A DNA stretch of 64,000 nt from Actinomycetota bacterium (GTDB taxonomy: Bacteria > Actinomycetota > CADDZG01 > JAHWKV01 > JAOPZY01): contig DASTWV010000026.1 in assembly GCA_035765775.1 (NCBI GenBank), positions 1 to 64,000 on the forward strand. Direction: 5' to 3'. Below, in pieces: positions 1 to 64,000 of the stretch. The position numbers and the translations under genes were made by a program. Positions within the stretch are counted from its first letter, which is position 1. Each line of letters starts with the position of its first letter. The notes below the pieces were generated by a model, which ran no database searches, was not told the origin of the DNA, and saw only the letters and a list, made by a program, of their open reading frames with translations.

Positions 1-382
1 TCACGCACCGGGGGGCGACCCGGTGCACCTGGGCCAGGCGGCGCAGGCCGGTGGTGGTCATCTCCTCGGGGGAGACCAGCACCACGTCGGGTGCCTCGGC
101 CACCACCTGCTCGACCACCTGGGTGGGGTGGTCCACCAGGATCACCTTGGGCTCCGGGGACTGCTGGCGTGCCGCCCGCTCGATGTCGTGGGAGAAGGTT
201 CCCTTGCGGTCCACGACCAGGATCTTCATCGGCCCGGTCACCATGGGTGGCGGCCCGTCGCCGGCGGCGCGGTCGGTCCAGTGCACGTCGTGCCAGGGCA
301 CCGGTTCGGCGACGGACCAGTGGCGGGCGAACAACCCCCGGCCCCCGCTGTGGTTGTGGTCGTTGTGGTCGTCGTTGTGCAT
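1..382 (-). CDS. Pseudo-receiver domain protein, cut by the left window edge
   Basis: Reading runs from an ATG at 382 to the window edge without a stop (127 codons visible). A GGAGG lies about 11 nt upstream. The first ten residues are His/Asn/Asp-rich (HNDDHNDHN). From residue about 52 there is a CheY-like fold start (MKILVVDRK) and a third strand (APDVVLVSPEEM). The usual phospho-acceptor Asp is replaced by Ser, so phosphorylation is unlikely. Such inactive receiver domains are known at the N-terminus of CpaE/TadZ-type pilus ATPases and of some response regulators. Which of these it is cannot be decided because the C-terminal part is outside the window. Confidence 0.55.
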   Translation of the reverse strand, partial: MHNDDHNDHNHSGGRGLFARHWSVAEPVPWHDVHWTDRAAGDGPPPMVTGPMKILVVDRKGTFSHDIERAARQQSPEPKVILVDHPTQVVEQVVAEAPDVVLVSPEEMTTTGLRRLAQVHRVAPRCV

Positions 383-755
383 TTCCCGCACGCCTCCTCG
401 ACCCACCCGAAATTGACCGCCGACAATGACTGACCTGATGGCCTCGGCGTATGCCGCACCCGCCGAGAGGACTCTCACTGGGAAATATCGGAACCCCGCC
501 AGCGGGCCTGCATAGTCGCTTCGAACCGTCTTTCACAGCCCCATGTGCGGGCAGGGGTGCCCCATTTGCGGGAGGCCGGGGTGGCCCGGGGGAGGCGCAC
601 GGCTAACCCGCCCGGCCCGGCCCGGAACCGCTGGGCACGCAGCCCCGCCGCGGACGCGCCGGAGCCCCGGTCGGCCTCGACCGCGGGAGGGGCGGGAGGC
701 CGGTGCCGGGGCTCCGGGCGTTGTTCGGGGCGATCCGGGCTGGTGCTGGGAAGGT
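383..755. other. Intergenic region with operator-like motif and GC hairpin
   Basis: No convincing gene; open frames here are GC-driven. It holds the upstream region of the pseudo-receiver gene. That includes AATTGACCGCCGACAAT at 411-427, nearly identical to part of the dyad at 2611-2643 in front of the MarR gene. It also holds a long hairpin (659-717) just past the stop of the protease gene. Confidence 0.5.
659..717 (-). terminator. GC-rich hairpin downstream of the HtrA-like gene
   Basis: A perfect 12-bp inverted repeat, CCGGAGCCCCGG (659-670) and CCGGGGCTCCGG (706-717), encloses a second 6-bp pair, GGCCTC (673-678) and GAGGCC (696-701). It begins 38 nt after the stop of the minus-strand protease gene. 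There is no T-tract, so it is either a U-less terminator or an mRNA 3'-end stabiliser. Confidence 0.4.
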
Positions 756-2444
756 CTAGTTCACCGGCCCCGTCCCCAGGGTGATGTGCGCCGAGTGGCT
801 CCTGGCCGTGCCGTCGGTCCAGCTGACGTTCACCGAATCGCCCGGATGGTGCGCCTGCAGCGCCGACGTGAGGTCGCTCGCCGAGTCGATCGTCTTGCCG
901 TCGGCCGAGGTGATGGTGTCACCCGCCTGGATGCCCGCCGAGGCTGCCGGCGTCCCGGAGAGGACCTGCTGGACCAGGGCTCCGCCGCTGCTCCCGGAGA
1001 CCTCGACGCCGAGGAACCCGGCCTCACCGATATGCACCGAGCCGGACGTCTTCCCGGACTCGATCTGGTGGGCGATCGACAGGGCCGTGTTGATGGGGAT
1101 GGCGAACGACACGCCGCCGGCGGCGTTGAAGCGGAAGTTCTGCGAGGCGGCGGTGTCCATCCCGATGACCTTGCCGGCCGAGTTCACGAGCGGGCCGCCC
1201 GAGTCGCCGGGCTGCAGCGGGGCGCTGGTCTGGATCAGCCCGCTCAGCTGCTCGGAGTTGCCGCCGTAGTCGTCCGAGGCGGTGATGGCCTGGTTCAGCT
1301 GCTGCACCTGGCCCTCGACCACGCTGGGCGTCCCGCCCTGGCCGAGGGCGTTGCCGATGGCGACCACGCTGTCGCTCACCGCGACCTTGTTGGAGTCGCC
1401 CAGCGCGATGGTCTTCAGCCCCGACGCGTTCGCCATCTTGATGATGGCGACGTCATCGGACGGGTCCGTGCCCAGCACCTTGGCGCTGTAGGACTGGCCC
1501 GTGGTGACCACCGTCACCCGGATGCTCGTCGCCCCGCTCACCACGTGGTTGTTCGTGAGCACCTCGCCGTCGGCGCTCAGGATCATGCCGGTGCCGGCCG
1601 CGGTGCCCTGCTGGTAGCCGAGCACGGTGTTGACGTCCACCACCCCGGGATCGACCTTGGCCGCCAGGGCGAGGGCCTGGGCGGAGGCGGTGCCGTTCTG
1701 GGTGACCTGGCCGCCGTTGCCCCCGCCGAAGATGTTGCCGAACGGGTTCCGGTTGTTGGCTGACGGCGTCGTGGTTTGCCGGGTGGCGAGGCTGATGCCG
1801 AGGACTGCTGCCACGAACAGCGCCACGGCGGTGAGCGCCGCGGTCCAGGCGTGCCGGCTCCTGCGGGGGGGCGGGCCGCCCGGCTGGCCCCACGGCGGCT
1901 GGCCGTAGGGATAGCCCGGGCCGCCATAGCCGCCGTATCCGCCGCCGTAGCCCCCGCGGTACTGCTCCCCGTAGGGGGGCGGGTAGCCCGAGGGATTCCG
2001 GTAGGGAGACCCGTAGCCGGGGCCCGGGCCGTACGGGGATCCGTAGGGCGGGGCCGCCGGGTATCCCGGCGCCGGAGGCTGACCCTGGCCGCCCCCTCCC
2101 ATCGGGCCGGGCGGGGTGGGCGGGGTGGGCGGACCCGCCGGGGTGGGCGGGGGCAGCTGGTGCGGGGCCCACGCCGCCGGCACCGGCCACGTCCAGGCAC
2201 CGGCCCCGCCCGGTGGAGGGACCTGCGGCCCCGGAGTGGGCGCCGCGGGCTGGGGTGCCGGATCGCCGGGACCCGCATCCCGGGGACCACTCGGCCTGTC
2301 CATGGGCTGGGTCTGCGCGCCCCACCCGGCCCACGGTCCGGGAGCGGGCGTGGGCTCGGTACGGTCGCCCTCCCCCGCCGGATTGAACCCCGGTCGGGGC
2401 GGAGGCGTCCACACGGGGCCCGTGGGGGGAGTGTCGTGGTCCAT
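756..2444 (-). CDS. HtrA/DegP-type membrane-anchored serine protease with PDZ domain
   Basis: Envelope quality-control protease: trypsin-fold endopeptidase tethered to the membrane. Counting from the most upstream Met (2456), residues 1-200 are Pro/Gly/Tyr-rich and cytoplasmic, 204-225 form one transmembrane helix, about 260-460 is the protease domain and about 480-565 a PDZ domain. The catalytic triad is visible as His in TNNHVV (304), Asp in DPSDDVAIIK (335) and Ser in QPGDSGGPLV (419). The start has three Met codons close together. The third (2444) is preferred because GGAG lies 6 nt before it. Neighbour MarR gene is divergent, 184 bp away. Length and layout match actinobacterial PepD/HtrA proteins. 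Confidence 0.9.
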   Translation of the reverse strand: MDHDTPPTGPVWTPPPRPGFNPAGEGDRTEPTPAPGPWAGWGAQTQPMDRPSGPRDAGPGDPAPQPAAPTPGPQVPPPGGAGAWTWPVPAAWAPHQLPPPTPAGPPTPPTPPGPMGGGGQGQPPAPGYPAAPPYGSPYGPGPGYGSPYRNPSGYPPPYGEQYRGGYGGGYGGYGGPGYPYGQPPWGQPGGPPPRRSRHAWTAALTAVALFVAAVLGISLATRQTTTPSANNRNPFGNIFGGGNGGQVTQNGTASAQALALAAKVDPGVVDVNTVLGYQQGTAAGTGMILSADGEVLTNNHVVSGATSIRVTVVTTGQSYSAKVLGTDPSDDVAIIKMANASGLKTIALGDSNKVAVSDSVVAIGNALGQGGTPSVVEGQVQQLNQAITASDDYGGNSEQLSGLIQTSAPLQPGDSGGPLVNSAGKVIGMDTAASQNFRFNAAGGVSFAIPINTALSIAHQIESGKTSGSVHIGEAGFLGVEVSGSSGGALVQQVLSGTPAASAGIQAGDTITSADGKTIDSASDLTSALQAHHPGDSVNVSWTDGTARSHSAHITLGTGPVN

Positions 2445-2607
2445 TGCCATCTCCATTGTTCCCGGCCCGCAGCACCTGATCGGGGTCGCTGAGCCGCTCG
2501 TGGCCGTCTCGGACTTCGTCGATCACCAGTGAAGCGCACGGACCGCAGCGTTACCTTTGGTTTTCCTGTTGATTTCCTGAGAACACATCGGCCAGGCCCG
2601 CGCCACC

Positions 2608-2643
2608 TATAATTGCCGCCGACAATCTTTGTCGAGAGCAATT
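2608..2643 (+). promoter_or_regulatory. -10 box and concentric dyad over the MarR gene start
   Basis: A perfect -10 hexamer TATAAT (2608-2613) is followed by a 33-bp dyad centred on 2627: AATTGC (2611-2616) with GCAATT (2638-2643), and CGACAA (2620-2625) with TTGTCG (2629-2634). No good -35 is visible. The dyad covers the expected transcription start and the start codon, the usual place for MarR autorepression (inference). Confidence 0.55.
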
Positions 2644-3135
2644 CTGGGGGGCGCCGTCGACACCGATGAGGAGACGCTGGTCAGCGCGGTGCTGGTCGCC
2701 TCCCGGGTCCTCGTCGCCGTCGCTGCGCGGTCGCTGGCTGCGGCACCGGCTGACATTACCCTGGCGCAGTACCGGGTCCTGGTGGTCCTCGCTTCCCGCG
2801 GGCCGCAATTCCCCACCGCGCTGGCCGGGGAGCTCCGCTCCTCCCCGTCGTCGATCACCCGCCTGTGCGACCGCCTGGAAGCCAAGGGCCTGCTGACCCG
2901 GGCGTCGGCGCCGGACAACCGCAAGCAGGTGGTCCTGGCCATCTCGGCGGCCGGGAAGCGGGTGGTTGATGCCGTGACCCGGGTGCGCCGAGCGGAGATC
3001 GCCGGCCTGGTGGCGGCGGTGGTCCCGGGCCGCCGGGGCGCGGTGGTGGCCGCCCTGAACGATCTGGCGGCCGCCGCCGGTGAGGTGCCGGACCACTCGT
3101 GGAGCCCCTCATGGGCAATCGGTTGGGAAGCCTGA
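2629..3135 (+). CDS. MarR-family transcriptional regulator
   Basis: Winged-helix dimeric repressor of about 168 aa. Helix-rich N-terminus is followed by ITLAQYRVLVVLAS, the recognition helix region SSPSSITRLCDRLEAKGL and the wing TRASAPDNRKQVVLAISAAG, all typical of MarR proteins. The only upstream in-frame start is TTG at 2629, about 10 nt after the predicted transcription start, so the mRNA would be nearly leaderless; the start remains uncertain. The stop (TGA 3133-3135) directly abuts the GTG of the ClC channel gene, implying translational coupling. It probably represses itself, and perhaps the channel. The ligand is unknown. Confidence 0.85.
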   Translation: MSRAILGGAVDTDEETLVSAVLVASRVLVAVAARSLAAAPADITLAQYRVLVVLASRGPQFPTALAGELRSSPSSITRLCDRLEAKGLLTRASAPDNRKQVVLAISAAGKRVVDAVTRVRRAEIAGLVAAVVPGRRGAVVAALNDLAAAAGEVPDHSWSPSWAIGWEA

Positions 3136-4821
3136 GTGGGCGTCGCCGCCCGGGCGGAGCAGCTCCGGGCACTGGGCCGGCGCGGCCGGCTGGTGCTGGT
3201 CATTGCCGGGCTGACCGGCGGCGCCACCGGCCTGGCGGTGGCGGGCTTCGAATGGGTGACGCGCGACGCCCTCTTCGGCCTCCTGGCGCACCAGGCGGTC
3301 GCGGTGCGGGTCCTGGCTCCCCTGGCCGGGCTCCTGGTGGCCGCCGGCGCTCTCCAGTGGATTGCCAAGAACCCGTCGCCCGCCACTGCGGACGAGTACA
3401 TCCGCAACGTGCACGAGGTGGGCCGGCGCATGGACCTCCGGCCGCTCCCCGGGCGCATCCTGGCCAGCATCGCCACGCTGGGCTCCGGGGGATCGATGGG
3501 CTACGAGGGACCGTCGATCTACCTGGGTGCGGGCATCGGCTCCGCCCTGCAGGCCCGGTTCAGCCGGATGTTCTCCCGCGACGACGCCAAGGTGCTCCTG
3601 GTGGCGGGGGCTGCCGCCGGCGTGTCCGCCATCTTCCGGGCGCCGGCCACCGGGCTGGTCTTCGCCCTCGAGGTGCCCTTCCAGGAGGGCTTCGGCCGGC
3701 GCCACCTGCTCCCGGCGGGTGTGGCGGCGGCGACCAGCTACCTCGTCTACGCCGCCTTCTACGGCACCGCGCCCCTCATCCCGGTCAGCGGCTCACCCCC
3801 CTTCAACCTCACCGACCTCCTGGGCGCCGTCGTTCTCGGAGCGGTCTGCGGGTTGGCGGCCCGGTGGTTCGCGCGGGCCCTGGTGGGGGCCAAGCACATC
3901 GCCTCGCGATGGAACCCCTGGGCCCGGGCGCTCGCCGGGGGGCTGGGCCTGGCGGCCTCGGCCAGCCTCGCCTACGCGGTCTTCGGGTCGCCGTACACCC
4001 TGGGGGCGGGCTACGACAACCTCGACTGGGCCTTCAACCCGCACCGGGCGGTCGCCCTCGTGGTGGGACTCCTGCTGCTCCGGGGCGCCGCCACGGTCCT
4101 GACCGTTGCCGGCGGGGGTTCGGGGGGGCTGTTCATCCCGCTGGTGATCGAGGGCGCCCTGGTCGGGCGCAGCATCGGGGGTCTCTTCCGGACCTCGTCC
4201 ACCGCCAGCAACTTCTTCCCGCTCATCGGCGTGTCCGCCTTCCTGGGCGCGGGCTACCGGGTGCCCCTGGCCGCGGTGGTCTTCGCCGCCGAGGCGACCG
4301 GCCGGCCGGGCTTCATCGTCCCCGGGCTCCTCGCTGCAGTCGTGGCGCAGCTGTTCGTCGGGTCGGCATCAGTCTCCCCCTTCCAGATGGCGGCGCAGGC
4401 GGGACACCTGGAGCGGCGCTTCCCGCTCCCCATCGCCAGCGTCCTGAACCGTGACATCGCCAGCACGCCCCCGGACACCACGCTGGAGGAGTTCGTCAAG
4501 GTCCACGCCCTCCGCCGCCGGGAGCACGCCGTGCCGGTGCTGGACGCCGGCGGCACCTACCGCGGCATGGTGCGGGTTGAGGAGGTGATCGAAACCCCGA
4601 AGGAGGACTGGCCGACCGTCACCGTAGCCGACCGTATGCGCACCGACTTCCCGGTCGCCGAACCCACCTGGCGGCTCCGGGACGCTCTCCGGGCGATGGA
4701 GCAGGCGGACGTCGACCTGTTGCCGGTGGTGGAGCAGGGACGTTTCATCGGCGTGGTAACCACCGCCGAGATCTTGAAGCTCGACGACATCCTGAAGATG
4801 ACCACCGGCGAGGAGACCTGA
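3136..4821 (+). CDS. ClC-family chloride channel/transporter with CBS domain pair
   Basis: Membrane anion channel or Cl-/H+ exchanger. The first about 430 residues are a ClC core with many hydrophobic helices. GSGGSMGYEGPSIYLGAGIG corresponds to the family's GREGP selectivity motif and keeps the gating Glu; GGSGGLFIPLVIEG is the GxFxP motif. The first selectivity motif (GSGIP) is not recognisable; TADEYIRNVH stands there instead. Residues about 435-555 form two CBS domains (ending VVEQGRFIGVVTTAEIL), which in this family bind nucleotides. The GTG start lies immediately after the MarR stop. The gene is probably co-transcribed with and controlled by that regulator. Confidence 0.88.
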   Translation: MGVAARAEQLRALGRRGRLVLVIAGLTGGATGLAVAGFEWVTRDALFGLLAHQAVAVRVLAPLAGLLVAAGALQWIAKNPSPATADEYIRNVHEVGRRMDLRPLPGRILASIATLGSGGSMGYEGPSIYLGAGIGSALQARFSRMFSRDDAKVLLVAGAAAGVSAIFRAPATGLVFALEVPFQEGFGRRHLLPAGVAAATSYLVYAAFYGTAPLIPVSGSPPFNLTDLLGAVVLGAVCGLAARWFARALVGAKHIASRWNPWARALAGGLGLAASASLAYAVFGSPYTLGAGYDNLDWAFNPHRAVALVVGLLLLRGAATVLTVAGGGSGGLFIPLVIEGALVGRSIGGLFRTSSTASNFFPLIGVSAFLGAGYRVPLAAVVFAAEATGRPGFIVPGLLAAVVAQLFVGSASVSPFQMAAQAGHLERRFPLPIASVLNRDIASTPPDTTLEEFVKVHALRRREHAVPVLDAGGTYRGMVRVEEVIETPKEDWPTVTVADRMRTDFPVAEPTWRLRDALRAMEQADVDLLPVVEQGRFIGVVTTAEILKLDDILKMTTGEET

Positions 4822-4935
4822 GAGCCAAAAGACGAGATCTGAGGCCGCGTCGGGTTCCGGCCCATCCAAGCGCCGCATGGGGAAGCTGTCGCGGATTTCC
4901 CGGACTGCTCCCCGCTTCCCGGTAGCCTTTCCAGC

Positions 4936-6582
4936 ATGACGCAGCGGAGGGCTCGCCCGCCCGGGCGGGGGCGCGGGGACCCGCTGGCCGCCACCCGCGG
5001 CATGGCACTGGGCACCCTGGCATCCCGCGGCACCGGTTTCATCCGCACCCTGGTCATCGCGGCCGCCATCGGCACGACGGTCGGGGACGCCTACAACATC
5101 GCCAACACGATCCCCAACATCATCTACGAGCTCCTGCTGGGCGGCGTGTTGACCAGCGTGGTGGTCCCGCTGATCGTGTCCGCCGCCAAGCGGGACGGCG
5201 ACCGGGGGGAGGCGTACGCCCAGCGCCTTCTGACCCTGGTTGTGGTGGGCCTGGCGGCGGCGAGCGTCCTGGGCGTGGCCTTCGCCCCCCTGATCAGCCG
5301 GGCCTACTTCGGCAGCGGTCCGGAGGTCGCCCGGCGAGTGGCCCTCGCCACAGTGTTCGCCCGCTTCCTGCTCCCCCAGATCCTCTTTTACGGGGTGGGA
5401 GCCCTCCTCGGGGCGATCCTCAACGTGCGGGGGAGCTTCGCCCCCCCGATGTGGGCACCGGTCCTCAACAACATCGTGGTGATCCTCACCGGGGGGCTTT
5501 TCATCGCGGTGACGAGCGTGGCCGGGGTGCAGGCGGGCCGGCTCACCGCAGGGCAGGAGTTCCTGCTGGCCGGCGGCACAACCCTGGGCATCGTGGCGCA
5601 GACCGTGGCCCTCCTGCCCGCCCTGCGGCAGGTACGGTTCCGGATCCGGCTGCGCTGGGACCTGCGCGGGGTGGGGCTCGCCCAGGCCGGCCGGCTCGCC
5701 GGGTGGGTCTTCGTCTACGTGCTGGCGAACCAGGCGGCCTACCTGGGCATCACCCGGCTGGCGGCGCACAGCAGCTACGGCGGGGCGGGCGGTGGCGTCT
5801 ACAGCATCTACACCTACGCCTTCATCCTGGCGCTCCTGCCCCACTCGGTGGTGGCGGTGTCGGTGATCACGGCCCTCCTGCCCCGGATGAGCGCCAGCGC
5901 CGCCGAGGGCCGCCACCAGGCCGTGGCCGACGACCTGGCCCACGGCATCAAACTCTCCGCCGTCGTCCTGGTGCCGGCTGCACTGGCCTCGATCGCCCTC
6001 GGCCCCCTCATCGGCACCGTCCTGTTCGCCCACCACGCCAACAGCCTCTCGACCGGCCGGCTCATCGGCGCCACGCTGGCCGGGTACGCGGTCAGCCTCG
6101 TCCCGTTCTCGGCGTTCCAGCTCCAACTGCGGGCGTTCTACGCCCTGCACGACACCCGCACCCCGGCACTGGTCAACATCGCCCTGGCGGCCATCAACTT
6201 GGCGGTGGACGGCGTCCTGTTCCTCGCCCTGCCCCCTCGGGAGCAGGTGGTGGGGCTGGCCCTCGGGTACTCCGCCTCCTACATCGCCGGCTATGCCTGG
6301 TTCTCGGTCGTGCTCCGCCGCCGGCTGGGCCGCCGCCCGCAGGCCCGGGTGGGGCGCACCCTGGTCCGGCTGACCCTGGCCGCCGGGGTGGCGGCGGTTC
6401 CCGCCTACCTGCTGGCGAGAATGGTCACCACCGTGATGGGCCTCGGGATCATGGGATCCCTGCTGGGCATCGGCGCCGGGCTGGCGGTCGGGACGCCCGC
6501 CTACCTGGCGGTCGTCGAGCGCATGCGCATCCCCGAGCTCGCCGAAGTGAGCGATCTGGCCCGGGCGCGGTGGCGGCCCTAA
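4936..6582 (+). CDS. murJ: MurJ/MviN lipid II flippase
   Basis: Multidrug/oligosaccharidyl-lipid/polysaccharide (MOP) superfamily membrane protein that flips the peptidoglycan precursor lipid II to the outer leaflet. It has 548 aa and about 14 hydrophobic helices. The N-terminus carries the family hallmark around residues 25-75 (GTLASRGTGFIRTLVIAAAIG, then DAYNIANTIPNIIYELLLGG). Unlike the mycobacterial protein there is no C-terminal pseudokinase. It stands alone: 114 bp after the ClC gene and 371 bp before the next gene. Alternative members of the family export other lipid-linked sugars, but the N-terminal motif favours MurJ. Confidence 0.9.
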   Translation: MTQRRARPPGRGRGDPLAATRGMALGTLASRGTGFIRTLVIAAAIGTTVGDAYNIANTIPNIIYELLLGGVLTSVVVPLIVSAAKRDGDRGEAYAQRLLTLVVVGLAAASVLGVAFAPLISRAYFGSGPEVARRVALATVFARFLLPQILFYGVGALLGAILNVRGSFAPPMWAPVLNNIVVILTGGLFIAVTSVAGVQAGRLTAGQEFLLAGGTTLGIVAQTVALLPALRQVRFRIRLRWDLRGVGLAQAGRLAGWVFVYVLANQAAYLGITRLAAHSSYGGAGGGVYSIYTYAFILALLPHSVVAVSVITALLPRMSASAAEGRHQAVADDLAHGIKLSAVVLVPAALASIALGPLIGTVLFAHHANSLSTGRLIGATLAGYAVSLVPFSAFQLQLRAFYALHDTRTPALVNIALAAINLAVDGVLFLALPPREQVVGLALGYSASYIAGYAWFSVVLRRRLGRRPQARVGRTLVRLTLAAGVAAVPAYLLARMVTTVMGLGIMGSLLGIGAGLAVGTPAYLAVVERMRIPELAEVSDLARARWRP

Positions 6583-6953
6583 TCGGCGGGTTCACCAGTT
6601 GCCTTGAGGCCTGAGCGTCCGATGAAGGAACTTTAACGGGAGATGTGGGGTCCGAACGGGATAACTTGGCCAACGAGCCACATCGCGGTTCATGTCCTGC
6701 TTTCGGACCGGTATGGCGGTGTGAGATGGTTGGGTCCGACGTGCTGGGCCGAGTCCGGCTAGGGTCACCGACGCATCGCCGGGGGGCAGCGTGCTGGTAG
6801 AGGCTGTACGAAGCAAACGAAACATCCGTCCGGGGGCAACGCCCCCATCCCCCGCGTCACCGTGGACACCGGTCGCGCGCGGGCTGTCCGTATCAGCCAT
6901 CTGAGTCATGGGTCTGTATTCAACGGTCTGATCTACAGGGAGGGGTCGATCCA
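6583..6953. other. Intergenic region upstream of the Ig-repeat protein
   Basis: No gene is supported. It contains a short hairpin GGGGGC-AAC-GCCCCC (6832-6846). The last 25 nt hold a GGGAGGGG ribosome binding site. Because of its length it may hold a long 5' leader, but I cannot match it to a known riboswitch. Confidence 0.4.
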
Positions 6954-9770
6954 ATGGGGCGTCACCGCATCGAGGGGGGAACCGTGAGGAGAAAAGCACT
7001 CGGCATCCTGCTGCCCGTCTGCGTCATCGCCGGTGCCGTGGTGGGTGGTGGCCTCTTCATGGCGACCGCGGGCGCGGCCCAGCCCACGCCGACGTTCCAC
7101 CAGTGCCCGAGCGTGGGCTTCGACACCGGGTGCCAGATCCTCATCTGGATCGACGCCACCGGCACCGTCCACTTCCTCACCGATCCCGCCCAGCCCACCT
7201 TCAACGGTAGCGAGGACACGCTGATCGGGGTCCAGAACGACTCGAACTCGACCCTCGGAGCCATCACGCTGCAGGGTACCGGGACCGACTCCCAAGGCAA
7301 CGCGGTGGGCGACTTCGCCTTCGACCAGGACGGCGTGTGCTCCGGCGACAACGAGTCGGGCAACTCCGGCTTCGTGGCGCCCCCGGCGGACTGCCCCTAC
7401 GACCCGTCGGGCTACGCCGGGCCGAACAACACCTTCACGAACATCACCACCGTGACGACGACTGCAGATCAGGGCACCGTGCAGTTCAAGGTCGCCATCA
7501 TCCCGGGGGGCAGCACCTACTTCTCGCTCGAGGGCAACATCAACACCGCCAACCTCCACGTCATCAAGGCCTCCCCCACCCTGACCACCAGCACGCCTTC
7601 CACGGCGGCTTTCGGCTCCACCCTGGGTGACACGGCCACGCTGAGCGGGGCCACCACCCCCACCGGCAGCGTGGTCTTCTCGCTCTACGGCCCCAATGAC
7701 CCGCACTGCACCGGCGCCACCGCCTACACCAACACCGTGCCGGTCGGCAACGGCACCAACCTCGCCTCGGGAAACACCGGCACCAACCTGGCGCCGGGGC
7801 TCTACGAATGGGTCGCCACCTACGCCGGTGACGTGAACAACAACCAGGCCACCAGCGGGTGCGGCAACGAGCCGGTCACCGTCGGGCAGGCGACCCCGAC
7901 GCTGTCCACCAACGCCACGGTCAGCGTCACGGCCGGCAGCGCCATCTCGGACGCCGCCGTGCTGGGCGGCGGCTCGTCGCCGACCGGCGCCATCACGTTC
8001 GCCGCCTTCGGCCCGAACAACAACTCCTGCACCGGCACGGCCGCCTACACCTCGGTCTCGGTGACCGTCACCGGCGACAACACCTACCACTCGTCGCCCG
8101 CCTTCGTCCCCACCGCCCCCGGCACCTACCAGTGGGTGGCGACGTACAGCGGCGACGTCACCAACACGATGGTCACCGACCCGTGCGGCTCGGCCAACGA
8201 GTCCAGCATGGTGATGATGGCGGCCCTCGCCAACCCGACCGTCACCACGACGGCCCATGGCGCCGGAGCCATCGGCGGGACGATCAGCGACACCGCCTAC
8301 CTTGCGGGGGGCAACAACCCGACCGGCTCGATCTCCTTCAAGGTCTACGGCCCGGGCGACACCTCGTGCAGCACTTCGCTGGCCACCCTGGCGGCGACCG
8401 TCAACGGCAACGGGACCTACCAGTCGGGCCCCTACTCGCCCACGGCCGTTGGTACCTACCGCTTCGTCGCCACCTACGCCGGCGACAACGCCAACAACCC
8501 GGCGCATACCGGGTGCTCTGACCGGGGCGAAGCGGTGACGATCATCAAGGCTCACCCCAGCCTCACGACCACGGCGTCGCTCAACGGCACCAGCACCACC
8601 GACGTGGGCCACCTCACCGGAGGGTTCAACCCCACCGGCATGATCCACTTCAAGCTCTACGGGCCCAACCCGACCACCTGCACCCAGTCGATGGGCGGTT
8701 CGGACAACACCGTGAGCGGCAACGGCAACTACACCTCGTCGCCGGTCAGCGTGACGGCCCCGGGCACCTACACCTGGACCGCCACCTACAGCGGGGACAA
8801 CAACAACGACGCCACCACGGTCACCGGGTGCGGCACTGACCCGAATGAGACGGTCAACCTCAACAAGGCCCGGGTCACCATCACCACCCAGGCGTCGAAG
8901 AGCGTCGCCGTGGGGGACAACATCCACGACACCGCAACCATCTCCGGCGGCAACAACCCGGGCGGCACGCTGCAGTTCGCTCTCTACGGTCCGGGCGACA
9001 CCAACTGCAGCCAGGCTCCCTACTACACGCCGCAGCCCGTGCCCGTGAACGGCGACGGCAGCAACTACTCCTCGGGCGACTACACCGCAGCGGTCGGTGG
9101 CACGTACCGCTGGGTGGTCACCTACAGCGGCGACGGCGCCAACCTGCCGGCGATCAGCCCGTGCAACGCCCCCAACGAGTCCGTGGTGGTGGTGCCGACG
9201 ATCATGACCGGGCGCTCCTACGCACTGCAGGCGCAGGTCAACCTGCTGGGCATCCTCGGCGTGGACATCCCCCCGGTGGCCGACACCGGCCACATCGAGA
9301 CGCCCGACGCCTCCCAGACCGCACCGTGCACCGTGGTCACTACCGGCCTCATCCAGGCCAGCGTGCTCTGCGGCAGCGTGGTGACCTCCACCCGGCCCGA
9401 GGACCACTCGGTGGCACAGGCCCACGTGGCGAACGTGACCATCCACCTGGGTCAGATCGTCAACATCCTCAACCTGGGTGACATCACCGCCGACGTGATC
9501 GACACCACGTCGACCACCAGCTGCGACGGCTCCCATGGCGAGATGACCGTCGCCAACCTGCGCATCGGCGGCGTCCTGCACGCCCTGGTGACCGTGGCGC
9601 CGAACACCGGCATCGAGATCGAGCCGGGCATCGAGCTGGAGCTGAACGAGCAGAACCCGGTGCCCGGCGGCCTGCAGGTCAACGGTTTGCACCTGTCGAT
9701 CGACCTGCTGGGTATCAGGGCCGATGTGGTCATCGCCTCCGCCACGAGCGACATCCACAACTGCCCGTAG
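6954..9770 (+). CDS. Secreted Ig-like repeat protein with choice-of-anchor-P-like C-terminus
   Basis: Surface or secreted protein of 938 aa. A signal peptide follows a short basic stretch (RRKALGILLPVCVIAGAVVG, cut near AGAAQP). Residues about 210-750 are six or so tandem Ig-like units of roughly 95 aa, each with GDTATLSGG-like, PTGSIxFxLYGP, GTYxWVATYSGD and a CG/NE ending. Each unit has two Cys that could form a disulphide. The last about 190 residues lack this pattern and match the actinobacterial choice-of-anchor-P style (VADTGHIETP, VAQAHVANVTIHLG). Starts are possible at ATG 6954 (GGAGG 10 nt before) or GTG 6984. A strong terminator follows. Likely adhesive or structural. Confidence 0.8.
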   Translation: MGRHRIEGGTVRRKALGILLPVCVIAGAVVGGGLFMATAGAAQPTPTFHQCPSVGFDTGCQILIWIDATGTVHFLTDPAQPTFNGSEDTLIGVQNDSNSTLGAITLQGTGTDSQGNAVGDFAFDQDGVCSGDNESGNSGFVAPPADCPYDPSGYAGPNNTFTNITTVTTTADQGTVQFKVAIIPGGSTYFSLEGNINTANLHVIKASPTLTTSTPSTAAFGSTLGDTATLSGATTPTGSVVFSLYGPNDPHCTGATAYTNTVPVGNGTNLASGNTGTNLAPGLYEWVATYAGDVNNNQATSGCGNEPVTVGQATPTLSTNATVSVTAGSAISDAAVLGGGSSPTGAITFAAFGPNNNSCTGTAAYTSVSVTVTGDNTYHSSPAFVPTAPGTYQWVATYSGDVTNTMVTDPCGSANESSMVMMAALANPTVTTTAHGAGAIGGTISDTAYLAGGNNPTGSISFKVYGPGDTSCSTSLATLAATVNGNGTYQSGPYSPTAVGTYRFVATYAGDNANNPAHTGCSDRGEAVTIIKAHPSLTTTASLNGTSTTDVGHLTGGFNPTGMIHFKLYGPNPTTCTQSMGGSDNTVSGNGNYTSSPVSVTAPGTYTWTATYSGDNNNDATTVTGCGTDPNETVNLNKARVTITTQASKSVAVGDNIHDTATISGGNNPGGTLQFALYGPGDTNCSQAPYYTPQPVPVNGDGSNYSSGDYTAAVGGTYRWVVTYSGDGANLPAISPCNAPNESVVVVPTIMTGRSYALQAQVNLLGILGVDIPPVADTGHIETPDASQTAPCTVVTTGLIQASVLCGSVVTSTRPEDHSVAQAHVANVTIHLGQIVNILNLGDITADVIDTTSTTSCDGSHGEMTVANLRIGGVLHALVTVAPNTGIEIEPGIELELNEQNPVPGGLQVNGLHLSIDLLGIRADVVIASATSDIHNCP

Positions 9771-9791
9771 GCACCACCGTGTAGGCAGTCC

Positions 9792-9827
9792 GAGGGCCGC
9801 CCTTCCGGGGGCGGCCCTCCGGTTTTG
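9792..9827 (+). terminator. Intrinsic terminator after the Ig-repeat gene
   Basis: Perfect 11-bp stem GAGGGCCGCCC (9792-9802) and GGGCGGCCCTC (9809-9819) with a 6-nt loop, followed by CGGTTTTG. It lies 21 nt after the stop codon. Confidence 0.85.
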
Positions 9828-9881
9828 TGGGGCCTCTTCCCCTTCCGGCTCCACTGTCTTTCCCCTGCGGTAGCGTGCGGT

Positions 9882-10910
9882 ATGGACGAGGTTGAGCGCC
9901 GCCACCTGGAGCGCACCCTGGCTGGCGCCGAGGCCGCCCTGGTGCGCTTCGGGACGGTCACCCAGCACAAATCCCGTTGGCGGATAGCCGCCACCCTGTG
10001 CACCAAGGGGGTGACTCTCGTGCAGCTGGGCCGCTACGAGGAGGGCCTGGCGGTGTGCTCGGAGGTGCTGGCCCGCTACGGGACCGCCGACGAGGCGCCT
10101 ACCCGGGCGTTGCTGGCCGGGGCCCTGCGCTACCGGCGTGCCGCCCTGGCCGGACTCGGGCGCACCGAGGACGAGGTGGCGGCGTGCGACGAGACCGTCG
10201 CCCGCTTCGGCGAAGCAACGGACCCGATCCTGCGCGACCAGGCGGCCGCCGCCCTGGTGGACAAGGGTGACCTGCTGGCCGCTGCCGGCCAGGAGGCCGG
10301 TGCGGCGACCGCCTGGCGGCAGGCCCTCCAGCGCTACAGATCGGCAGGCGACGCCACCCCCGAGCTGGGCCCCGCGCTCGAGCATGCCCGGCGCCGGTTG
10401 GCTGCGCTGCCGGTGGACCTGCGCCCGTGCCGTCCCGACGACGAGGAGGCGGCGGCCGCGCTCATCATCCGGGCATTCGAGGAGTTCCGGCCCGAGATCA
10501 GCCAGCAGTTCTGGGAGCGGTTCGTCGCCGGGGCACACCAGCAGGCCACCCGGCCGCGGGGCACCGAGCTCGTCGTCGCCGAGCAGGCGGGGACGCTGCT
10601 CGGTGCGGTGACCTACTGCCCGGCGGGGGGCAGGTACGGCGGGGCGTCCTGGCCCGCCGTGTGGAGCGCCATCCGGCTGCTGGGCGTCGACCCCAGCGCC
10701 CGCGGGCTGGGCGTGGGGCGGCTCCTGGCGGCCTGGTGCGTGGCCCGGGCCCGGGAGCTGGGCGATGAGGCGATCGGCCTGCACACCTCCGGGTTCATGA
10801 TTCCCGCCCGGCGGATCTACGAGGCCCTAGGCTTCGAGCGCTGGCCCGACCTGGACGTCACCCCGGAGGGTGCCCCCCCGGCGCTCGCCTACCGCCTGCT
10901 GCTGGCCTGA
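9882..10910 (+). CDS. TPR-like domain fused to GNAT N-acetyltransferase
   Basis: 342 aa. Residues 1-165 are helical repeats of TPR character (KGVTLVQLGRYEEGLAVCSEVLARYG, then related units), normally a protein-binding scaffold. From about residue 172 (LRPCRPDDEEAAAALI) a GNAT fold begins, with the acetyl-CoA pyrophosphate-binding signature RGLGVGRLLAAW and a typical end (ARRIYEALGFERW). The acceptor substrate is unknown. The ATG at 9882 is chosen because upstream in-frame sequence overlaps the terminator at 9792-9827 and does not look coding. The large dyad at 10934-10970 follows the stop. Confidence 0.8.
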   Translation: MDEVERRHLERTLAGAEAALVRFGTVTQHKSRWRIAATLCTKGVTLVQLGRYEEGLAVCSEVLARYGTADEAPTRALLAGALRYRRAALAGLGRTEDEVAACDETVARFGEATDPILRDQAAAALVDKGDLLAAAGQEAGAATAWRQALQRYRSAGDATPELGPALEHARRRLAALPVDLRPCRPDDEEAAAALIIRAFEEFRPEISQQFWERFVAGAHQQATRPRGTELVVAEQAGTLLGAVTYCPAGGRYGGASWPAVWSAIRLLGVDPSARGLGVGRLLAAWCVARARELGDEAIGLHTSGFMIPARRIYEALGFERWPDLDVTPEGAPPALAYRLLLA

Positions 10911-10933
10911 CCGCACCGGCTCCGCAGGTTACG

Positions 10934-10970
10934 TGCGAGATTCGCCGCCATTTTGGCGGTCAAACTCGCA
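10934..10970. promoter_or_regulatory. 37-bp imperfect dyad between the GNAT and LuxR genes
   Basis: Outer arms TGCGAG (10934-10939) and CTCGCA (10965-10970) and inner arms CCGCCA (10945-10950) and TGGCGG (10954-10959) share one centre at 10952. It could be a rho-independent-like hairpin for the GNAT gene (no T-run) or an operator for the LuxR-type gene starting at 11112. Confidence 0.5.
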
Positions 10971-11111
10971 GGAAACGCTCGGGTCCCCGGGCTAGGGCCT
11001 ACCTCGATCGGGGCGGCGCTCTGCGCCCCAAACCCGACCTGCGCCGGAAACCCGGACACTCCGTATACTTCGCCGCCGAGCGACCGGGATGCTCGGGGAG
11101 GAGGGTCCGCG

Positions 11112-14099
11112 GTGCCGGGACGGCAATCGAGCCCCGAGCTCATCGGGCGGACCGGCGAGCTCGGGCAGTTGGTGCGTGCCCTGGAGCGGGCGTCATCGGG
11201 GGCCGGCACCAGTGTCCTGCTGACCGGCGAGTCCGGGGTGGGCAAGACCCGGCTCCTCACCGAGTTCGTCGGCCAGGTGCGTGACCGGGCGACAGTCCTG
11301 GCGGGCGCCTGCCTGGATATCGCCGACGGGCCGCCCCCCTACTGGCCCGTCCTGGACGCGCTGGGCACCCTTCCCGAGGCCGTCGGCCTCCCCGGCATCC
11401 CGGGTACGGGCGCCCCCGATGTCTCCGTCGATGCCGGGTCCGCGCTGGATGCCGCCGGGCTGCAGCGGGCGCAGGAGCAGCGCTTCGCCCTCCTGCTCGA
11501 GGCCCTGCGGGCCGCCGCCCGGCGCCGCCCCGTGGTGCTGGTGATCGAGGACCTGCACTGGTCCGACCGGTCGACCCGGGACCTGCTCACATACCTGGGC
11601 GGCCACCTCCCGGGCACCGCGGTGCTCCTGATCCTCAGCTACCGGTCGGACGCGGTGGCCGCCGACCGGAGCCTGGTGACCTGGCTGGGGGAACGGCTGC
11701 GCGCCGGCACGGAGTTCATCGATCTTCCCCGCCTGACCCGGCCGGAGGTGACCGCCCAGCTGACCAGCATCCTCGGGGGGCCGCCCAAGCCGGAGATCGC
11801 CGACGCAGTCTGGATGGGCTCGGAGGGCAACGCCTTCTTCGCCGAGGAGATCCTGGCCGCCCTGGTCTCGGGCCGCTCCGAGATCCCGGCCACACTGCGC
11901 CAGGTGCTCTCCGGCCGCCTCGCCCTGCTGAGCGGCCCGGCGGCGCAGGCACTCGCGATGGTGAGCGCGGCGGGGTCGCCGGTCCGCCACGACCTGCTGG
12001 CCGCCATCGGCCTGATGAGCGAGGCCGACCTCCTCAAGGCGACCCGGGAGGCGGTGGAGCACCAGGTCCTCCTGGTGGACAGCCGCACCGGGGGCTACAG
12101 CTTCCGCCACGCCCTCCTGCGCGACTCGGTCGACGAGCAGCTGCTCCCGGCGGAGCGCACCACCCTCCACCGGCTGTGCGCCCAGGCGCTGGAGGCCGAT
12201 CCGCAGCGCGCAGTGGGCTCAGCCCGGGCGGCCATTGCCGCCCACTGGTTCGCCGCCGGGGATCCGGAACGGGCGGTCCCCGCCCTCCTGGAGGCGGCCG
12301 CCGAAGCGGAGGCCGGCTCCGGCTTCGCCGAGGCCTGCCTGCTGCTGGAGCGGGCCCTCGGCCTCTGGGACCGGGCGCCGCGGGCCACGGGTGGGCTGGA
12401 CCACGCCCAGGTGCTGCTGCAGGCGGCCGAGCTGGCCAACCTGGCCGGCGACCACGACCGCGCCGTCCAGCTGGCGGAGCGAGCGATCGACGTGCTGGGC
12501 CCCGACCAGCCCTCCGCCCGCTCGGCGGGTGCGTGGGAGCGCCTCGGGCGGTTCCAGTGGGACGCCGGCGCCAGCGAGGACGCCCTGGCCGCCTACCGGC
12601 GGGCGGCGGAGCTGACCGCCGCCGACCGGGAGAGCCCGGTCGGCGCCCGGGTGCTGGGTGCCCAGGCGAGCGCCCTCATGCTGGCCGGGCGCTACCAGGA
12701 GTCCCAGCCCGCTGCCGAGGAGGCCCTGGCCCTGGCCCGCCGCCTGGGGCTGCGCCGGGAGGAGGGCGAGGTGCTGGCCGTGCTGGGATTCGACCTCGCC
12801 TACCTGGGCAACCCGGCGGGCACGTCGCTCCTGCACGACGCCCGGGCGATCGCCGAGGCCGACGGGGACGCGGACGCCATCGCCCGTTCCTTCATCCACC
12901 TCGCCCGGCTGCTGTCCGAGCCGCTCAGCCTGTTCGACGAGGCGATCAGCGTCGCCGACGAGGGCATTGCCCGGGCGCGCGACCTCGGCCTGGAGCGGTT
13001 CCACGGCGCCGCCCTGCAGGCGCTGGCGGTCAACACCCTCTTCCGGGTCGGGCGCTGGGGGGAGGCGGGCCAGCGCCTCCAGGAGGCCTTCGACCGCAAC
13101 CCGGAAGGGGCCGCAGCGCTCGACCTGGCGCTGGCCCGGGCCAAGATCTCCATGGCCACCGGCGACTTCGCCGGGGCTGCCGCCGACCTCCGGGCGGTGG
13201 CCGCAGGCTCGACCCGGGCGGTGGACCCCCGGTTTCTCGCCCCGGTCCTCACGCTCGAGGCCGGCCTCGCCCTGTTCGAAGGGCGCCTGGACGACGCCCG
13301 CCAGGCGGTGGCCGAGGGCATGGCCCGGCTCAGCGCCAGCCAGGAGGTGTGGTTCGCCGGGCCGCTGGTGTGGCACGGGCTCCGGGCGGAGGCCGACCGG
13401 GCGCAGCAGGCCCGGGTGCACCGCGCCACCGGCGAGCTGGAGGGTGCCCGGGCGACCGGGCGGGACCTGCTGGAGCGGCTGGGCCGCCTGGCGGCCACCC
13501 TCGATCCCGCCGCCCAGACTGTCCACCGCACCGTGGCTGCCTACCAGCTCATGTCCGAGGCGGAGTGGACCCGACTGGAGGGGCGCAGCTCGCCCGACCT
13601 GTGGGTCGAGGCGGCGGCCACCTGGGTGGCCCTGGAGCAGCCGTACCCGGCGACCTACGCCGGCTGGCGGCTCGCCGAGGCGTACCTTGCCACCCAGGCC
13701 CGCTCGGCGGCCGCAGCCCAGGCGGTGCGGGAGGCCCATGCCCAGGCGGTCGGCCTGGGCGCCGAACCGCTCCGGCGGGAGGTGGAGGCTCTGGCGGCCC
13801 GGGCGGGCATCAAGCTGGCCTCCCCCGCGGGCGGAACGCCGCCCGCCCAGAGCATGCCCCCGGCCCGCTCGGATCCCGCAGCCGGATCCCTGGCCCCCCT
13901 CACCCCGCGGGAGGTCGAGGTGCTCCGCCTGGTCGCCCGGGCGCACACCAACCGCGAGATCGCCGACCTGCTGTTCATCTCGGTGAAGACCGCCGGGGTC
14001 CACGTCTCCCACATCCTCGAGAAGCTGGGGCTGCGCAGCCGGGTGGAGGCCAGCGCCTACGCCCAGCGGGCGGGCCTGCTGGACGACCCGGGCGCCTGA
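11112..14099 (+). CDS. LAL-type LuxR regulator with N-terminal AAA ATPase
   Basis: Large ATP-binding transcription activator of about 995 aa. Walker A is GESGVGKT near residue 39, and the Walker B region is VVLVIEDLHWSD near 140. The middle 500 residues are TPR-like helices. The C-terminal LuxR helix-turn-helix is complete (LTPREVEVLRLVARAHTNRE, then ISVKTAGVHVSHILEKLG). The frame stays open further upstream, but GTG 11112 is chosen because GGAGGAGGG lies just before it and homology begins at SPELIGRTGELGQL. LAL regulators typically activate catabolic or secondary-metabolite genes. No target is evident here. Confidence 0.88.
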   Translation: MPGRQSSPELIGRTGELGQLVRALERASSGAGTSVLLTGESGVGKTRLLTEFVGQVRDRATVLAGACLDIADGPPPYWPVLDALGTLPEAVGLPGIPGTGAPDVSVDAGSALDAAGLQRAQEQRFALLLEALRAAARRRPVVLVIEDLHWSDRSTRDLLTYLGGHLPGTAVLLILSYRSDAVAADRSLVTWLGERLRAGTEFIDLPRLTRPEVTAQLTSILGGPPKPEIADAVWMGSEGNAFFAEEILAALVSGRSEIPATLRQVLSGRLALLSGPAAQALAMVSAAGSPVRHDLLAAIGLMSEADLLKATREAVEHQVLLVDSRTGGYSFRHALLRDSVDEQLLPAERTTLHRLCAQALEADPQRAVGSARAAIAAHWFAAGDPERAVPALLEAAAEAEAGSGFAEACLLLERALGLWDRAPRATGGLDHAQVLLQAAELANLAGDHDRAVQLAERAIDVLGPDQPSARSAGAWERLGRFQWDAGASEDALAAYRRAAELTAADRESPVGARVLGAQASALMLAGRYQESQPAAEEALALARRLGLRREEGEVLAVLGFDLAYLGNPAGTSLLHDARAIAEADGDADAIARSFIHLARLLSEPLSLFDEAISVADEGIARARDLGLERFHGAALQALAVNTLFRVGRWGEAGQRLQEAFDRNPEGAAALDLALARAKISMATGDFAGAAADLRAVAAGSTRAVDPRFLAPVLTLEAGLALFEGRLDDARQAVAEGMARLSASQEVWFAGPLVWHGLRAEADRAQQARVHRATGELEGARATGRDLLERLGRLAATLDPAAQTVHRTVAAYQLMSEAEWTRLEGRSSPDLWVEAAATWVALEQPYPATYAGWRLAEAYLATQARSAAAAQAVREAHAQAVGLGAEPLRREVEALAARAGIKLASPAGGTPPAQSMPPARSDPAAGSLAPLTPREVEVLRLVARAHTNREIADLLFISVKTAGVHVSHILEKLGLRSRVEASAYAQRAGLLDDPGA

Positions 14100-14263
14100 G
14101 CCTCACGCCGAAGTAAGGCGTCCCGGCACCGAGAAATACGGCGTTCTCCCGATGTGGCGAGCCCCCCTGCGCTGCGATCCTCATGCATGCCGGATCGATG
14201 TTCGATCGAGCCCACATCGAGCCCCACGTGGGGGCCGGATCGTCGAAGAGGGGGGAACGGAAG

Positions 14264-15025
14264 ATGGCACCTCAGCAACTGGTTGGAGCGGTCTTTCCCG
14301 CCCCCTCGCCGTACAGCGCCCCGCCCGTCGCCGCGCTGGCCGACGCCATCGGCCGCCTGGAGCAGATCGAGGCCTACGCCGAGACCCACGAGCCCCGGGG
14401 CCAGCACGACGGCCTGGCCTGCTTCAGCTCTGTGCTGCACGCGGTGCTCTGCCGGGTGTGGGAGGGCGTGCACATCGGCACCTTCGACCACCCCGAGTTC
14501 CTGGCCCAGCTCAGTGTCGTCCTCGCCAACCGGTACTTAGGGGCGCTCCAGGCGAATGTGGTCGCCGCCTCGGCGGTACCTGACGCCTGGTCGGCGCTCT
14601 TTGAACGCCGGTCCGACGCCCACGTCACCCAGCTCCAGTTCGCCGCCGCCGGCGTCAACGCCCAGGTCAACTTCGACCTGCCCCTGGCGGTCGTCGACAC
14701 CTGCGCCCGGCTGGGCTGCTCGCCCGGCTCGGCCCCCGTCCTGGCCGCCTGCCACGAGCTCACCCGGATCTATGCCGAGGAGATGCGGGCCACCAGGACC
14801 CGGTTCGAGCACCGCTGGGAGCGCCTCATCGAGCCCGCGGTCCTGGCCCGGGTGACCGCCAAGATCAACGACTGGACGGTCATCGCCGACCGGGCAATCG
14901 CTTGCGAGGCCGCCCAGCGGCTGTGGGAGCTGCGCTCGCAGCGCCAGGCCGAGCGGGCGTTCGTCGACCGGTTGGACACCATCGCCGCCGGCCTGAGCCG
15001 GGGCGTGCTCATCCCCGTCCTCTAG
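14264..15025 (+). CDS. DUF5995-like protein
   Basis: 253-aa soluble, mostly helical protein. Landmarks are HDGLACFSSVLHAVLCRVWEG, VVLANRYLGAL, AWSALFERRS and AGVNAQVNFDLPLAVVDTC, a pattern I associate with the actinobacterial DUF5995 family of unknown function. Conserved His/Asn/Asp in NAQVNFDLP could form a metal or active site (inference). ATG 14264 is preferred to an upstream ATG at 14183 because GAGGGGGG precedes it by 8 nt and the longer N-terminus looks non-coding. The preceding 164 bp hold a small inverted repeat ACGCC/GGCGT (14105-14121) behind the LuxR stop. Confidence 0.7.
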   Translation: MAPQQLVGAVFPAPSPYSAPPVAALADAIGRLEQIEAYAETHEPRGQHDGLACFSSVLHAVLCRVWEGVHIGTFDHPEFLAQLSVVLANRYLGALQANVVAASAVPDAWSALFERRSDAHVTQLQFAAAGVNAQVNFDLPLAVVDTCARLGCSPGSAPVLAACHELTRIYAEEMRATRTRFEHRWERLIEPAVLARVTAKINDWTVIADRAIACEAAQRLWELRSQRQAERAFVDRLDTIAAGLSRGVLIPVL

Positions 15026-15089
15026 GCCTTACCTGGGCCTCACCCGACTAGCCCTGACCCAACCCTTCGCCCCGACAAGGAGACCCGCG

Positions 15090-15590
15090 ATGCCCGAGAC
15101 CCCGGTGGTGTTCCTGGTGACCGACACCGACGTGCTGATGCAGGAGGAGGCCACCAAACTGTGGCGGTCGGTGGGCTCACCTGGTGTCCCGGACCGAGCG
15201 GGTGCCGGGGACGTCATCTCCCTGGCTGCCACGCAGCTGCGCGGCCTGCGCCGCGACCAGGCCCGCCGCGTGCACCCCGCGGGGTCCGCCCACCGGAGCG
15301 CCGACCGGGCCACCGACGGTCTCCGGCTGGAGATCTATAACCCGCTGACCAGCACCTGGGCTGCGGTCCCGCCGGCAGCCGGGCGGGCCCGGGTGGGCGA
15401 CGCGTTGTGCTCCCGGCTTCCCGACGGCCGGGTGCTCATCGCCCAGGCTGGGCGGGCGTCCTCGGGGCCGTGTGCGGTGTACGACCCGACAACCGGTCAG
15501 TGGTCGACTGCGCCGGGACGGGAGCCGGCTGGACCGCGCCGGAGGGGCAGCGCCGGCCCGTCGGTGATCGCGGTGCGGCGCAGCGAGTAG
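15090..15590 (+). CDS. Small protein with kelch-like motif, possibly a fragment
   Basis: 166 aa with a good Shine-Dalgarno (AAGGAG, 8 nt before ATG). The N-terminus VVFLVTDTDVLMQ looks like a folded strand. The second half holds one to two kelch-like blades (IYNPLTSTWAAVPPA, LPDGRVLIAQAGR, VYDPTTGQWSTAPG). Kelch propellers need about six blades, so this is either a fragment or a protein that assembles otherwise. The middle (GVPDRAGAG to DQARRV) has biased composition, so the reading frame is not fully certain. Function unknown. Confidence 0.5.
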   Translation: MPETPVVFLVTDTDVLMQEEATKLWRSVGSPGVPDRAGAGDVISLAATQLRGLRRDQARRVHPAGSAHRSADRATDGLRLEIYNPLTSTWAAVPPAAGRARVGDALCSRLPDGRVLIAQAGRASSGPCAVYDPTTGQWSTAPGREPAGPRRRGSAGPSVIAVRRSE

Positions 15591-15639
15591 TCGGGTCTGG
15601 GCGTGACGAGGTGCAGGTCCCGGCCGGGGGGGCCGGGGG

Positions 15640-16167
15640 TCAGTAGGTGGGACGGCGGCGGGTGCGCGGGGGGTCCCCGTCTGCGGGGGGCCTCTGCCAG
15701 GGAGCGAAGCGCCCGGTGTTCGGCTGCTGGGGGGCGGCCGGGGCGGCCGGCCCGGACTCCCGGGGTGCACCGCCGCCGCCGACCCGCCTACGGCCCGGGT
15801 TCGCCAGGTCACCGCCGGTCTGCGCCATGGGGAACGGGTTGACCGCCGGCCGGGTGGGCTGGGCAGCCGGGGGGGTCCACTGGGTGCCGGCCCCGGTGGC
15901 GGTGTCCCGGCGGACCATGCTGCCCAGGGAGCCCGCCGACCCCCGTTGCGCGGCCGTGGGCCCACTCGGGGAGACGGGGCGGGCGCCCGGGTTGTTCCGG
16001 GCCAGCTGGCCCTGCAGGCCGGTCAGCCCGTCGGCCACCTTCCGTACCCGCTTGCCCAGGGCCTTGAGCTCCTCGGTGGACATGCGCTCCATCCAGGAGT
16101 CGTCCGGCCGCGCGGCCAGGCGCTTCAGTTCCTCGACCTGAGCCAGCAGGCGGTCCATGTCACTCAT
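15640..16167 (-). CDS. Coiled-coil protein with disordered Pro-rich tail
   Basis: 175 aa. Residues 1-60 form a heptad-like helix (MDRLLAQVEELKRLAARP, EELKALGKRVRKVADGLTG). The rest is Pro/Ala/Gly/Arg-rich and probably disordered. It has no recognised domain. The start is uncertain: ATG at 16167 or the next Met four codons later; neither has a strong Shine-Dalgarno. Convergent with the kelch-like gene and separated from the arsR gene by about 140 bp. Confidence 0.55.
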   Translation of the reverse strand: MSDMDRLLAQVEELKRLAARPDDSWMERMSTEELKALGKRVRKVADGLTGLQGQLARNNPGARPVSPSGPTAAQRGSAGSLGSMVRRDTATGAGTQWTPPAAQPTRPAVNPFPMAQTGGDLANPGRRRVGGGGAPRESGPAAPAAPQQPNTGRFAPWQRPPADGDPPRTRRRPTY

Positions 16168-16308
16168 GCGAAAAAGCCTAACATCTCGCGGTTCATACCC
16201 GGCTTCTACCCCGGTTCCTACCCCGGTGCTTTCCTCGAGGTCCGCCGGAGTCGGGATGGACGGGGGCTGCCCGACCCCGGATGTGGCGCAGTGTAGGCAC
16301 GCGGTGCG

Positions 16309-16689
16309 TCACCGGGCGGCGCTCGCCGGCGCGCCGGCCTCCGCCAGGGCCGACCGGAGGGCCGCAATCCGGCCGGGTGCCACCCAGTACCAGACCCAGC
16401 TTCCCCGCTTCTCCCGCTCCACCAGCCCGGCCTCGTAGAGGACCTTCAGATGGTGGCTCACCGTCGGCTGGGAGCGCCCGAGGGGCTCGACCAGGGCGCA
16501 GGCGCACACCTCACCCTCGGGCTGGGCCGCGATCAAGCTGAACAGCCGCAGGCGGGCGGGGTCGGCGAGGGCGGCAAAGCCCCGGGCCAGCCCGGCGGCG
16601 TCCGCCTCCTGGAGCGGTGCGGCGAGGATCGAGCAGCAGCCCTCGGCGGACGCGCCCGGGTCGCCGATGACCGGTAGGTGCTTGGCCAT
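16309..16689 (-). CDS. arsR: ArsR-family arsenic-responsive repressor
   Basis: 126-aa winged-helix metalloregulator. Core: FAALADPARLRLFSLIAA, recognition helix QPTVSHHLKVLYEAGLV, wing REKRGSWVWYWV. CxC at 62/64 (EVCACALVEPLG) sits where As(III)-binding ArsR proteins carry their thiols. Cys18-Cys19 near the N-terminus (EGCCSIL) may supply a further ligand. ATG 16689 is preferred because it lies 6 nt after a -10 hexamer, implying a leaderless mRNA. It originally stood divergent to the aquaporin-arsC-arsM operon, from which it is now separated by an insertion element. Derepression by arsenite is expected from the family. Confidence 0.85.
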   Translation of the reverse strand: MAKHLPVIGDPGASAEGCCSILAAPLQEADAAGLARGFAALADPARLRLFSLIAAQPEGEVCACALVEPLGRSQPTVSHHLKVLYEAGLVEREKRGSWVWYWVAPGRIAALRSALAEAGAPASAAR

Positions 16690-16694
16690 GGATT

Positions 16695-16738
16695 CATATT
16701 GACACTGCTCGATGGCCGTGGCAACATCCATATCGACA
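16695..16738. promoter_or_regulatory. Overlapping divergent ars promoters and putative ArsR half-sites
   Basis: Minus strand, for arsR: TTGCCA (complement of 16719-16724), 17-bp spacer, CAATAT (complement of 16696-16701), then ATG six nt later. Plus strand: a consensus TTGACA at 16699-16704, with a weak -10 CAACAT 17 bp on. Direct repeats CATATTGACA (16695-16704) and CATATCGACA (16729-16738) are candidate ArsR contacts. The insertion element begins 6 nt to the right. Confidence 0.55.
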
Positions 16739-16743
16739 TCGGT

Positions 16744-16769
16744 GGGAACTATAAAGTTGACGCATGTAC
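16744..16769 (+). repeat. Left terminal inverted repeat of the IS1595-like element
   Basis: GGGAACTATA... ending CATGTAC. It pairs with 18755-18780 at 21 of 26 positions (blocks of 9, 5 and 7). It also contains the -35 hexamer of the transposase promoter. Confidence 0.9.
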
Positions 16770-16786
16770 TTGTTCCATGTTAATAT
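16757..16786 (+). promoter_or_regulatory. Transposase promoter
   Basis: TTGACG (16757-16762), 18-bp spacer, TAATAT (16781-16786). The ATG follows 6 nt later, so the transcript should be leaderless. The -35 lies inside the left inverted repeat, so transposase bound to the end could repress its own promoter (inference). Confidence 0.65.
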
Positions 16787-16792
16787 ACACCC

Positions 16793-17743
16793 ATGGGAAA
16801 GACAAATCGCAACGACCCGGTACGAGCGAAGTCATCTGAGTCCACGACTTCACTCATGGAATTCGACCGCCAGTTCCCCGACGATGCTGCCTGCCTCGAC
16901 TGGCTGGTCGGCTACCTCTATCCGGTCGGGGTGCACTGCCCCACGTGCGAGAAGGTCACCAAGCATCACCGGGTGAAGACCCGCACCTGCTTTGCCTGCC
17001 AGTTCTGCGGGCACCAGGAGTACCCGATGAAGGGGACGATCTTCGAGGGCTCCTCCACATCCCTCAGGCTGTGGTTCTACGGGATCTACCTGATGGCAAG
17101 CACTCGTGGTGGGATCTCCGCCAAGCAACTTGAGCGCGAGCTCGGGGTGTCCTACCCGACCGCGTGGCGAATGTTCAACAAGATCCGCTCGCTGATGGGT
17201 CAGGACGCCGATGCCCCCATGGAGGGGACCATCGAGATGGACGAGGCCTACATCGGTGGCAAGCCACGGCTGGGCGACGTGCGCAACAGGCAGGACGCAC
17301 GCATGTGGGCCGAGAAGAAAGCCAAGGTCTTCGGCATGGTCCAGCGGCAGGGGCAGATCGCGGCGCACGTCGTTCCGAGCACTCGCTCGGCAACGGTCAT
17401 GGAGCATGTCGAGGCGCGGGTGCTTCCCGGCTCGCTGGTCTACACCGACGAGTCCCCGATCTACACCCGTGCGGTGCCTGCGGCTGGGTACGAGCACCGC
17501 CGGGTGCATCACGCGGCCAAGGTCTACGTGGACGGGGACGTGCACACCCAGACCATCGAGGGCTTCTGGGCTCTGTTCAAGGGGGGCCTGACCGGCGTCT
17601 ACCACTCGGTATCTGAGAAGTACCTCCAGGACTACGTTGACGAGTACGTGTTCCGGTACAACCACCGGAGGGTCAACGTGTTTGAGGCGATTCTTTCCCG
17701 GATAGAGAAGGCTCCTGACGCCCCCCCTGGGCCGCCTGCTTGA
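16793..17743 (+). CDS. IS1595-family (ISXO2-like) transposase
   Basis: 316-aa DDE-type transposase. N-terminal zinc ribbon: two CxxC pairs (HCPTCEKV, FACQFCGHQEYPMKGTIFEG). A helix-turn-helix-like region follows (GGISAKQLERELGVSYPTAW). The catalytic core shows Asp in IEMDEAYIGG, Asp in VYTDESPIY and the C-terminal acidic/Asn region HTQTIEGFWALFKGGLTGVY, ending YVFRYNHRRVN. The length matches the family and the gene looks intact, so the element may be active. The last about 70 nt overlap the 3' end of a convergent small ORF. Confidence 0.95.
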   Translation: MGKTNRNDPVRAKSSESTTSLMEFDRQFPDDAACLDWLVGYLYPVGVHCPTCEKVTKHHRVKTRTCFACQFCGHQEYPMKGTIFEGSSTSLRLWFYGIYLMASTRGGISAKQLERELGVSYPTAWRMFNKIRSLMGQDADAPMEGTIEMDEAYIGGKPRLGDVRNRQDARMWAEKKAKVFGMVQRQGQIAAHVVPSTRSATVMEHVEARVLPGSLVYTDESPIYTRAVPAAGYEHRRVHHAAKVYVDGDVHTQTIEGFWALFKGGLTGVYHSVSEKYLQDYVDEYVFRYNHRRVNVFEAILSRIEKAPDAPPGPPA

Positions 17744-17846
17744 GCAGGGACTCGAACTCCTCCTTGGTCGGCACGGGGATCTCCAGACCCTTGTCCGTGG
17801 TCTGTGAGGGCTCGTCTGGCCTCGTGAGCTTTCGACTTCGTGGCAT
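17673..17846 (-). CDS. 57-aa small protein within the IS element
   Basis: ATG at 17846 (complement) is preceded by GGAGG four nt away. The product is basic at the N-terminus (MPRSRKLTRP) with a central EIPVPTKEEFESLLKQAA segment. EIPVP-x-REEF-like short proteins are common near mobile or accessory genes, but I cannot assign a function. Its 3' end overlaps the transposase gene by 71 nt in convergent orientation. Its start is only 18 nt from the divergent passenger gene. It could affect transposase expression by antisense transcription (inference). Confidence 0.6.
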   Translation of the reverse strand: MPRSRKLTRPDEPSQTTDKGLEIPVPTKEEFESLLKQAAQGGRQEPSLSGKESPQTR

Positions 17847-17864
17847 GGTGCCTCCAGTTTAGTC

Positions 17865-18674
17865 ATGGCACGACTCGGGAGCGTTGATGGGAAGATCGAA
17901 TGGGCCGAACAGCACTTGGGTGATCTTGAAGCCCAGATCAGGGACTTCCATGGGCGCAAGCCCTATGAAGTCGTCACCCAGCAGCACCCCCAGCAATCGG
18001 ACCAGAGCCAGATGGTCCTGCGGATCCGCGAGGAGATCCCTGACGCCATTGCTCTTCGAGCCGGAGACATTGCCCACAACCTGCGGTCCGCCCTCGACCA
18101 CCTTGGATGCCTCGCTGTCAAACGTAACAGCGGGGCCGTTACCAGCGACACCGCGTTTCCTATCCGCCGCCGAGAGGGTACGCCGACGGCCAATGAAACG
18201 AAATCCCTCGTGTATAGCAAAGTAAAAGGTGCCTCGGCTGCCGTCATCCAAGAAATGCTCCGCCTGCAGCCATACGAGGAAGGGAACGACGAGAGCCTCT
18301 GGGCTCTTAACTACCTCGATATCGTCGACAAGCACCGCATCCTGATCGCTGGCCTTGCAACCCATGAAAGCGTAAACATTGATTTCGGCGCACGGATGCA
18401 AGAAACCCTCCGAGGTATCCCCGAGTTTGCTGACTGGCAGGTTCCCAAATTGGTTCTTGGGCTCCGACCGGCTGAGCGCTTTCCGCTCCACGAGGGCTAT
18501 GTGCTCTATGAAGCTCCCACCGAAGAGGTAGCGAAAGGCAATCCGAGTTTCACGTTTGACATAGCGCTCGGCGAGCCGCAGATCCTTGAAGGAAAGCCCA
18601 TGCTTCCAGTGCTCACGGACTTGGCGCAAGCGGTCAGAGCCACCGTCGACTTGTTCCGACCGCTTCTGTATTGA
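17865..18674 (+). CDS. IS passenger gene, uncharacterised 269-aa protein
   Basis: Soluble protein without signal or membrane segment. The recognisable part is RIREEIPDAIALRAGDIAHNLRSALDHLG near residues 53-81. This pattern (GDxxHNLRSALDHL) recurs in a widespread uncharacterised bacterial family, often on mobile DNA, and resembles four-helix nucleotide-binding proteins (weak). DKHR near residue 151 is also conserved-looking. ATG 17865 has no clear Shine-Dalgarno; the mRNA may start very close. A 9-bp hairpin follows the stop. AT content is higher than in flanking genes, consistent with transfer on the element. A defence or toxin role is possible but unproven. Confidence 0.7.
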   Translation: MARLGSVDGKIEWAEQHLGDLEAQIRDFHGRKPYEVVTQQHPQQSDQSQMVLRIREEIPDAIALRAGDIAHNLRSALDHLGCLAVKRNSGAVTSDTAFPIRRREGTPTANETKSLVYSKVKGASAAVIQEMLRLQPYEEGNDESLWALNYLDIVDKHRILIAGLATHESVNIDFGARMQETLRGIPEFADWQVPKLVLGLRPAERFPLHEGYVLYEAPTEEVAKGNPSFTFDIALGEPQILEGKPMLPVLTDLAQAVRATVDLFRPLLY

Positions 18675-18680
18675 CCGCTC

Positions 18681-18705
18681 AGAGGCAGGGTTCATGCCTG
18701 CCTCT
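18681..18705 (+). terminator. Hairpin after the passenger gene
   Basis: Perfect 9-bp stem AGAGGCAGG (18681-18689) and CCTGCCTCT (18697-18705) with a 7-nt loop, 6 nt after the stop. It lacks a T-run. Confidence 0.55.
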
Positions 18706-18725
18706 TGCGCGCGCTGGCCCGGGTT

Positions 18726-18751
18726 AGGATATCGTTAGTCATCGATATCCT
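18726..18751. repeat. Subterminal inverted repeat in the IS element
   Basis: AGGATATCG (18726-18734) and CGATATCCT (18743-18751) form a perfect 9-bp dyad with 8-bp spacer, just inside the right end. It may be a transposase or host-factor site. It now lies about 55 bp upstream of the aquaporin start and could affect its transcription. Confidence 0.5.
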
Positions 18752-18754
18752 GCC

Positions 18755-18780
18755 GTACATGTAGGAACTTGATAGTTCCC
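18755..18780 (-). repeat. Right terminal inverted repeat of the IS1595-like element
   Basis: Complement of the left end (reads GGGAACTATC... to CATGTAC from 18780 inward), followed at once by the target duplication ACATCGGT (18781-18788). Confidence 0.9.
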
Positions 18781-18804
18781 ACATCGGTCGATGCGAGGAG
18801 GGAC

Positions 18805-19566
18805 ATGCCAACGAGTCGCCAGATCGGCATTGGGCAGCCCCACGCAGGCTCGCCGCTCGCCAGCCGCCTGCTCGCCGAGTTCATCGGCACCGCGCTACTG
18901 GTGGCAGCCGTGGTCGGTTCGGGCATCGCCGCCTCGCACCTCTCCCCAGGCGACGTCGGCCTGCAGCTCTTCGAGAACGCGGCGGCCACGGCAGCCGCCC
19001 TCGTGGCCATCATCCTGGCGCTGGGCCCGGTCTCCGGGGCGCACCTGAACCCGGTGGTCACCCTGGCCGACCGCTACTTCGGCGGCATCAGCTCCCGGGA
19101 CGCCGGGGGCTACATCGCTGCCCAGCTCGCCGGTGGCGCGATGGGGTCGGTGGTGGCCAACCTCATGTTCTCGCTGCCGGCAGTCGAGGTGTCGACGAAA
19201 GCCCGCAGTTCCGGTGGCCTGTGGTTCGCCGAGGTGGTGGCCACCTTCGGGCTGGTGCTGGTCATCTTCGGGGTGGTGCGCTCCGGGCGGTCGACCGCCG
19301 CCCCGTTCGCCGTGGGCGCCTACATCGGCGGGGCCTACTTCTTCACCGCCTCCACCAGCTTCGCCAACCCGGCGGTGACCGTCGCCCGGACCCTGTCCGA
19401 CACCTTCGCCGGGATCCGCCCCTCGTCCGCTCCCGGGTTCATCGTCGCCCAGCTGATCGGCGCCGCCCTGGCGGTGGTCAGCGTCCGGGTCCTGTACCCG
19501 GCCATGGGGCGCAGCGCCGGCGACGTCATCCTCCCGCACGCCGCCGCCGGCGGGGGCCGGGGCTGA
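18805..19566 (+). CDS. Aquaglyceroporin-type channel of the ars operon
   Basis: MIP-family channel of 253 aa. Both pore NPA boxes are visible: HLNPVVT (NPV variant) near residue 78 and FANPAVTVART near 188, among six hydrophobic helices. With arsC and arsM directly downstream, the likely role is passage of arsenite or methylated arsenicals, as known for AqpS-type channels that replace ArsB. ATG 18805 is chosen for its GAGGAGGG ribosome site; earlier in-frame codons lie across the insertion junction. The IS element sits 24 bp upstream, so the native promoter is displaced by about 2 kb. Confidence 0.88.
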   Translation: MPTSRQIGIGQPHAGSPLASRLLAEFIGTALLVAAVVGSGIAASHLSPGDVGLQLFENAAATAAALVAIILALGPVSGAHLNPVVTLADRYFGGISSRDAGGYIAAQLAGGAMGSVVANLMFSLPAVEVSTKARSSGGLWFAEVVATFGLVLVIFGVVRSGRSTAAPFAVGAYIGGAYFFTASTSFANPAVTVARTLSDTFAGIRPSSAPGFIVAQLIGAALAVVSVRVLYPAMGRSAGDVILPHAAAGGGRG

Positions 19567-19616
19567 ACCGTCGGCCCCGGCGACCATCCGCAGCCAACCA
19601 GGAAAGGAGCAGGCCA

Positions 19617-20051
19617 GTGAGCGACACCCCGGAGGTGCTGTTCGTGTGCGTCCACAACGGCGGGCGCTCCCAGATCGCGGCGGGCTTCCTGCAGCACTAC
19701 GCCGGCGACCGGGTGCGCGTCCGTTCCGGGGGCTCCGCCCCTGAGGATCAGGTCAACCCCCTGGTGGTGGCCGCCATGGCGGAGGCCGGGATCGACATCT
19801 CCGCCGAGGTGCCGAAGAAGGTGACCGACGCGGCGGTGGAGGCGGCCGACGTGGTGGTCACCATGGGCTGCGGCGATGCCTGCCCCTTCATCCCCGGCAA
19901 ACGCTACGAGGACTGGGATCTCAGCGACCCGTCCGGCACGACCATCGAGGAGATTCGCCCCATCCGCGACGACATTGAGTGCCGGGTTATCGCCCTGCTC
20001 GACGAACTGGTCGGGGCGCAGACCGGGGAAGGAGCCATCAGCAATGGATGA
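19617..20051 (+). CDS. arsC: Arsenate reductase, LMW-phosphatase type (mycothiol/thioredoxin class)
   Basis: 144 aa. Catalytic loop CVHNGGRS (Cys11, CX5R) is the phosphatase-type P-loop that attacks arsenate. A second redox pair lies in TMGCGDACPF (Cys85, Cys89), and DPSG near residue 105 supplies the general-acid Asp. The GCGDACP pattern resembles actinobacterial enzymes that use mycothiol and mycoredoxin. GTG start with GGAAAGGAG 8 nt before. The stop overlaps the arsM start by 8 nt (ATGGATGA), so the two are translationally coupled. Product arsenite is the substrate of the next gene. Confidence 0.92.
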   Translation: MSDTPEVLFVCVHNGGRSQIAAGFLQHYAGDRVRVRSGGSAPEDQVNPLVVAAMAEAGIDISAEVPKKVTDAAVEAADVVVTMGCGDACPFIPGKRYEDWDLSDPSGTTIEEIRPIRDDIECRVIALLDELVGAQTGEGAISNG

Positions 20052-20811
20052 CCGCACTGTGCGGGAGGCAGTCCGAACCCGCTACGCAGAACTCGCCGTG
20101 CTGGCCTCCACGCAGGCGGTGAGCTGCTGCGGGGAGGGTGAGGCCTGCTTCGGCACCGCCGGCTACTCCGGCGCCGAGCTGGCCGACCTCCCGGAGGCCG
20201 CCGCCCTGGCCTCCCTGGGCTGCGGCAACCCCACCGCCGTGGCCGAGCTGGGCGAGGGCGAGGTGGTCCTGGACCTGGGGTCGGGCGGAGGCATCGACGT
20301 CATCCTCTCTGCCCGCCGGGTCGGGCCGGCCGGCAGGGCCTACGGGCTCGACATGACCGACGAGATGCTGGCCCTGGCCCGGGCCAACGCCGCCGAGGCG
20401 GGGATCGCCAACGTAGAGTTCCTGAAGGGTCACATCGAGGCCATACCGCTGCCCGACGCCAGCGTGGATGTGGTGATCTCCAACTGCGTCATCAACCTGT
20501 CCCCGGACAAGGGCGCCGTGCTGGCCGAGGTGGCCCGGGTGCTGCGCCCCGGGGGCCGCTTCGCCGTCAGCGACGTCATCGCCGATCCCGACCTCGACGA
20601 GGCCACCCGGGCGGACATGGCGGCCTGGACCGGCTGCATCGCCGGCGCCCTCACCGCCGACTCCTACCGGGGGCTCCTGGCGGCGGCCGGCCTGGGCGAC
20701 GTGGAGATCCGGGAGACCCACCGGGTCCACCCGCAGGCGGGCTCGGCCGTCATCCGGGCGCGCAAGCCGGGCGGCGGCCTCCCCGCCCCGCCCGCTACCG
20801 GGCGGGCATAA
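20044..20811 (+). CDS. arsM: Arsenite S-adenosylmethionine methyltransferase
   Basis: 255-aa class I methyltransferase. SAM motif I is [20 protein letters not shown] (75-94). Cysteines expected to bind As(III) are Cys60 (LGCGNP), Cys148 ([11 protein letters not shown]) and Cys198 (TGCIAGAL), matching the three essential thiols of known ArsM. Cys28-Cys29 and Cys35 are also present. It makes methylated, partly volatile arsenicals. Translationally coupled to arsC. Its last 17 nt overlap the convergent gene on the minus strand. Confidence 0.93.
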
Positions 20812-21172
20812 AGCGCAGGCCGCTCCACACATCGTCCACCGAGATGGCCGACACCACCTGCCAGCCCCGGCGGGTCAACCCCTCCCAGCCCCGGTCCCGG
20901 GTGAGGTCGGTGGCCACCTTGGCGCTCTGCTTGGGGTAGCAGCACCACAGCACGCCGTTCGGCACCAGGGCGGCGAGGGCCTCGTCCACGTGGCCGGCCA
21001 GGCCCGCCTGGTCGGGGCAGAAGAACTGCACCACATCCGCCGGGCCGGCGGGGACGACCTCCGCGCCCTCGGGCAGGCTGCCCAGCCGGTCGGCGTAGCC
21101 CAGCGGCGGGTGGACCAGCAGGAGGCTCCCGCCCGGTTTGAGCAGCAGCTTCTCGGGCAGCGTCTTGCTCAT
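20795..21172 (-). CDS. DUF3052-like small protein
   Basis: 125 aa, beginning KLLLKPGGSLLLVHPPLGYADRLG and ending [21 protein letters not shown]. This organisation (KxGxxxLLLxxPxGY, then LWxxYPK, DDxWSALRF) occurs in a widespread uncharacterised family sometimes labelled DUF3052-like; the assignment is tentative. It follows the carbamoyltransferase gene by 20 nt on the same strand, so they are probably co-transcribed. Its 3' end overlaps arsM tail-to-tail by 17 nt, with no space for a terminator between them. Confidence 0.65.
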   Translation of the reverse strand: MSKTLPEKLLLKPGGSLLLVHPPLGYADRLGSLPEGAEVVPAGPADVVQFFCPDQAGLAGHVDEALAALVPNGVLWCCYPKQSAKVATDLTRDRGWEGLTRRGWQVVSAISVDDVWSGLRFMPAR

Positions 21173-21192
21173 CGGCCCGAGGTCAGCCTCGG

Positions 21193-22911
21193 TCAGCCTG
21201 GGTCCGATGGCGGCCCAGCCGTCGGAGCCGGCCGCACCTTTTCCAGGACGTAGTTCCCGATCACCAGGGCGTCCAGGCCGGTGGAGAAGTAGGTGCGCAC
21301 GGCCTCGCCGGGCGAGCTCACGATGGGTTCGCCCTGGTCATTGAACGAGGTGTTCAGCACCATAGGGACCCCGGTGCGCCGGTGGAACGACTCGATGAGC
21401 CGGCGGAACAGCGGGTTGGCGGACTCGGTGACGGTCTGCAGGCGGCCGGTGCCGTCCACATGGGTGATGGCGGGCACCTCCTTCTGGCGTTCCGGACGGA
21501 CCGGCAGGCAGAGCAGCATGAACGGCGAGGGCGCCACGGGCTCGAACCACTGGGGCGCCTCCTCGGCCAGCACCGAGGGCGCGAACGGCCGGAAGGGCTC
21601 CCGGTGTTTCACCTCGGCGTTGATGGTGTCCTTCATGTGGTCCGGCCGGGGGTCGGCCAGGATCGACCGGTTCCCCAAGGCCCGGGGCCCCACCTCGGCC
21701 CGCCCCTGGAACCATCCGGTGATCCGGCCCCGAGCCAGCAGCTCGGCGGCGGCGTCGGCCGGGTCCGCCACCTCCCGGTAGGTCAGCTTGCGTTCGTCCA
21801 GCGCCCGGCGGATCTGGGCGTCGGTGAAGGCCGGCCCCAGGTAGGCGTGCTCCATCTGCCAGTCCCGGGGCTTGCCGGTGTCGTGGTGCCAGGCGGCGAG
21901 CGCGCCCCCGATCGCATTGCCCGCATCGCCGCACGGCGCCGGGATAAAGACCTCGTCGAAGGGGCCGTCCACCAGTAGCCGGGCGTTCATCACCGAGTTC
22001 AGGGCCACGCCCCCAGCCAGGCACAGGGATTTGGTGCCGCCCGACTCCCGGTAGGCCCAGCGGGCCAGATGCAGGGCCACCTCCTCGGTGACCGCCTGCA
22101 CCCCGTAGGCCACATCCTCGTGGTGGGCGGTCAGCGGCTCCCCCGGCGGGCGGGGCGGGCCGAAGCGCGTGAGGAACCGGGGCGAGACCCAGCCCCGCTC
22201 GGTGTGCCAGCCCGCCCAGGACAAGTCGATGCGGAAGTCGCCGCCGTCCAGGAGGCGCACCATCGAGCGGAAGTCGTCCAGGTAGGTGGGCCGCCCGAAC
22301 GACGCCAGGCCCATGGTCTTGCCTTCGTCGTAGTTGGGCTTGAACCCGAGCCACCAGGTGACCGCCGAGTACAGCTCACCCAGGGAGTGGGGGTGGCGCA
22401 CCTGGTGGATGGTGCGCATGCTCGTGCCCTCGCACAGGAAGGCGGCGGTGGACAGGTAGTCACCGCCCCGGTCGATGCTGAGCGTGACCGCCCGGTCGTA
22501 GGGCGAGGTCAGGAACGCCGCCGCCCCGTGGGTGTCATGGTGGCCGAGGAACCGGATCTCCTTGTGGAAGCCGTGCCGCCGGCGAAAGTCCCGCGCCTTC
22601 CAGACGTGGCGGCCGTCCACGTAGGTCTGCTTGGCCCAGTGCTTGGCCGAGCGGGGCAGGTGGGGCAGGATGTCGAAGGCCATCCCCCGGGCGTAGTCGA
22701 GGGCGGGGCGGTAGTCGAAGGTGACGACGTCGATGTCCGCCATCTCGAGGCCGCCGGTTTCCAGGCACCAGCCGATGGCGAGGTCGGGGAACTTCCAGGT
22801 GTGCTTCTCCCGGCTGAGGCGCTCCTCCTCGACGAAGGCCACCACCTGGCCGTCCATCACGAGCGCCGCCGCCGTGTCGTGGGCGAGGCAGTTCAGACCG
22901 AGGATGTTCAC
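21193..22911 (-). CDS. NodU/CmcH-type carbamoyltransferase
   Basis: 572 aa. N-terminal Kae1/ASKHA-fold half: MNILGLNCLAHDTAAALV, metal-binding His in HHDTHGAAAFLTSP, LSIDRGGDYLSTA. The C-terminal half has LAGGVALNSVMNARLL, GRAEVGPRALGNRSILADP and KHREPFRPFAPSVL, all hallmarks of the family. These enzymes transfer carbamoyl from carbamoyl phosphate to a hydroxyl of a sugar or natural product. It lacks the acylphosphatase and zinc-finger regions of HypF. The upstream P450 gene (64 bp gap, same strand) suggests joint modification of one small molecule; the acceptor is unknown. Confidence 0.88.
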   Translation of the reverse strand: MNILGLNCLAHDTAAALVMDGQVVAFVEEERLSREKHTWKFPDLAIGWCLETGGLEMADIDVVTFDYRPALDYARGMAFDILPHLPRSAKHWAKQTYVDGRHVWKARDFRRRHGFHKEIRFLGHHDTHGAAAFLTSPYDRAVTLSIDRGGDYLSTAAFLCEGTSMRTIHQVRHPHSLGELYSAVTWWLGFKPNYDEGKTMGLASFGRPTYLDDFRSMVRLLDGGDFRIDLSWAGWHTERGWVSPRFLTRFGPPRPPGEPLTAHHEDVAYGVQAVTEEVALHLARWAYRESGGTKSLCLAGGVALNSVMNARLLVDGPFDEVFIPAPCGDAGNAIGGALAAWHHDTGKPRDWQMEHAYLGPAFTDAQIRRALDERKLTYREVADPADAAAELLARGRITGWFQGRAEVGPRALGNRSILADPRPDHMKDTINAEVKHREPFRPFAPSVLAEEAPQWFEPVAPSPFMLLCLPVRPERQKEVPAITHVDGTGRLQTVTESANPLFRRLIESFHRRTGVPMVLNTSFNDQGEPIVSSPGEAVRTYFSTGLDALVIGNYVLEKVRPAPTAGPPSDPG

Positions 22912-22975
22912 CGGGCGGCATTCTACGGGCCGGCCCGGGAAGCAGCCGGCGGGCCGGCCCGGAGCACGGCGTCGG

Positions 22976-24379
22976 TCAGCGCGGGGTGAGGTGCGCCGGC
23001 ATCGGCTGGTTCGGCCGCAGCGTGATGCCCTGGAACAGCTTCACCTTGCCGTCAACGGTCTTCACGTCGTAGTTGCGCATGAGCAGCGCGGTCACGAAGA
23101 CCGACTCGAGCATGGAGAAGTACTGCCCGATGCACGCCCGGGGCCCACCGCCGAAGGGGAAGTAGGCATACCGGTGGCGGGCCTTCTCCCGCTCGGGGGT
23201 GAAGCGGTCGGGGTCGTAGCGGCCGGGCTCGTCCCAGAACGCCGGGTGGCGGTGGGTCACCCACGGGCTGGGGACCACCACGGCGCCGGCGGGGATGCGG
23301 TACCCGCTGATGACGTCGTCGGTGACCGCGGTCCGGGGCGTGCTGTGCGCCGAGGGGTACAGCCGCATGGCCTCCTTGATGGTCTGGGTGGTGTACTGCA
23401 GCGCCAGGGCCTGTTCCATGGTCGGCTCACCGTCACCGAGCACCTGGTCGACCTCTTCGTGCACCCGGGCCTGCACCTCGGGGTGGAGGCCCAGCAGGTG
23501 GAGCGTGAAGGTCAGCGCCGTGGCGGTGGTCTCATGGCCGGCCATGAGGAAGATGAGGGCCTGGTCGCGCACCTCCTCGTCGCTCAGGCCCTCGCCCCCC
23601 TCGGGGTCCTGCGCCCGCAGGAGCATGTTGACCAGGTCATCGCCCCCGGTGGGGTGGGCCCGCCGGGAGGCGATCAGCTCATCGACCACGGCGTAGATGT
23701 CTGCCTTGTACGCCGCCGCCTTCCTGTTGGAGGGCAGGGGCCAGTCCTCGGGCACCCGCACGGGCATGACGCCCCGCTCGAACGCCCGCCGGCTCAGGTA
23801 GGGAACCGAGTCCTTGAAGACCGGGATCATGTGGTCGACGTCGGTGCCGAACACCGCCCGCCCGACCACCCGCAGCGTGACCCGCGTCATCTCCTCGTGG
23901 AGGTCGACCGGGGTGCCAGCCACCTGGGCGGGCCGCCACCGGTCCACGACCGTCTGGGCCTCGTCGGCGATCAGCGGGACGTAGGCCGCCACGCGCTTGT
24001 GCGTGAAGAGGGGCTGCACCATGCGCTTCTGGCGCTTCCAGACGTCGCCCTCGCTGGTGAGCAGGCCGTTGCCGAGGAGGTTGCGCACCTCCTCGTATGC
24101 CTGATCAGACTTGTCGTAGTTGTCGGCGTTCCCGGCCAGCACCCGCTGGGCGCCTTCGGGGTGGAAGATGCCGAAGGCCTCGAAGGCGTACTTGCCGAAC
24201 CCGGCGGCCACCCGCACCACGTCGCCGTACTCCAGCATCCCCGAGTGCATGAATCCCACCAGGTCGCGCCGCATCTGGATGGCGGGCCCGAGCAGCGGGA
24301 GTCCCTTCGGACCGGGCGCCATCGGTGCCGCCGCGGCATTCGCCTTCTGGATGACCCGGTCCTGCGATTCGACAGCCAT
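22976..24379 (-). CDS. Cytochrome P450 monooxygenase
   Basis: 467 aa. All core motifs are present: I-helix FLMAGHETTATALTF, K-helix EAMRLYPSAHSTPR (ExxR), and heme loop FPFGGGPRACIGQYFSMLE with axial Cys about 416. The overall type is closer to fatty-acid/terpene-hydroxylating bacterial CYPs of the soluble CYP102/CYP4-like clan than to CYP105-type enzymes (impression only). Excellent ribosome site AGGAGG just before ATG. First gene of a three-gene minus operon with the carbamoyltransferase and the small protein. Divergent from the DtxR-like gene, about 100 bp between starts. No ferredoxin or reductase is encoded nearby. Confidence 0.93.
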   Translation of the reverse strand: MAVESQDRVIQKANAAAAPMAPGPKGLPLLGPAIQMRRDLVGFMHSGMLEYGDVVRVAAGFGKYAFEAFGIFHPEGAQRVLAGNADNYDKSDQAYEEVRNLLGNGLLTSEGDVWKRQKRMVQPLFTHKRVAAYVPLIADEAQTVVDRWRPAQVAGTPVDLHEEMTRVTLRVVGRAVFGTDVDHMIPVFKDSVPYLSRRAFERGVMPVRVPEDWPLPSNRKAAAYKADIYAVVDELIASRRAHPTGGDDLVNMLLRAQDPEGGEGLSDEEVRDQALIFLMAGHETTATALTFTLHLLGLHPEVQARVHEEVDQVLGDGEPTMEQALALQYTTQTIKEAMRLYPSAHSTPRTAVTDDVISGYRIPAGAVVVPSPWVTHRHPAFWDEPGRYDPDRFTPEREKARHRYAYFPFGGGPRACIGQYFSMLESVFVTALLMRNYDVKTVDGKVKLFQGITLRPNQPMPAHLTPR

Positions 24380-24470
24380 GACTTCCTCCTGACGCGTCCA
24401 TTACATCGCAAACCGCTACATCAGATGGTGTCATATTAGGCCCACGGTCGGGGCGGTGTCAAAAGCCGGC

Positions 24471-24491
24471 TACAATTTCGGTGTGCCTAAA
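24471..24491 (+). promoter_or_regulatory. -10 hexamer and DtxR/MntR-like box at the regulator's own start
   Basis: TACAAT (24471-24476) is followed 6 nt later by GTG 24483. TTTCGGTGTGCCTAAA (24476-24491) is an imperfect palindrome matching 12 of 16 positions of the TTTAGGCATGCCTAAA type. Self-repression by the metal-loaded regulator is the natural reading. Distinct half-site-like TTAGGC occurs at 24436-24441. Confidence 0.5.
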
Positions 24492-25175
24492 TTTGTTTCC
24501 CAGGGTCGCCCAACTTCTCCCGCCCAGGAGGACTACCTGAAGGCCATCTACCGGCTGGCGGGCTTCGCGGGGAGCGCGGCAGTCTCGACCTCGCAACTCG
24601 CCGAGGAGCTGACCGTCAGCCCCGGGTCGGTCAGCGAGATGTTCGGCAAGCTCGCTGCCCTGGACCTGGTCACCCATGACCCCTACCGGGGAGCCCGCCT
24701 GTCCGCCGCCGGATTGCGCATCGCCATCGAGATGACCCGCCACCACCGGCTCATCGAGACCTACCTGGTGGTCGCCCTCGGGTACGGTTGGGACGAGGTC
24801 CACGAAGAGGCCGATCGGCTGGAGCACGCCATCTCCGAGCGGCTGGAGGAGCGCATGTGGCGGGCGCTGGGCGAGCCGGCGTTCGACCCGCACGGAGACC
24901 CCATCCCCACCCCGGATTTCGAAGTCCACCAGCCGCCCACCCAGCCGCTGCACGCGGTCCCGACCGGGGCCACGGTCCGTATCAGCCGCATCTCGGACCG
25001 GGACCCGGCAAAACTGCGGGCGGTCCAGGCCCTGGGCCTGACCCCTGGGCGCCCGGTGCGCATCGTCCAGGCGAGCCAGTGGGAGAGCCCCGTGGTGGTG
25101 GACCGGGAGGGCGAAGCCATCCCGGTTGCGCTCGGCCTTGCCCGCGCCATTTTCGTGGAGGACCGGCGTGGCTGA
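24483..25175 (+). CDS. DtxR/MntR-family metal-dependent repressor
   Basis: 230 aa with the standard three parts. The winged helix (TSPAQEDYLKAIYRLAGF, then VSTSQLAEELTVSPGSVSEMFGKLAALDLV) is followed by a dimerisation/metal domain (GLRIAIEMTRHHRLIETYLV, DEVHEEADRLEHAISERLEERM) and a C-terminal SH3-like FeoA domain. His/Glu of the metal sites are present in RHHRLIE and HEEADRLEHA. GTG 24483 (leaderless) is favoured; GTG 24456 also stays in frame. The stop overlaps the GTG of the Nramp gene by 8 nt, so it likely regulates that transporter together with itself. Confidence 0.85.
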   Translation: MPKFVSQGRPTSPAQEDYLKAIYRLAGFAGSAAVSTSQLAEELTVSPGSVSEMFGKLAALDLVTHDPYRGARLSAAGLRIAIEMTRHHRLIETYLVVALGYGWDEVHEEADRLEHAISERLEERMWRALGEPAFDPHGDPIPTPDFEVHQPPTQPLHAVPTGATVRISRISDRDPAKLRAVQALGLTPGRPVRIVQASQWESPVVVDREGEAIPVALGLARAIFVEDRRG

Positions 25176-26529
25176 CCTGAAGGACCGCCCCCCGGGCGCC
25201 CCGGTGCTCACGCCGGAGGACCTGCGCCGCTCCTCGGACCGCCAGCAGGTCTACGCCGCCCGTCGGGCAGGGCGGCGGGTGGCCCTGCTCTGGTTGCTGG
25301 TGGGACCGGGTGTGCTGGTCATGCTGGGCGAGAACGACGGCCCCAGCATGCTGTCCTACGCGGCCAGCGGCGCGACCTACGGCATCGGGTTCTTCTTGCC
25401 CTTCATCCTCGTGACCTTCGCCGCCGCGGTCGTCATCCAGGAGATGTCGATGCGGGTGGGGGCCGTGACCCACCGGGGCTACGGCAAGTTGATCTTCGAA
25501 CGGTTCGGCCCCTTCTGGGGCTGGGTATCGGTGGGCGACGTGGCGGTCACCAACCTGATCACCCTGATCACCGAGCTCATCGCGGTGCGGGTGGGCATGG
25601 GGTACTTCGGGGTCCCGCCGGCGGTCGCGGTGGGGGCGGGGCTGGGGCTCGTGGCGCTCAGCGTCGCCGGCGGTCGCTACCGGCGCTGGGAGCGCATCGC
25701 CCTCGGGCTGGCCGCCTTCAATCTCCTCTTCGTGGTGGTCGCCGTGCTGGCGCACCCCCACCCGGCGGCGATCGGCCGGGCGCTCGCCACCTGGGGCCCG
25801 TTCCCGCACGGATCGCTCCGGGTCTTCCTCCTCCTGCTGGCATCGAATATCGGGGCGACCCTCACGCCCTGGATGCTCTTCTTCCAGCAGAGCGCCGTGG
25901 CCGACAAGGGCATGACCCCCCACGACATCCCGCAGGGCCGCATCGACACCCTGATTGGCGGGAGCCTGGCGGCCATCGCCGGCTGCGGCGCGCTCATCGC
26001 TGCCTCGGTCCTGTTCGCCCACCACGTCGACACCAGCCACCTCCAGGGCGGAGCGGGCTTCGCCACCGCCCTGCGGCCCCTCATCGGGCCGGCGGGCGCC
26101 GGGCTGTTCGCCCTCGGGCTTATCGAAGCCGGCGCACTGGCCACGATGACTATCTCCGCCAGCACCGCCTATGCGCTGGGTGAGGCCATGGCCGGCCCGC
26201 ACAGCTTCAACCGGCGGCTGTCGGAGGCGAAGGGGTTCTACGGGCTCAACTTCGGCGTCGCGGTATTGGCGGCGGCCATCGTGCTGATCCCGGGTGCCCC
26301 CCTGCTCTCCATTACCCTGAACGCCAACCTGCTGGCGGTCGTGCTCCTCCCCGCCGCCCTCGTCTTCCTCCTGCTGCTGGCCAACGACAAGGAACTGATG
26401 GGACCGCGGTCCAACCCCCGCTGGCTGAACCTGTCCGGGGGGGCGATCGCCGCCTTCGTGGGCCTGGCGGGCAGCGCCTACGCCATCGTGGCGTTTGTCG
26501 ATGCGGTCGCCGGCCACGCCGGGCCGTGA
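25168..26529 (+). CDS. Divergent Nramp-family (SLC11-like) metal transporter
   Basis: 453 aa, about 11 hydrophobic helices in Nramp order. The metal-binding helix 1 motif, DPGN in MntH, reads GENDGPSMLSYAASGATYG. Helix 6, normally MPHN, reads GATLTPWMLFFQQS, so the soft Met ligand is replaced by Thr. Such substitutions are known in Nramp-related magnesium or aluminium transporters, so a substrate other than Mn/Fe is likely. GTG start with GGAGG 5-6 nt upstream inside the regulator gene. The stop overlaps the following small membrane gene. Confidence 0.85.
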   Translation: MADLKDRPPGAPVLTPEDLRRSSDRQQVYAARRAGRRVALLWLLVGPGVLVMLGENDGPSMLSYAASGATYGIGFFLPFILVTFAAAVVIQEMSMRVGAVTHRGYGKLIFERFGPFWGWVSVGDVAVTNLITLITELIAVRVGMGYFGVPPAVAVGAGLGLVALSVAGGRYRRWERIALGLAAFNLLFVVVAVLAHPHPAAIGRALATWGPFPHGSLRVFLLLLASNIGATLTPWMLFFQQSAVADKGMTPHDIPQGRIDTLIGGSLAAIAGCGALIAASVLFAHHVDTSHLQGGAGFATALRPLIGPAGAGLFALGLIEAGALATMTISASTAYALGEAMAGPHSFNRRLSEAKGFYGLNFGVAVLAAAIVLIPGAPLLSITLNANLLAVVLLPAALVFLLLLANDKELMGPRSNPRWLNLSGGAIAAFVGLAGSAYAIVAFVDAVAGHAGP

Positions 26530-26768
26530 CCGCCATGCGCCACCTGGAGCCCGAGCACCAGCATCACATCTACGTCGGCGAGCCCGACGAGGACCTCATC
26601 GAGGCTCTCGAGCCCGACCAGCTCGTTGAGGCGGTGGACATCCCCGTGCCCCGGCGCACACTCGGGCGCGGCGCAGCCGCCGGGCTGTGGGGCCTGCGGA
26701 TCCTGCTGCTCGCCGTCGCCGGGATGGTGGTGTACGTCTTCGTGGTGGGAGCCCTGCGCGGCACCTGA
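26526..26768 (+). CDS. Small single-pass membrane protein coupled to the Nramp gene
   Basis: 80 aa (or 77 from ATG 26535). An acidic N-terminal half (EPEHQHHIYVGEPDEDLIEA) with two His is followed by one hydrophobic helix (LWGLRILLLAVAGMVVYVFV). GTGA overlap with the transporter stop shows coupling. It may be an accessory subunit or a regulator of transport; this is inference from the arrangement. No family recognised. Confidence 0.7.
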   Translation: MTAMRHLEPEHQHHIYVGEPDEDLIEALEPDQLVEAVDIPVPRRTLGRGAAAGLWGLRILLLAVAGMVVYVFVVGALRGT

Positions 26769-26787
26769 GGGCCGGGTCGGGCGCAGG

Positions 26788-28920
26788 CTACGAGGCGGAC
26801 TTCGGCGTCGATCGCTTGGCTGCCCGCGGCTTGGCTGCCGTCTGGGCCTTGGGCTTCGTGGAGGCGGCCTTGGGCTTCGCGGAGGCGGCCTTGGGCTTAG
26901 CGGCCACTGGCTTCGCTGCGGGCTTGGCCGCCGACTGGGCGCGCGGGGCAGGCTGGGCCGCAGGCTTCCGGCTCCGGGTCGATTTGGCAGCCGGCTTGGC
27001 CGCCGAAGATGTGGCCACCGGCTTCGCTGCCGGCTTCGTGGCGCGCCCGGGCGGGCTCGAGCTCTTCGTCGCTGCCTTGGGCTTCGTTGCAGCCCGAGGC
27101 TTGGAGGCCGACGTCGCTCCCCGCTTGGGTTTGGCGGCCGCCGATGCAGCAGGCTTGGACGCCGCCTTGGGCTTCGCTGCCACCTTGGGCTTCGCTGCCA
27201 CCTTGGGCTTCGCTGTTGCTGCAGTTTTCGACGTGGCCCTTCGGGTGGGCTTGGGCCCTGAGGTGACCTTCGGACTCGCCGCGGGCGCGGGGGCTGCAGC
27301 GGCCTTCGACCTGGGAGCGGACTTTTGCTGGCGCGCGGCAGAAGTCGCCGCCCCCGTCCGGGCGGCGGCCTTGGGCGCTCGCGGAGCCGCGGTTGGTGTT
27401 GCCTTAGACGTTGGCTTTGCCTTCGCTCTCGCTTTCGCCGTTCGCTTGGGCTGCTCCGGAGCGGGCTCGGGCTTTATGAGGTCCGGGGTAGGGCGGGGCG
27501 CCGCGGCGGCCGCCCGCTTGGCGGACCGCCCGGGGGCGCGGGCGGGCTTGTCGGCTGAGGCCGACGCGGGTTCGGCGGCCGGGTGGGCGGACGACCCGGC
27601 ACGACTCCCGAGGACGCCGGGCATCCGCCGGCGCGGTCCTGGTGGCGGAGCCTCGGCCGGTTCGGGGACCACGGTCTCGATCTCGACCACGAGCTGGCCG
27701 TCCACCAGCTCGACGGTCTCGACGAGGATCTCGCCGTCCTCCATCTCCACCGCCTCGACCCCGAGGACCTCTACCTCGGGCTCGGCCACCACCTCGTCCA
27801 CTTCCACCACCAATTCGCCGTCCACCAATTCGACGGTCTCAACAACGATCTCGCCGCCCTCGAGTTCCACCGCCTCCACCGCCAGGATTTCGACCTCCGG
27901 CTCGGTCACCGCCGAGGGTGGATCGGTGGCACCCAGGACACTCGGCATGCGGCGCCGGGGGCCGCGGCCGGGGGGCTCCGGCGGCTCGTCGTCGTCGTCT
28001 TCCGCCACCGTCACCGACACCTCGTCGATTTCCACCACCAACTGGCCGTCCACCAGTTCGACGGTCTCGACCACCACGTCGCCGTCATCAAGCTCCACGG
28101 CTTCCACGCTCAGCACCTCGATCTGGGGCTCGGCCGGGTCGGAGGCACCGGTTCCGCCGGCATCGCCTCCGCCGAGCACGCTGGGCATGCGCCGCCGGGG
28201 CGCTCGCCGGGGAGGCTCGGGCTCCGTTGGCTCTTCGGCGGCCTCCAGCACCACGGCGCCGGTCACGACCCCGACCGGGGTGATGTCCGCCAGCGAGACG
28301 CCGGCGTATAGGTCCACCGGTTCCGGGCCAGGTGCCGCGGCAGCCTCAGGCCGCGGGTCAGACGCGGGTAGGGACGCGGGTTCGGGGCCGCCGAATCCCA
28401 GGACGCTGGCCATCCGGCGCCGGCGCCCGGAGGCCTCAGACTGCGGCGCGGCTGCCGGTGCGCTGGCAGCAGGGGTCTCCGGCTCGGGTGCGGGTTCCTT
28501 GGATCCGAGCGAGCTGGCGCCGCGCCGGCGGCGAGCGGGGGCGGGTGGTGCCGGCTCGGGTTCGCTGGCAGCCGCGGCCCCAGCCTTGGCCCCGCCCAGG
28601 ACGCTGGGCATGGTGTGGCGGCTGGCGGAGACTGGTTCGGGAGCAGGCCGGGAGGGAGTCGGCGGGGCTGCCTTCTCCTGCGGGCTCATGCCACCGAGGA
28701 TGGCGCGCTGGATGATGACACTGATCACAGGCTGGGCTATGCGGAGGGCCGACGAAGCCACCTTGCGCACCTGCTCGTTCTGCGCCGCCTTGGCCACAAG
28801 GGCCTGCACCTCGGGCGACTGTGCCGCCTTGGCGACCACTCTTTGGGCGGCCTGCAGCCCCTCGCCCGACGCTCCAGCTTTGCCGGTGATCCGGTTCACC
28901 ACATCGGCGAACGACGCCAT
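26788..28920 (-). CDS. 710-aa multivalent repeat protein: helical N-domain, SVLG motifs, acidic repeats, H1-like tail
   Basis: Unrecognised protein with clear modular design. Residues 1-78: Ala-rich helices ending in a hydrophobic stretch (IAQPVISVIIQRAILGG). Residues 100-440: Pro/Glu-rich linker with six copies of a basic motif (HTMPSVLGG 102, RGASSLGS 133, RMASVLGF 169, RMPSVLGG 244, RMPSVLGA 324, RMPGVLGS 432). Between them lie three strand-like acidic repeats near 267-298, 343-374 and 383-414 (e.g. ETVELVDGQLVVEI). Residues about 450-710: Lys/Ala/Pro-rich, histone H1-like tail that should bind nucleic acid or polyanion. Strong GGAGG start. Upstream is a 33-aa peptide gene. The N-domain resembles the 93-aa protein at 40502-40783. 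Probably a scaffold; partner unknown. Confidence 0.85.
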   Translation of the reverse strand: MASFADVVNRITGKAGASGEGLQAAQRVVAKAAQSPEVQALVAKAAQNEQVRKVASSALRIAQPVISVIIQRAILGGMSPQEKAAPPTPSRPAPEPVSASRHTMPSVLGGAKAGAAAASEPEPAPPAPARRRRGASSLGSKEPAPEPETPAASAPAAAPQSEASGRRRRMASVLGFGGPEPASLPASDPRPEAAAAPGPEPVDLYAGVSLADITPVGVVTGAVVLEAAEEPTEPEPPRRAPRRRMPSVLGGGDAGGTGASDPAEPQIEVLSVEAVELDDGDVVVETVELVDGQLVVEIDEVSVTVAEDDDDEPPEPPGRGPRRRMPSVLGATDPPSAVTEPEVEILAVEAVELEGGEIVVETVELVDGELVVEVDEVVAEPEVEVLGVEAVEMEDGEILVETVELVDGQLVVEIETVVPEPAEAPPPGPRRRMPGVLGSRAGSSAHPAAEPASASADKPARAPGRSAKRAAAAAPRPTPDLIKPEPAPEQPKRTAKARAKAKPTSKATPTAAPRAPKAAARTGAATSAARQQKSAPRSKAAAAPAPAASPKVTSGPKPTRRATSKTAATAKPKVAAKPKVAAKPKAASKPAASAAAKPKRGATSASKPRAATKPKAATKSSSPPGRATKPAAKPVATSSAAKPAAKSTRSRKPAAQPAPRAQSAAKPAAKPVAAKPKAASAKPKAASTKPKAQTAAKPRAAKRSTPKSAS

Positions 28921-29040
28921 CTACGACCTCCTCTCTCGGCGCAGCGACACCCTCAGGAAGTCCTACCCGCAGACGCGCACAGGCCCCTCGTCGCAAGGCC
29001 GAAGCGCCCAGCAGCGAGGGGCCCGTGCGAAGTGCGGAAG

Positions 29041-29142
29041 CTACATGTCCCGCAACTGCTTGTAGCGCTGGAAGTCGGGAACCGACTGCATCACCAGCAT
29101 CGCGACCAGCAGCAACAGAGCTCCTCCAACGACACCTTTCAT
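29041..29142 (-). CDS. 33-aa membrane peptide (copy 1; DUF6893-like)
   Basis: One hydrophobic helix (GALLLLVAMLVMQ) followed by SVPDFQRYKQLRDM. It shares 13 of 33 residues and exact length with the peptide at 40321-40422, including the S-x-PD-x-x-RY-x-x-L-x-x-M ending. I associate this type with actinobacterial DUF6893 small proteins. GGAGG six nt before ATG. It lies 120 bp upstream of the 710-aa repeat protein on the same strand, the same order as in the second copy of the module. Confidence 0.7.
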   Translation of the reverse strand: MKGVVGGALLLLVAMLVMQSVPDFQRYKQLRDM

Positions 29143-29450
29143 CTATCGCCTCCTCTCTCGTCCTACCCCGATTGCGAGCTTCCCCTCTGCGGCGAATGCA
29201 AACTGTGGATCCCCGGGCGGGCGGCGGAACGCAGGAACGGCGGGAGGGAGCATGCGCCCACCCGGTCGGCAGATCCTGCGAATCGGGTAGCGGCCACTTC
29301 CCCTCGCATCTCCCCTGCTCCAACGCTCCCGCGGTGGGCCACTAGTATCTTCCGGCCAGGTCTCGTTTGTCTATGGCCGGCTTTTTGTGGCCCGGCCTCA
29401 AGCGTCTACACTCGGAGCCTAGGCCAGGCCGACCAGAGGGAGGCATTGCA
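29143..29450. other. Divergent intergenic region between module copy 1 and the HypC-like gene
   Basis: No gene is seen. It contains a plus-strand terminator-like hairpin at 29352-29387. A possible promoter TTGTGG (29385-29390), 16-bp spacer, TACACT (29407-29412) precedes the HypC-like gene. Confidence 0.4.
29352..29387 (+). terminator. Terminator-like hairpin with T-run upstream of the HypC-like gene
   Basis: CCGGCCA (29352-29358) and TGGCCGG (29374-29380), 15-nt loop, then CTTTTTG. No plus-strand gene ends here, so it is either an attenuator in a leader or it insulates the gene from upstream antisense transcription. Confidence 0.45.
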
Positions 29451-29732
29451 ATGGCGACCCGTAGCGGCGACGTTCCTTCCGGGCGTGTATCCCTGCCCGT
29501 CATCGGCCCGCCCCCTCCCCGCCCGGTGGTGCCCGAGTGCTACGGCGACGTCTGCATCACCTGCTCGGACGAGGCGCTCCCCGTCACCATCGTCGAGCTG
29601 CTGGCCGACGAGCTCGCCCGGGTGGACACCGGCCAGAGCGTCGAGGTGGTCAGCGTGGCCCTGGTGGACGCCGGCGTGGGCGACGTGATCCTGGTCCACG
29701 CCAAAGAAGCAATCGCCGTCATCAGGGAGTAA
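29451..29732 (+). CDS. HypC/HupF-like hydrogenase chaperone with displaced cysteine
   Basis: 93 aa. The core CITCSDEALPVTIVELL, then VDTGQSVEVVSVALVDAGVG and DVILVHAKEAIAVI, is the HypC OB-like fold with the extended CxTCSD form known from actinobacteria. Canonical HypC uses the Cys directly after Met1; here that Cys is about residue 36 behind a Pro-rich extension (VIGPPPPRPVVPECYGDVC). ATG 29451 has GGGAGG 7 nt before it. It probably assists hydrogenase cofactor assembly beside the canonical hypC at 40936. Convergent with the response regulator gene. Confidence 0.75.
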   Translation: MATRSGDVPSGRVSLPVIGPPPPRPVVPECYGDVCITCSDEALPVTIVELLADELARVDTGQSVEVVSVALVDAGVGDVILVHAKEAIAVIRE

Positions 29733-29779
29733 GGCGCCCCAGACAAACCCGTAGGGCGCATGCCCGGCCGTCTCGCGTT

Positions 29780-29807
29780 CGGGGGTAGCCCGGGGCAGAC
29801 TCCCCCG
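29780..29807. terminator. Bidirectional hairpin between convergent genes
   Basis: CGGGGG (29780-29785) and CCCCCG (29802-29807) with a 16-nt loop, lying between the HypC-like stop and the response regulator stop. No T-run. Confidence 0.35.
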
Positions 29808-29811
29808 GATG

Positions 29812-30465
29812 TCAGGGGTTGAGCGGGCCCAACTCCCGGCGCAGGGCGGCTCGCACCATCTCTGCCTGCGAGTGCAGGCCGAGCTTCTTCATCAGGTTCG
29901 AGCGGTGGCTCTCCACCGTGCGGACGCTGATGAACAGACGCTCGGCGATCTGGGCGCTGGTGTAGCCCTGCCCCACCAACGTCAGCACCTCGCGTTCCCG
30001 CACCGTGAGGGCGGCATCGTCACTGGGCGCCTGGCCCTTGGCCCGGTGGGCATAGGCATCCACCGCGTGCTGGGAGAGCGGTGGGCTGAGGTAGCGCCTC
30101 CCCTGGCACACCTCGCGGATGCCGCGGATCAGCTCGCCGGCCTCCGACTGCTTCAGGACGTAGGCGCCGGCCCCGTTCTGCAAGGCGTCGAGGACATAGG
30201 CCTCATTGGCATACATGGACAGTACGACCACCCGGGTGTCGGCCCCCCGCCGGGTGAGCTCGCGGAGGGCGCTCAGGCCCCCGATCCCGGGCATCACGAG
30301 GTCCAGCACCAAGACGTCGGGCCGGAGCCTCTCCACCATCGGGCACACCTCGGAGCTGTTGCCGGTCTGGCCCACCACCTGGAAGTCGCCCTCGGCCTCG
30401 AGCATGGCGCGCAGGCCCTCCCGGACAACCGGGTGATCCTCGGCCAGGAGCACCGAGAGGCTCAT
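29812..30465 (-). CDS. NarL/FixJ-family response regulator
   Basis: 217 aa. The receiver domain has LLAEDHPVVREGL, phospho-acceptor Asp in VLVLDLVMPGIGG (about 55) and the signalling Lys in AYVLKQSEAG. The C-terminal LuxR-type helix-turn-helix is LTVREREVLTLVGQGYTSAQ, then RTVESHRSNLMKKLGLHSQ. The ATG overlaps the kinase stop (ATGA), so the pair is coupled. It lies divergent to the hydrogenase structural genes and is the best candidate for their regulator. Confidence 0.93.
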   Translation of the reverse strand: MSLSVLLAEDHPVVREGLRAMLEAEGDFQVVGQTGNSSEVCPMVERLRPDVLVLDLVMPGIGGLSALRELTRRGADTRVVVLSMYANEAYVLDALQNGAGAYVLKQSEAGELIRGIREVCQGRRYLSPPLSQHAVDAYAHRAKGQAPSDDAALTVREREVLTLVGQGYTSAQIAERLFISVRTVESHRSNLMKKLGLHSQAEMVRAALRRELGPLNP

Positions 30466-32231
30466 CGGATGGCCCCCACGGTCTCCAGGGCCTCCATCGC
30501 CGCCCGCGCCCCCGAGGCCGACGCAGCCGGGTCGGGCGCGGCCAGCAGGCCACCCTGGACAGGCAGGCTGGCGACGACCCGCGTGCCCCGCCCGGGAGAC
30601 GACTCGATTCGGAACTGGCCGCCCAGCAGCCGGGCCCGCTCCTGCATCCCACGCAGACCGCTGGTGGTGTGCGGGCGGACCGCGCCCGGCTCGAAGCCGA
30701 TGCCGGAGTCCCGGACCTCGATGTACATCTCCTCGTCCTCGAACAGGCAGCGGACGTGCGCCGTCCCGCTGGCGGCGTGGCGCACCACGTTGTTCAACGC
30801 CTCCTGCACGATGCGGTAGGCCGCAGTCTCCACCTCCCAGGAGAAGCGCCGGTCCAGGCCATGGTGGTCCAGCGCCACGTGCAGGCCGGTCTGGGTGGAG
30901 AGCACGTGCTCGGTGAGCCACAGGAGTGCGGGGAGCAGCCCGAGGTCGTCCAGCATGGCGGGGCGTAGCGACAGCGAGAAGTCGTGGACCCGGGACACCA
31001 GTTCCCCCATCCCGGCCCGCGCTTCCCCGAGGGCGGCCCGGAGATCGGCCGGTGCGCGGTGCTCCAGGCTGGCGAGGCTCAGGGCCAGACCGGTCAAGGC
31101 CTGGCCGATCTCGTCGTGCAGCTCCCGGGCAATGCGCCGGCGTTCGGCCTCCTGGGCGGCGACCACCACCCGGGAATGGGCGTCGAGCTCCTCGCGCAGC
31201 TCCCGCTCCCGGTCGCCGGCCCGGCGCAGGGCGTCCTGCACCTTCTTGGCGACGATGGCCTCGGCCAGGACGTTGGCGATGGCCTGCAGGAAATGGACGT
31301 CGTCCCGGCTGAAGCGCCGGTGCCGGGCGGTGTGGGTGCACAGCACCCCCCACGGCCGGCCCTTGCCGCGGACGATGACGCTCATCCCACTGGCTACCGA
31401 CCGCTTGACCCACGGGGGCCCGGCGAAGCGGGTCTCGGAGTCGAAGTCCTCCACCACCACCGGCATGTCGGACACCAGGGTGTAGGCGGCCTGGGATGTG
31501 AGCCGGAGGTCGATGCCCGGCGACCCGGACTGCTCCTCCCAGCCGACGCCGGCCCGCACGGTGAAGCTCTTGCCGTCCCCCGCGAGCTCCAGGACGCGGG
31601 CGAACTCGACCTCCAGCACCCGGGTGATCACGTTGACCGCGGCATCCATGAGGTCGGGCAGCTCGGCGCCCGCCAGGGCCTGCTGGCCGAGGTCGGCCAC
31701 CGCGGCCTGCTGGAGGGTCCGGGTCTTCAGCTGGCGCTCCGCCCGCTCCTGCTCGGAGCGGTCGGAGAAGATCCCGATGCTCGCCAGCCGGCCAGCGACC
31801 TCGATGGTGCCGGCCGCCGCCTCGACGTAGACCCGCTGGCCGCCCTTATGGACCAGCGTCCACTCGAACTCGTGCATGAGCTGGAACTCGAACGGCGGCA
31901 CCTCGATGCCAGCGCCTTTGTGATCACCGTTCAGGGTGAGATCGCCGCCCCGCGCAACCGGTGGGGGCACTGCGGCGGCCATGCCGGCCAGATGCGCCGG
32001 GCGCCGCACGCCCAGCTCCTCCGGGGTGTAGCCAATCATCTGGCTGAACAGCGGGCTGACGTAGATCGGGATCTCGTCGTCCCAGACGACGACGGCGACG
32101 CCCAGGTCGCTTAGGACTTTGGGGAGGTTCCCGAGCCAGGAAGGGGTGGCGTCGCCAATCACAGCGGGAAGCTCCGGTGATTGATCCCGCGCGGGCAGGC
32201 GGGCTTCCCGATCGATCACCGCCCGTGCCAT
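30462..32231 (-). CDS. PAS-GAF sensor histidine kinase (HisKA_3 type)
   Basis: About 589 aa from ATG 32231; an upstream in-frame Met at 32417 gives an Arg-rich, unlikely extension. Order: PAS domain (VAVVVWDDEIPIYVSPLFSQ, IGYTPEELG), GAF domain (LMDAAVNVITRVLEVEFARV to AIANVLAEAIVAKKVQ), dimerisation box with phospho-His RRIARELHDEIGQALTGLAL, and ATPase domain (EALNNVVRHA, DSGIGF, TTSGLRGMQERARLLGG). No transmembrane helix, so it senses a cytoplasmic signal, perhaps redox, oxygen or hydrogen-related. A heme ligand in the GAF is not evident. Coupled to the response regulator. Confidence 0.9.
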   Translation of the reverse strand: MARAVIDREARLPARDQSPELPAVIGDATPSWLGNLPKVLSDLGVAVVVWDDEIPIYVSPLFSQMIGYTPEELGVRRPAHLAGMAAAVPPPVARGGDLTLNGDHKGAGIEVPPFEFQLMHEFEWTLVHKGGQRVYVEAAAGTIEVAGRLASIGIFSDRSEQERAERQLKTRTLQQAAVADLGQQALAGAELPDLMDAAVNVITRVLEVEFARVLELAGDGKSFTVRAGVGWEEQSGSPGIDLRLTSQAAYTLVSDMPVVVEDFDSETRFAGPPWVKRSVASGMSVIVRGKGRPWGVLCTHTARHRRFSRDDVHFLQAIANVLAEAIVAKKVQDALRRAGDRERELREELDAHSRVVVAAQEAERRRIARELHDEIGQALTGLALSLASLEHRAPADLRAALGEARAGMGELVSRVHDFSLSLRPAMLDDLGLLPALLWLTEHVLSTQTGLHVALDHHGLDRRFSWEVETAAYRIVQEALNNVVRHAASGTAHVRCLFEDEEMYIEVRDSGIGFEPGAVRPHTTSGLRGMQERARLLGGQFRIESSPGRGTRVVASLPVQGGLLAAPDPAASASGARAAMEALETVGAIR

Positions 32232-32714
32232 CGCTTCGTTCGCCCTTCCGCCCGCGCCAGGCCTTCCCGTCGCTCCGGGCGCTGCCCTCTTCGTACTCCT
32301 CGCGTGGCTCCCCGTCAAGCGATGCTTGGCTGAGTTGGCGAGATGCACCGAGACGCATGACCAGCGACGGTTTCCTCTCCTTTGCGAGCGGGAATGGACC
32401 AACCGACCTGAACGCACTGTAAACGGTCGTGTTCCCTGCGTAGAGATACGGAGACAGATTCAGTAAAGACACGGATAGATCCGGCCACGGGTGGGTTAGA
32501 GAATCATCGCGTCGCCCTTTCGCGGGGTGCTTTGCCGTATAGCTCCGAACGGCAACCGCGGCCGGGTGCGGGGTGCATCGCTTGCGAGCCGACGGGGAGG
32601 GGGACAGAGTCAGGAAGGCGGGGTTTGTCGAGGAGTTGATCCTCAGATCGCTTCAAGCTCGATCGGGGGCCTGATCCCCACCAGGGGGGTGGCTCCCAGA
32701 AGGAGGTGAAGTGG
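32232..32714. other. Divergent control region between sensor kinase and hydrogenase operon
   Basis: No gene supported over 483 bp; presumably promoters for both directions. Visible items are a small inverted repeat CCACC/GGTGG (32678-32692) in the leader and a perfect anti-16S sequence AAGGAGGTGA (32700-32709) that fixes the hydrogenase small-subunit start. Confidence 0.5.
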
Positions 32715-33794
32715 ATGGCAGCAGCGGCAAGGCGTGGCAGGGCAGCCCCACCGGCTGAGGCAGAAGCGCCCGTCGTACACATCCTCTGGATGAACGGGGG
32801 GCTCTCCTGCGACGGTGACTCGGTGGCGCTCACCGCAGCGACACAGCCGAGCATCGAGGAGATCGTTCTAGGTGCACTCCCCGGGCTTCCCCAGCTGGCA
32901 GTGCACTGGCCGCTGATCGATTTCGAGTGTGGACCCCAGGAAGGGGCCGACACATTCATCGAGTGGTTCTACAAGGCGGAGCGTGGCGAGATCGACCCCT
33001 TCGTGCTCGTGGTGGAGGGCTCCATCCCCAACGAGGCCATCAAGTCCGAGGGCTACTGGTGCGGGTTCGGCAACAACTTCGAGACCGGCCAGCCCATGAC
33101 CACCAGCGAATGGCTGGACCGCCTGGCTCCCAAGGCCCTCGCCATCGTGGCGGTCGGCACCTGCGCCACCTACGGCGGCATGCACGCCATGGCCGGCAAC
33201 CCCACGGGCGCCATGGGCGTCCCCGACTACCTGGGCTGGGGCTGGCGCTCCAAGGCGGGCCTTCCCGTCGTCTGCATCCCGGGTTGCCCGGCGCACGGCG
33301 ACAACATGTCCGAAACATTCCTGTACCTGCTGTACATGGCCACCGGCCAGGCCCCCATCATCCCGCTGGACGAAGCCCTTCGTCCCCGCTGGCTGTTCGG
33401 CGCCACCGTGCACGAGGGCTGCGACCGTGCCGGCTACTACGAGCAGGGTGACTTCGCCACCGAGTACGGCTCACCGAAGTGCCTGGTGAAACTGGGCTGC
33501 TGGGGCCCGGTGGTCAAGTGCAACGTCCCGAAGCGGGGCTGGATCAACGGCGTGGGCGGCTGCCCGAACGTCGGCGGCATCTGCATCGGGTGCACCATGC
33601 CGGGCTTCCCCGACAAGTTCATGCCGTTCATGGACGAGCCCCCGGGCGCCAAGGTGTCCACCGCGGCCAGTGGGGCCTACGGCGCAGTCATCCGTGGGCT
33701 GCGCAGCTTCACCATGAAGACCACCGACACCGAGCCGTCGTGGCGCAAGCCGGGTCCCGACCTGCTCACCGGCGCAACCAAGACCTGGTCGTAG
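32715..33794 (+). CDS. hhyS: NiFe hydrogenase small subunit, actinobacterial (group 1h-like) type
   Basis: 359 aa; electron-transfer subunit carrying three Fe-S clusters. The proximal-cluster region reads WMNGGLSCDGDSVALTAA: Asp35 stands where most hydrogenases have the second Cys, as known for oxygen-tolerant actinobacterial-type enzymes with 3Cys/1Asp ligation. Further ligands: GTCATYGG (Cys150), PGCPAHGD (Cys191), VHEGCDRAG, KCLVKLGCWGP, GGCPNVGGICIGCTMPGFPD. No Tat signal peptide, so it is cytoplasmic. ATG 32715 is chosen for the AAGGAGGTGA site 8 nt upstream. First gene of a long operon. Likely role: oxidation of atmospheric or trace H2. Confidence 0.92.
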   Translation: MAAAARRGRAAPPAEAEAPVVHILWMNGGLSCDGDSVALTAATQPSIEEIVLGALPGLPQLAVHWPLIDFECGPQEGADTFIEWFYKAERGEIDPFVLVVEGSIPNEAIKSEGYWCGFGNNFETGQPMTTSEWLDRLAPKALAIVAVGTCATYGGMHAMAGNPTGAMGVPDYLGWGWRSKAGLPVVCIPGCPAHGDNMSETFLYLLYMATGQAPIIPLDEALRPRWLFGATVHEGCDRAGYYEQGDFATEYGSPKCLVKLGCWGPVVKCNVPKRGWINGVGGCPNVGGICIGCTMPGFPDKFMPFMDEPPGAKVSTAASGAYGAVIRGLRSFTMKTTDTEPSWRKPGPDLLTGATKTWS

Positions 33795-33837
33795 GGCCAC
33801 CTACACGCACCGACAGCTACGAAGGGAGGCTCCAAGC

Positions 33838-35607
33838 ATGGCAAAAGGCGATGTCGTCGAGATGGTGTGGGACCCAGTAACCCGGATCGTGGGGAGCCTG
33901 GGCATCTACACCAAGATCGACTTCTCCCAAGGCAAGGTGCTGGAGTGCTACAGCACTTCATCCATCTTCCGTGGCTACAGCATCTTCATGAAGGGCAAGG
34001 ACCCTCGGGACGCCCACTTCATCACCAGCCGCATCTGCGGCATCTGTGGTGACAACCACTGCGCGGTGTCCTGCTACAACCAGCAGATGGCCTACGGGAT
34101 CCACCCCCCGGCCATGGGCGAGTGGATCGTCAACCTGGGCGAGGCCGCGGAGTACATGTTCGACCACAACATCTTCCAGGAGAACCTGGTGGGTGTGGAC
34201 TACTGCGAGAAGATGGTCGCCGAGACCAACCCCGGCGTCCTGGAGTTGGCCAACAAGACCGAGTCCCCCCACGCCGCCGAGCACGGCTACCGCACCATCG
34301 GCGACATCATGCGGTCCCTGAACCCGCTCTCGGGCGAGTTCTACCGGGAGGCCCTGCACGTCAGCCGGTACACCCGGGAGATGTTCTGCCTCATGGAAGG
34401 GCGCCACGTCCACCCCTCCACCCTGTACCCCGGAGGCGTCGGCACCGTCCCGACCATCCAGCTGTTCATGGACTACCTCACCCGCCTCATGCGCTACCTC
34501 GAGTTCATGAAGAAGGTCGTGCCAATCCACGACGACCTCTTCGACTTCTTCTACGAGGCGATCCCGGGCTACGAGGAAGTCGGCCGGCGGCGCGTGCTGC
34601 TGGGCTGCTGGGGCTCCCTCCAGGACCCGAACGTCTGTGACTTCAAGTACGAGAACATGTCCACCTGGGGCGACGCGTGCTTCGTCACCCCCGGCGTCGT
34701 GGTCGACGGCAAGCTCGTCACCCACGACCTCGTGAAGATCAACCTGGGCCTGCGCATCCTCCTCGGCTCCTCGTACTACGAGGATTGGGAAGGCAAGGAG
34801 GTCTTCGTCAAGAACGACCCCCTGGGCAACCCGGTGGACGTCCGTCACCCGTGGAACCAGCACACCATCCCGAGGCCGCAGAAGCGCGACTTCACCGACA
34901 AGTACAGCTGGACCATGTCGCCCCGCTGGTTCGACGGCAAGGACTACCTCGCCCTCGACACCGGTGGTGGCCCCCTGGCCCGCCTGTGGCCGACCGCCCT
35001 CGCCGGGCTGGTCAACACGCCCTACGTCAAGTCGACCGGGCACAGCATCACCATCGACTTCCCGAAGACCGCGACCAAGGGCCCGGCCCACTTCGAGTGG
35101 GTCATCCCCGAGTGGTCCAACGCCCTCGAGCGCAACCGGGCTCGGACCTACTTCCAGGCCTACTCTGCCGGCCTGGCGCTGTACTTCGTTGAGGAAGCCC
35201 TGAAGGAGCTCCGGGCTGGTCACACCCAGACCTGGACCCCGTTCAAGGTGCCGGACGAGGCCATCTCCTGCGGGTTCACCGAGGCGGTCCGGGGCGTGCT
35301 CTCCCACCACATGGTCATCCGGGGCGGGAAGATCGCCAACTACCACCCGTACCCCCCGACCCCGTGGAACGGCAGCGTCCGTGACATCTACGGGACCCCG
35401 GGACCCTACGAGGACGCGGTGCAGAACACCCCGATCTTCGAGGAGAACGAGCCCGAGAACTTCAAGGGCATCGACATCATGCGGGCCGTCCGTTCCTTCG
35501 ACCCCTGCCTGCCGTGCGGGGTGCACATGTACCTCGGCGGGGGCGCGGGCAAAGGCAAGGTCGTCCGCCGGATGCACTCGCCTACCGTCCTGCCCCTGGA
35601 GCGCTAG
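33838..35607 (+). CDS. hhyL: NiFe hydrogenase large subunit, actinobacterial (group 1h-like) type
   Basis: 589 aa; binds the Ni-Fe(CN)2CO centre. L1 motif SRICGICGDNHC (Cys67, Cys70) and L2 motif FDPCLPCGVHMY (Cys557, Cys560, His563) supply the four Ni-bridging thiols. A 26-residue tail follows His563 and should be removed by the endopeptidase encoded at 39723-40274. The N-terminus WDPVTRIVGSLGIYTKIDF is typical of this subgroup. 43 bp after the small subunit with its own ribosome site. Two hairpins lie behind it. Confidence 0.95.
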   Translation: MAKGDVVEMVWDPVTRIVGSLGIYTKIDFSQGKVLECYSTSSIFRGYSIFMKGKDPRDAHFITSRICGICGDNHCAVSCYNQQMAYGIHPPAMGEWIVNLGEAAEYMFDHNIFQENLVGVDYCEKMVAETNPGVLELANKTESPHAAEHGYRTIGDIMRSLNPLSGEFYREALHVSRYTREMFCLMEGRHVHPSTLYPGGVGTVPTIQLFMDYLTRLMRYLEFMKKVVPIHDDLFDFFYEAIPGYEEVGRRRVLLGCWGSLQDPNVCDFKYENMSTWGDACFVTPGVVVDGKLVTHDLVKINLGLRILLGSSYYEDWEGKEVFVKNDPLGNPVDVRHPWNQHTIPRPQKRDFTDKYSWTMSPRWFDGKDYLALDTGGGPLARLWPTALAGLVNTPYVKSTGHSITIDFPKTATKGPAHFEWVIPEWSNALERNRARTYFQAYSAGLALYFVEEALKELRAGHTQTWTPFKVPDEAISCGFTEAVRGVLSHHMVIRGGKIANYHPYPPTPWNGSVRDIYGTPGPYEDAVQNTPIFEENEPENFKGIDIMRAVRSFDPCLPCGVHMYLGGGAGKGKVVRRMHSPTVLPLER

Positions 35608-35659
35608 GAGCGTCAGGTCAAACGACGAGAGCGGTAAGCTCGACGCACTTCCGAAGCAG

Positions 35660-35699
35660 CCGGGGGGGCCAACTGGCTCCCCCGGCCCGGCTTCGGGCC
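35660..35699 (+). terminator. Two tandem hairpins after the hydrogenase large-subunit gene
   Basis: First: CCGGGGG (35660-35666) with CCCCCGG (35679-35685), enclosing CC/GG. Second: GGCCCG (35684-35689) with CGGGCC (35694-35699), a 4-nt loop. The arms compete at 35684-35685. No T-run; likely partial termination or mRNA stabilisation, setting hhySL above the accessory genes. Confidence 0.45.
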
Positions 35700-35762
35700 A
35701 CGCGTCGGGTGTACGGGTGAGAGCTACAGGCAGGGAACCCAGCGAACACAAGAGGGAGTGCG

Positions 35763-36698
35763 ATGGCCTCGGGTCAAGGTAACGGTCACAGCAACGTTCG
35801 CCAGGTTGGGGACCGCATCGAAGTGCTGCTGGGCGAGCTCCGCTCGTCGGCGTCGCCCGAGGTCTCTACCAAGGTCGAGGAGGTCGTCGGCCTCCTTGTC
35901 GAGCTCTACGGGGCCGGGCTGGAGCGGATCCTCGAGGTCGTAAACGAGGACCAGGATGTGGCCACCCCGCTGCTGAAGCGCTTCACCGACGACAAGTTCA
36001 TCGAGAGCCTCCTGGTGCTGCACGGCATCCACCCGGTGGACGTCGACACCCGGATCGAAACGGCCCTCGACCAGGCCCGGCCCTACCTCGGGTCGCACGC
36101 CGGCGGCGTCCAGTACCTGGGCGTCGACGAGCAGGGGGTCGCCCACCTGAAGCTCGAAGGAAGCTGCCACGGCTGCCCGTCTTCGACGGTCACGGTGAAG
36201 CTGACGCTCGAGCAAGCCATCGCCGAGGCCGCTCCGGAAGTGCTCCGGGTGGAGGTCGAGGGCGTGGCCGAGGCCCCTACCGGGCCGAGCCAAAATTTGC
36301 TGCAGATCCAGACCCGCCCGGGCGGCCCCGTCGATGCCACCGCCGCCGACGCGGCCAGCGCCTGGCTTCCCATCGACGCCGTCGGGCTGCTGCCCGGCGA
36401 GAAACGGGTGCAGGTGGTGGAGGGCATGGAGGTCTTCATCTGCTCGGCGGTGGGCAACCTCTACGCCTACCGCAACGCGTGCGCCTCGTGCGGCGCGTCG
36501 CTGAAGGACGCCGCCCTGCTGGATGAAGCCTTGCGCTGCTCACGCTGCGGCACGCTCTACAACGTGCGCCTCGCCGGGCGCAGCGTGCACTCCTCAGACA
36601 GCTCGGTGGTCCACCTCGACCCGCTGCCGCTCCTGCAGGACCAGCACGAGTGGAAGGTCGCCATCCCGCCGGGCGCCCGCTCGGTGGTCCGCTCCTGA
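35763..36698 (+). CDS. NifU C-terminal domain fused to Rieske-like/Cys4 domain
   Basis: 311 aa. Residues about 95-170 are a NifU/NfuA-type Fe-S scaffold with CxxC in EGSCHGCPSSTVTVKL (Cys135, Cys138). Residues about 200-305 follow the Rieske fold layout (VEGMEVFICSAVGNLYAYRN). But the usual C-x-H and C-x2-H ligand pairs are CASC (240, 243) and CSRC (259, 262), giving four Cys. It may therefore hold a rubredoxin-type iron, a zinc or an all-Cys 2Fe-2S cluster. Within hydrogenase operons of this type such a protein is expected to deliver or accept electrons or Fe-S clusters. Confidence 0.85.
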   Translation: MASGQGNGHSNVRQVGDRIEVLLGELRSSASPEVSTKVEEVVGLLVELYGAGLERILEVVNEDQDVATPLLKRFTDDKFIESLLVLHGIHPVDVDTRIETALDQARPYLGSHAGGVQYLGVDEQGVAHLKLEGSCHGCPSSTVTVKLTLEQAIAEAAPEVLRVEVEGVAEAPTGPSQNLLQIQTRPGGPVDATAADAASAWLPIDAVGLLPGEKRVQVVEGMEVFICSAVGNLYAYRNACASCGASLKDAALLDEALRCSRCGTLYNVRLAGRSVHSSDSSVVHLDPLPLLQDQHEWKVAIPPGARSVVRS

Positions 36699-36715
36699 GG
36701 GCCCCGGCGGAGAAC

Positions 36716-37501
36716 ATGGGCCAGAGCAACGGCAACGCCGGTCCGGCACCGGCTGCCCCCAGCGGGCTGCGCCGGTTCGTCAAGGGCCTCCCTCCGGCGG
36801 GCGCCTCCGAGGAGCTGCTGTCCCGGTTCGAGGAGTCCCGCCGCCCGCGCCCCAAGCCGGGAGAGGCATGCGAGATGTGCGCCGCCCCGATCCCCGAGGA
36901 GCACGGCCACGTCGTCCACATCGAGAACCGGGAGTTGATGTGCGTCTGCCGCCCGTGCTACCTGCTCTTCGCCAAGGACGGCTCGGGCCAGGGCAAGTAC
37001 CGCCAGGTCCCCGACCGGTACCTGTTCGATCCGTACTTCGTACTCGACGACGCCCAGTGGGAGGACATCCAGATCCCGGTGTCGATGGCCTTCTTCTTCA
37101 ACAACTCCACGCTCGACCGCTTCGTGGCCTTCTACCCCAGCCCCGCCGGGGCGACCGAGTCGCTGCTCGACCTGGAAGCCTGGGGCAAGGTCATGGAGGC
37201 CAACTCCTCCTTCGAAGGGATCCTGCCCGACGTGGAGGCGCTGCTGCTGCGCAAGGAGGACGACACCTTCGCCGGCTACCTCGTCCCGATCGACAAGGCC
37301 TACGAGCTGACCGCCATCGTGCGCATGCACTGGAAGGGCTTCAGCGGCGGCGAGGAGGTCTGGGACGCCATGAACCGATTCTTCGAGGATCTGCGCGGCC
37401 GGAGCGCGGTCGTCGGCTGGGGGCCACGCGGGCCACGGCCGGCCGCGGCGGCGGATCCGGCACCGCAGGACGCGGCCCCCGACCACTCTGAGGGCGGGTG
37501 A
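36716..37501 (+). CDS. DUF5947-like hydrogenase-cluster protein
   Basis: 261 aa. CEMC (52, 55) and CVCRPC (76, 78, 81) form a probable zinc or Fe-S site beside HGHVVHIENREL. A beta-rich body follows (YFVLDDAQWEDIQIPVSMAF, VEALLLRKED). I associate this pattern with DUF5947 proteins found beside actinobacterial hydrogenases; function unknown. The tail after residue 235 is Ala/Pro-rich. ATG 36716 is 17 nt after the previous stop; the next gene starts 1 nt after its stop. Confidence 0.75.
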   Translation: MGQSNGNAGPAPAAPSGLRRFVKGLPPAGASEELLSRFEESRRPRPKPGEACEMCAAPIPEEHGHVVHIENRELMCVCRPCYLLFAKDGSGQGKYRQVPDRYLFDPYFVLDDAQWEDIQIPVSMAFFFNNSTLDRFVAFYPSPAGATESLLDLEAWGKVMEANSSFEGILPDVEALLLRKEDDTFAGYLVPIDKAYELTAIVRMHWKGFSGGEEVWDAMNRFFEDLRGRSAVVGWGPRGPRPAAAADPAPQDAAPDHSEGG

Positions 37502-37502
37502 G

Positions 37503-38189
37503 ATGAGTGAACTCGTCTTCGACCTCCTGGGTGTGGAACCAGAGCCATACGCCGCGTCCCCGACGCTCAACTTCGGCCTGCGCATCTCGGAGACCACCGG
37601 CATACGGATCCATGCCATCCTCCTGCGCATCCAGATCCGCATCGAGCCGAAGCGGCGCCGCTACTCGCCCGCCGAGGCGGAGCGGCTGCTCGACCTCTTC
37701 GGCGAGACCAAACGCTGGGGCGACACGGTGAAGCCGATGCAGTTCGCCTTCGCCGACGCTGCCATCCCCGGTTTTGACGGGTCGATCGAAGTGGACGTCG
37801 CGGTCCCCTGCACCTACGACTTCGAGGTGGCCAGCGCCAAGTACTTCCACGCCCTCGACGAGGGCGAGATCCCCCTGCTGATGCTGTTCTCCGGGACGGT
37901 GTTCACCAAGGGTGAAGGTGGGTTCGCCGTCGAGCAGGTGCCCTGGCACAAAGAGATCAGCTTCGGGGTGCCGGTGGCCACCTGGGACAAGCTGATGGAC
38001 CTCTACTTCCCCGGACAGGCCTGGGTGCGCATGCAACGCGAGACCCTGGACGGCCTGCAGCGCTTCAAATCCCACCGGGGCCTCACCGGCTGGGACGAGA
38101 CCCTGACGGTCCTGCTGGAGGCGGCTGGGGACAGCGGGGCGGGAGCGCCAGGGAAAGCGGAGCCGGAGAGGCCGGTCGTCCATGAGTGA
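37503..38189 (+). CDS. DUF6084-like hydrogenase-cluster protein
   Basis: 228 aa, beta-rich and soluble. Characteristic segments: PTLNFGLRISETTGIRIHAI, RRRYSPAEAERLLDLFGE, VPCTYDFEVASAKYFHAL and WDKLMDLYFPGQAWVRMQRE. I recall this type as DUF6084, known only from hydrogenase neighbourhoods. It overlaps the next gene by 8 nt, and the four genes from 36716 to 40274 are tightly coupled, so they probably act as a complex or in sequence during enzyme assembly. Confidence 0.72.
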   Translation: MSELVFDLLGVEPEPYAASPTLNFGLRISETTGIRIHAILLRIQIRIEPKRRRYSPAEAERLLDLFGETKRWGDTVKPMQFAFADAAIPGFDGSIEVDVAVPCTYDFEVASAKYFHALDEGEIPLLMLFSGTVFTKGEGGFAVEQVPWHKEISFGVPVATWDKLMDLYFPGQAWVRMQRETLDGLQRFKSHRGLTGWDETLTVLLEAAGDSGAGAPGKAEPERPVVHE

Positions 38190-39726
38190 CGACGGGGAAG
38201 GCCCCGACATCTTCGCCCTGGCGAAGAAGATGGCCGACGCCATCCTCTATGAGGGCTACGTGCTGTATCCCTACCGGGCCTCGGCAGCCAAGAACCAGGT
38301 CCGCTGGCAGTTCGGCGTCCTGGCACCGAATGCCTGGAGCCAGTCCGGCGGGCCCGAGCCGTGGGAGCAGCAGGTCCAGCTCCTGGCCGAGCCGGAGGAC
38401 GGTGCCGTCCTGCAGCTGCGCCTCCGGTTCCTCCAGGTGCAGGCCAAGCGGGTTGAGGAGCGCCGGGGGGACGGCAGCTTCTCGCCGGTGGAGACCCTGA
38501 CGGTGGGCGGGACCCAGCACATCACCTGGGAAGAGGCCGTCGAGCACCAGCTGGACTACCGCTTCCCCATCGCCGACCTGGCCGCCGACGAGGCCACCAT
38601 CGCACTGAAGATCGCCGGGGGCGAGGACGCACCCGAGTCGGTCAGCGATGCCGAGGGTGGCGTGGCTGGGCGCATCCTGCGCCGTCGCCAGCAGCTCCAA
38701 GGCCTGCTGCGGGTGTCGGCCGAACCGCTGCCCGGGCCCTTCGGCGCCTACCGGCTGAGGCTGCGGATCGAGAACCTCACCCCCTACGACGGTTCGCCCG
38801 ACGACCGGAGGGCGGCGATGAGCTACTCGTTCATTGCCTGCCACACCCTGTGGGCGCTCACCCCCGCCCGCCACGGCCGCTTCATCTCCCTGCTGGAGCC
38901 CCCGGCGTGGGCGAAGGCGGAGGCCCAGGCGTGCGAGAACCTGCACGCCTTCCCGGTGCTGATCGGCGACCGGCAGGCCCGCGACGTCATGTTCGCCTCG
39001 CCCATCATCCTGTACGACTGGCCCCAGATCGCCCCGGAGAGCCCGGGCGACCTGTTCGACGGCACCGAGGTGGACGAGTTGCTGAGCCTCAACATCATGA
39101 CGATGACCGACGAGGAGAAGAAGGAGGCCCGGGCCACCGACCCCCGCGCCAAGGCGATCATCGACCGGGTGGACGCCATGCCGCAGGAGCTGCTCGACCG
39201 CCTGCACGGCGCGGTGCGCTACCTGCGCGACGTGACCGGCGAGCTGGACGACATCCCCGAGTTCGGCACCGGTGCCGACGGGCTCCCGGTGTACGGCGAG
39301 GAGCGCCCCATGTCTGGGCGCTCCGCCCCCGGCTCCGCGGTCTTCGGACGCGAGTTCGACGACCGGCGGCCCGCCGGCTACCAGAACGCCACGGCGCCGG
39401 CCCCCGATCCGGCCCAGCCCTGGTGGGAGCAGGAGGCCAACTTCAAGCCCGACACCGACACCGCCGTCATCAACGGCGTACCGGTGGCGGCCGGGGGCAA
39501 GGTGATCCTGCGCCCGGGGACCCGGCGCGCCGACGCCCAGGACATGTTCCTCGCCGGCAAGGTGGCCGACGTCCAGGCGGTGTTCTACGACCTGGAGAAC
39601 AAGCAGTTCCTGGCGGTGACCCTGGAAGAGGACCCCAACGCCGACCTGCAGGTGGAGAATGGGCGCTTCCTGTACTTCGCCGCCGACGAAGTCGAGCCGG
39701 TCGTGTCCGGGGAAGTCCCGGCATGA
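38182..39726 (+). CDS. 514-aa hydrogenase-associated protein of unknown function
   Basis: Large soluble protein, start overlapping the previous gene and stop overlapping the protease start (ATGA). The first 290 residues are well structured (AILYEGYVLYPYRASAAKNQ, RWQFGVLAPNAWS, YSFIACHTLWAL, DVMFASPIILYDWPQIAPES). Residues about 300-350 are helical (NIMTMTDEEKKEARATD). The C-terminus (GGKVILRPGTRRADAQDMFL, KVADVQAVFYDLE) is a small beta-fold that could bind metal or the maturing subunit. The same gene order occurs in other actinobacterial hydrogenase loci from memory; no biochemical role is known to me. Confidence 0.72.
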   Translation: MSDDGEGPDIFALAKKMADAILYEGYVLYPYRASAAKNQVRWQFGVLAPNAWSQSGGPEPWEQQVQLLAEPEDGAVLQLRLRFLQVQAKRVEERRGDGSFSPVETLTVGGTQHITWEEAVEHQLDYRFPIADLAADEATIALKIAGGEDAPESVSDAEGGVAGRILRRRQQLQGLLRVSAEPLPGPFGAYRLRLRIENLTPYDGSPDDRRAAMSYSFIACHTLWALTPARHGRFISLLEPPAWAKAEAQACENLHAFPVLIGDRQARDVMFASPIILYDWPQIAPESPGDLFDGTEVDELLSLNIMTMTDEEKKEARATDPRAKAIIDRVDAMPQELLDRLHGAVRYLRDVTGELDDIPEFGTGADGLPVYGEERPMSGRSAPGSAVFGREFDDRRPAGYQNATAPAPDPAQPWWEQEANFKPDTDTAVINGVPVAAGGKVILRPGTRRADAQDMFLAGKVADVQAVFYDLENKQFLAVTLEEDPNADLQVENGRFLYFAADEVEPVVSGEVPA

Positions 39727-40274
39727 CCGACGCCCCGCGGATCCTGGTCGCCGGCGTCGGCAACATTTTCCTCTCCGACGACGCCTTCGGCTGCGAGGTC
39801 ATCCGCCGGCTGGGCGAGCACCCGCTCCCCGAGGGGGTCACCGTGGCCGACTTCGGCATCAAGGGGGTGCACCTTGCCTACGAGCTGCTGGAGGGCTACG
39901 ACGCCGTGGTCATCGTCGACGCCGCCCCGTGCGGCGGCCAGCCGGGCGACCTCTACCTGATCGAGCCGCAGCTCGACGAGGTCGAGGAATCGCCGCTCGT
40001 ACAGGCGGCCGCCGAGGGCGAGTCCGCCCTGGTGGATGCCCACGGGCTGGAGCCCGACGCCATCTTCGGCATGCTGAAGGCCCTCGGCGGGAGCGTGCGC
40101 CGGGCACTGGTCGTCGGCTGCGAGCCGGAGACCGTCGAGGACGGCATGGGGCTCACCCCGGTGGTGGAGGCGGCGGTGGAGCCCACCGTTGCCCGGCTGA
40201 TTGACATCGTGGGGCGCCTGCACGTCGAGCAGGACGTGGCGCTCACCACGCTCGCCCGGAAGAACCCTTCCTGA
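39723..40274 (+). CDS. Hydrogenase maturation endopeptidase (HyaD/HybD-type, M52)
   Basis: 183 aa. VAGVGNIFLSDDAFGCEVIRRL carries the family Glu/Asp ligands, ADFGIKGVHLAYELLEGYDAVVIVDA the central Asp, and VDAHGLEP the His that together bind the nickel in the precursor. It removes the C-terminal tail of the large subunit after NiFe insertion, here predicted after His563 of HhyL. ATG overlaps the preceding stop. Confidence 0.92.
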   Translation: MTDAPRILVAGVGNIFLSDDAFGCEVIRRLGEHPLPEGVTVADFGIKGVHLAYELLEGYDAVVIVDAAPCGGQPGDLYLIEPQLDEVEESPLVQAAAEGESALVDAHGLEPDAIFGMLKALGGSVRRALVVGCEPETVEDGMGLTPVVEAAVEPTVARLIDIVGRLHVEQDVALTTLARKNPS

Positions 40275-40320
40275 AAGACCGCTTCCTGAAGAACCCTAGC
40301 CAACGAGAGGAGGAGAACCC

Positions 40321-40422
40321 ATGTTCAAGCTTGTGAAGGCCGCTGTGCTCGCCGGGGCTGCCGCCCTGCTCGTCACGTCGCTCCCGGACATCAAGCGCTA
40401 CCTGGAACTCAAGAACATGTAA
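40321..40422 (+). CDS. 33-aa membrane peptide (copy 2; DUF6893-like)
   Basis: Hydrophobic helix (AAVLAGAAALLVT) then SLPDIKRYLELKNM, preceded by GAGAGGAGG. Same length and ending as the peptide at 29041-29142. It sits inside the hydrogenase operon, 46 bp after the endopeptidase and 79 bp before the 93-aa protein. Possibly a membrane anchor or adaptor (inference). Confidence 0.72.
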   Translation: MFKLVKAAVLAGAAALLVTSLPDIKRYLELKNM

Positions 40423-40501
40423 CGAAGCTGCAGGTGCAGCCCTCGTCAGACAAAGAGCTGGGCAGACCACGGACCGAGACCGAACAGGAGGGGTAGAAGC
40501 T

Positions 40502-40783
40502 ATGGAAGCGCTCGTCGGCTTCGCAATCGGCTACTGGACCGGAACCCGCGACGGGCGGGAGGGCCTGCAGAAGGCCCTGAACGCCCTGGACGCCATCACC
40601 AAGTCCGAGCAGTTCAAGTCGCTGGTGAATTCAGGCCTCTCGGTCGGCGGCAACCTCCTGGCGAAGGGCATGCAGAACGCCAACGCCGGCGGCGTGGCCT
40701 CCACCGTCAGCCGGGGCGTCGTCGGCGTCGTCGCCCAGCGGGCGGGCAAGGCCCTGGTCGGCGGGCTGCGCCGGGCAGCGTAG
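40502..40783 (+). CDS. 93-aa YtxH-like helical protein, partner of the 33-aa peptide
   Basis: The N-terminus MEALVGFAIGYWTGTRDGRE resembles the short hydrophobic GYxxGxRxGRE start of actinobacterial YtxH-like proteins. Then come amphipathic helices (GLQKALNALDAITKSEQFKS) and a Gly/Ala/Val-rich end. The segment GLQ-x-A...S-E-x...LV aligns with residues 21-43 of the 710-aa repeat protein, which likewise follows a 33-aa peptide gene. It may associate with membranes; placed between protease and hypC it probably serves the hydrogenase. Confidence 0.68.
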   Translation: MEALVGFAIGYWTGTRDGREGLQKALNALDAITKSEQFKSLVNSGLSVGGNLLAKGMQNANAGGVASTVSRGVVGVVAQRAGKALVGGLRRAA

Positions 40784-40935
40784 GGACGCACGCAGGAGCA
40801 GCAACATCGGTCGATTCTCTCCCCGGTCGGTGGGTACGCCAGCCCACTAGGGAAGAGCAGGAGGAGCAGAATGAGCAGCGATCGCCTGCACGCCTGGGTT
40901 GATCGCCCGGAGATGGTGGGGAGGAGGGGGACCGT

Positions 40936-41205
40936 ATGTGCCTTGGGATTCCCGGTGAGGTGATCGAGCTCCTGGACCGCAACGACCTGGCGAAAGTGGA
41001 TGTCAGCGGCGTGCGGCGGAGCATCAACATCGGTCTCCTCGAGAACGAGAACGTGCAGCCCGGCGACTGGGTGCTGATCCACGTCGGCTTCGCTCTGTCC
41101 AAAATCGACGAGGACGAGGCGGCCGCCGCGCTCGCCTTCCTCGAGGGCGTTGGCCAGTCCTACACCGACGAGCTCGACGCCCTGGCCCAATCCAGCATCG
41201 ATTAG
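40936..41205 (+). CDS. hypC: Hydrogenase maturation chaperone HypC
   Basis: 89 aa starting MCLGIPGEVIELLD, with the essential Cys2. The OB-fold signature is VDVSGVRRSINIGLLENENVQ, then GDWVLIHVGFALSKIDEDEA. It carries the Fe(CN)2CO moiety from HypD and delivers it to the large subunit. Ribosome site GAGGAGGGGG. A 30-codon upstream frame (40871-40963) with its own good ribosome site overlaps its first codons. hypD and hypE follow directly. Confidence 0.96.
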   Translation: MCLGIPGEVIELLDRNDLAKVDVSGVRRSINIGLLENENVQPGDWVLIHVGFALSKIDEDEAAAALAFLEGVGQSYTDELDALAQSSID

Positions 41206-41224
41206 ACGAAGGGGGTGATGGGCA

Positions 41225-42352
41225 GTGAGATTTGTTGACGAGTTCCGTGACGCAGAGAAGGCCCAGGCCCTCTCGGCCCAGATCGCCAGCCTGTGCGAGC
41301 CGGGCCGCCACTACAGCTTCATGGAGGTATGCGGGGGCCACACGCACACCATCTACAAGCACGGCCTCGAGGACTACCTCCCCGAGAGCATCTCGCTGGT
41401 CCACGGCCCGGGCTGCCCGGTGTGCGTGATCCCCATGGGGCGCCTGGACGACGCCATCTACATCGCCGAGCAGCCCGACGTGATCATGACCTCCTTTGGC
41501 GACATGATGCGGGTGCCGGGTGGCAAGGGCTCCTTCTTCGACGCCAAGGCCAAGGGGGCCGACATCCGGATGGTGTACTCGCCCCTGGACTCGTTGAAGA
41601 TCGCCCGGGACAACCCGAACAAGAAGGTGGTCTTCATGGCCATCGGCTTCGAGACCACGGCGCCCTCCACCGCCATGACGGTGCTGCGGGCGAAGGCGGA
41701 TGGCCTGGAGAATTTCTCGATCTTCTGCAACCACGTCACGATCATCCCGGCGATCAAGGCGATCCTCGACTCGCCCGACATGCGCCTCGACGGCTTCCTC
41801 GGGCCGGGCCACGTCTCGACCGTGATCGGCTGCAAGCCCTACGAGTTCATTGCCCGGGACCACAACAAGCCCCTGGTGTGCGCCGGCTTCGAGCCGCTCG
41901 ACATCCTCGCCTCGGTCTACCAGCTGATGGTCCAGGTCAAAGAGGGCCGCTCCGTGGTGGAGAACCAGTACACCCGGGTGGTCCCCTGGGAAGGCAACCT
42001 CAAGGCCCTGCAGGTCATCAACGAGGTCATGGAGCTGCGCCCCTACTTCGAATGGCGGGGCCTGGGCTTCATCTCGCACTCGGCGCTCAAGGTGCGGGAC
42101 GCCTACAAGCAGTTCGATGCCGAAGAGATCTTCCACATCCCGGGTATCCGGGTGGCTGACCCCAAGGCCTGCCAGTGCGGCGAGGTCCTGAAGGGCGTCA
42201 TCAAGCCCTGGGAATGCAAGGTCTTCGGGACCGCCTGCACCCCGGAGACGCCCATCGGCACCTGCATGGTGTCCCCTGAGGGCGCCTGTGCCGCCTACTA
42301 CAACTTCGGGCGGTTCACCCGGGAGCGGGTCAAGGAGGCGACACGGAGGTGA
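41225..42352 (+). CDS. hypD: Hydrogenase formation protein HypD
   Basis: 375 aa. Signature sequences: MEVCGGHTHTIYKHG (catalytic Cys), HGPGCPVCVIP (CxxC), GFETTAPSTA and the C-terminal 4Fe-4S set PKACQCGEVLKG...WECKVFGTACTPETPIGTCMVS. With HypC it assembles Fe(CN)2CO. GTG start after AAGGGGGTGA. The GTGA overlap with hypE couples them. Confidence 0.97.
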   Translation: MRFVDEFRDAEKAQALSAQIASLCEPGRHYSFMEVCGGHTHTIYKHGLEDYLPESISLVHGPGCPVCVIPMGRLDDAIYIAEQPDVIMTSFGDMMRVPGGKGSFFDAKAKGADIRMVYSPLDSLKIARDNPNKKVVFMAIGFETTAPSTAMTVLRAKADGLENFSIFCNHVTIIPAIKAILDSPDMRLDGFLGPGHVSTVIGCKPYEFIARDHNKPLVCAGFEPLDILASVYQLMVQVKEGRSVVENQYTRVVPWEGNLKALQVINEVMELRPYFEWRGLGFISHSALKVRDAYKQFDAEEIFHIPGIRVADPKACQCGEVLKGVIKPWECKVFGTACTPETPIGTCMVSPEGACAAYYNFGRFTRERVKEATRR

Positions 42353-43587
42353 CGCCGGACGCGCCGAGCGGCGCATCCGGGCTGTCCGCCCAGGACATGC
42401 TCCCGGGCGGCGGCGAGGGCTCCGAGCGCTCGGCGGACTGGGCCGAGGCAGCGGTCGCCGAGGCGGCTGCCCCCGAGGACCACGAGCTGGCGCAGTACGA
42501 GCTGGGGGCCAAGACGCTCACCCAGGAGGAGCAGGTGCTCCAGCGGATCGACCGCGCCCGCCGCCGGAAGGCCCGCCTGAAGGAGGAGCGCGTCACCCTG
42601 GCGCACGGCGCCGGCGGGAAGGCCACGCACACCCTGATCGACGCCCTCTTCCTGGAGGCGTTCCGCAACCCCATCCTGGAGGCGATGGAGGACCAGGCGA
42701 CGCTGACGGTCAATGGCACCCGCCTGGCCTTCACCACCGACTCCTTCGTGGTCCACCCGCTGTTCTTCCCGGGCGGCAACATCGGCGACCTGGCGGTGAA
42801 CGGCACCGTCAACGACCTGGCGGTGTCGGGGGCGCGGCCCCTGGCGCTGTCGGCCGGCTTCATCCTGGAGGAGGGCTTCCCGGTGGCCGACCTCCAGCTC
42901 ATCGCCTCCTCGATGGCGGCCGCGGCCGCCGCCGCCGGGGTGCAGATCGTCACCGGGGACACCAAGGTGGTGCAGAAGGGCCTGGCCGACGGGTGCTACA
43001 TCAACACCTCCGGCATCGGGGTCATCGAGCGGGACGTCTCCCTGGGCGCCGCCAACGTCCGGCCGGGCGACGCGGTGCTGGTCTCCGGCCCGATCGGCGA
43101 CCACGGCATCACCATCATGCTGGCCCGGGGCGAGCTGGACATCGAGTCCGACATCACCTCGGACACCGCCGCGCTCCACGACCTCATCAACACGCTGCTC
43201 GATGCCACTTCCGGCGTGCGCTGCATGCGGGATGCCACCCGGGGTGGCGTCGCCACCATCTTGAACGAGGTGGCCCGGGCGTCCAACGTGGCGGTGGTGG
43301 TGGACGAGCGGGCGGTGCCCACCCGGGCCGAGGTCCGGGGGGCGAGCGAGATCCTGGGCATCGACCCCCTCTACGTGGCCTGCGAGGGCCGTCTGGTGAT
43401 CATCGTGGACGGGGCCGAGGCGGACGCCGCCCTGGCGGCGCTGCGCTCCCACCCCCTGGGCGAGGGCTCGGCCATCATCGGCACCGTGAAGGACGACCCT
43501 CCCACGCTCGTGCTGCTCAAGACCGAGTTCGGCGGTACCCGGATCGTCGACATGCTCATCGGCGACCCCCTGCCTCGCATCTGCTGA
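42349..43587 (+). CDS. hypE: Hydrogenase expression/formation protein HypE
   Basis: 412 aa AIR-synthase-like enzyme that dehydrates the C-terminal thiocarbamate to thiocyanate. It ends in the required PRIC (C-terminal Cys). The core starts at about residue 78 (ERVTLAHGAGGKATHTLI) and shows GGNIGDLAVNGTVNDLAVSG, VTGDTKVV and RCMRDATRGGVAT. The first about 77 residues are an extra acidic, partly helical extension not found in typical HypE (about 335-350 aa). Its carbamoyl donor HypF is not encoded in this window. Confidence 0.95.
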   Translation: MTPDAPSGASGLSAQDMLPGGGEGSERSADWAEAAVAEAAAPEDHELAQYELGAKTLTQEEQVLQRIDRARRRKARLKEERVTLAHGAGGKATHTLIDALFLEAFRNPILEAMEDQATLTVNGTRLAFTTDSFVVHPLFFPGGNIGDLAVNGTVNDLAVSGARPLALSAGFILEEGFPVADLQLIASSMAAAAAAAGVQIVTGDTKVVQKGLADGCYINTSGIGVIERDVSLGAANVRPGDAVLVSGPIGDHGITIMLARGELDIESDITSDTAALHDLINTLLDATSGVRCMRDATRGGVATILNEVARASNVAVVVDERAVPTRAEVRGASEILGIDPLYVACEGRLVIIVDGAEADAALAALRSHPLGEGSAIIGTVKDDPPTLVLLKTEFGGTRIVDMLIGDPLPRIC

Positions 43588-43636
43588 CCAGCTCCGCCAC
43601 AGCCGTTGCCCAGCGGGCGCCGGTAGGATCGAGTCC

Positions 43637-44269
43637 ATGACTCGTTCTGCCGGTGCCCGTTTCGCGGCCGGGCTCCTCGTGGCGCTCCTTGGCCTGGCCG
43701 GCTGCTCGGACACGAAGTCCCCCGGGGCCAGTAGCACCACGCCGGCGAGCGCCCCGGCGCCGCCCGGTCCCCTGGTGACCATCACGACGTCGCCGCCCAC
43801 GGTCGGGAGCCCGGCCCCCAGCCCGGCCCCGACTCCAACCGGCGTTGCTATCGCCAAGGTGGCCCCCAGCCACGCCACCCCGGCGGGCGCCAACGCCGGA
43901 TTCCTGGACGCCAGCATCAACGGTGACTTCGACACCGCCTGCTCGTACGCCCTGCCGAGCGAGCAGGCGAACTGCCAGACCGTCCTCCCCAAGGGCCAGA
44001 ACACAACCGTGCAGAACGGGCCGCTCACCCTCGGGAACGTCTTCACCAGCGGCAACCAGGCGTTGGTGACCCTGATCGGCACGATCTGCGCCCCGGGCGT
44101 CGGCTGCGTGACCAACACCAACCCCAGCACCGGCCTCCCGGCCAACACCGCCGGCTTCCCCGCCGCCTACCAGGACGCCCTGTCGAACTTCAACCTCACC
44201 CAGCCGTGCGAGCAGTCCGGCGGCCAGTGGTACGTGGACCTGGGCGGCGACCAGGGCGTGACGGTCTAG
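43637..44269 (+). CDS. Putative lipoprotein
   Basis: 210 aa. Signal peptide with lipobox LAGC (Cys23), then a Pro/Ser/Thr-rich linker to about residue 70 and a small domain with Cys pairs (FDTACSYALPSEQANC, TICAPGVGCVTNT) and end QWYVDLGGDQGVTV. No family recognised; resembles small mycobacterial-type lipoproteins with NTF2-like domains (weak). Convergent with hypB. A link to the hydrogenase is not evident. Confidence 0.72.
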   Translation: MTRSAGARFAAGLLVALLGLAGCSDTKSPGASSTTPASAPAPPGPLVTITTSPPTVGSPAPSPAPTPTGVAIAKVAPSHATPAGANAGFLDASINGDFDTACSYALPSEQANCQTVLPKGQNTTVQNGPLTLGNVFTSGNQALVTLIGTICAPGVGCVTNTNPSTGLPANTAGFPAAYQDALSNFNLTQPCEQSGGQWYVDLGGDQGVTV

Positions 44270-44326
44270 GTCAACGTCACGCACGTCACCGTCAAGGACC
44301 GGCGGGCGGCGGGCCGGCCTTACCCC

Positions 44327-45094
44327 TCAGCGCTGAGCGCGCAGCCAGTCGTACCAGCCCTCCAGGCCGTCGCCCCGGGTGGCCGACACCGACACCACCT
44401 CCAGTTTCGGGTTGATCTGGCGGGCGTAGGTGATGCACTGCTCGACGTCGAAGTTCACGTAGGGCACCAGGTCCACCTTGTTGATCACCATCAGCTCCCC
44501 CGCCCGGAACATCTGCGGGTACTTGAGCGGCTTGTCGTGGCCCTCGGTCACCGACATGATCACCACCTTGGCCCGCTCCCCCAGGTCGAACAGGGCCGGG
44601 CACACGAGATTGCCGACGTTCTCGATCAGCAGGACGGAGCGGTCCTCGGGGGCAAGGACGGACAGGCTTCGGGACACCATGCCGGCATCCAGGTGGCAGC
44701 CCGAGCCGGTGTTGATCTGGACCACGCGGGCGCCCGCCGCCTTGATCCGGTTGGCGTCCAAGAGCGTCTCCTGGTCGCCCTCGACGACGGCGAGCGGGAA
44801 CTCGCCGGACAGGTCCCGGATCGTGCGCTCCAGCAGCGTGGTCTTGCCCGAGCCCGGGGAGCTCATCAGGTTGACGACCAGCATCCCCCGCTCCCGGAAC
44901 CAGGACCGGTTCTGGTCCGCCAGGGCGTCGTTCTTGGCCAGGATCGCCTGCTCCAAGACGATGGTGCGCCCGGTGGGGTCGGCGTGGACGTGCGGGGCCG
45001 CCTCGCCATCGTGGTGGTGGTGGGTGTGTCCCGCGGCGTCCCCGAAGCCGGTGACCACCGCGTCCTCGCTCCCGCATCCGCACGTCGTGCACAT
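44327..45094 (-). CDS. hypB: Hydrogenase nickel-incorporation GTPase HypB
   Basis: 255 aa. N-terminal high-affinity metal motif CTTCGCG, a His-rich stretch (HTHHHHDG), P-loop SSPGSGKTTLLE (G1), VEGDQETLLDA, INTGSGCHLDAGMV with switch Cys/His, and NKVDLV (G4). It loads nickel into the large subunit with HypA. Start lies 2 nt after the hypA stop. The His stretch may also store nickel. Confidence 0.96.
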   Translation of the reverse strand: MCTTCGCGSEDAVVTGFGDAAGHTHHHHDGEAAPHVHADPTGRTIVLEQAILAKNDALADQNRSWFRERGMLVVNLMSSPGSGKTTLLERTIRDLSGEFPLAVVEGDQETLLDANRIKAAGARVVQINTGSGCHLDAGMVSRSLSVLAPEDRSVLLIENVGNLVCPALFDLGERAKVVIMSVTEGHDKPLKYPQMFRAGELMVINKVDLVPYVNFDVEQCITYARQINPKLEVVSVSATRGDGLEGWYDWLRAQR

Positions 45095-45096
45095 GG

Positions 45097-45429
45097 CTAC
45101 TCCGCCACCTCCACTTCCTTGATCTTGAGCTGCTCGCCGCCCAGGATCTCCAGGTCGGCGCTGCCACACTCGCACAGGGCGATCATGTCCTCCAGCTCCA
45201 GGTCGGCGCCGCACGTACGGCAGCGGGCCCGGCCGGGGATCTCGACGATCTCGAGCTTGGCGCCCTCCAGCGGGGTCCCCTCGCTGCACATCTCGAAGTA
45301 GAAGTACACCGATTCGGCCACCACGCCGGACAGCTTCCCGATCTCCAACGTCACCCGCTGGACGCCGCGCTCCCCCACCTTCTCGGTGACGGCGCTGATG
45401 ACGCTCTCGGTGACCGACAGCTCGTGCAC
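45097..45429 (-). CDS. hypA: Hydrogenase nickel chaperone HypA
   Basis: 110 aa beginning (GTG) MHELSVTESV, whose His2 binds nickel. The zinc site is two CxxC-like pairs, RCRTCGADLELEDMIALCEC. GTG start 2 nt after the stop of the PDDEXK-like gene, so it is translated from the same mRNA. Confidence 0.95.
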   Translation of the reverse strand: MHELSVTESVISAVTEKVGERGVQRVTLEIGKLSGVVAESVYFYFEMCSEGTPLEGAKLEIVEIPGRARCRTCGADLELEDMIALCECGSADLEILGGEQLKIKEVEVAE

Positions 45430-45431
45430 GG

Positions 45432-46592
45432 CTACTCCGGCTCGCCCAGGGAAGCTGGTGGCGTCACGGACCGGGAGCGCCGGGCGCTGGTGCCGCCGCC
45501 GAAGTTGCTGGGTGGCCGGGCGCCCCGGTTCATCGACCAGGTGACCGCCCCCAGGCGGCCCTCCTCGACCTCCTCGGCCCCCCGGTCGGCATAGTCCCGG
45601 GCGAGTATCGGCGCCGGGTCCATCCCCTGGTTCATCGCCCGGCACGGCTCCTGGTAGGCGCACCCCGGGCAGTGGGCGGGGCTGGGGTGCGGGTAGATGG
45701 GCAGGGTGGGCGACGTCATGTCCCGGGCCTCGGTGGCGATCTGCACACCGCAGGCGGCGAGCTCGGCCCGGGAGCGGGTGATCCGCGTCCGGCGGAAGGC
45801 ATCGGTCCCCGAGACCGAAACCCGCTCGTCGGGCAGCTGGGCGGCCTGCATGTACAGGCGCCGGCGGCCGGACAGGCCCTCGGCGGCGGGACCTGACGCC
45901 ACCGGCGATTCGCCCGGGGGAGGCACCGCCGCATCGAGGCGGAGCTCGTTGTAAATGGTCCCTGCGATCTGCATCCCGTAGTAGAAGATCTCCCAGGCCC
46001 AGCAGGCCCCCACGCCCCGCTCGTCAAGCAGCAGCTGGTCCAGCTCCTCCCAGCCGCCGTCCACGAGCCGGTGGTCGACGATCCAGTAGGCGTCGTAGGC
46101 GTCCACCACCAGCAGGTCAACCCGTCCCTTGTAGTGGATCGCCCCCCGCGGCCCGACCAGGTCGAAGCCCGGGGTGCCCGGCTCCGGGATGTTGGCGTCG
46201 AAGTCGGTGTCCACCCGCACCGGGGTGAAGGCGTCCGCCCCGGGTGCCCAGGAGAAGTAGTGCTCCAGCAGCCGCCGGCCCCGCTCCCGGTCCGCCTCCC
46301 AGGCGATCTCCTGCTCCGGGGCGACCCCGGCCCGGGCGGCATAGGAGTCCAGCTGCTTGCGCATGGACTTCTCGAAGCCCTCCATGGCGAAGCGCAGCAC
46401 CAGGGAGCGGTCCCATTCCCACATCCCGGGGAAGTACCAGAGCGCCATGGCGTCGTGGACCGCCCGCTCCAGGTCGTAGACCTGGCGGGGCCGGAGCGGC
46501 TCGAGGTTCTGGCGCGAGCGCGAGCCCAGGTCCCACTGCCGCCGGCAGCGTTTGAACGACGGGCGTTCGTCCTCGCGGACCACGTCCTCCAT
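45432..46592 (-). CDS. PD-(D/E)XK nuclease-like protein in the hypAB operon
   Basis: 386 aa. RCRRQWDLGS near the N-terminus, YKGRVDLLVVDAYDAYWIVDHR as the nuclease-fold GxxD...(D/E)xK core, and HCPGCAYQEPC near 317 suggest a RecB/Cas4-like fold with a C-terminal cysteine cluster. The catalytic Lys of the core is His/Arg (VDHR), so cleavage activity is doubtful. The long tail (about 350-386) is Arg/Ser-rich. It is translated just ahead of hypA, an unexpected company for a nuclease fold. Either a non-catalytic Fe-S or metal-binding maturation factor, or an unrelated gene in the operon. Confidence 0.65.
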   Translation of the reverse strand: MEDVVREDERPSFKRCRRQWDLGSRSRQNLEPLRPRQVYDLERAVHDAMALWYFPGMWEWDRSLVLRFAMEGFEKSMRKQLDSYAARAGVAPEQEIAWEADRERGRRLLEHYFSWAPGADAFTPVRVDTDFDANIPEPGTPGFDLVGPRGAIHYKGRVDLLVVDAYDAYWIVDHRLVDGGWEELDQLLLDERGVGACWAWEIFYYGMQIAGTIYNELRLDAAVPPPGESPVASGPAAEGLSGRRRLYMQAAQLPDERVSVSGTDAFRRTRITRSRAELAACGVQIATEARDMTSPTLPIYPHPSPAHCPGCAYQEPCRAMNQGMDPAPILARDYADRGAEEVEEGRLGAVTWSMNRGARPPSNFGGGTSARRSRSVTPPASLGEPE

Positions 46593-46620
46593 CGCCTTGA
46601 GGCCCCCGCTCCCGCCCCGC

Positions 46621-46926
46621 TCAGTGCAGGTGCGGCCAGGGATCGTTGGGGTCCCACCGGCAGCGGTCGTAGCCGCCGGTCATGGACTCCAACTCCGCCA
46701 GCAGGTCGTCGAAGAAGGCGGGAACCTTGTCGGGCTGGTCCACCGGCCACTTGCCCGAGTAGTACATCCAGGCGTCCGGGAAGCCGCCGGGCTCCGGAGT
46801 GTCCACCTCGCCGCCCGGGTCGGTACGGGTCCAGTTGTAGTCCTCGCCGCGCCGCTCGATGTAGACGAGGTCACCCGCCTCGGGGCGGGCAGCCATGATG
46901 TCGTCGACGAGCTGGGCTCGGTTCAC
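46621..46926 (-). CDS. Uncharacterised 101-aa protein
   Basis: Small acidic, Trp-rich protein (DYNWTRTDPGG, FPDAWMYYSGKWPVDQPD, DPNDPWPHLH). GTG start with GGAGG about 9 nt upstream. First gene of the operon leading into the PDDEXK-like gene (28 bp gap), hypA and hypB. No family recognised. Its co-transcription suggests a hydrogenase-related role, not otherwise supported. Confidence 0.6.
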   Translation of the reverse strand: MNRAQLVDDIMAARPEAGDLVYIERRGEDYNWTRTDPGGEVDTPEPGGFPDAWMYYSGKWPVDQPDKVPAFFDDLLAELESMTGGYDRCRWDPNDPWPHLH

Positions 46927-47037
46927 ACGCGCATCCTCCCGGCGAAGATCCTGCCCTGCCAGCCTACCCCACGCACTCCCGCTGACGCCCCCCGGCGTGG
47001 GCGGCCACAGCGCGTTGCGGTCGATGTGCCTGCGCGC

Positions 47038-47892
47038 TCATGCTCCGCGCAGCTGGAACGCCACCCCCTGGGCGGTCTCGAAGGGCCCGGCCCGGAACTC
47101 CCAGCCCACCCGCGCCAGGCCGGCCACGCCCTCGTCGGTTGCGGTCACGCTCGTCAGCTTGCCGGCGGGCTGGCCGGCCACCAGCAGGTCCTCCCCGGGC
47201 GACACCGGCTCGCCGGTCTCCACACCCACCACGACGGTCCGCAACGGTCCGCCCGGCCCCGCCGCCAGCGCCTGCTCCCGCCCCGGGAACGGGCCCTTGG
47301 CGGAGTCCACGTAGGCACCGAGACCGGCCTCCGCCGGGAGGTCGCCCTCCACCGCGTCGATGCCCAGCCGGGCCCAGCCATTGTCGATCCGCCACGCCTC
47401 GAGGTCGTCGGGCGTGGCCAGCGTGAAGGCCTTGGAGAGCGACGTCACGAACCGGGGATGGTCCTCGGGCAGGCACGTGATGTCGGCGCCCGGGCCGAGG
47501 GCGGAGGGCGAGTAGAAGGCCGTGCCCCCGAGGTCGGGCGCCGCCGGGCGGGCGGGGAAGGCGAAGAGGCCGATGCGCGGGCTGCGGTCCTCGAGCTCGA
47601 CGTCGGCGCTGCCGATTGCCAGGGCCAGGACGTCGACGACGTTGGTGGCCTGGACCGGGTCCTGCACCACCAGGAGGCTGGACCCGGGCACGGCAATGGT
47701 GACGTCGGCCAGCAGGCCCCCGGCGGCGTCCAGCAGGAGCGCGCGCTGCGAGCTGCCCGGGCGGAGGTGGTTGAGGTCCGTGGTGGTGAGCCCGTTCAGC
47801 CAGCGCACCGCGTCCACCCCGGTGACGGAGATCTTCCGCCACCCGGAGAGGTCGGCGAACGCCTTGGCCTTGGTCAGCGCCTCGAGGATCAT
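47038..47892 (-). CDS. YgfZ/GcvT-like folate-binding protein lacking the signature Cys
   Basis: 284 aa with a YgfZ-type layout: WRKISVTGVDAVRWLNGLTTTDL, LLLDAAGGLLADVTI, EAWRIDNGWARLGIDAVEG. The family signature KGC(Y/F)xGQE, whose Cys is needed for function in E. coli YgfZ, reads SAKGPFPGREQAL here: Cys to Pro and Gln to Arg. YgfZ supports Fe-S enzymes in a folate-dependent manner. This protein keeps the fold but probably not that chemistry. Divergent from the iron exporter gene, 96 bp apart. Confidence 0.8.
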   Translation of the reverse strand: MILEALTKAKAFADLSGWRKISVTGVDAVRWLNGLTTTDLNHLRPGSSQRALLLDAAGGLLADVTIAVPGSSLLVVQDPVQATNVVDVLALAIGSADVELEDRSPRIGLFAFPARPAAPDLGGTAFYSPSALGPGADITCLPEDHPRFVTSLSKAFTLATPDDLEAWRIDNGWARLGIDAVEGDLPAEAGLGAYVDSAKGPFPGREQALAAGPGGPLRTVVVGVETGEPVSPGEDLLVAGQPAGKLTSVTATDEGVAGLARVGWEFRAGPFETAQGVAFQLRGA

Positions 47893-47988
47893 GTCGGGCC
47901 ATCATAAGCTGCGAGATATCCTCTACACGGGGAGGCGTCAGCGGCTTTTGGGAACCTTAGGAAAGAGATCCAGGCGAGGAGCGACTCG

Positions 47989-49179
47989 GTGAGCGAACGC
48001 GAGGGGCCCGACGGGCAGCCGCTGGTGCGCGCCACCCCCGAGGTGACCCGGCGGCTCCTGGACGCCTGGCGGGGCGAGATCGAAGCCCGGGCGGTGTACG
48101 AGGCATTGGCCGCCCGGGAGAAGGACGAGCGCCGGGCCAGCGTGCTCCGGCGGATGGCCGGCGGGGAGGCGGGCCACCTCGAGCGGGTGGAGAACCGGAT
48201 GCGGGCCCTCAACATCCCCATCCCGGACCCCGCCCGCGTGCGGCTGTCCTCCTGGCAGCGCCTGCAGGTCCGGGTCGCCCCGGTCGAGCGGGTGCTCGCC
48301 GCCCGCGAGGCCGCCGAGAACGACGAGATCGTCACCGGCTACGGCGAGCCCACCGGCGACCCGGCCACCGACGAGCTCTTCGCATCGATCCGGCGCGACG
48401 AGCAGGCGCACGCCCGCCACATCGGGACCCTGTCCGGGGAACTCCCCCCTTCGCTCGGGGGCGGGACGAACCAGCCCAAGCGCCGGCTGGACCAGATCCT
48501 CGCCCGCGAGAGCTGGCACCAGCGCGGCTCCGGGTGGATCTCCGGGGCCATCTACGGTGCCAACGACGGCCTGGCGGCGGTCTTCGGCATTGTCTCGGGC
48601 GTCTCGGGCGCCACCGGCGGCTCGCACTTCGTGCTGACCGCCGGGCTGGCGGGCGCCCTTGCATCCGCCCTCTCGATGGCCACCGGGGCGTTCCTGGCCG
48701 AGCGCTCGATCGCCGAGGTCTCCGCGGCCAACGTCGAGCAGGAGCGCCGGGAGGTCGAGCAGAACCCCGACGAGGAGCGGGAGGAGGTCTCGCTCTACTA
48801 CCAGCTGAAGGGTCTGAGCGAGGCGGACGCCAACGAGCTGGCGGGCAAGCTCGCCCGCAGTAAGGAGGGCCTCCTGCCCGTCCTCATCGCCGAGGAGCTG
48901 GGGGGCGCCCAGGGGGGCGAGAACCCCACGCAGGCGGCGCTGGCCGCCGGGCTCAGCACCGGGCTGGGGGCCATGGTGCCGGTGCTCCCCTTCTTCTGGC
49001 TCCACGGCATCACGGCGGTCATCTGGGCCGCCGTCGTCTCCCTGATCGCCCACTTTTTGGTGGGCGCCGCCAAGTCGCTGGTCACGCTGCGCACCTGGTG
49101 GTCGGCGGGCTTCGAGATGACGATGGCGGGCGTCATCGTGGGCGGTTGCACCTATGCGGCCGGGCTCCTGTTCCACTGA
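47989..49179 (+). CDS. Ferritin-like domain fused to VIT1/CCC1 iron transporter (MbfA-like)
   Basis: 396 aa. Residues 25-155 are a rubrerythrin-like helical bundle with paired Glu/His ligands (EARAVYEALA, GGEAGHLERVENRM, IRRDEQAHARHIGTL). Residues about 175-396 are a VIT1/CCC1 membrane domain (SGAIYGANDGLAAVFGIVSG, LSMATGAFLAE, long acidic loop EVEQNPDEEREEV). Such proteins export ferrous iron or manganese and protect from iron toxicity. GTG start with GAGGAG 8 nt before. Confidence 0.9.
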   Translation: MSEREGPDGQPLVRATPEVTRRLLDAWRGEIEARAVYEALAAREKDERRASVLRRMAGGEAGHLERVENRMRALNIPIPDPARVRLSSWQRLQVRVAPVERVLAAREAAENDEIVTGYGEPTGDPATDELFASIRRDEQAHARHIGTLSGELPPSLGGGTNQPKRRLDQILARESWHQRGSGWISGAIYGANDGLAAVFGIVSGVSGATGGSHFVLTAGLAGALASALSMATGAFLAERSIAEVSAANVEQERREVEQNPDEEREEVSLYYQLKGLSEADANELAGKLARSKEGLLPVLIAEELGGAQGGENPTQAALAAGLSTGLGAMVPVLPFFWLHGITAVIWAAVVSLIAHFLVGAAKSLVTLRTWWSAGFEMTMAGVIVGGCTYAAGLLFH

Positions 49180-49216
49180 CGCCGCCCGCCGCCGGGCGAC
49201 CTCCCAGGCATCCGGC

Positions 49217-49609
49217 TCAGAGCCGGGCCAGCACCACCGCCGCCAGCGCCATCAGGAGTAGGTTCCGGCAGAGGGTCTTCCACCCGATGGTGGCGATGTG
49301 CAGGGAACCGAAGCACCGGCAGTCCGGCCGACGGCCCACTGCCATGTTCCAGCCGATGCCCAGGGCGAAGGCCCCGACCAGCCCCAGGGCGGCCCAGGCG
49401 GCCCACCAGGCCAGCGGGCCGATCAGCAGGGCCACCCCGATGGCCAGCTCCAGGCCGGGCAGCAGCGTGCCGATGGGGCGGGCGAGCGAGTAGGGCAGAC
49501 CAAAGTCCACCACCTGCTGGCGGGAGTCGTCGAGATCCTGGAGCTTGCCGATGCCGGCGCCGGCCAGAACGATGGCGAGGAGGATCCGGCACACCAGCAC
49601 GAGGGTCAT
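49217..49609 (-). CDS. MauE/DoxX-like membrane protein
   Basis: 130 aa, four hydrophobic helices (LVCRILLAIVLAGAGIGKLQD, LGLPYSLARPIGTLLPGLEL-like second helix). MauE hallmark CRCFGSLHIATIGWKTLCRNLLL contains the Cys pair. MauE is required for disulphide formation in methylamine dehydrogenase; relatives work in general disulphide or quinone redox chemistry. No mau genes are nearby. Convergent with the iron exporter. Confidence 0.8.
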   Translation of the reverse strand: MTLVLVCRILLAIVLAGAGIGKLQDLDDSRQQVVDFGLPYSLARPIGTLLPGLELAIGVALLIGPLAWWAAWAALGLVGAFALGIGWNMAVGRRPDCRCFGSLHIATIGWKTLCRNLLLMALAAVVLARL

Positions 49610-49698
49610 GCGCACAGTTTGCCGCAGGCCCGGCCACGGTGCCCTTTCGCGTGCGGGGTAGGATCCCGGGGTTGAAGCCGCCCCCAACGGAGGTCCCG

Positions 49699-49905
49699 AT
49701 GCCGACGGAGCACGATTTTGTGGAACGCATCCTCGAGGCATTCTCGTCGCTGCGCAGCCGAGCCGCCTTCGAGGTGATCCAGAACCAGTTCGAAGCCGGC
49801 GAGCTCACCTTCATCGTCGACCGGTACGGCATCCGGATCCACCTGGACCAGATCGACCCGGAACCGACGTCCGAGAGCGACACCCTCGAGGAGATGGACA
49901 TGTAG
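49699..49905 (+). CDS. Uncharacterised 68-aa acidic protein
   Basis: MPTEHDFVERILEAFSSLRS, then VIQNQFEAGELTFIVDRYGI and an acidic tail. ATG 49699 has GGAGG 5 nt upstream; an earlier in-frame ATG (49639) gives a Pro/Arg stretch that looks non-coding. Divergent from the MauE-like gene. Function unknown. Confidence 0.6.
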   Translation: MPTEHDFVERILEAFSSLRSRAAFEVIQNQFEAGELTFIVDRYGIRIHLDQIDPEPTSESDTLEEMDM

Positions 49906-49988
49906 CACGCGCCGGGGGCGCCGCCGAAGCGACGCCCCCGATCAACCCGAGGCAACCCGAGGCTCGCTGGGAAGCGGCCTGGATCCCG

Positions 49989-51182
49989 CTAGATCCCGAG
50001 TGCGTTGAGCAGTGCCACCAGCGGGTTCGGCGAGGAGGCTGCACCGGCGCCCGACGGGGCCGGTGTGGCAGGCCCGCCGACCGCCTTCGAAAGGTCGAGC
50101 AGCCCCGAGCACGCCTGCCCGCAGGCAACGCCCTTGTCCGCCGAGCTGAGGATCTGGGAGACCGCGCCACCCTGGGTGTAGCCCATCGAGAGCAGGTCGG
50201 CGACCGCCCCGGTCACGTGCGGGGTGGCCATCGAGGTGCCGGCCAGGGTGGTGTACTGGTTGGTCTTGCCGTTCACCCAGTAGGTCGACATGACGTCGTC
50301 TGCCTTGTTGCCGTCGTTGGCGCCACCGGGCGCCACCACTGCCCAGTTGTCGCTGGTGAGCTGGCTGGAGTAGTTGGCGACGGCGCCGGTGGGGCCGGTG
50401 GCGCCCACGATGAGGGCGGTGAGGGTCCCGTACGCGGCCGTGGCCCCCAGCAGCTGGCCGAGCAGCCCGCTCCCGACCCCGAACCCGGTGTTGCCGGCGG
50501 CCAGCACCGGGACCGCCCCGTGCTGCCAGGCGTAGTTGATGCCGTCCAGCAGTGGCTGCGACAGCCCGGTGGTGCCACCCAGGCCGAGCGGCAGGGTGCC
50601 GCCATCTCCAAGGCTGAGGTTGACCACCTGGGCGCCCTTGTTGACCACCCATTCGATGCCCGCCTCGACGTCGGCGTCGGCACCGGCGCCCGTGCCGTCC
50701 AGGGCCTTGGCCACCAGCAGCTTGGCGTCCGGGGCCACGCCCGCGATCCCGGTCCCGTTGTTGGTGTCGGCGGCGATGATGCCCGCCACGTGGGTGCCGT
50801 GCCCGTTGTCATCCTGGGCGCTGCCCGTGCACTTCGTCGGGTCGGCGTTGGCCCCGATGCAGTTGGTGGAGGCGACCACCTTGCCGGCCAGATCCTGGTG
50901 ACCCAGGTCGATCCCGGTGTCGACGATGCCCACAGTCACGTTCTTGCCCGTGGCGAAGCTCCATGCGTTCGGCGCCCCGATCTGCTGCAACCCCCACTGC
51001 TGCGAGAACAGCGGATCGTTGACTGCGACTGCGGCGAGCGCCGACGGCGGGAGCGCCATGACCAAGCCGAAGACGCTGGCCAGGAGTGCGAGGGCTACCC
51101 GGAGCCCGGTGCTGGGTGAGAGACGGACCTGTGCGGCGACACCATGGTGCGCTACCTCGATGCTGTGACCCATCCGGTGCAT
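49989..51182 (-). CDS. Secreted subtilisin-family (S8) serine protease
   Basis: 397 aa. Signal peptide near residues 25-50 (LRVALALLASVFGLVMALPPSALA), no long propeptide. The triad is visible: Asp in GIVDTGID, His in GHGTHVAGI, Ser in LAGTSMATPHVTGA, plus oxyanion Asn in AAGN. One Cys pair in GVACGQACSG. A short Pro/Ala/Ser tail ends the protein without an LPxTG signal. Fervidolysin/thermitase-like type. Confidence 0.93.
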   Translation of the reverse strand: MHRMGHSIEVAHHGVAAQVRLSPSTGLRVALALLASVFGLVMALPPSALAAVAVNDPLFSQQWGLQQIGAPNAWSFATGKNVTVGIVDTGIDLGHQDLAGKVVASTNCIGANADPTKCTGSAQDDNGHGTHVAGIIAADTNNGTGIAGVAPDAKLLVAKALDGTGAGADADVEAGIEWVVNKGAQVVNLSLGDGGTLPLGLGGTTGLSQPLLDGINYAWQHGAVPVLAAGNTGFGVGSGLLGQLLGATAAYGTLTALIVGATGPTGAVANYSSQLTSDNWAVVAPGGANDGNKADDVMSTYWVNGKTNQYTTLAGTSMATPHVTGAVADLLSMGYTQGGAVSQILSSADKGVACGQACSGLLDLSKAVGGPATPAPSGAGAASSPNPLVALLNALGI

Positions 51183-51248
51183 TCGACCCCCTCAGCCTAG
51201 GCCTGAAACCAGCGGACGAATTCTAGCGTAGTTCTTCGGATTTGCGCG

Positions 51249-51262
51249 TTAGAATCTTCTAA
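51249..51262. promoter_or_regulatory. Palindrome upstream of the subtilase gene
   Basis: TTAGAA-TC-TTCTAA, perfect 6-bp arms with 2-bp spacer, about 67-80 bp before the ATG. A -10-like TAGAAT lies between it and the gene on the minus strand. Candidate operator in the 221-bp gap, which otherwise holds nothing recognisable. Confidence 0.4.
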
Positions 51263-51403
51263 GGGAAAGATGGTCGAGCACGGGTTAACTCCGTGCAACC
51301 GGCCGTTAGTCCAAACGAGGCGCCCGAACCCTGCCGACACCCGTGGGGGGGCTTGGGTCACCGGTCCTCCCGGTCCCCACCGCTCCCAACCGGTCTCACC
51401 GAC

Positions 51404-53584
51404 TCATCCCGCGGCCCCCACGACCGGCCTGTTGAGCGGCCTGCCGCCCGCCGAGCCCTCGAATGAGGCGTCGCCGTAGTTGAAGATCCCGCCGTCGGAG
51501 GCCACCAGCCAGTACCCGGCGCCGTCCGGTGGCACGGCCAGGCCCACGATGGGCCGGTTCAGGTGGATGCTGCCGGCCGAGCCGAGGAACGGGGTCCCGT
51601 AGTTGAAGATCCCGCCGTCGGAGGCCACCAGCCAGTACCCAGCCCCTCCGGGGCCGGGAGCCATACCCACGATCGGTTGGTTGAGGTGGATCGCCCCGGC
51701 CGACCCGGCGAAGGCCGCGTCGCCGTAGTTGAAGATGCCCCCGTCGCTGGCGACGAGCCAGTACCCGCCGCCGCGGGGAACGGCCGCCATGCCCACGATC
51801 GGCTTGTTCAGGTGGATGGCGCCCGCCGAGCCGAAGAACCCGGCATCGCCGTAGTTGAAGATCCCCCCGTCGCTGGCCACCAGCCAGTAGCCCTGGTCGG
51901 GATTGCCTGCCGGGGGAGGCCCGCCCGAGGCGACCGGGGTCACGGCACTGGAGGGCGATGACGGCAGGCTGGTGCCCTGGCCGTTGCTGGCCGTGACCGT
52001 GAAGGTGTAGGCGGTGCCGTTGGCCAGGCCGGTGACCACGAGGCGGGTCGCCGACGGTCCCACGGTGACCGGCGCCAGCGCCGAAGTCCCGCCATGGGGC
52101 GTCACGGTGAAGGCAGTCAGGGCGCTGCCGCCGGTGTCCGCCGGCGGGGTCCAGGTGACGGAGGCGTAGCCGTTCCCCGCCTGGGCGGCCACGTTGGTGG
52201 GGGGCGCCGGGACCGCCACCGGGGTGGCCGGGTTGGACGTGGCCGCCGGGCTCGTGCCCAGGCTGTTCGAGGCCACCACCTCGAAGGTGTACGAGGTCCC
52301 GTTGGTGAGGCCGTTGATCACGGCCTGGAGGGTGGACCCGCTCACGGTCTGGCTGACCCCGGCCTGCGCCACCCCATTCACCATCGGGATGACGGTGTAC
52401 GTGCGGGGAGGCCGGGTGGCGGAGGCGTTCCAGGACACCTGGACCGCCCTGTTGCCCGCCGTGGCCACGACCCCGGTGGGGGCGGCGGGCGGCGTGATGC
52501 AGTAGACGGTGCCGCGGTCGGGTGACCCTCCCGGGGTGACGAACGAGAAGTCGGCGCTTCCGGGGGCCAGCGTGAGCGCCAGGACGCCGGGCGTGCCCGA
52601 CTCCTGGTACACCGCCGGGTGGCCGCTCTGGATGGAGTCGGAGGGCGCCCCGCCGGTGCCCACGACGAACTCGGTGAGGCCCTCGGGCAGGTCCGCGACC
52701 CCGCCGGTGTTCATCGGCACCAGGTGCTCGTAGTCATGGGCGTGGCCCCCGAGCACGATGGCGGCGTGGGCCTTGTACAGGTCGTTCCAGAACGCAGCGA
52801 ACTCGGAGTCGTCGCCCAGGTTGGAGTTGGTGAACGCCGGGGTGTGCCAGTAGGCAAGGATGCAACTGTTGGCCGCCGCCGCCAGGCTCTGGCGCAGGAA
52901 CGTCTCCTCGGCCGAGCCGGTGCCGCAGCCGCCGACCGCGGCGCACTCGCTGTCCAGTGCGATCACGGTCCAGGACCCGACGCTGTACGAGTACCAGTCG
53001 CTGCAACTGGTGGCGCGCGACCCGCAGTTCACGCTGCCGGTCTCGTTCGTGCCGGCGTTGGCGCCGCCCGGGAAGTCCCGGGAGAAGTACGAGAAGTAGG
53101 CCGGCTGCTGCTGGAGCGGGCCGCTGTCGGTCTCCGCCAGGTCGCCCCAGTCGTAGTACCCCGGCACCGGGCGGGCCACCGCGTTGTAGCCCGCCCAGCC
53201 GCTGTTGGCGTACTCCGACTGGTACATCGTGAGCGTGGTGCCGGTGCCCTGGAAGGCGTTCGAGTTCAGCCAGGCGGCGCCCGGGTAGCCCGACGGGTAC
53301 TGCTCGTCACCCAGCAGTGCCAGGGCGCTGATCGATCCGAGCCCGCCCAGCAGGCCGGCGGTGGTGTCCTGGGCGCACGCGTTGTCGCAGGAGATGTCCC
53401 CCGCAGCCACCAGGAGCGGGCCGGAGGCCGCCCGGCCGGCGGCGCCCGGGACCTCGACTGCCGCCGGGGCCAGGAGCAGCCCGGCGCTCAGGAGTACTGC
53501 GAGGACGGCGGCCACCCCCGGCCGCCAACGACGGCCAGCGACCACGCCACACCGGGCCTCCACGCGCGCTGTCCCCCCCACCAT
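51404..53584 (-). CDS. Secreted metallophosphoesterase-like protein with Fn3 and [10 protein letters not shown] repeats
   Basis: 726 aa. Order: signal peptide ([20 protein letters not shown]), calcineurin-like domain about 50-365, two fibronectin-III domains (about 370-555), four 42-aa [17 protein letters not shown] repeats at the end. Metal ligands kept: [26 protein letters not shown]. The central GNH(D/E) motif reads [10 protein letters not shown], losing both the Asn and the His; each change needs one base (AAC to TAC, CAC to TAC). Activity is therefore doubtful or altered. Probably surface-located. Confidence 0.85.
51410..51896 (-). repeat. Four tandem 126-bp-class repeats coding [10 protein letters not shown] units
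   Basis: In-frame units with strongly conserved DNA (for example GTAGTTGAAGATCCCGCC on the plus strand). The same unit recurs five times at about 55140-55769 in the neighbouring secreted protein, so the two arrays can recombine. Confidence 0.8.
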
Positions 53585-53674
53585 CGCAGAACCTTCACCG
53601 CGCGGGCAGGAGGTTTCCAGCGCCCCGCCCGGCGCTCAGAGGTGATGATACCCAAGGAGGGACAGGGCGAAGCG

Positions 53675-55972
53675 TTAATTTGCGGAGAAGAGCGCCCCGA
53701 TCGACGAGAATGTGGAGTTGCTGTCCTGGACGGCAGTCGGCGATATCGAGGCCGATACCGAGGGCTGGGCCACCACCTCGTTGGACCGCAGGTCGTTGCC
53801 GTACACGCAGCCCCAGGTGGAGCCGCTTCCGGCGTTGCCCGACACCGCCAAGTAGCCGAAGTAGCCCTCTGCGGTGGAACTCGGATTCAGGGTCGGGAGG
53901 GCCGGGCTCCTGCTGGAGCTGCCGTCGTCCACCTCTCCGGTCTTGTCGGCGGTCCACACCGTGGAGCTGCCCTTCGACGAGTGGAAGACCACGGCGTCCA
54001 GCGACTCGGCGCTCTCGGGGTCGCTCATCGTCTCGGTGGTGACGGGATTGAAGCTGACATTGACCGTACTGGAACCCGAACTCGTTGCCTCACCCCACCA
54101 CAGCTCGATCTCGTGGACGCCGTCGTTGGTGAAGTACGAGTCGGCGTTGTGCCAGGAGGAGACGTGGCCGCCGGTGACCCCGCCGACCGAAAACGCCGTA
54201 TCGGTGGCCCCCGGGAATTTGGTTTCAATCGCCAGCGCGACCAGATCACCGGAGACCGGACTCACATCGGCCTGGATCGACGTCGCGGCGGGCTGGTTGT
54301 TGGCATAGATGAAGTCACCGCTCTTCGTGATGGTGGCGGGTGCGGTGCTCGAGTAGGTGAAGTGGTCCGCCCCGCCGGTGGCGCTGGTACCCCCAGGCCC
54401 GGTGAGGGTGACGTCGACGGTCCCGTTCGATCCGGCCGGCGACTGGGCGAAGATCTGCGTGCTGGACTGGTCGAGGATCGTCCCGGGCACCGACCCGAAC
54501 CTGACGCCGTTCACCCCGCTCAGGTTGCTGCCATTGATGGTCACGTAGGTGCCGCCGGCGGTCGAGGCCGTGGAGGGAGCGACCTTGGTGACCGAGGGCG
54601 GCGGCACCTGGTAGGTGAACTGGTCCGCCGTCGTGGACGAGCTGGTGCCGTGCGCCGTGGTCACGGTCACGTGCACCGTGCCCGCGCCCTCGACCGGTGA
54701 GGTGGCGACAATCTGGGTGCTGGTGTCGCTGGCGATCGTGCCCCCCGTGGTGCCGAACTTGACCGCGGTGGCCCCGGCCAGGTTCTGGCCGGAGATCGTG
54801 ACTGAGGTGCCGCCGGTGGTCAGCCCGTGGGTCGGCGAGATCCCCGAGACGCTGGGCGCCCCGACGAAGTAGGTGAAACGGTCGGCGCTCCCGGTGCCAC
54901 TGGTCCCGAACTGCGTGGAGACCGTGATGTCCACGCTGCCCGCTCCCTGCGCCGGGGCGGTGGCCACGATCTGGGAGTCGGCGTCCGAGACGATGGCACC
55001 CGCCACTGTCCCGAATCGGACCGCGGTGGCCCCGGCGAGGTGCTGGCCGGTGATGGTCACCGCGGTGCCCCCGGTGGTCGCCCCTCCGGTCGGGGCGACG
55101 GAGGTCACCACCGGTGGGACGGGCGGCGAACCCGCCGTTGAGCCGGTCCCGGCCCCTGCTGCGCCCACGATCGGAGCGGCGAGCGTCAGGGCTCCGGCGG
55201 ATCCCTGGAAGCCGGCGTCGCCGTAGTTGAAGATCCCGCCGTCGCTGGCCACCAGCCAATAGCCGCCGCCGTCCGGGGTGGGGGCCATGCTGACGATCGG
55301 CCGGTTCAGGTGGACGGCGCCCGCCGAGCCGTAGAACGGCGTGGAGTAGTTGAAGATGCCACCGTCCGATGCCACCAGCCAGTAGCCCGAGCCGGCGCCG
55401 CCCGGGGCCATGCCGACGATGGGCTTGTTGAGATTGATCGCGCCCGCCGAGCCGAAGAACCCGGCGTCGCCGTAGTTGAAGATCCCACCGTCGGAGGCCA
55501 CCAGCCAGTAGCCCCGGCCATCTGCGGTGGAAGCCATGCCCACGATGGGTTTGTTCAGGTGGATGCCGCCGGCCGAGCCGGAGAACCCGGCGTCGCCGTA
55601 GGTGAAGATCCCACCGTCGGAGGCCACCAGCCAGTAGCCGTTCCCATCGGCGGTGGCGGCAAGGCCCACCACGGGCTTGTTCAGGTGGATGGCGCCGGCG
55701 GAGCCGAAGAACCCGGCGTCGCCGTAGTTGAAGATCCCGCCGTCGGAGGCCACCAGCCAGTAGCCCTGGCCCGAGGCCGGCGCGGCCCCGGCGGCCGGAT
55801 CGGCGGCGGGGGTGGTCACTGCGGCGGGAGCTGCCCCGGGCGCGGCGGCCCCGGCGGGGGCTGCCAGGCCGGCCATGCCGGCGGGCAGGAGGACGATGAC
55901 GCTCGCAGCCAACGCACCCCGCGCCCTCCGCTCGCCCCGAAAGTACCCCGCCGCGCGCCTCAGCCTGCCCAT
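53675..55972 (-). CDS. Secreted protein with five [10 protein letters not shown] repeats and three IPT/TIG domains
   Basis: 765 aa from ATG 55972 (GGAGGAGCGAG before it; an upstream frame extension looks non-coding). Signal peptide (GALAASVIVLLPAGMAGLAA), then five 42-aa repeats [20 protein letters not shown]...LNKPIVGMA. Three IPT/TIG Ig-like domains follow (VTSVAPTGGATTGGTAVTIT; VSGISPTHGLTTGGTSVTIS; VTKVAPSTASTAGGTYVTIN). A C-terminal beta-sandwich of about 220 aa (SGDFIYANNQPAATSIQADV) closes it. The [10 protein letters not shown] repeat is common in Acidimicrobiia-like secreted proteins; role unknown, perhaps a propeller-like surface module. Confidence 0.85.
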   Translation of the reverse strand: MGRLRRAAGYFRGERRARGALAASVIVLLPAGMAGLAAPAGAAAPGAAPAAVTTPAADPAAGAAPASGQGYWLVASDGGIFNYGDAGFFGSAGAIHLNKPVVGLAATADGNGYWLVASDGGIFTYGDAGFSGSAGGIHLNKPIVGMASTADGRGYWLVASDGGIFNYGDAGFFGSAGAINLNKPIVGMAPGGAGSGYWLVASDGGIFNYSTPFYGSAGAVHLNRPIVSMAPTPDGGGYWLVASDGGIFNYGDAGFQGSAGALTLAAPIVGAAGAGTGSTAGSPPVPPVVTSVAPTGGATTGGTAVTITGQHLAGATAVRFGTVAGAIVSDADSQIVATAPAQGAGSVDITVSTQFGTSGTGSADRFTYFVGAPSVSGISPTHGLTTGGTSVTISGQNLAGATAVKFGTTGGTIASDTSTQIVATSPVEGAGTVHVTVTTAHGTSSSTTADQFTYQVPPPSVTKVAPSTASTAGGTYVTINGSNLSGVNGVRFGSVPGTILDQSSTQIFAQSPAGSNGTVDVTLTGPGGTSATGGADHFTYSSTAPATITKSGDFIYANNQPAATSIQADVSPVSGDLVALAIETKFPGATDTAFSVGGVTGGHVSSWHNADSYFTNDGVHEIELWWGEATSSGSSTVNVSFNPVTTETMSDPESAESLDAVVFHSSKGSSTVWTADKTGEVDDGSSSRSPALPTLNPSSTAEGYFGYLAVSGNAGSGSTWGCVYGNDLRSNEVVAQPSVSASISPTAVQDSNSTFSSIGALFSAN
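55140..55769 (-). repeat. Five tandem 126-bp-class repeats coding [10 protein letters not shown] units
   Basis: Same unit as at 51410-51896. The first and third units are near identical in protein sequence; the fourth has a shortened YSTPF turn, matched by the third unit (YGTPF) of the other array. Confidence 0.8.
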
Positions 55973-56315
55973 CTCGCTCCTCCAGTCCTCGCGACCAGCC
56001 AACGCAGCCCCAGGGCCAGCGTGCCTGCGCCTCCCTACCGGCGTCCCCCTACGTGGTGCCTGCCGGACCGGGATCCTATCGAGCGCTGGCCCACTACTGA
56101 GGCATTTCGGTCGCCGTACCCAGTCCTGCCAACCGGTGGCCGTGCCCGAAGCACGCGTGAACTCCCTCCCCAGGGCCCCCCACGGTCCCACGCGCCCGCG
56201 GCCACGGTCGCCGACGGTTGCAGTGAATGTCGGCGCGTTGCCCAGGGATCTGAAGCCCTTAAGACGGCAAATCGCGGGCCCTGGCTCAGGCTGGCTCAGG
56301 CCGGCTCAGGCTGGC
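55973..56315. other. Intergenic region, upstream of the repeat protein
   Basis: No gene seen over 343 bp. It should hold the promoter of the minus-strand secreted protein. The right edge carries the start of the CTGGCTCAGG tandem array. Confidence 0.4.
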
Positions 56316-56320
56316 TCAGG
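56281..56320. repeat. Four tandem 10-bp repeats at the end of the YkgJ-like gene
   Basis: CTGGCTCAGG x4 (third copy CCGGCTCAGG), continuing as a degenerate CCTGGTCGG. The minus-strand stop TGA (56316-56318) lies in the last unit, so slippage here would move the stop only by whole units that each contain TGA-like triplets. Confidence 0.7.
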
Positions 56321-57011
56321 CCTGGTCGGGGTCCATGAGCGGCAGGTCCAGGCGCAGGCGGATGCGCTGGGCCGGGCCGAGGTTGGCGTCCAGCCATTCG
56401 TGGTTCAGCTCCATGGCGTCGAAGTCCTTCCAGATGCGCTCGTCCCCGGCACAGCTGTACTTCCGGCAGATCCCCGGCCGGTCGGCGTAGACCCCGCAGA
56501 ACCCGGTGGCCCGGTCGTTGTGCGTGCAGTACCCGTCCCGGTCATGGCGGATCATGTAGGGCCACCCGAGGTCGAAGCGCACCGCCCCGGCGTCCACCTC
56601 CCCGCCGGTGAGGGCGAAGTGCAGCTTGCAGCACACCGCGTGGCAGACGTGCATGCGCTCGCCACAGTTGACCTCGCGGGTCGGATCCGGCCGGGCGCCT
56701 TCGGCCCGCATGGCGATGGTGGGCCAGGGGACACCCTCCGGCGATCCATCCGGCTCCCCCGCCCCGCCGGGGGCGGGGTCCCCTTCCGGGAGCGCCACCT
56801 CCGCGGGCACGACGCCGGCGGCGCGCAGGGTGCCCACCAGGTCATGGAGCTCGCGCTCGATGCGGGTGGAGCGGGCGGCGATGCGCTCGAATGCGGCGTG
56901 GGTGAAAAGGCTACCCCGCTCGACCATGCGGTCCAGCTCACCCACCCGGTCGGGCGCCGCATCCGCCGGGGAGGGGGTCACATCATCTGCCATGGGGGGC
57001 GTCGGTGTCAT
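56316..57011 (-). CDS. YkgJ-family cysteine-cluster protein
   Basis: 231 aa. The Cys-rich C-terminal half (NCGERMHVCHAVCCKLHF; DGYCTHNDRATGFCGVYADR; PGICRKYSCAGDERIW) matches the zinc/iron-chelating YkgJ family (CxxxCxxCC). The N-terminal half is helical (RMVERGSLFTHAAFERIAAR). ATG 57011 has GGAGG 10 nt upstream; ATG 56993 is possible. Molecular role unknown; often proposed to bind or sequester metal. Divergent from the DNA ligase gene. Confidence 0.8.
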   Translation of the reverse strand: MTPTPPMADDVTPSPADAAPDRVGELDRMVERGSLFTHAAFERIAARSTRIERELHDLVGTLRAAGVVPAEVALPEGDPAPGGAGEPDGSPEGVPWPTIAMRAEGARPDPTREVNCGERMHVCHAVCCKLHFALTGGEVDAGAVRFDLGWPYMIRHDRDGYCTHNDRATGFCGVYADRPGICRKYSCAGDERIWKDFDAMELNHEWLDANLGPAQRIRLRLDLPLMDPDQA

Positions 57012-57065
57012 CGTCGGGGAGACCTCCTGCGGCCAGTATGACCGCCGGTGGCGGAGAATCGGCAC

Positions 57066-58625
57066 ATGGGGACCACGTTGGGGACCACGTTGCTGTCCGA
57101 CCTCGCCACCACATCGGAGGCGGTGGCGGCCACCCCCGGCCGCCGGGCGAAGATCGGCCTCCTGGCAGCCACCCTCCGCCGCCTGGCCCAGGACGAGGCC
57201 GCAGTGGCGGTCGCCTACCTGTCCGGGGCGGTCCCCCAGGGCGCCCTGGGCGTCGGGTGGGCGTCGGTACGCGACCTGCCGCCAGCCCAGTCGGCTCCCC
57301 CGTCGGTCACCATCCTCGACTTGGACGCCACCTTCGCCCGGCTGGCGGCCACCGCCGGGACCGGGTCGCAGGCAGCCCGCCGGTCCGAGCTGCACGCCCT
57401 CTTCTCCCGGCTGACCTCCTCCGAGCGCCGCTTCGTCCTCGGGCTCCTTTCCGGCGAGCTGCGCCAGGGGGCCCAGGCGGGGGTCGTGACCGAATCGGTG
57501 GCCCAGGCGGCCGGGGTGCCAACCGCCGAGCTCCGCCGGGCGCTGCTCCTCGCCGGCGACCTCCCGGCGGTCGCCGGCGCAGCCCTTGCCCACGGGAGCG
57601 ACGGGCTGCGCCAGTTCCGCCTCGAGGTGCTCCGCCCGCTGAAGCCGATGCTGGCGCAGAGCGTCGCCGACCCGGCCGCCGCCCTTGCCCGCATCTGCCC
57701 GGCGGCCGTCGAGTGGAAATTCGACGGCGTGCGCATCCAGGTGCACCGCCTCGACGCCACCGTGCGGGCGTTCAGCCGCACCCTGGCCGACGTGACACCC
57801 CGGGTTCCGGAGCTGGTCCGGGCGATCCAGGCCCTCCCCACCGGCTCGCTGATCCTGGACGGGGAGCTGCTCGCGCTGCGCCCCGACGGCCGCCCACGCC
57901 CCTTCCAGGAGACGATGAGCCGCTTCGGCACGCAAGAACCCGCAGCAGCCCGACCCGGGCGGATTGCCGGCCCGGTTGCCGGCACCCTGGCGATGGTGTT
58001 CTTCGACTGCCTGCACGCCGACGGCGAGGACCTGATCGACCTGCCGGCGGAGGAGCGGTTTGCGGCCCTGCGGGGCCTGGTCCCCGCCGATGTGGTGGTG
58101 CCGCACGCCCTCGTGGCCGATGCCCCCGGCGCCGAGGCCTGCCTCGACGCCGCGCTGGCCGCCGGGCACGAAGGCGTGATGGTGAAGGACCCGGCGGCGC
58201 CCTACGAGGCCGGCCGGCGGGGAGCGGCCTGGCTCAAGGTCAAACGGGCGCACACGCTGGATCTGGTGGTGCTGGCCGCCGAGTGGGGCCACGGCCGGCG
58301 CCGGGGCTGGTTGAGCAACCTGCACCTCGGGGCGCGCGGGCCGGGCGGCACCTTCGTGATGCTGGGCAAGACCTTCAAGGGGATGAGCGACGCCGTGCTG
58401 GCCTGGCAGACCGCCGAACTCCTGGCCCGGGAGGTGCGCCGGGACGAATGGACGGTCTACGTGCGCCCCGAGCTGGTGGTCGAGGTCGCCTTCGACGGCA
58501 TCCAGTCCAGCTCCCGCTACCCGGGCGGCGTGGCCCTCCGCTTTGCCCGCATCAAGGGGTACCGCACCGACAAGCCTGCGGCCGGGGCCGACACCATCGA
58601 GACCATCCGCTCCCTCAGCACGTGA
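57066..58625 (+). CDS. ATP-dependent DNA ligase (LigB-like)
   Basis: About 519 aa. N-terminal helical DNA-binding domain (about 1-200), adenylation domain with motif I AVEWKFDGVRIQVH (nucleotidyl Lys), ILDGELLAL (motif III), MVFFDCLHADGEDL (IIIa), EGVMVKDPAAPYEAGRRGAA (IV) and WLKVKRAHTLDLVV (V), then the OB domain with VVEVAFDGIQSSSRYPGGVALRFARI. This order matches mycobacterial LigB, a non-essential repair ligase. ATG 57066 (GGAG 9 nt before) is chosen over GTG 57048. Confidence 0.93.
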   Translation: MGTTLGTTLLSDLATTSEAVAATPGRRAKIGLLAATLRRLAQDEAAVAVAYLSGAVPQGALGVGWASVRDLPPAQSAPPSVTILDLDATFARLAATAGTGSQAARRSELHALFSRLTSSERRFVLGLLSGELRQGAQAGVVTESVAQAAGVPTAELRRALLLAGDLPAVAGAALAHGSDGLRQFRLEVLRPLKPMLAQSVADPAAALARICPAAVEWKFDGVRIQVHRLDATVRAFSRTLADVTPRVPELVRAIQALPTGSLILDGELLALRPDGRPRPFQETMSRFGTQEPAAARPGRIAGPVAGTLAMVFFDCLHADGEDLIDLPAEERFAALRGLVPADVVVPHALVADAPGAEACLDAALAAGHEGVMVKDPAAPYEAGRRGAAWLKVKRAHTLDLVVLAAEWGHGRRRGWLSNLHLGARGPGGTFVMLGKTFKGMSDAVLAWQTAELLAREVRRDEWTVYVRPELVVEVAFDGIQSSSRYPGGVALRFARIKGYRTDKPAAGADTIETIRSLST

Positions 58626-58682
58626 ACCGGTCAATAATGGACGGACCGACGCAGCGGGACGGGGCGAGGTCCAGGAGGGGGC

Positions 58683-58925
58683 ATGGACGACCAGGAGATC
58701 TTCGACCGCATCAATGCCATGGCGCACGAGGAGCACCAGCTCTTCGAGAAGGAGTCCCGGGGCGAGGCAAGCCGGGAGGAGAAGACCAGGCTCGCCGAGC
58801 TCGAGGTCGCCCTCGACCAGACCTGGGACCTGCTCCACCAGCGGCGGGCGCGGCGCAGCGCCGGTCTGGACCCCGACCAGGCGCAGGTGCGTGACCCGGG
58901 CACGGTCGAGGGGTACCTGGGATGA
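58683..58925 (+). CDS. DUF2630-like small helical protein
   Basis: 80 aa: MDDQEIFDRINAMAHEEHQL, then EASREEKTRLAELEVALDQT and WDLLHQRRARRSAGLDPDQA. This heptad-like pattern is that of the actinobacterial DUF2630 family; function unknown. GGAGG upstream. Next gene starts 7 nt after its stop. Confidence 0.85.
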   Translation: MDDQEIFDRINAMAHEEHQLFEKESRGEASREEKTRLAELEVALDQTWDLLHQRRARRSAGLDPDQAQVRDPGTVEGYLG

Positions 58926-58932
58926 GCAGCCG

Positions 58933-59211
58933 ATGAGCGACACCGAGCGGCTGGCCTGCACGCACCTCAACCGGATCCAGGAGGTGACGCCCCGGACGAC
59001 CGGGTGCGAGGAGTGCCTGGCCACCGGGGACCTGTGGGTGCACCTCCGACTGTGCATGACCTGCGGGCACGTGGGCTGCTGCAACAGCTCCCGGAACCGC
59101 CACGCCGCCCAGCACTATGCCGAGACCGGGCACCCGGTGATGCGCTCGTTCCAGCGGGGGGAGACCTGGTACTGGTGCTTCGCCGACGAGGTCGAGTTCG
59201 AGCTGGAGTAG
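58933..59211 (+). CDS. UBP-type zinc finger protein
   Basis: 92 aa. Zinc ligands in CTHLNRI, TTGCEECLATG, RLCMTCGHVGCCNSSRNRHAAQHYAETGHPV follow the ZnF-UBP layout. Bacterial members are small stand-alone proteins of unknown role; the eukaryotic domain binds free ubiquitin C-termini. It ends WYWCFADEVEFELE. Co-transcribed with the DUF2630-like gene. Confidence 0.9.
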   Translation: MSDTERLACTHLNRIQEVTPRTTGCEECLATGDLWVHLRLCMTCGHVGCCNSSRNRHAAQHYAETGHPVMRSFQRGETWYWCFADEVEFELE

Positions 59212-59229
59212 CGCCGAGGCACGGTCACG

Positions 59230-60372
59230 TCAGGGCCGTGATGCGGCGGCCGCAGCTTCCAGCCGGGCGAGGTACGACGCCAGCCCGGCGGCCAGGGTGT
59301 CATAGGAGAACCGGTCCACCGCCCGGCGGCGGGCCTCGGCCCCCATCCGGGCGCGCAGGTGGGGATCGCCGAGCAGGCGGCCCAGGGCCTCCGCCACCCC
59401 CCGGGGATCCTCCGGATGGTCCACGACCAGCCCGGTCTCGCCGTCGGCCACCGCCTCGGGCGCCCCGCCGCTGTTGCCCGCCACCTGGGGCACGGCGCAT
59501 GCCGCCGCCTCGAGGAAGACGATCCCGAACCCCTCCTGCTCGAGGCCGCCCCAGCGGGTCCGGTTGGGGGCGGCGAACACGTCGGCGCACGCATAGAGGT
59601 CCGCCAGCAGGTCATCCGGCACCGACCCCAGGAAGCGCACCGGCGCCCGCTGCCGGCGGGCGCGCTCCTCCAGCCGTTCCCGGTCCCGACCCGTACCAGC
59701 GACCGCCACCGTCAGGCCGGAGAAGTCCCGGGACACCCGGGCGGCGGCGTCGATCAGGACATCAGCCCCCTTGCGGGGCACCAGCCGCCCGACGTTGACG
59801 ACCAGCGGCCCGTCCGGCAGGCCGAACTGCCTGCGGGCAGCCTGGCGGGCCGGCTCCTCGAGAGGCCGGAAGCGCTGGGTATCCACCCCGGGGGGCACGA
59901 CGGCGAGGTCGAGGTCGCGCCCCGCCGCCCGCTGGACCTCGCTCGCCACCCACGACCCGGCCGCCACCGCCCCCGCCGCCCGGCGCAGCACCCGGCCCAC
60001 CGGTGCCCGGCTGACCGGCAGGCGGCCCGGCACCGTGATCTCGGCCCCGTGGGCCACGACCGCGTAGGGCCGCCCAAGCCGGGGACCCAGGGCGCCGAGG
60101 GGCAGGACCGGGTCCAGGACGACCAGCGCCGAGCCCGTCTCCCCCGCCAGGCGTTGGATCCGGCGTTTCAGGTGCCCGGATGGCCACAGCACCGTGCGGG
60201 GTACCCGCTCCACCCGGAAGGGCTGCGACGCGTCGAAGGCGGCGTCGCCCGGGTGCACCGTGGTGAGGACGGAGAAGCTGTCCGGCGGCAGGCGGCGCCA
60301 CAGCTCCCAGAGGTAATTCTGGATGCCGCCGACCTTGGGGGGGAAGTCGTTGGTGACCAGCAGGTGGGTCAC
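59230..60372 (-). CDS. GT4-family glycosyltransferase (PimB-like)
   Basis: 380 aa, GT-B fold. The N-terminus THLLVTNDFPPKVGGIQNYL is the typical acceptor-side loop. The C-terminal half has VVNVGRLVPRKGADVLIDAA, the nucleotide-sugar motif EGFGIVFLEAAACAVPQVAG and GLVVDHPEDP. Similar actinobacterial enzymes add mannose to phosphatidylinositol (PimB'). The GTG start overlaps the stop of the upstream membrane protein (GTGA), suggesting a linked step in glycolipid synthesis or transport. Confidence 0.88.
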   Translation of the reverse strand: MTHLLVTNDFPPKVGGIQNYLWELWRRLPPDSFSVLTTVHPGDAAFDASQPFRVERVPRTVLWPSGHLKRRIQRLAGETGSALVVLDPVLPLGALGPRLGRPYAVVAHGAEITVPGRLPVSRAPVGRVLRRAAGAVAAGSWVASEVQRAAGRDLDLAVVPPGVDTQRFRPLEEPARQAARRQFGLPDGPLVVNVGRLVPRKGADVLIDAAARVSRDFSGLTVAVAGTGRDRERLEERARRQRAPVRFLGSVPDDLLADLYACADVFAAPNRTRWGGLEQEGFGIVFLEAAACAVPQVAGNSGGAPEAVADGETGLVVDHPEDPRGVAEALGRLLGDPHLRARMGAEARRRAVDRFSYDTLAAGLASYLARLEAAAAASRP

Positions 60373-61475
60373 GAATCGACAGCGGTCTCCGCCTGCTCCG
60401 GCCGCCCCTCGGGGACGCGGTGGCCGACGCGCAGCGAGAGGTACGACAGGCCCCCGACCGGGATCGGCAGCCAGAAGCTCACCAGCCGGTAGGCGATGAC
60501 CCCGAGACCGGCGACGTCGTGCGGGGCACCGAAGACGATGAGGGTGGAGGTGAGGACGAACTCCACCACCCCGATGCCGCCCGGCGTCAGGGGGATGACG
60601 GCGACGATGTTGCCCAGGGAGTAGCAGATCAGCAGGGCGTCGGGCTGCAGGTGGTAGTGGAAGGCCGCCAGCATCACCCACAGGGCGCCGGCATCCAGGA
60701 CCCAGTTCAGGGAGGCGAAGCCCACGGCCTGGCCCAGGAGCTTGCGGTTGGCGGCCATGAGCCGGAGCTGGTCCGCCACCCGCTCCACCAGGGCCACCAC
60801 GGACTCCTCGTCCAGGAACTTGACCCGCCGGCACACCGCGCGCACCACGCGCAGGGACTTCTCCTCGCCCCGGGTGAGCCCGAACACAACGAAGCCAAAG
60901 AAGCCCACCAGCACCACGCCGATGAACGCGGCGGCGACGTAGAACACCTTCGGGATGGCCGAGGTGTCCCCGGCCGTGTGGGTGAGCGCCCGCAGCGGGA
61001 TGGACAGGACCAGGCCCACCCACAGCAGGCTGTTGAGGATGACCGCCGAGCCGATGCTCTGGACCGCCAGGGTCAGGCCGGCATCGCTCTTGCGGACGCC
61101 GGCCTCGGTCAGCAGGCGGAAGCCGAGGCCGGTGCCCGCCGCCGACCCGCCCGGGATCACCCGGGTGACCGCCAGCGTGGCCAGGTCCACCCGCAGGATA
61201 CGGGCGAGGGTGGGCGTGGGGCCGAACTGGGTGAGGACCGACCTCGTCAGCAGGGCGTAGGCAACCAGCGATGCCGCCTCCAGGACCAAGCCGGCGGCGA
61301 CGAAGCCCAGGTTGATATGGGTGAGGAGGCTGACGTGGCCCTTCTGGGTGCTGAGCTTGACGAGGACGTAGTAGATGAGGACGACGGCGATCGCCACGCC
61401 CACGACGCGGCGCAGCATCTTCGGGATCCGGAAGCGGTGATGCCGGCGCTGAGCGGCGGGAGCCGGGGCACTCAT
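60369..61475 (-). CDS. LPG-synthase-TM-like (UPF0104/AglD-type) membrane protein
   Basis: 368 aa, about eight helices. Family landmarks: VTRVIPGGSAAGTGLGFRLL, AVQSIGSAVILNSLLWVGLV, YSLGNIVAVIPLTPGGIGVV and a final helix before a polar tail. It has the flippase-like membrane half of lysylphosphatidylglycerol synthases without the aminoacyl-transfer domain. Relatives act in lipid or glycolipid transport. Coupled to the GT4 enzyme by a 4-nt overlap. Confidence 0.88.
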   Translation of the reverse strand: MSAPAPAAQRRHHRFRIPKMLRRVVGVAIAVVLIYYVLVKLSTQKGHVSLLTHINLGFVAAGLVLEAASLVAYALLTRSVLTQFGPTPTLARILRVDLATLAVTRVIPGGSAAGTGLGFRLLTEAGVRKSDAGLTLAVQSIGSAVILNSLLWVGLVLSIPLRALTHTAGDTSAIPKVFYVAAAFIGVVLVGFFGFVVFGLTRGEEKSLRVVRAVCRRVKFLDEESVVALVERVADQLRLMAANRKLLGQAVGFASLNWVLDAGALWVMLAAFHYHLQPDALLICYSLGNIVAVIPLTPGGIGVVEFVLTSTLIVFGAPHDVAGLGVIAYRLVSFWLPIPVGGLSYLSLRVGHRVPEGRPEQAETAVDS

Positions 61476-62041
61476 GGCGTGGCCTGCGGGTCCGGGAGGG
61501 GACGCGTCTCCCCCCGAAAGTCACCGCGCGAGTTCACGGACCGGCACCTCCTCGACGCCCGGCACCAGCCGACCGGCCAACGCCGGGCGGCGACGCCCAG
61601 ACCATTTCAACACACGGAATTTACCGCGGTGTGGTTTGTCGGCATCCGTCGCCCTGCAGGCTGTCGCCCAGGCTGGTTTTCGACCATGGCGACAGCACAA
61701 CGCCGGGTGCGCGTCGGGGCCTCGGTGGGGGCCGGGCCCTACCTGCACGCGTGGTACAGCCAGGGGATGTACTACTCCACCAACTATCCCGCGGATGAGG
61801 GGTGAGGTCCGATTTCCACCAGCCCGGTCTGGCCGTAGCCGGGCCGTGCGTGCGGTCCCGTGGGGTCAGGCCAGTGGAGCGGGGGATCGGCAGGAAGCGG
61901 AGCCGGTCAACGAAGCCCTGCTGCAGGTCCTCGGCCACCGCCGCCGCCGAGCCCATGCCCCGAACAGCATTGAGGAATGCGCGGCCGCCCACCGGTGTTG
62001 CTCCCCCCGTAGCCTGCACCGCAGGCGGAGCCGGAGGGACG
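61476..62041. other. Intergenic region between membrane protein and MOSC gene
   Basis: 566 bp without a supported gene. A 39-codon frame (61686-61805) lacks a ribosome site. A CACAC/GTGTG dyad lies at 61611-61633 beside an AT-rich patch and may be a promoter feature of either side. Confidence 0.4.
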
Positions 62042-62695
62042 ATGGACACGCAGGCCAGGGCGCGGGTGGTGTCGGTGAACGTGGGCGGGGTCCGGGAGGT
62101 CACCTACCGCGGGAAGCCGCGGACGACGGCCATCTGGAAGGACCCGGTCGAGGGCCCGGTCGGCGTGAGCAACGCCGGCGTCGTGGGCGACCGCCAGGCC
62201 GACCCCACCGCGCACGGCGGCCCCCGCAAGGCGGTGTACCTCTACGGCACCGACGACCTGGCCTGGTGGGAGGCCGAGCTGGGTGAGCGGGTCGGGCCGG
62301 GCACCTTCGGCGAAAATCTCACCGTGGCGGGCGTGGTGATCAATGACGCCCGCATCGGCGAGCAGTGGCGGGTGGGGAGCGCCCTGCTGGAGGTCACCCA
62401 GCCCCGCTTTCCGTGCTGGAAGCTCGGGTTCCGCATGGGGGACCCCCGGTTCCCGAAGCGCTTCCTGGAGGCCGGGCGGGCGGGAACTTATGTCACCGTG
62501 CTGAGCGAGGGTGCGGTGCAGGCAGGCGACGCCATCGAGGTGGTCACCCGGCCCACGCACCCGGTGACGGTGGGCCTGGTGGCCCACCTGAACCACGCCG
62601 ACCGGGAACTGGCCCTCCTCCTGCTCCAGGCCGCCGAGGCCGGGATCTCGCTGGACGAGTGGCAGGACCTCCTGGGCCAGGCGGGAGTCGGCTGA
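62042..62695 (+). CDS. MOSC-domain protein (YiiM-like)
   Basis: 217 aa. MOSC landmarks: VVGDRQADPTAHGGPRKAVYL, GPGTFGENLTV, QWRVGSALLEVTQPRFPCWK with the conserved Cys that contacts molybdopterin. Family members such as YiiM and YcbX reduce N-hydroxylated compounds using Mo cofactor. GGAGGGACG ribosome site before ATG. The downstream gene begins 28 bp after the stop. Confidence 0.9.
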   Translation: MDTQARARVVSVNVGGVREVTYRGKPRTTAIWKDPVEGPVGVSNAGVVGDRQADPTAHGGPRKAVYLYGTDDLAWWEAELGERVGPGTFGENLTVAGVVINDARIGEQWRVGSALLEVTQPRFPCWKLGFRMGDPRFPKRFLEAGRAGTYVTVLSEGAVQAGDAIEVVTRPTHPVTVGLVAHLNHADRELALLLLQAAEAGISLDEWQDLLGQAGVG

Positions 62696-62723
62696 CCCGG
62701 GCGGCGAGCGGCTGCCTGAACCG

Positions 62724-62990
62724 ATGGCCACGCCGGACGAGATCCTCGCCGCCGCCCGGACGGTGGTGCTGGTGGACTGCCCGAGCCGATCGGTCCCGGA
62801 GGCCCTGGCTCGCGCCGGCTTCACCGTCGGCGTAAAGGGCGGGGCGGGACCGGCGGACTTCTCGGTCTTCGAGGTCGACGAGGCTCCCGGAGGTCCCGCC
62901 AGAGGGGGTCCCGCCACCGGCGAGATCGGCGCAGCGGGAAGTTCCCGCACACTTCCCCGCCTCGCCGAGCCGCAACGGTCCGGTGTCTAG
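62724..62990 (+). CDS. Truncated CoA-binding-type protein
   Basis: 88 aa. The first about 52 residues (PDEILAAARTVVLVDCPSRS, VPEALARAGFTVGVKGG, SVFEVD) look like the N-terminal third of an actinobacterial CoA-binding/Rossmann protein of about 140 aa. The rest (GGPARGGPATGEIGAAGSSR) is low-complexity and unlike that family. I read it as a remnant whose 3' part was lost by recombination; the following 70 bp are unusually AT-rich. It could still be translated. Confidence 0.5.
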   Translation: MATPDEILAAARTVVLVDCPSRSVPEALARAGFTVGVKGGAGPADFSVFEVDEAPGGPARGGPATGEIGAAGSSRTLPRLAEPQRSGV

Positions 62991-63054
62991 TTCGGATGAC
63001 CTGCTCTCACGATAATTAAAGAAGACCTGGCATCCAAAAAACCCAACAAACCCC

Positions 63055-63084
63055 TTGACAGATCCGGCGTCTGCCCCCTAGTGT
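63055..63084 (+). promoter_or_regulatory. Sigma70-like promoter
   Basis: Consensus TTGACA (63055-63060), 18-bp spacer, TAGTGT (63079-63084), with the AT-rich stretch 63012-63054 just upstream (UP-element-like). It lies about 200 bp before the membrane protein gene at 63283, giving a long leader. Confidence 0.6.
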
Positions 63085-63282
63085 CGGCTGGCAAGGAGAC
63101 ATCAAGTGCTTCGGCCACCTGCGGGGCCTCTGACCACTCGGGGGCTCTGAGCGTCGCTCATGTGAGCTCACAGGGTACTTCGTCGCATTCTGCCCCGCTT
63201 CCACCGTCCCAAACCCGTCCAATAGGAGCTTGGTGGGGATGCGCCACGGGAAGTTCCCCTGGCGCCGGACCGGAGGTCACGC

Positions 63283-64000
63283 ATGGCACATATGGCACCC
63301 GTAGATGCAGTGGCACCCATCCACGTGGCGGCCCCGCCGGTCGGCGTGCGACCGGCGCCCGCCGGTGTCGTGCACCCGCCCGGTGCCAGGCGGGCGGCCA
63401 CCGCCCAAACCGCGCACCTCCCGATCCCCGCCCTCCTGCTCCTGGCGGGCCTTGCCACGGGCGCCGCGGCGCAGGGTGGGTACCACACCGCAGGCCAGAT
63501 CGGGATGGCGGGCTTCCTCGGTGCCGCGCTGGTCGCCTCAGTTGCCGCCTCGTTCTCCGCCCGCCGCCCGCCTTGGCGGATCCTCTCCGCGGTCCCGGTC
63601 CCCGCCGCCGCCACCCTGGCGGCCTGGGCGGTGGTGAGCGGAGCCCGGGCGGGCGACACCCGGGCCGCCCTCTCCATCGTCGGCCTGCTGGCCGGCGTTG
63701 CGGCGGTGGTCATCGTGTGCCAAGCCCTGAGCGGCCCGCAACGCGAGCTCCTCGTGTCCGGTGCCGTCGCGGTCGGGGCCCTCGTGGCGCTCACCGGCTG
63801 GGCCGGCGTCGCCTTCCGCTCCGCACCCTGGGCTCTGGAGAGCAGCGGGCTGTGGCGGGCCGCCACCACCCTCACCTATGCCAACGCGGCAGCTGGGCTG
63901 CTCGTACCCCTGGCCCTGGTGGCGATGGCCGCCTTGTGCGGGGCAGCGCTGCCCAAGCCACCGGTCACCCGTCCCGGCCTGGGGCGGGCCCCCTCTCCCC
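63283..64000 (+). CDS. O-antigen ligase-like polytopic membrane protein, cut by the right window edge
   Basis: 239 codons visible without stop. ATG 63283 is preceded by GGAGG six nt away. After a Pro/Ala-rich start there are about six hydrophobic helices (IPALLLLAGLATGAAAQGGY; LLVSGAVAVGALVALTGWAG). The segment SSGLWRAATTLTYANAAAGLL resembles the RxxGxxxYPN(A/x)xG region of O-antigen ligase/polymerase (Wzy/WaaL) proteins. Such proteins polymerise or ligate lipid-linked glycans. The catalytic loop is outside the window. Confidence 0.65.
   Translation, partial: MAHMAPVDAVAPIHVAAPPVGVRPAPAGVVHPPGARRAATAQTAHLPIPALLLLAGLATGAAAQGGYHTAGQIGMAGFLGAALVASVAASFSARRPPWRILSAVPVPAAATLAAWAVVSGARAGDTRAALSIVGLLAGVAAVVIVCQALSGPQRELLVSGAVAVGALVALTGWAGVAFRSAPWALESSGLWRAATTLTYANAAAGLLVPLALVAMAALCGAALPKPPVTRPGLGRAPSP

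Follow-up and report, generated by a model that had tools for sequence, protein, structure and literature searches.

A disordered multi-motif protein paired with a DUF6893 microprotein, candidate organisers of a group 1h-type hydrogenase in one small actinobacterial family

Group 1h hydrogenases oxidise atmospheric H2, and the genes described here bear on how they attach to the membrane and transfer electrons. No anchor of the cytochrome b type was detected in the Hhy operon in published work (PMC6883350). The high-affinity group 2a hydrogenase Huc is gathered at the membrane by a non-catalytic scaffold, HucM (PMC10017518). Several other described proteins share features of design with the protein analysed below. 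CsoS2 is likewise a long disordered protein in which a repeated short motif provides multivalent binding (PMC11365436), and in AlgP, PhaF and PhaM another domain is likewise followed by a basic tail of Lys, Ala and Pro (PMC9239181, PMC13052382). AlgP consists of a helical N-domain of 124 aa followed by a 195-aa disordered KPAA tail (PMC9239181). Finally, the actinobacterial protein MLDS/TadA is reported to link a lipid body and DNA (PMC5504291).

We analysed a stretch of 64,000 nucleotides from an Actinomycetota bacterium (contig DASTWV010000026.1 of assembly GCA_035765775.1, positions 1 to 64,000), hereafter the window. It contains a single-copy gene for a 710-aa protein (Table 1). The plus strand of the same region holds a 792-aa ORF, which is long because the DNA is 71% GC and which we rejected as antisense read-through. 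The acidic repeats within the 710-aa protein differ mostly by synonymous changes (dN/dS 0.17-0.28), and this pattern, together with the orthologue described below, identifies the minus strand as coding. The protein belongs to no family in Pfam, NCBIfam, PHROGs or the PDB sequences, its best Pfam match being noise (Ribophorin II, E 0.68). Neither the N-domain nor a composite query retrieved a convincing relative from the order (8 genomes), the class (24) or the phylum sample (396). The weak matches in the phylum sample (E 1e-4) were rejected because they lacked the motif and looked compositional, and a contig scan yielded two proteobacterial tails drawn by the low-complexity tail and no relatives.

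Synteny revealed what the sequence search had missed: a 498-aa positional orthologue (L073:2379-3875, on G007:C92) in the sole other genome of the same family in the sample, G007, which belongs to another genus. The two loci have the same motif, the same order of parts and the same neighbours, namely a divergent HypC2 (85%), a response regulator (82%) and a convergent Nramp transporter, followed by an MntR-type regulator and a P450. In G007 a DUF6893 gene is followed 125 nt on by the gene for the 498-aa protein. This protein carries four motifs (RKGMPSVLG, RRGMPSVLG, RKRMPSVLT and RRRMSSVLP), an acidic strand-like block and a 153-aa Lys/Ala/Pro tail. The orthologue settles that the minus-strand frame is a real gene. 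The two proteins, from two genomes, are the only known members of what is a new protein family. The HhyL gene was not found in G007, though the rest of the hydrogenase operon was. A gene at 26526-26768, which encodes an 80-aa protein with a single hydrophobic segment, overlaps the Nramp gene at the latter's end and is convergent to the 710-aa gene; its product has no family match and no counterpart was seen in G007.

Table 1. Position of the features in the window, with the basis of each assignment or a remark
Feature	Position	Strand	Basis or remark
710-aa multivalent disordered protein, whole ATG frame	26788..28920	minus	orthologue L073:2379-3875
N-terminal segment, aa 1-80, predicted helical (pLDDT about 50)	28681..28920	minus	orthologue sequence not conserved
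Motif 1, SRHTMPSVLG, aa 100-109 (site aa 104)	28594..28623	minus	pairs with orthologue aa 110
Motif 2, RRRRGASSLG, aa 130-139 (site aa 134), degenerate	28504..28533	minus	no counterpart in orthologue
Motif 3, RRRRMASVLG, aa 166-175 (site aa 170)	28396..28425	minus	motif comparison
Motif 4, PRRRMPSVLG, aa 241-250 (site aa 245)	28171..28200	minus	motif comparison
Motif 5, PRRRMPSVLG, aa 321-330 (site aa 325)	27931..27960	minus	motif comparison
Motif 6, PRRRMPGVLG, aa 429-438 (site aa 433)	27607..27636	minus	no counterpart in orthologue
Acidic unit 1, aa 266-301, predicted beta-meander	28018..28125	minus	repeat comparison, AlphaFold2
Acidic unit 2, aa 342-377, predicted beta-meander	27790..27897	minus	repeat comparison, AlphaFold2
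Acidic unit 3, aa 382-417, predicted beta-meander	27670..27777	minus	repeat comparison, AlphaFold2
Lys/Ala/Pro tail, aa 471-710 (240 aa), histone H1-like composition	26791..27510	minus	residue counts
DUF6893 microprotein, 33 aa, one hydrophobic (probably transmembrane) stretch and PDFQRYKQLRDM	29041..29142	minus	PF21833, 30.6 bits
HypC paralogue (HypC2), divergent neighbour	29526..29732	plus	PF01455; orthologous locus 85%
Group 1h-type hydrogenase core operon: small subunit, large subunit, NifU-type protein, DUF5947, DUF6084, 514-aa protein, HupD	32706..40274	plus	operon content
Second DUF6893 microprotein, in hydrogenase operon between HupD and 93-aa gene	40321..40422	plus	PF21833, 48.8 bits
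93-aa protein of hydrogenase operon	40502..40783	plus	relation to N-domain not supported

The original prediction had described six SVLG-type motifs, three acidic repeats and a histone H1-like tail, and all of these parts are present. Five of the six motifs, which lie in Pro/Ala linkers, are good copies and one is degenerate: at site 134 the M is absent and S replaces V. At site 104 there is no Arg run. The motifs had also been called regularly spaced, which is not the case, the intervals being 30, 36, 75, 80 and 108 aa. A strict form of the motif fits five sites of the protein, whereas 2000 shuffles that preserved composition gave 0.0005 on average. As a DNA pattern, this strict form has three matches in its own genome, all within the 710-aa gene, and a single match outside that genome, antisense to a glucosidase-like gene and attributable to chance. 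For the strict motif, we rejected the idea of a targeting tag on other proteins on the grounds of this confinement to one gene of its own genome. With a relaxed pattern, matches across the 24 genomes of the class form clusters solely at the 710-aa locus and the orthologous locus (three and four matches) and are isolated elsewhere; one lone match lies on contig 49.

The four motif pairs that align with the orthologue give a dN of 0.04 and a dS of 1.05 for the codons of the MPSVL core. The eight-residue flanks give a dN of 0.88-1.09, values that imperfect alignment may inflate. The constant part of the motif is this core, with Arg varying to Lys or Gly and the final Gly to Thr or Pro. Codon substitutions thus place the motif core under strong constraint between the two proteins, amid linkers and an N-domain that evolve fast.

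AlphaFold2 predicts that the motifs and linkers are disordered (mostly pLDDT <50) and that each acidic unit of 36 aa forms a three-stranded antiparallel beta-meander. Identity to unit 2 is 76% for unit 1 and 72% for unit 3, and units 2 and 3 in tandem reach a mean pLDDT of 84; a fold search with the units returned no PDB match at E <= 0.001. The tail is strongly basic (41 K, 17 R, 78 A, 39 P and 3 D/E), contains five KPAA and five KPKA words, and brings the net charge after the last motif to +59. Motifs, repeats and tail had been expected to persist together in orthologues. Four motifs and the tail do, whereas the acidic part is kept only in kind, as three strand-like acidic stretches without DG-turn repeats. 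On our reading of the sequences, neither the 710-aa protein nor the hydrogenase small subunit has an evident signal peptide, so both are plausibly cytoplasmic.

A resemblance to CsoS2 had been proposed without sequence relation, and it holds as an analogy only: the 710-aa protein has no Pfam match, no Cys and one Tyr, and in contrast to CsoS2 it contains two isolated (V/I)(T/S)G triplets and no triplet arrays. No shell or Rubisco genes were seen at the locus. We ruled out identity with CsoS2 or a phasin from the lack of a matching domain and of triplet arrays or Cys pairs. The motif array, the acidic beta units and the missing phasin domain match also set it apart from AlgP, PhaF and PhaM as described. 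MLDS/TadA and HBHA-type actinobacterial proteins have a Lys-rich tail, but their architecture differs and we found no Pfam relation. HucM, at 188 aa, forms a helical coiled coil, whereas the 710-aa protein is predicted to be mostly disordered and is linked to a group 1h enzyme. HucM binds hydrogenase lobes through a tetramerising helical stalk; in the 710-aa protein, the N-terminal 76 aa are predicted helical at a pLDDT of about 50 and have no PDB sequence match. By analogy, HucM may serve as a precedent for the proposed scaffold function only.

We assigned the hydrogenase in the window to group 1h from operon content, large-subunit similarity and general knowledge rather than with a hydrogenase classifier, so the assignment is best read as probable. 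The 710-aa gene had been tied to this operon by an N-domain supposedly shared with the 93-aa protein. The comparison gives z=5.4 against the copy in the window and z=1.3-1.5 against two orthologues; a search of the protein's own genome failed to recover the 93-aa gene at E<=0.1; and the hydrophobic GYxxGTR part is absent from the N-domain. Because z drops in this way and the N-domain of the 498-aa orthologue resembles neither sequence, the likeness is best treated as chance. The 93-aa protein has relatives in G007 and G008, a membrane-like GYxxGTRxGREGL start and no Pfam family. What the 710-aa locus and the hydrogenase operon do have in common is a gene order, DUF6893 and then a partner, the partner in the operon being the 93-aa gene. 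DUF6893, together with the HypC paralogue, offers a better founded tie to the hydrogenase than the N-domain.

The microprotein upstream of the 710-aa gene (MKGVVGGALLLLVAMLVMQSVPDFQRYKQLRDM) is encoded 120 nt away on the same strand, with a Shine-Dalgarno-like GGAGG. It exceeds the PF21833 cut-off of 24.6 bits, as do its G007 orthologue (34.3 bits) and the operon paralogue (scores in Table 1). It is identical to the L073 copy at 26 of 33 residues (dN 0.13, dS 1.08), and the arrangement of DUF6893 upstream of the multi-motif gene is kept in both genera. We picked 33 loci from the phylum sample on the DUF6893 model alone. In 32 of them, DUF6893 lies <=600 nt from HupD, the 514-aa protein, HypA, HypB, HypC or HypC2 of a group 1h-type island, a count that includes the orthologous locus (where the near gene is HypC2) and L102 (whose match is below the Pfam cut-off); in most loci it directly follows HupD. 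These results make DUF6893 a candidate membrane or maturation component of group 1h hydrogenases.

Pfam lists DUF6893 as a family of unknown function, and its members here are membrane-type microproteins of 32-33 aa (window 40321-40422, loci L074-L103). The top-scoring one of the sample (54.8 bits; L071, G007:C155:2469-2564) is on a short contig without a detected hydrogenase gene, where its neighbours are a Cys-rich protein of 98 aa and a reductase-like gene. In the three genomes checked for it, the gap between DUF6893 and HypC is filled by a HypF-like gene and not by a multi-motif protein. No mention of DUF6893 turned up in the open-access papers searched. Other genes surround the pair in the window. 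HypC2 stands apart from the hyp operon, and HypC2-like frames adjoin HypC or HypD in several other genomes. A GAF-containing histidine kinase and a LuxR-type response regulator (29812-32162) separate the DUF6893/710-aa pair from the hydrogenase operon, and the regulator is kept in the orthologous locus.

The idea of a scaffold remains the best reading, with motifs and tail kept in the orthologue, though it has lost the N-domain as its link to the hydrogenase. We tentatively propose, with less than even confidence, that the 710-aa protein is cytoplasmic, mostly disordered and acts as a multivalent scaffold specifically for the island of the group 1h (high-affinity, Hhy-type) hydrogenase in a single small family of actinobacteria. 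The basic-M-P-S-V-L motifs would all be short linear docking sites for one partner, which is most probably encoded in the hydrogenase island itself, and with four to six copies on flexible linkers the chain would bring several molecules of that partner together. Placement of the assembly at the membrane would fall to the 33-aa DUF6893 protein encoded in the same direction, and the tail may hold the assembly to a polyanion such as anionic membrane, DNA or polyphosphate. The acidic beta-meanders may space the chains, self-associate or mask the tail. Several observations count against this proposal: the loose conservation of the acidic units, a family of two members, the missing HhyL gene in G007, and the position of the gene on the strand opposite to the hydrogenase operon, which begins 3.8 kb away. 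Moreover, most genomes with a group 1h hydrogenase and DUF6893 show no multi-motif protein, which indicates that the enzyme in general does not need it.

The chief alternative, which we consider rather unlikely, is a tether of the AlgP/PhaF (or MLDS) type for a granule or the nucleoid, linked to starvation. Its tail would attach to DNA (or polyphosphate), a storage granule or lipid droplet would be held by the N-terminal helices or by the motifs, and the location beside the hydrogenase would reflect shared starvation regulation. The K/A/P-rich, strongly basic tail with its repeated words matches this type, and high-affinity hydrogenases serve starvation persistence (PMC6883350). However, there is no phasin or other Pfam or NCBIfam match, a repeated short-motif array with acidic beta units is absent from the descriptions of AlgP and PhaF, and the DUF6893 partner points toward the hydrogenase. 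It is a little less likely still that this is a lineage-specific, fast-evolving disordered protein (for example of the envelope or a general nucleoid protein) that neighbours the island by chance and has no dedicated hydrogenase role. Its presence in two genomes and the rapid change of its linkers and N-domain would fit, but the pairing with DUF6893 and HypC2 is kept across two genera.

We regard a maturation hub as improbable. The motifs would bring together HypC2, HupD or the unprocessed large subunit, and would loosely mimic the cleaved C-terminal extension of the latter. HypC2 is a conserved divergent neighbour, and within the C-terminal end of the HhyL in the window (VVRRMHSPTVLPLER) the segment RRMHSPTVLP ranks 6th of 17,255 ten-residue segments of the window's proteins under the motif profile. 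Nearly all group 1h-like large subunits examined keep an H(S/T/A/V)P element there. We nonetheless judged the mimicry weak, since this tail scores 5.0 against 22-35 for real motifs, another HhyL site scores higher, and the likeness was noticed after the fact. Equally hard to credit is a multi-site phospho-switch in place of docking, with each motif a Ser/Thr kinase site (R-x-x-S and a hydrophobic residue): most copies have R at -3 and a basic run before Ser, as basophilic kinases favour, but site 433 has Gly instead of Ser, and M, V and L, not usually needed at kinase sites, are conserved like Ser.

Returning to the scaffold reading, a broader and more doubtful extension is a dedicated organising system for atmospheric-H2 hydrogenases, in which DUF6893 would be a general group 1h membrane microprotein and, in this family, a duplicated DUF6893 and the scaffold would bring the enzyme together in an assembly or condensate bound to the membrane. 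The 710-aa protein constitutes a clean natural example of selection keeping a short linear motif amid fast-changing disordered sequence. For membrane attachment and electron transfer, DUF6893, which occurs almost only at these operons, and the putative scaffold paired with its second copy provide concrete candidate genes. The 710-aa protein may thus be an unrecognised organiser of the hydrogenase that burns the trace hydrogen of air.

Follow-up and report, generated by a model that had tools for sequence, protein, structure and literature searches.

DUF6893, a predicted single-pass membrane micropeptide of group 1h [NiFe]-hydrogenase clusters

Two 33-aa peptides encoded in the hydrogenase cluster of an Actinomycetota bacterium are real and represent two copies of one family, DUF6893. 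Judged from sequence comparisons, the best explanation is that the family is a single-pass membrane micropeptide, its span being predicted, dedicated to the group 1h (Hhy) [NiFe]-hydrogenase. The link to the hydrogenase had been claimed in a first-pass annotation of this DNA; it held up in other genomes, where DUF6893 was found overwhelmingly in group 1h clusters and not mostly away from hydrogenases.

Two DUF6893 copies in one Hhy cluster

The window (the whole 64,000-nucleotide stretch that was analysed) contains a complete group 1h cluster, with hhySL and the genes for the NifU-type protein, DUF5947, DUF6084, P514 and the maturation protease in the expected order (Table 1). On the forward strand the series continues with peptide copy a, HEL93, hypC, hypD and hypE, so that copy a lies 3' of the protease gene, between it and hypC. 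The other end of the cluster is formed by a histidine kinase and a response regulator (-), HypC2 (+) and copy b (-). Only 43 bp separate hhyS from hhyL. The sole PDB match of the window HhyL at E <= 1e-60 was 5AA5, the solved actinobacterial-type (group 1h) hydrogenase of C. necator. Scans for Rfam families and for promoters and terminators gave no result. A second [NiFe]-hydrogenase large-subunit gene is present in the same genome (G000, contig C20, about 7909-9048; L003, L004), with no DUF6893 nearby.

Table 1. Features of the Hhy cluster in the window
Feature	Position	Strand	Basis
710-aa low-complexity protein after copy b	26788..28920	-	Repeat and tail kept in the L041 positional counterpart
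DUF6893 micropeptide copy b, 33 aa, MKGVVGGALLLLVAMLVMQSVPDFQRYKQLRDM	29041..29142	-	Pfam PF21833, E 3.5e-7
HypC2, second HypC-like gene, divergent from copy b	29451..29732	+	Translation; tblastn homologues in many Hhy clusters
Response regulator	29812..30465	-	Sequence; homologue in L041
GAF-domain histidine kinase	30462..32417	-	Pfam
HhyS, hydrogenase small subunit, no obvious Tat signal	32706..33794	+	Pfam; sequence
HhyL, hydrogenase large subunit, group 1h	33838..35607	+	Pfam; PDB match 5AA5
NifU/Rieske-like protein (HhyE type)	35763..36698	+	Pfam NifU; sequence
DUF5947	36650..37501	+	Pfam
DUF6084	37503..38189	+	Pfam
P514, 514-aa conserved protein of Hhy clusters	38182..39726	+	No Pfam match; conserved in complete clusters compared
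Hydrogenase maturation protease	39723..40274	+	Homologues so annotated in L153, L154, L156
DUF6893 micropeptide copy a, 33 aa, MFKLVKAAVLAGAAALLVTSLPDIKRYLELKNM	40321..40422	+	Pfam PF21833, E 7.2e-13
HEL93, 93-aa protein, sporadic peptide follower	40502..40783	+	Homologues in few loci; no Pfam match
HypC	40936..41205	+	Pfam
HypD	41225..42352	+	Pfam
HypE	42349..43587	+	Pfam AIRS domains

The description of the two peptides in the first-pass annotation was borne out: both frames encode 33 residues, 13 of which are identical (39%), both end in the common S-x-PD-x-x-RY-x-x-L-x-x-M pattern, both are preceded by a GAGAGGAGG-type ribosome site, and one lies within the hydrogenase cluster while the other diverges from a HypC-like gene. 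Both copies independently matched Pfam DUF6893 (PF21833) over the whole 32-position model, copy a with 48.8 bits and copy b with 30.6 bits against a curated cut-off of 24.6 bits, and they are the sole matches above that cut-off in the 3.6-Mb genome. When the profile was rebuilt excluding both peptides and their closest relatives, it gave them 49 and 25 bits, and none of 4000 composition-shuffled sequences scored above 12.

A relative of the same family (G178) carries both copies in the same two contexts, and the layout of copy b beside HypC2 and the response regulator is repeated there (L041). Compared with their counterparts in the nearest relative, copy a showed dN 0.22 and dS 1.15, and copy b dN 0.14 and dS 1.08. 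The earlier statement that the peptide has no described function agrees with the literature searched, though a Pfam entry does exist: that literature, whose coverage was incomplete, yielded neither a function of DUF6893 nor a link to hydrogenases, nor did it name an HhyTM- or HhyM-like hydrogenase protein. No credible relatives of DUF6893 were found among solved structures.

The predicted structure of P514 had a mean pLDDT of 67.6. Its comparison with the PDB gave no whole-protein match, and the hits top-ranked by E-value had TM-scores near 0.1, which are meaningless. In the model, residues ~427-506 form a small barrel similar to PetP of cytochrome b6f (target-based TM-score 0.77, with E only 0.03); the modelled C-terminal barrel is more loosely like nitrile hydratase beta.

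Linkage of DUF6893 to group 1h clusters

DUF6893 matches above the cut-off numbered 29 in 296 genomes of the phylum, and 27 of them were located within hydrogenase clusters. The two others were a third copy in G178, on a short 4.3-kb contig (L039) with no recognisable hydrogenase genes, and a match that falls within a frame of 795 aa (G214). When genomes were sorted by the cluster marker DUF6084, a match was present in 20 of the 26 that have the marker and in 4 of the 270 that lack it (20/4/6/266 genomes with both, DUF6893 only, DUF6084 only and neither; Fisher p = 4e-22). One of the six DUF6084 genomes without an above-cut-off match (G253) has a recognisable sub-threshold copy in its cluster.

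A second survey covered 80 hhyL loci from named actinobacteria (Streptomyces, Kitasatospora, Kribbella, Amycolatopsis, Streptosporangium, Nonomuraea and others). The peptide is encoded in 68 of them, in each case on the same strand as hhyL and 2.0-4.3 kb beyond it. At least six of the 12 peptide-less loci are contigs cut short (L088, L104, L105, L115, L126 and L148), and the genome of L079 has a DUF6893 copy on another contig, beside other Hhy genes. Five complete actinobacterial clusters lack the peptide (two from Kutzneria, two from Kribbella and one from Amycolatopsis iheyensis), with no above-cut-off match anywhere in those genomes; another Kribbella (L120) does have it. DUF6893 is also absent from a deeper hydrogenase clade with HhyL about 63% identical and the same gene order (L065, L066, L068, L070), a clade that perhaps represents a different subgroup, for instance 1m. 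No substitute small membrane peptide common to the DUF6893-less clusters was found.

The commonest neighbour of the peptide is the maturation protease gene; in three rearranged clusters (L075, L084, L174) the peptide directly follows DUF6084. Some clusters (L056, L061) have, between the peptide and the protease gene, a hydrophilic protein of 87-92 aa that starts with MPN(K/R)RGT. In L047 (G150), most of the region from hhyS through P514 is missing, and hypB, DUF6893, the protease and hyp genes are retained.

Copies were also located on plasmids and beyond Actinomycetota. On megaplasmid pHG1 of C. necator H16, an interval without annotation that separates hypF from the maturation protease gene encodes MKGFLKYLVLPALVVALLANIKDIRRYIRIRSM (66753-66854), the sole DUF6893 match on the 452-kb plasmid (E 2.4e-9). 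In Methylocystis parvus, MGLFEIILGLLILALIAFNFRDIVRYIKITMM, likewise unannotated, lies between the protease and hypC; it was missed by the profile searches and recognised by its position and motif. Further copies occur on a Mycobacterium intracellulare plasmid and a Streptomyces fungicidicus plasmid, the plasmid copies being unannotated according to the gene tables used, which are incomplete. On the M. intracellulare plasmid a second copy (L165:9332-9523), extended by 24 residues at its C-terminus, neighbours genes of the Calvin cycle, among them phosphoribulokinase. Scanning IMG/VR for HhyL gave no match.

Peptide anatomy and candidate roles

The last twelve residues follow the consensus (P)D-x-(K/R)-R-Y-x-x-(I/M)-R-x-Met. 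Among the 98 peptides whose profile match reaches the C-terminus, a selection that favours Met-ending sequences, the last residue is Met in 98, position -7 is Tyr in 98, -8 is Arg in 97, -11 is Asp or Glu in 95 and -12 is Pro in 88. The exceptions to the terminal Met that were seen are two copies, one of them the second Mycobacterium copy, whose frames run 23-24 residues past it. With dN/dS at 0.22 in the last 12 codons, against 0.76 in the 20 codons before them, which cover the helix, the C-terminal twelve residues are under strong purifying selection, and the preceding predicted membrane helix is free to vary. Hydropathy supports one membrane span in 95% of the peptides. The net charge is +2.9 in the last 13 residues and +1.3 in the first 6; since the tail is more positive than the head, by the positive-inside rule it should be cytoplasmic, in the compartment of HhyS/HhyL. 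These two subunits have no signal and no membrane segment, and in 14 clusters no convincing membrane segment was detected in HhyS, HhyL, HhyE, DUF5947, DUF6084, P514 or the protease.

According to the literature, Hyd-1h has no transmembrane helix and no signal peptide, yet it is membrane-associated through an unknown partner; its affinity is lower after isolation, high affinity going with membrane association (PMC7174314). The hhy operon of M. smegmatis is without the usual cytochrome b (PMC6883350). We consider the chances about even that DUF6893 serves as a membrane tether or accessory subunit of the Hhy complex. The N-terminal ~20 residues would span the membrane and place the strongly basic C-terminal segment (D-x-K/R-R-Y-x-x-I/M-R-x-Met-COOH) on the cytoplasmic side, where it would dock a soluble Hhy component (HhyS/HhyL with HhyE, DUF5947, DUF6084 and P514) and so hold an enzyme that has neither signal nor membrane segment at the membrane, near the quinone pool. 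The membrane recruitment proposed in the first-pass annotation is compatible with all results, the peptide being the sole predicted membrane-spanning product common to the clusters compared; the proposal is drawn from anatomy and neighbourhood. Against a tether stand the five complete actinobacterial clusters and the deeper clade without the peptide, and C. necator, which has the peptide and yet yielded its enzyme, on isolation, as a soluble protein of low affinity. A more far-reaching version is put forward tentatively, as somewhat doubtful: DUF6893 might be the missing membrane subunit of group 1h, its near-invariant tail docking the enzyme at the quinone pool and contributing, in more than one phylum, to the oxidation of atmospheric H2 with high affinity; it would then have been overlooked because its gene is usually unannotated.

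With the protease as its usual neighbour, the peptide would also fit a role in maturation, in which it would anchor the protease or a chaperone complex of Hyp proteins at the membrane while nickel is inserted and the large subunit is processed, and would not form part of the finished enzyme. The positions of copy b, its L041 counterpart and L046 by HypC or HypC2 agree with such an assembly factor, as does the retention of peptide and protease in L047, where most structural genes are gone. However, the peptide directly follows DUF6084 in the three rearranged clusters, in one of which (L075) the protease gene is found upstream, on the other strand, and no DUF6893 lies near the second [NiFe]-hydrogenase (contig C20) in the genome of the window; we regard a maturation factor as rather unlikely. 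Still less probable is a role in regulation or respiration, in which the micropeptide would act on some other membrane complex while hydrogen metabolism is active. The second copy beside phosphoribulokinase in the Mycobacterium plasmid and the isolated third copy of G178 point that way, but such copies are rare and nearly all DUF6893 is found in hydrogenase clusters.

The first-pass annotation had also joined each peptide to a following helical protein in a duplicated two-gene scaffold module. HEL93 homologues do directly follow the peptide outside the window, though only in L040 (G178), L044, L075 (Kibdelosporangium), L080 (a MAG) and L152; most loci have no such follower. Nor is the 710-aa follower of copy b demonstrably related to the 93-aa protein: BLASTP scored no more than 25.8 bits, in segments rich in Ala (E 2e-4 for one pair), a six-member profile of the 93-aa family matched the 710-aa protein with a probability of 5%, and the GLQ segment said to align the two is absent from the positional counterpart of the 710-aa protein in the nearest relative (498 aa, L041). 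The scarcity of followers and the low profile probability leave the partner half of the claim unsupported. As a general rule the module is mostly refuted and looks very improbable, and it could still hold within the HEL93-bearing lineages; the best reading of these comparisons is that the helical partner is probably an optional, lineage-specific extra. Neither protein had a convincing match in Pfam or NCBIfam, and HEL93 has no membrane segment by hydropathy. In the 710-aa protein, five repeats of the type (R)RRM-P-S-V-L-G are set between acidic VETVELVDG repeats, and the tail is rich in Lys, Ala and Pro; the protein has the look of a disordered scaffold that carries a docking motif several times over; in its G178 counterpart (L041:2378-3875), M-P-S-V-L-G-type repeats and a basic tail are alike and the N-terminus is not.

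Comparison with known membrane elements and significance

Dedicated membrane elements have been described for other high-affinity groups: HucM in group 2a (PMC10017518), and HylTM1-5 in group 1l and two small membrane proteins in group 1m (PMC9561532). For group 1h, DUF6893 is the candidate that suggests itself. The role proposed here for DUF6893 is the same as that of HucM in Huc, linking a soluble high-affinity hydrogenase to membrane and quinone. HucM, however, is a protein of about 188 aa that assembles as a tetramer into a coiled-coil scaffold and stalk, whereas DUF6893 is one predicted membrane helix of 33 aa with a basic tail; at that size it is not a HucM-type stalk (a coiled-coil tetramer of about 190 aa). 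HylTM1-5 and the 1m proteins are, like DUF6893, short predicted transmembrane proteins of high-affinity hydrogenase clusters. By their published descriptions they are set apart, the HylTM genes lying between the small and large subunit genes, where DUF6893 lies downstream near P514 and the protease, and the 1m proteins having 82-92 aa in contrast to the about 33 aa and near-invariant C-terminus of DUF6893. The cytochrome b subunit of group 1d hydrogenases is likewise the membrane anchor of a respiratory hydrogenase, but the window peptides contain no His and have no room for haem binding, a comparison made through PMC6883350 and general knowledge and not by sequence.

In the literature, a large share of the uptake of atmospheric H2 by soils is credited to group 1h hydrogenases, and their membrane attachment and electron transfer to quinone are an open question (PMC7174314, PMC6883350). 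A gene of ~100 bases makes the question of the membrane link directly testable: it is nearly always in the cluster, encodes what is so far the one product of the cluster with a clear predicted membrane span, and is present without annotation in the model strain C. necator H16. DUF6893 gains a functional context, and Hhy that has been purified or heterologously expressed may be without its DUF6893 component. For soil bacteria living on the hydrogen of air, the peptide is a testable candidate for the link between the soluble enzyme and the membrane.
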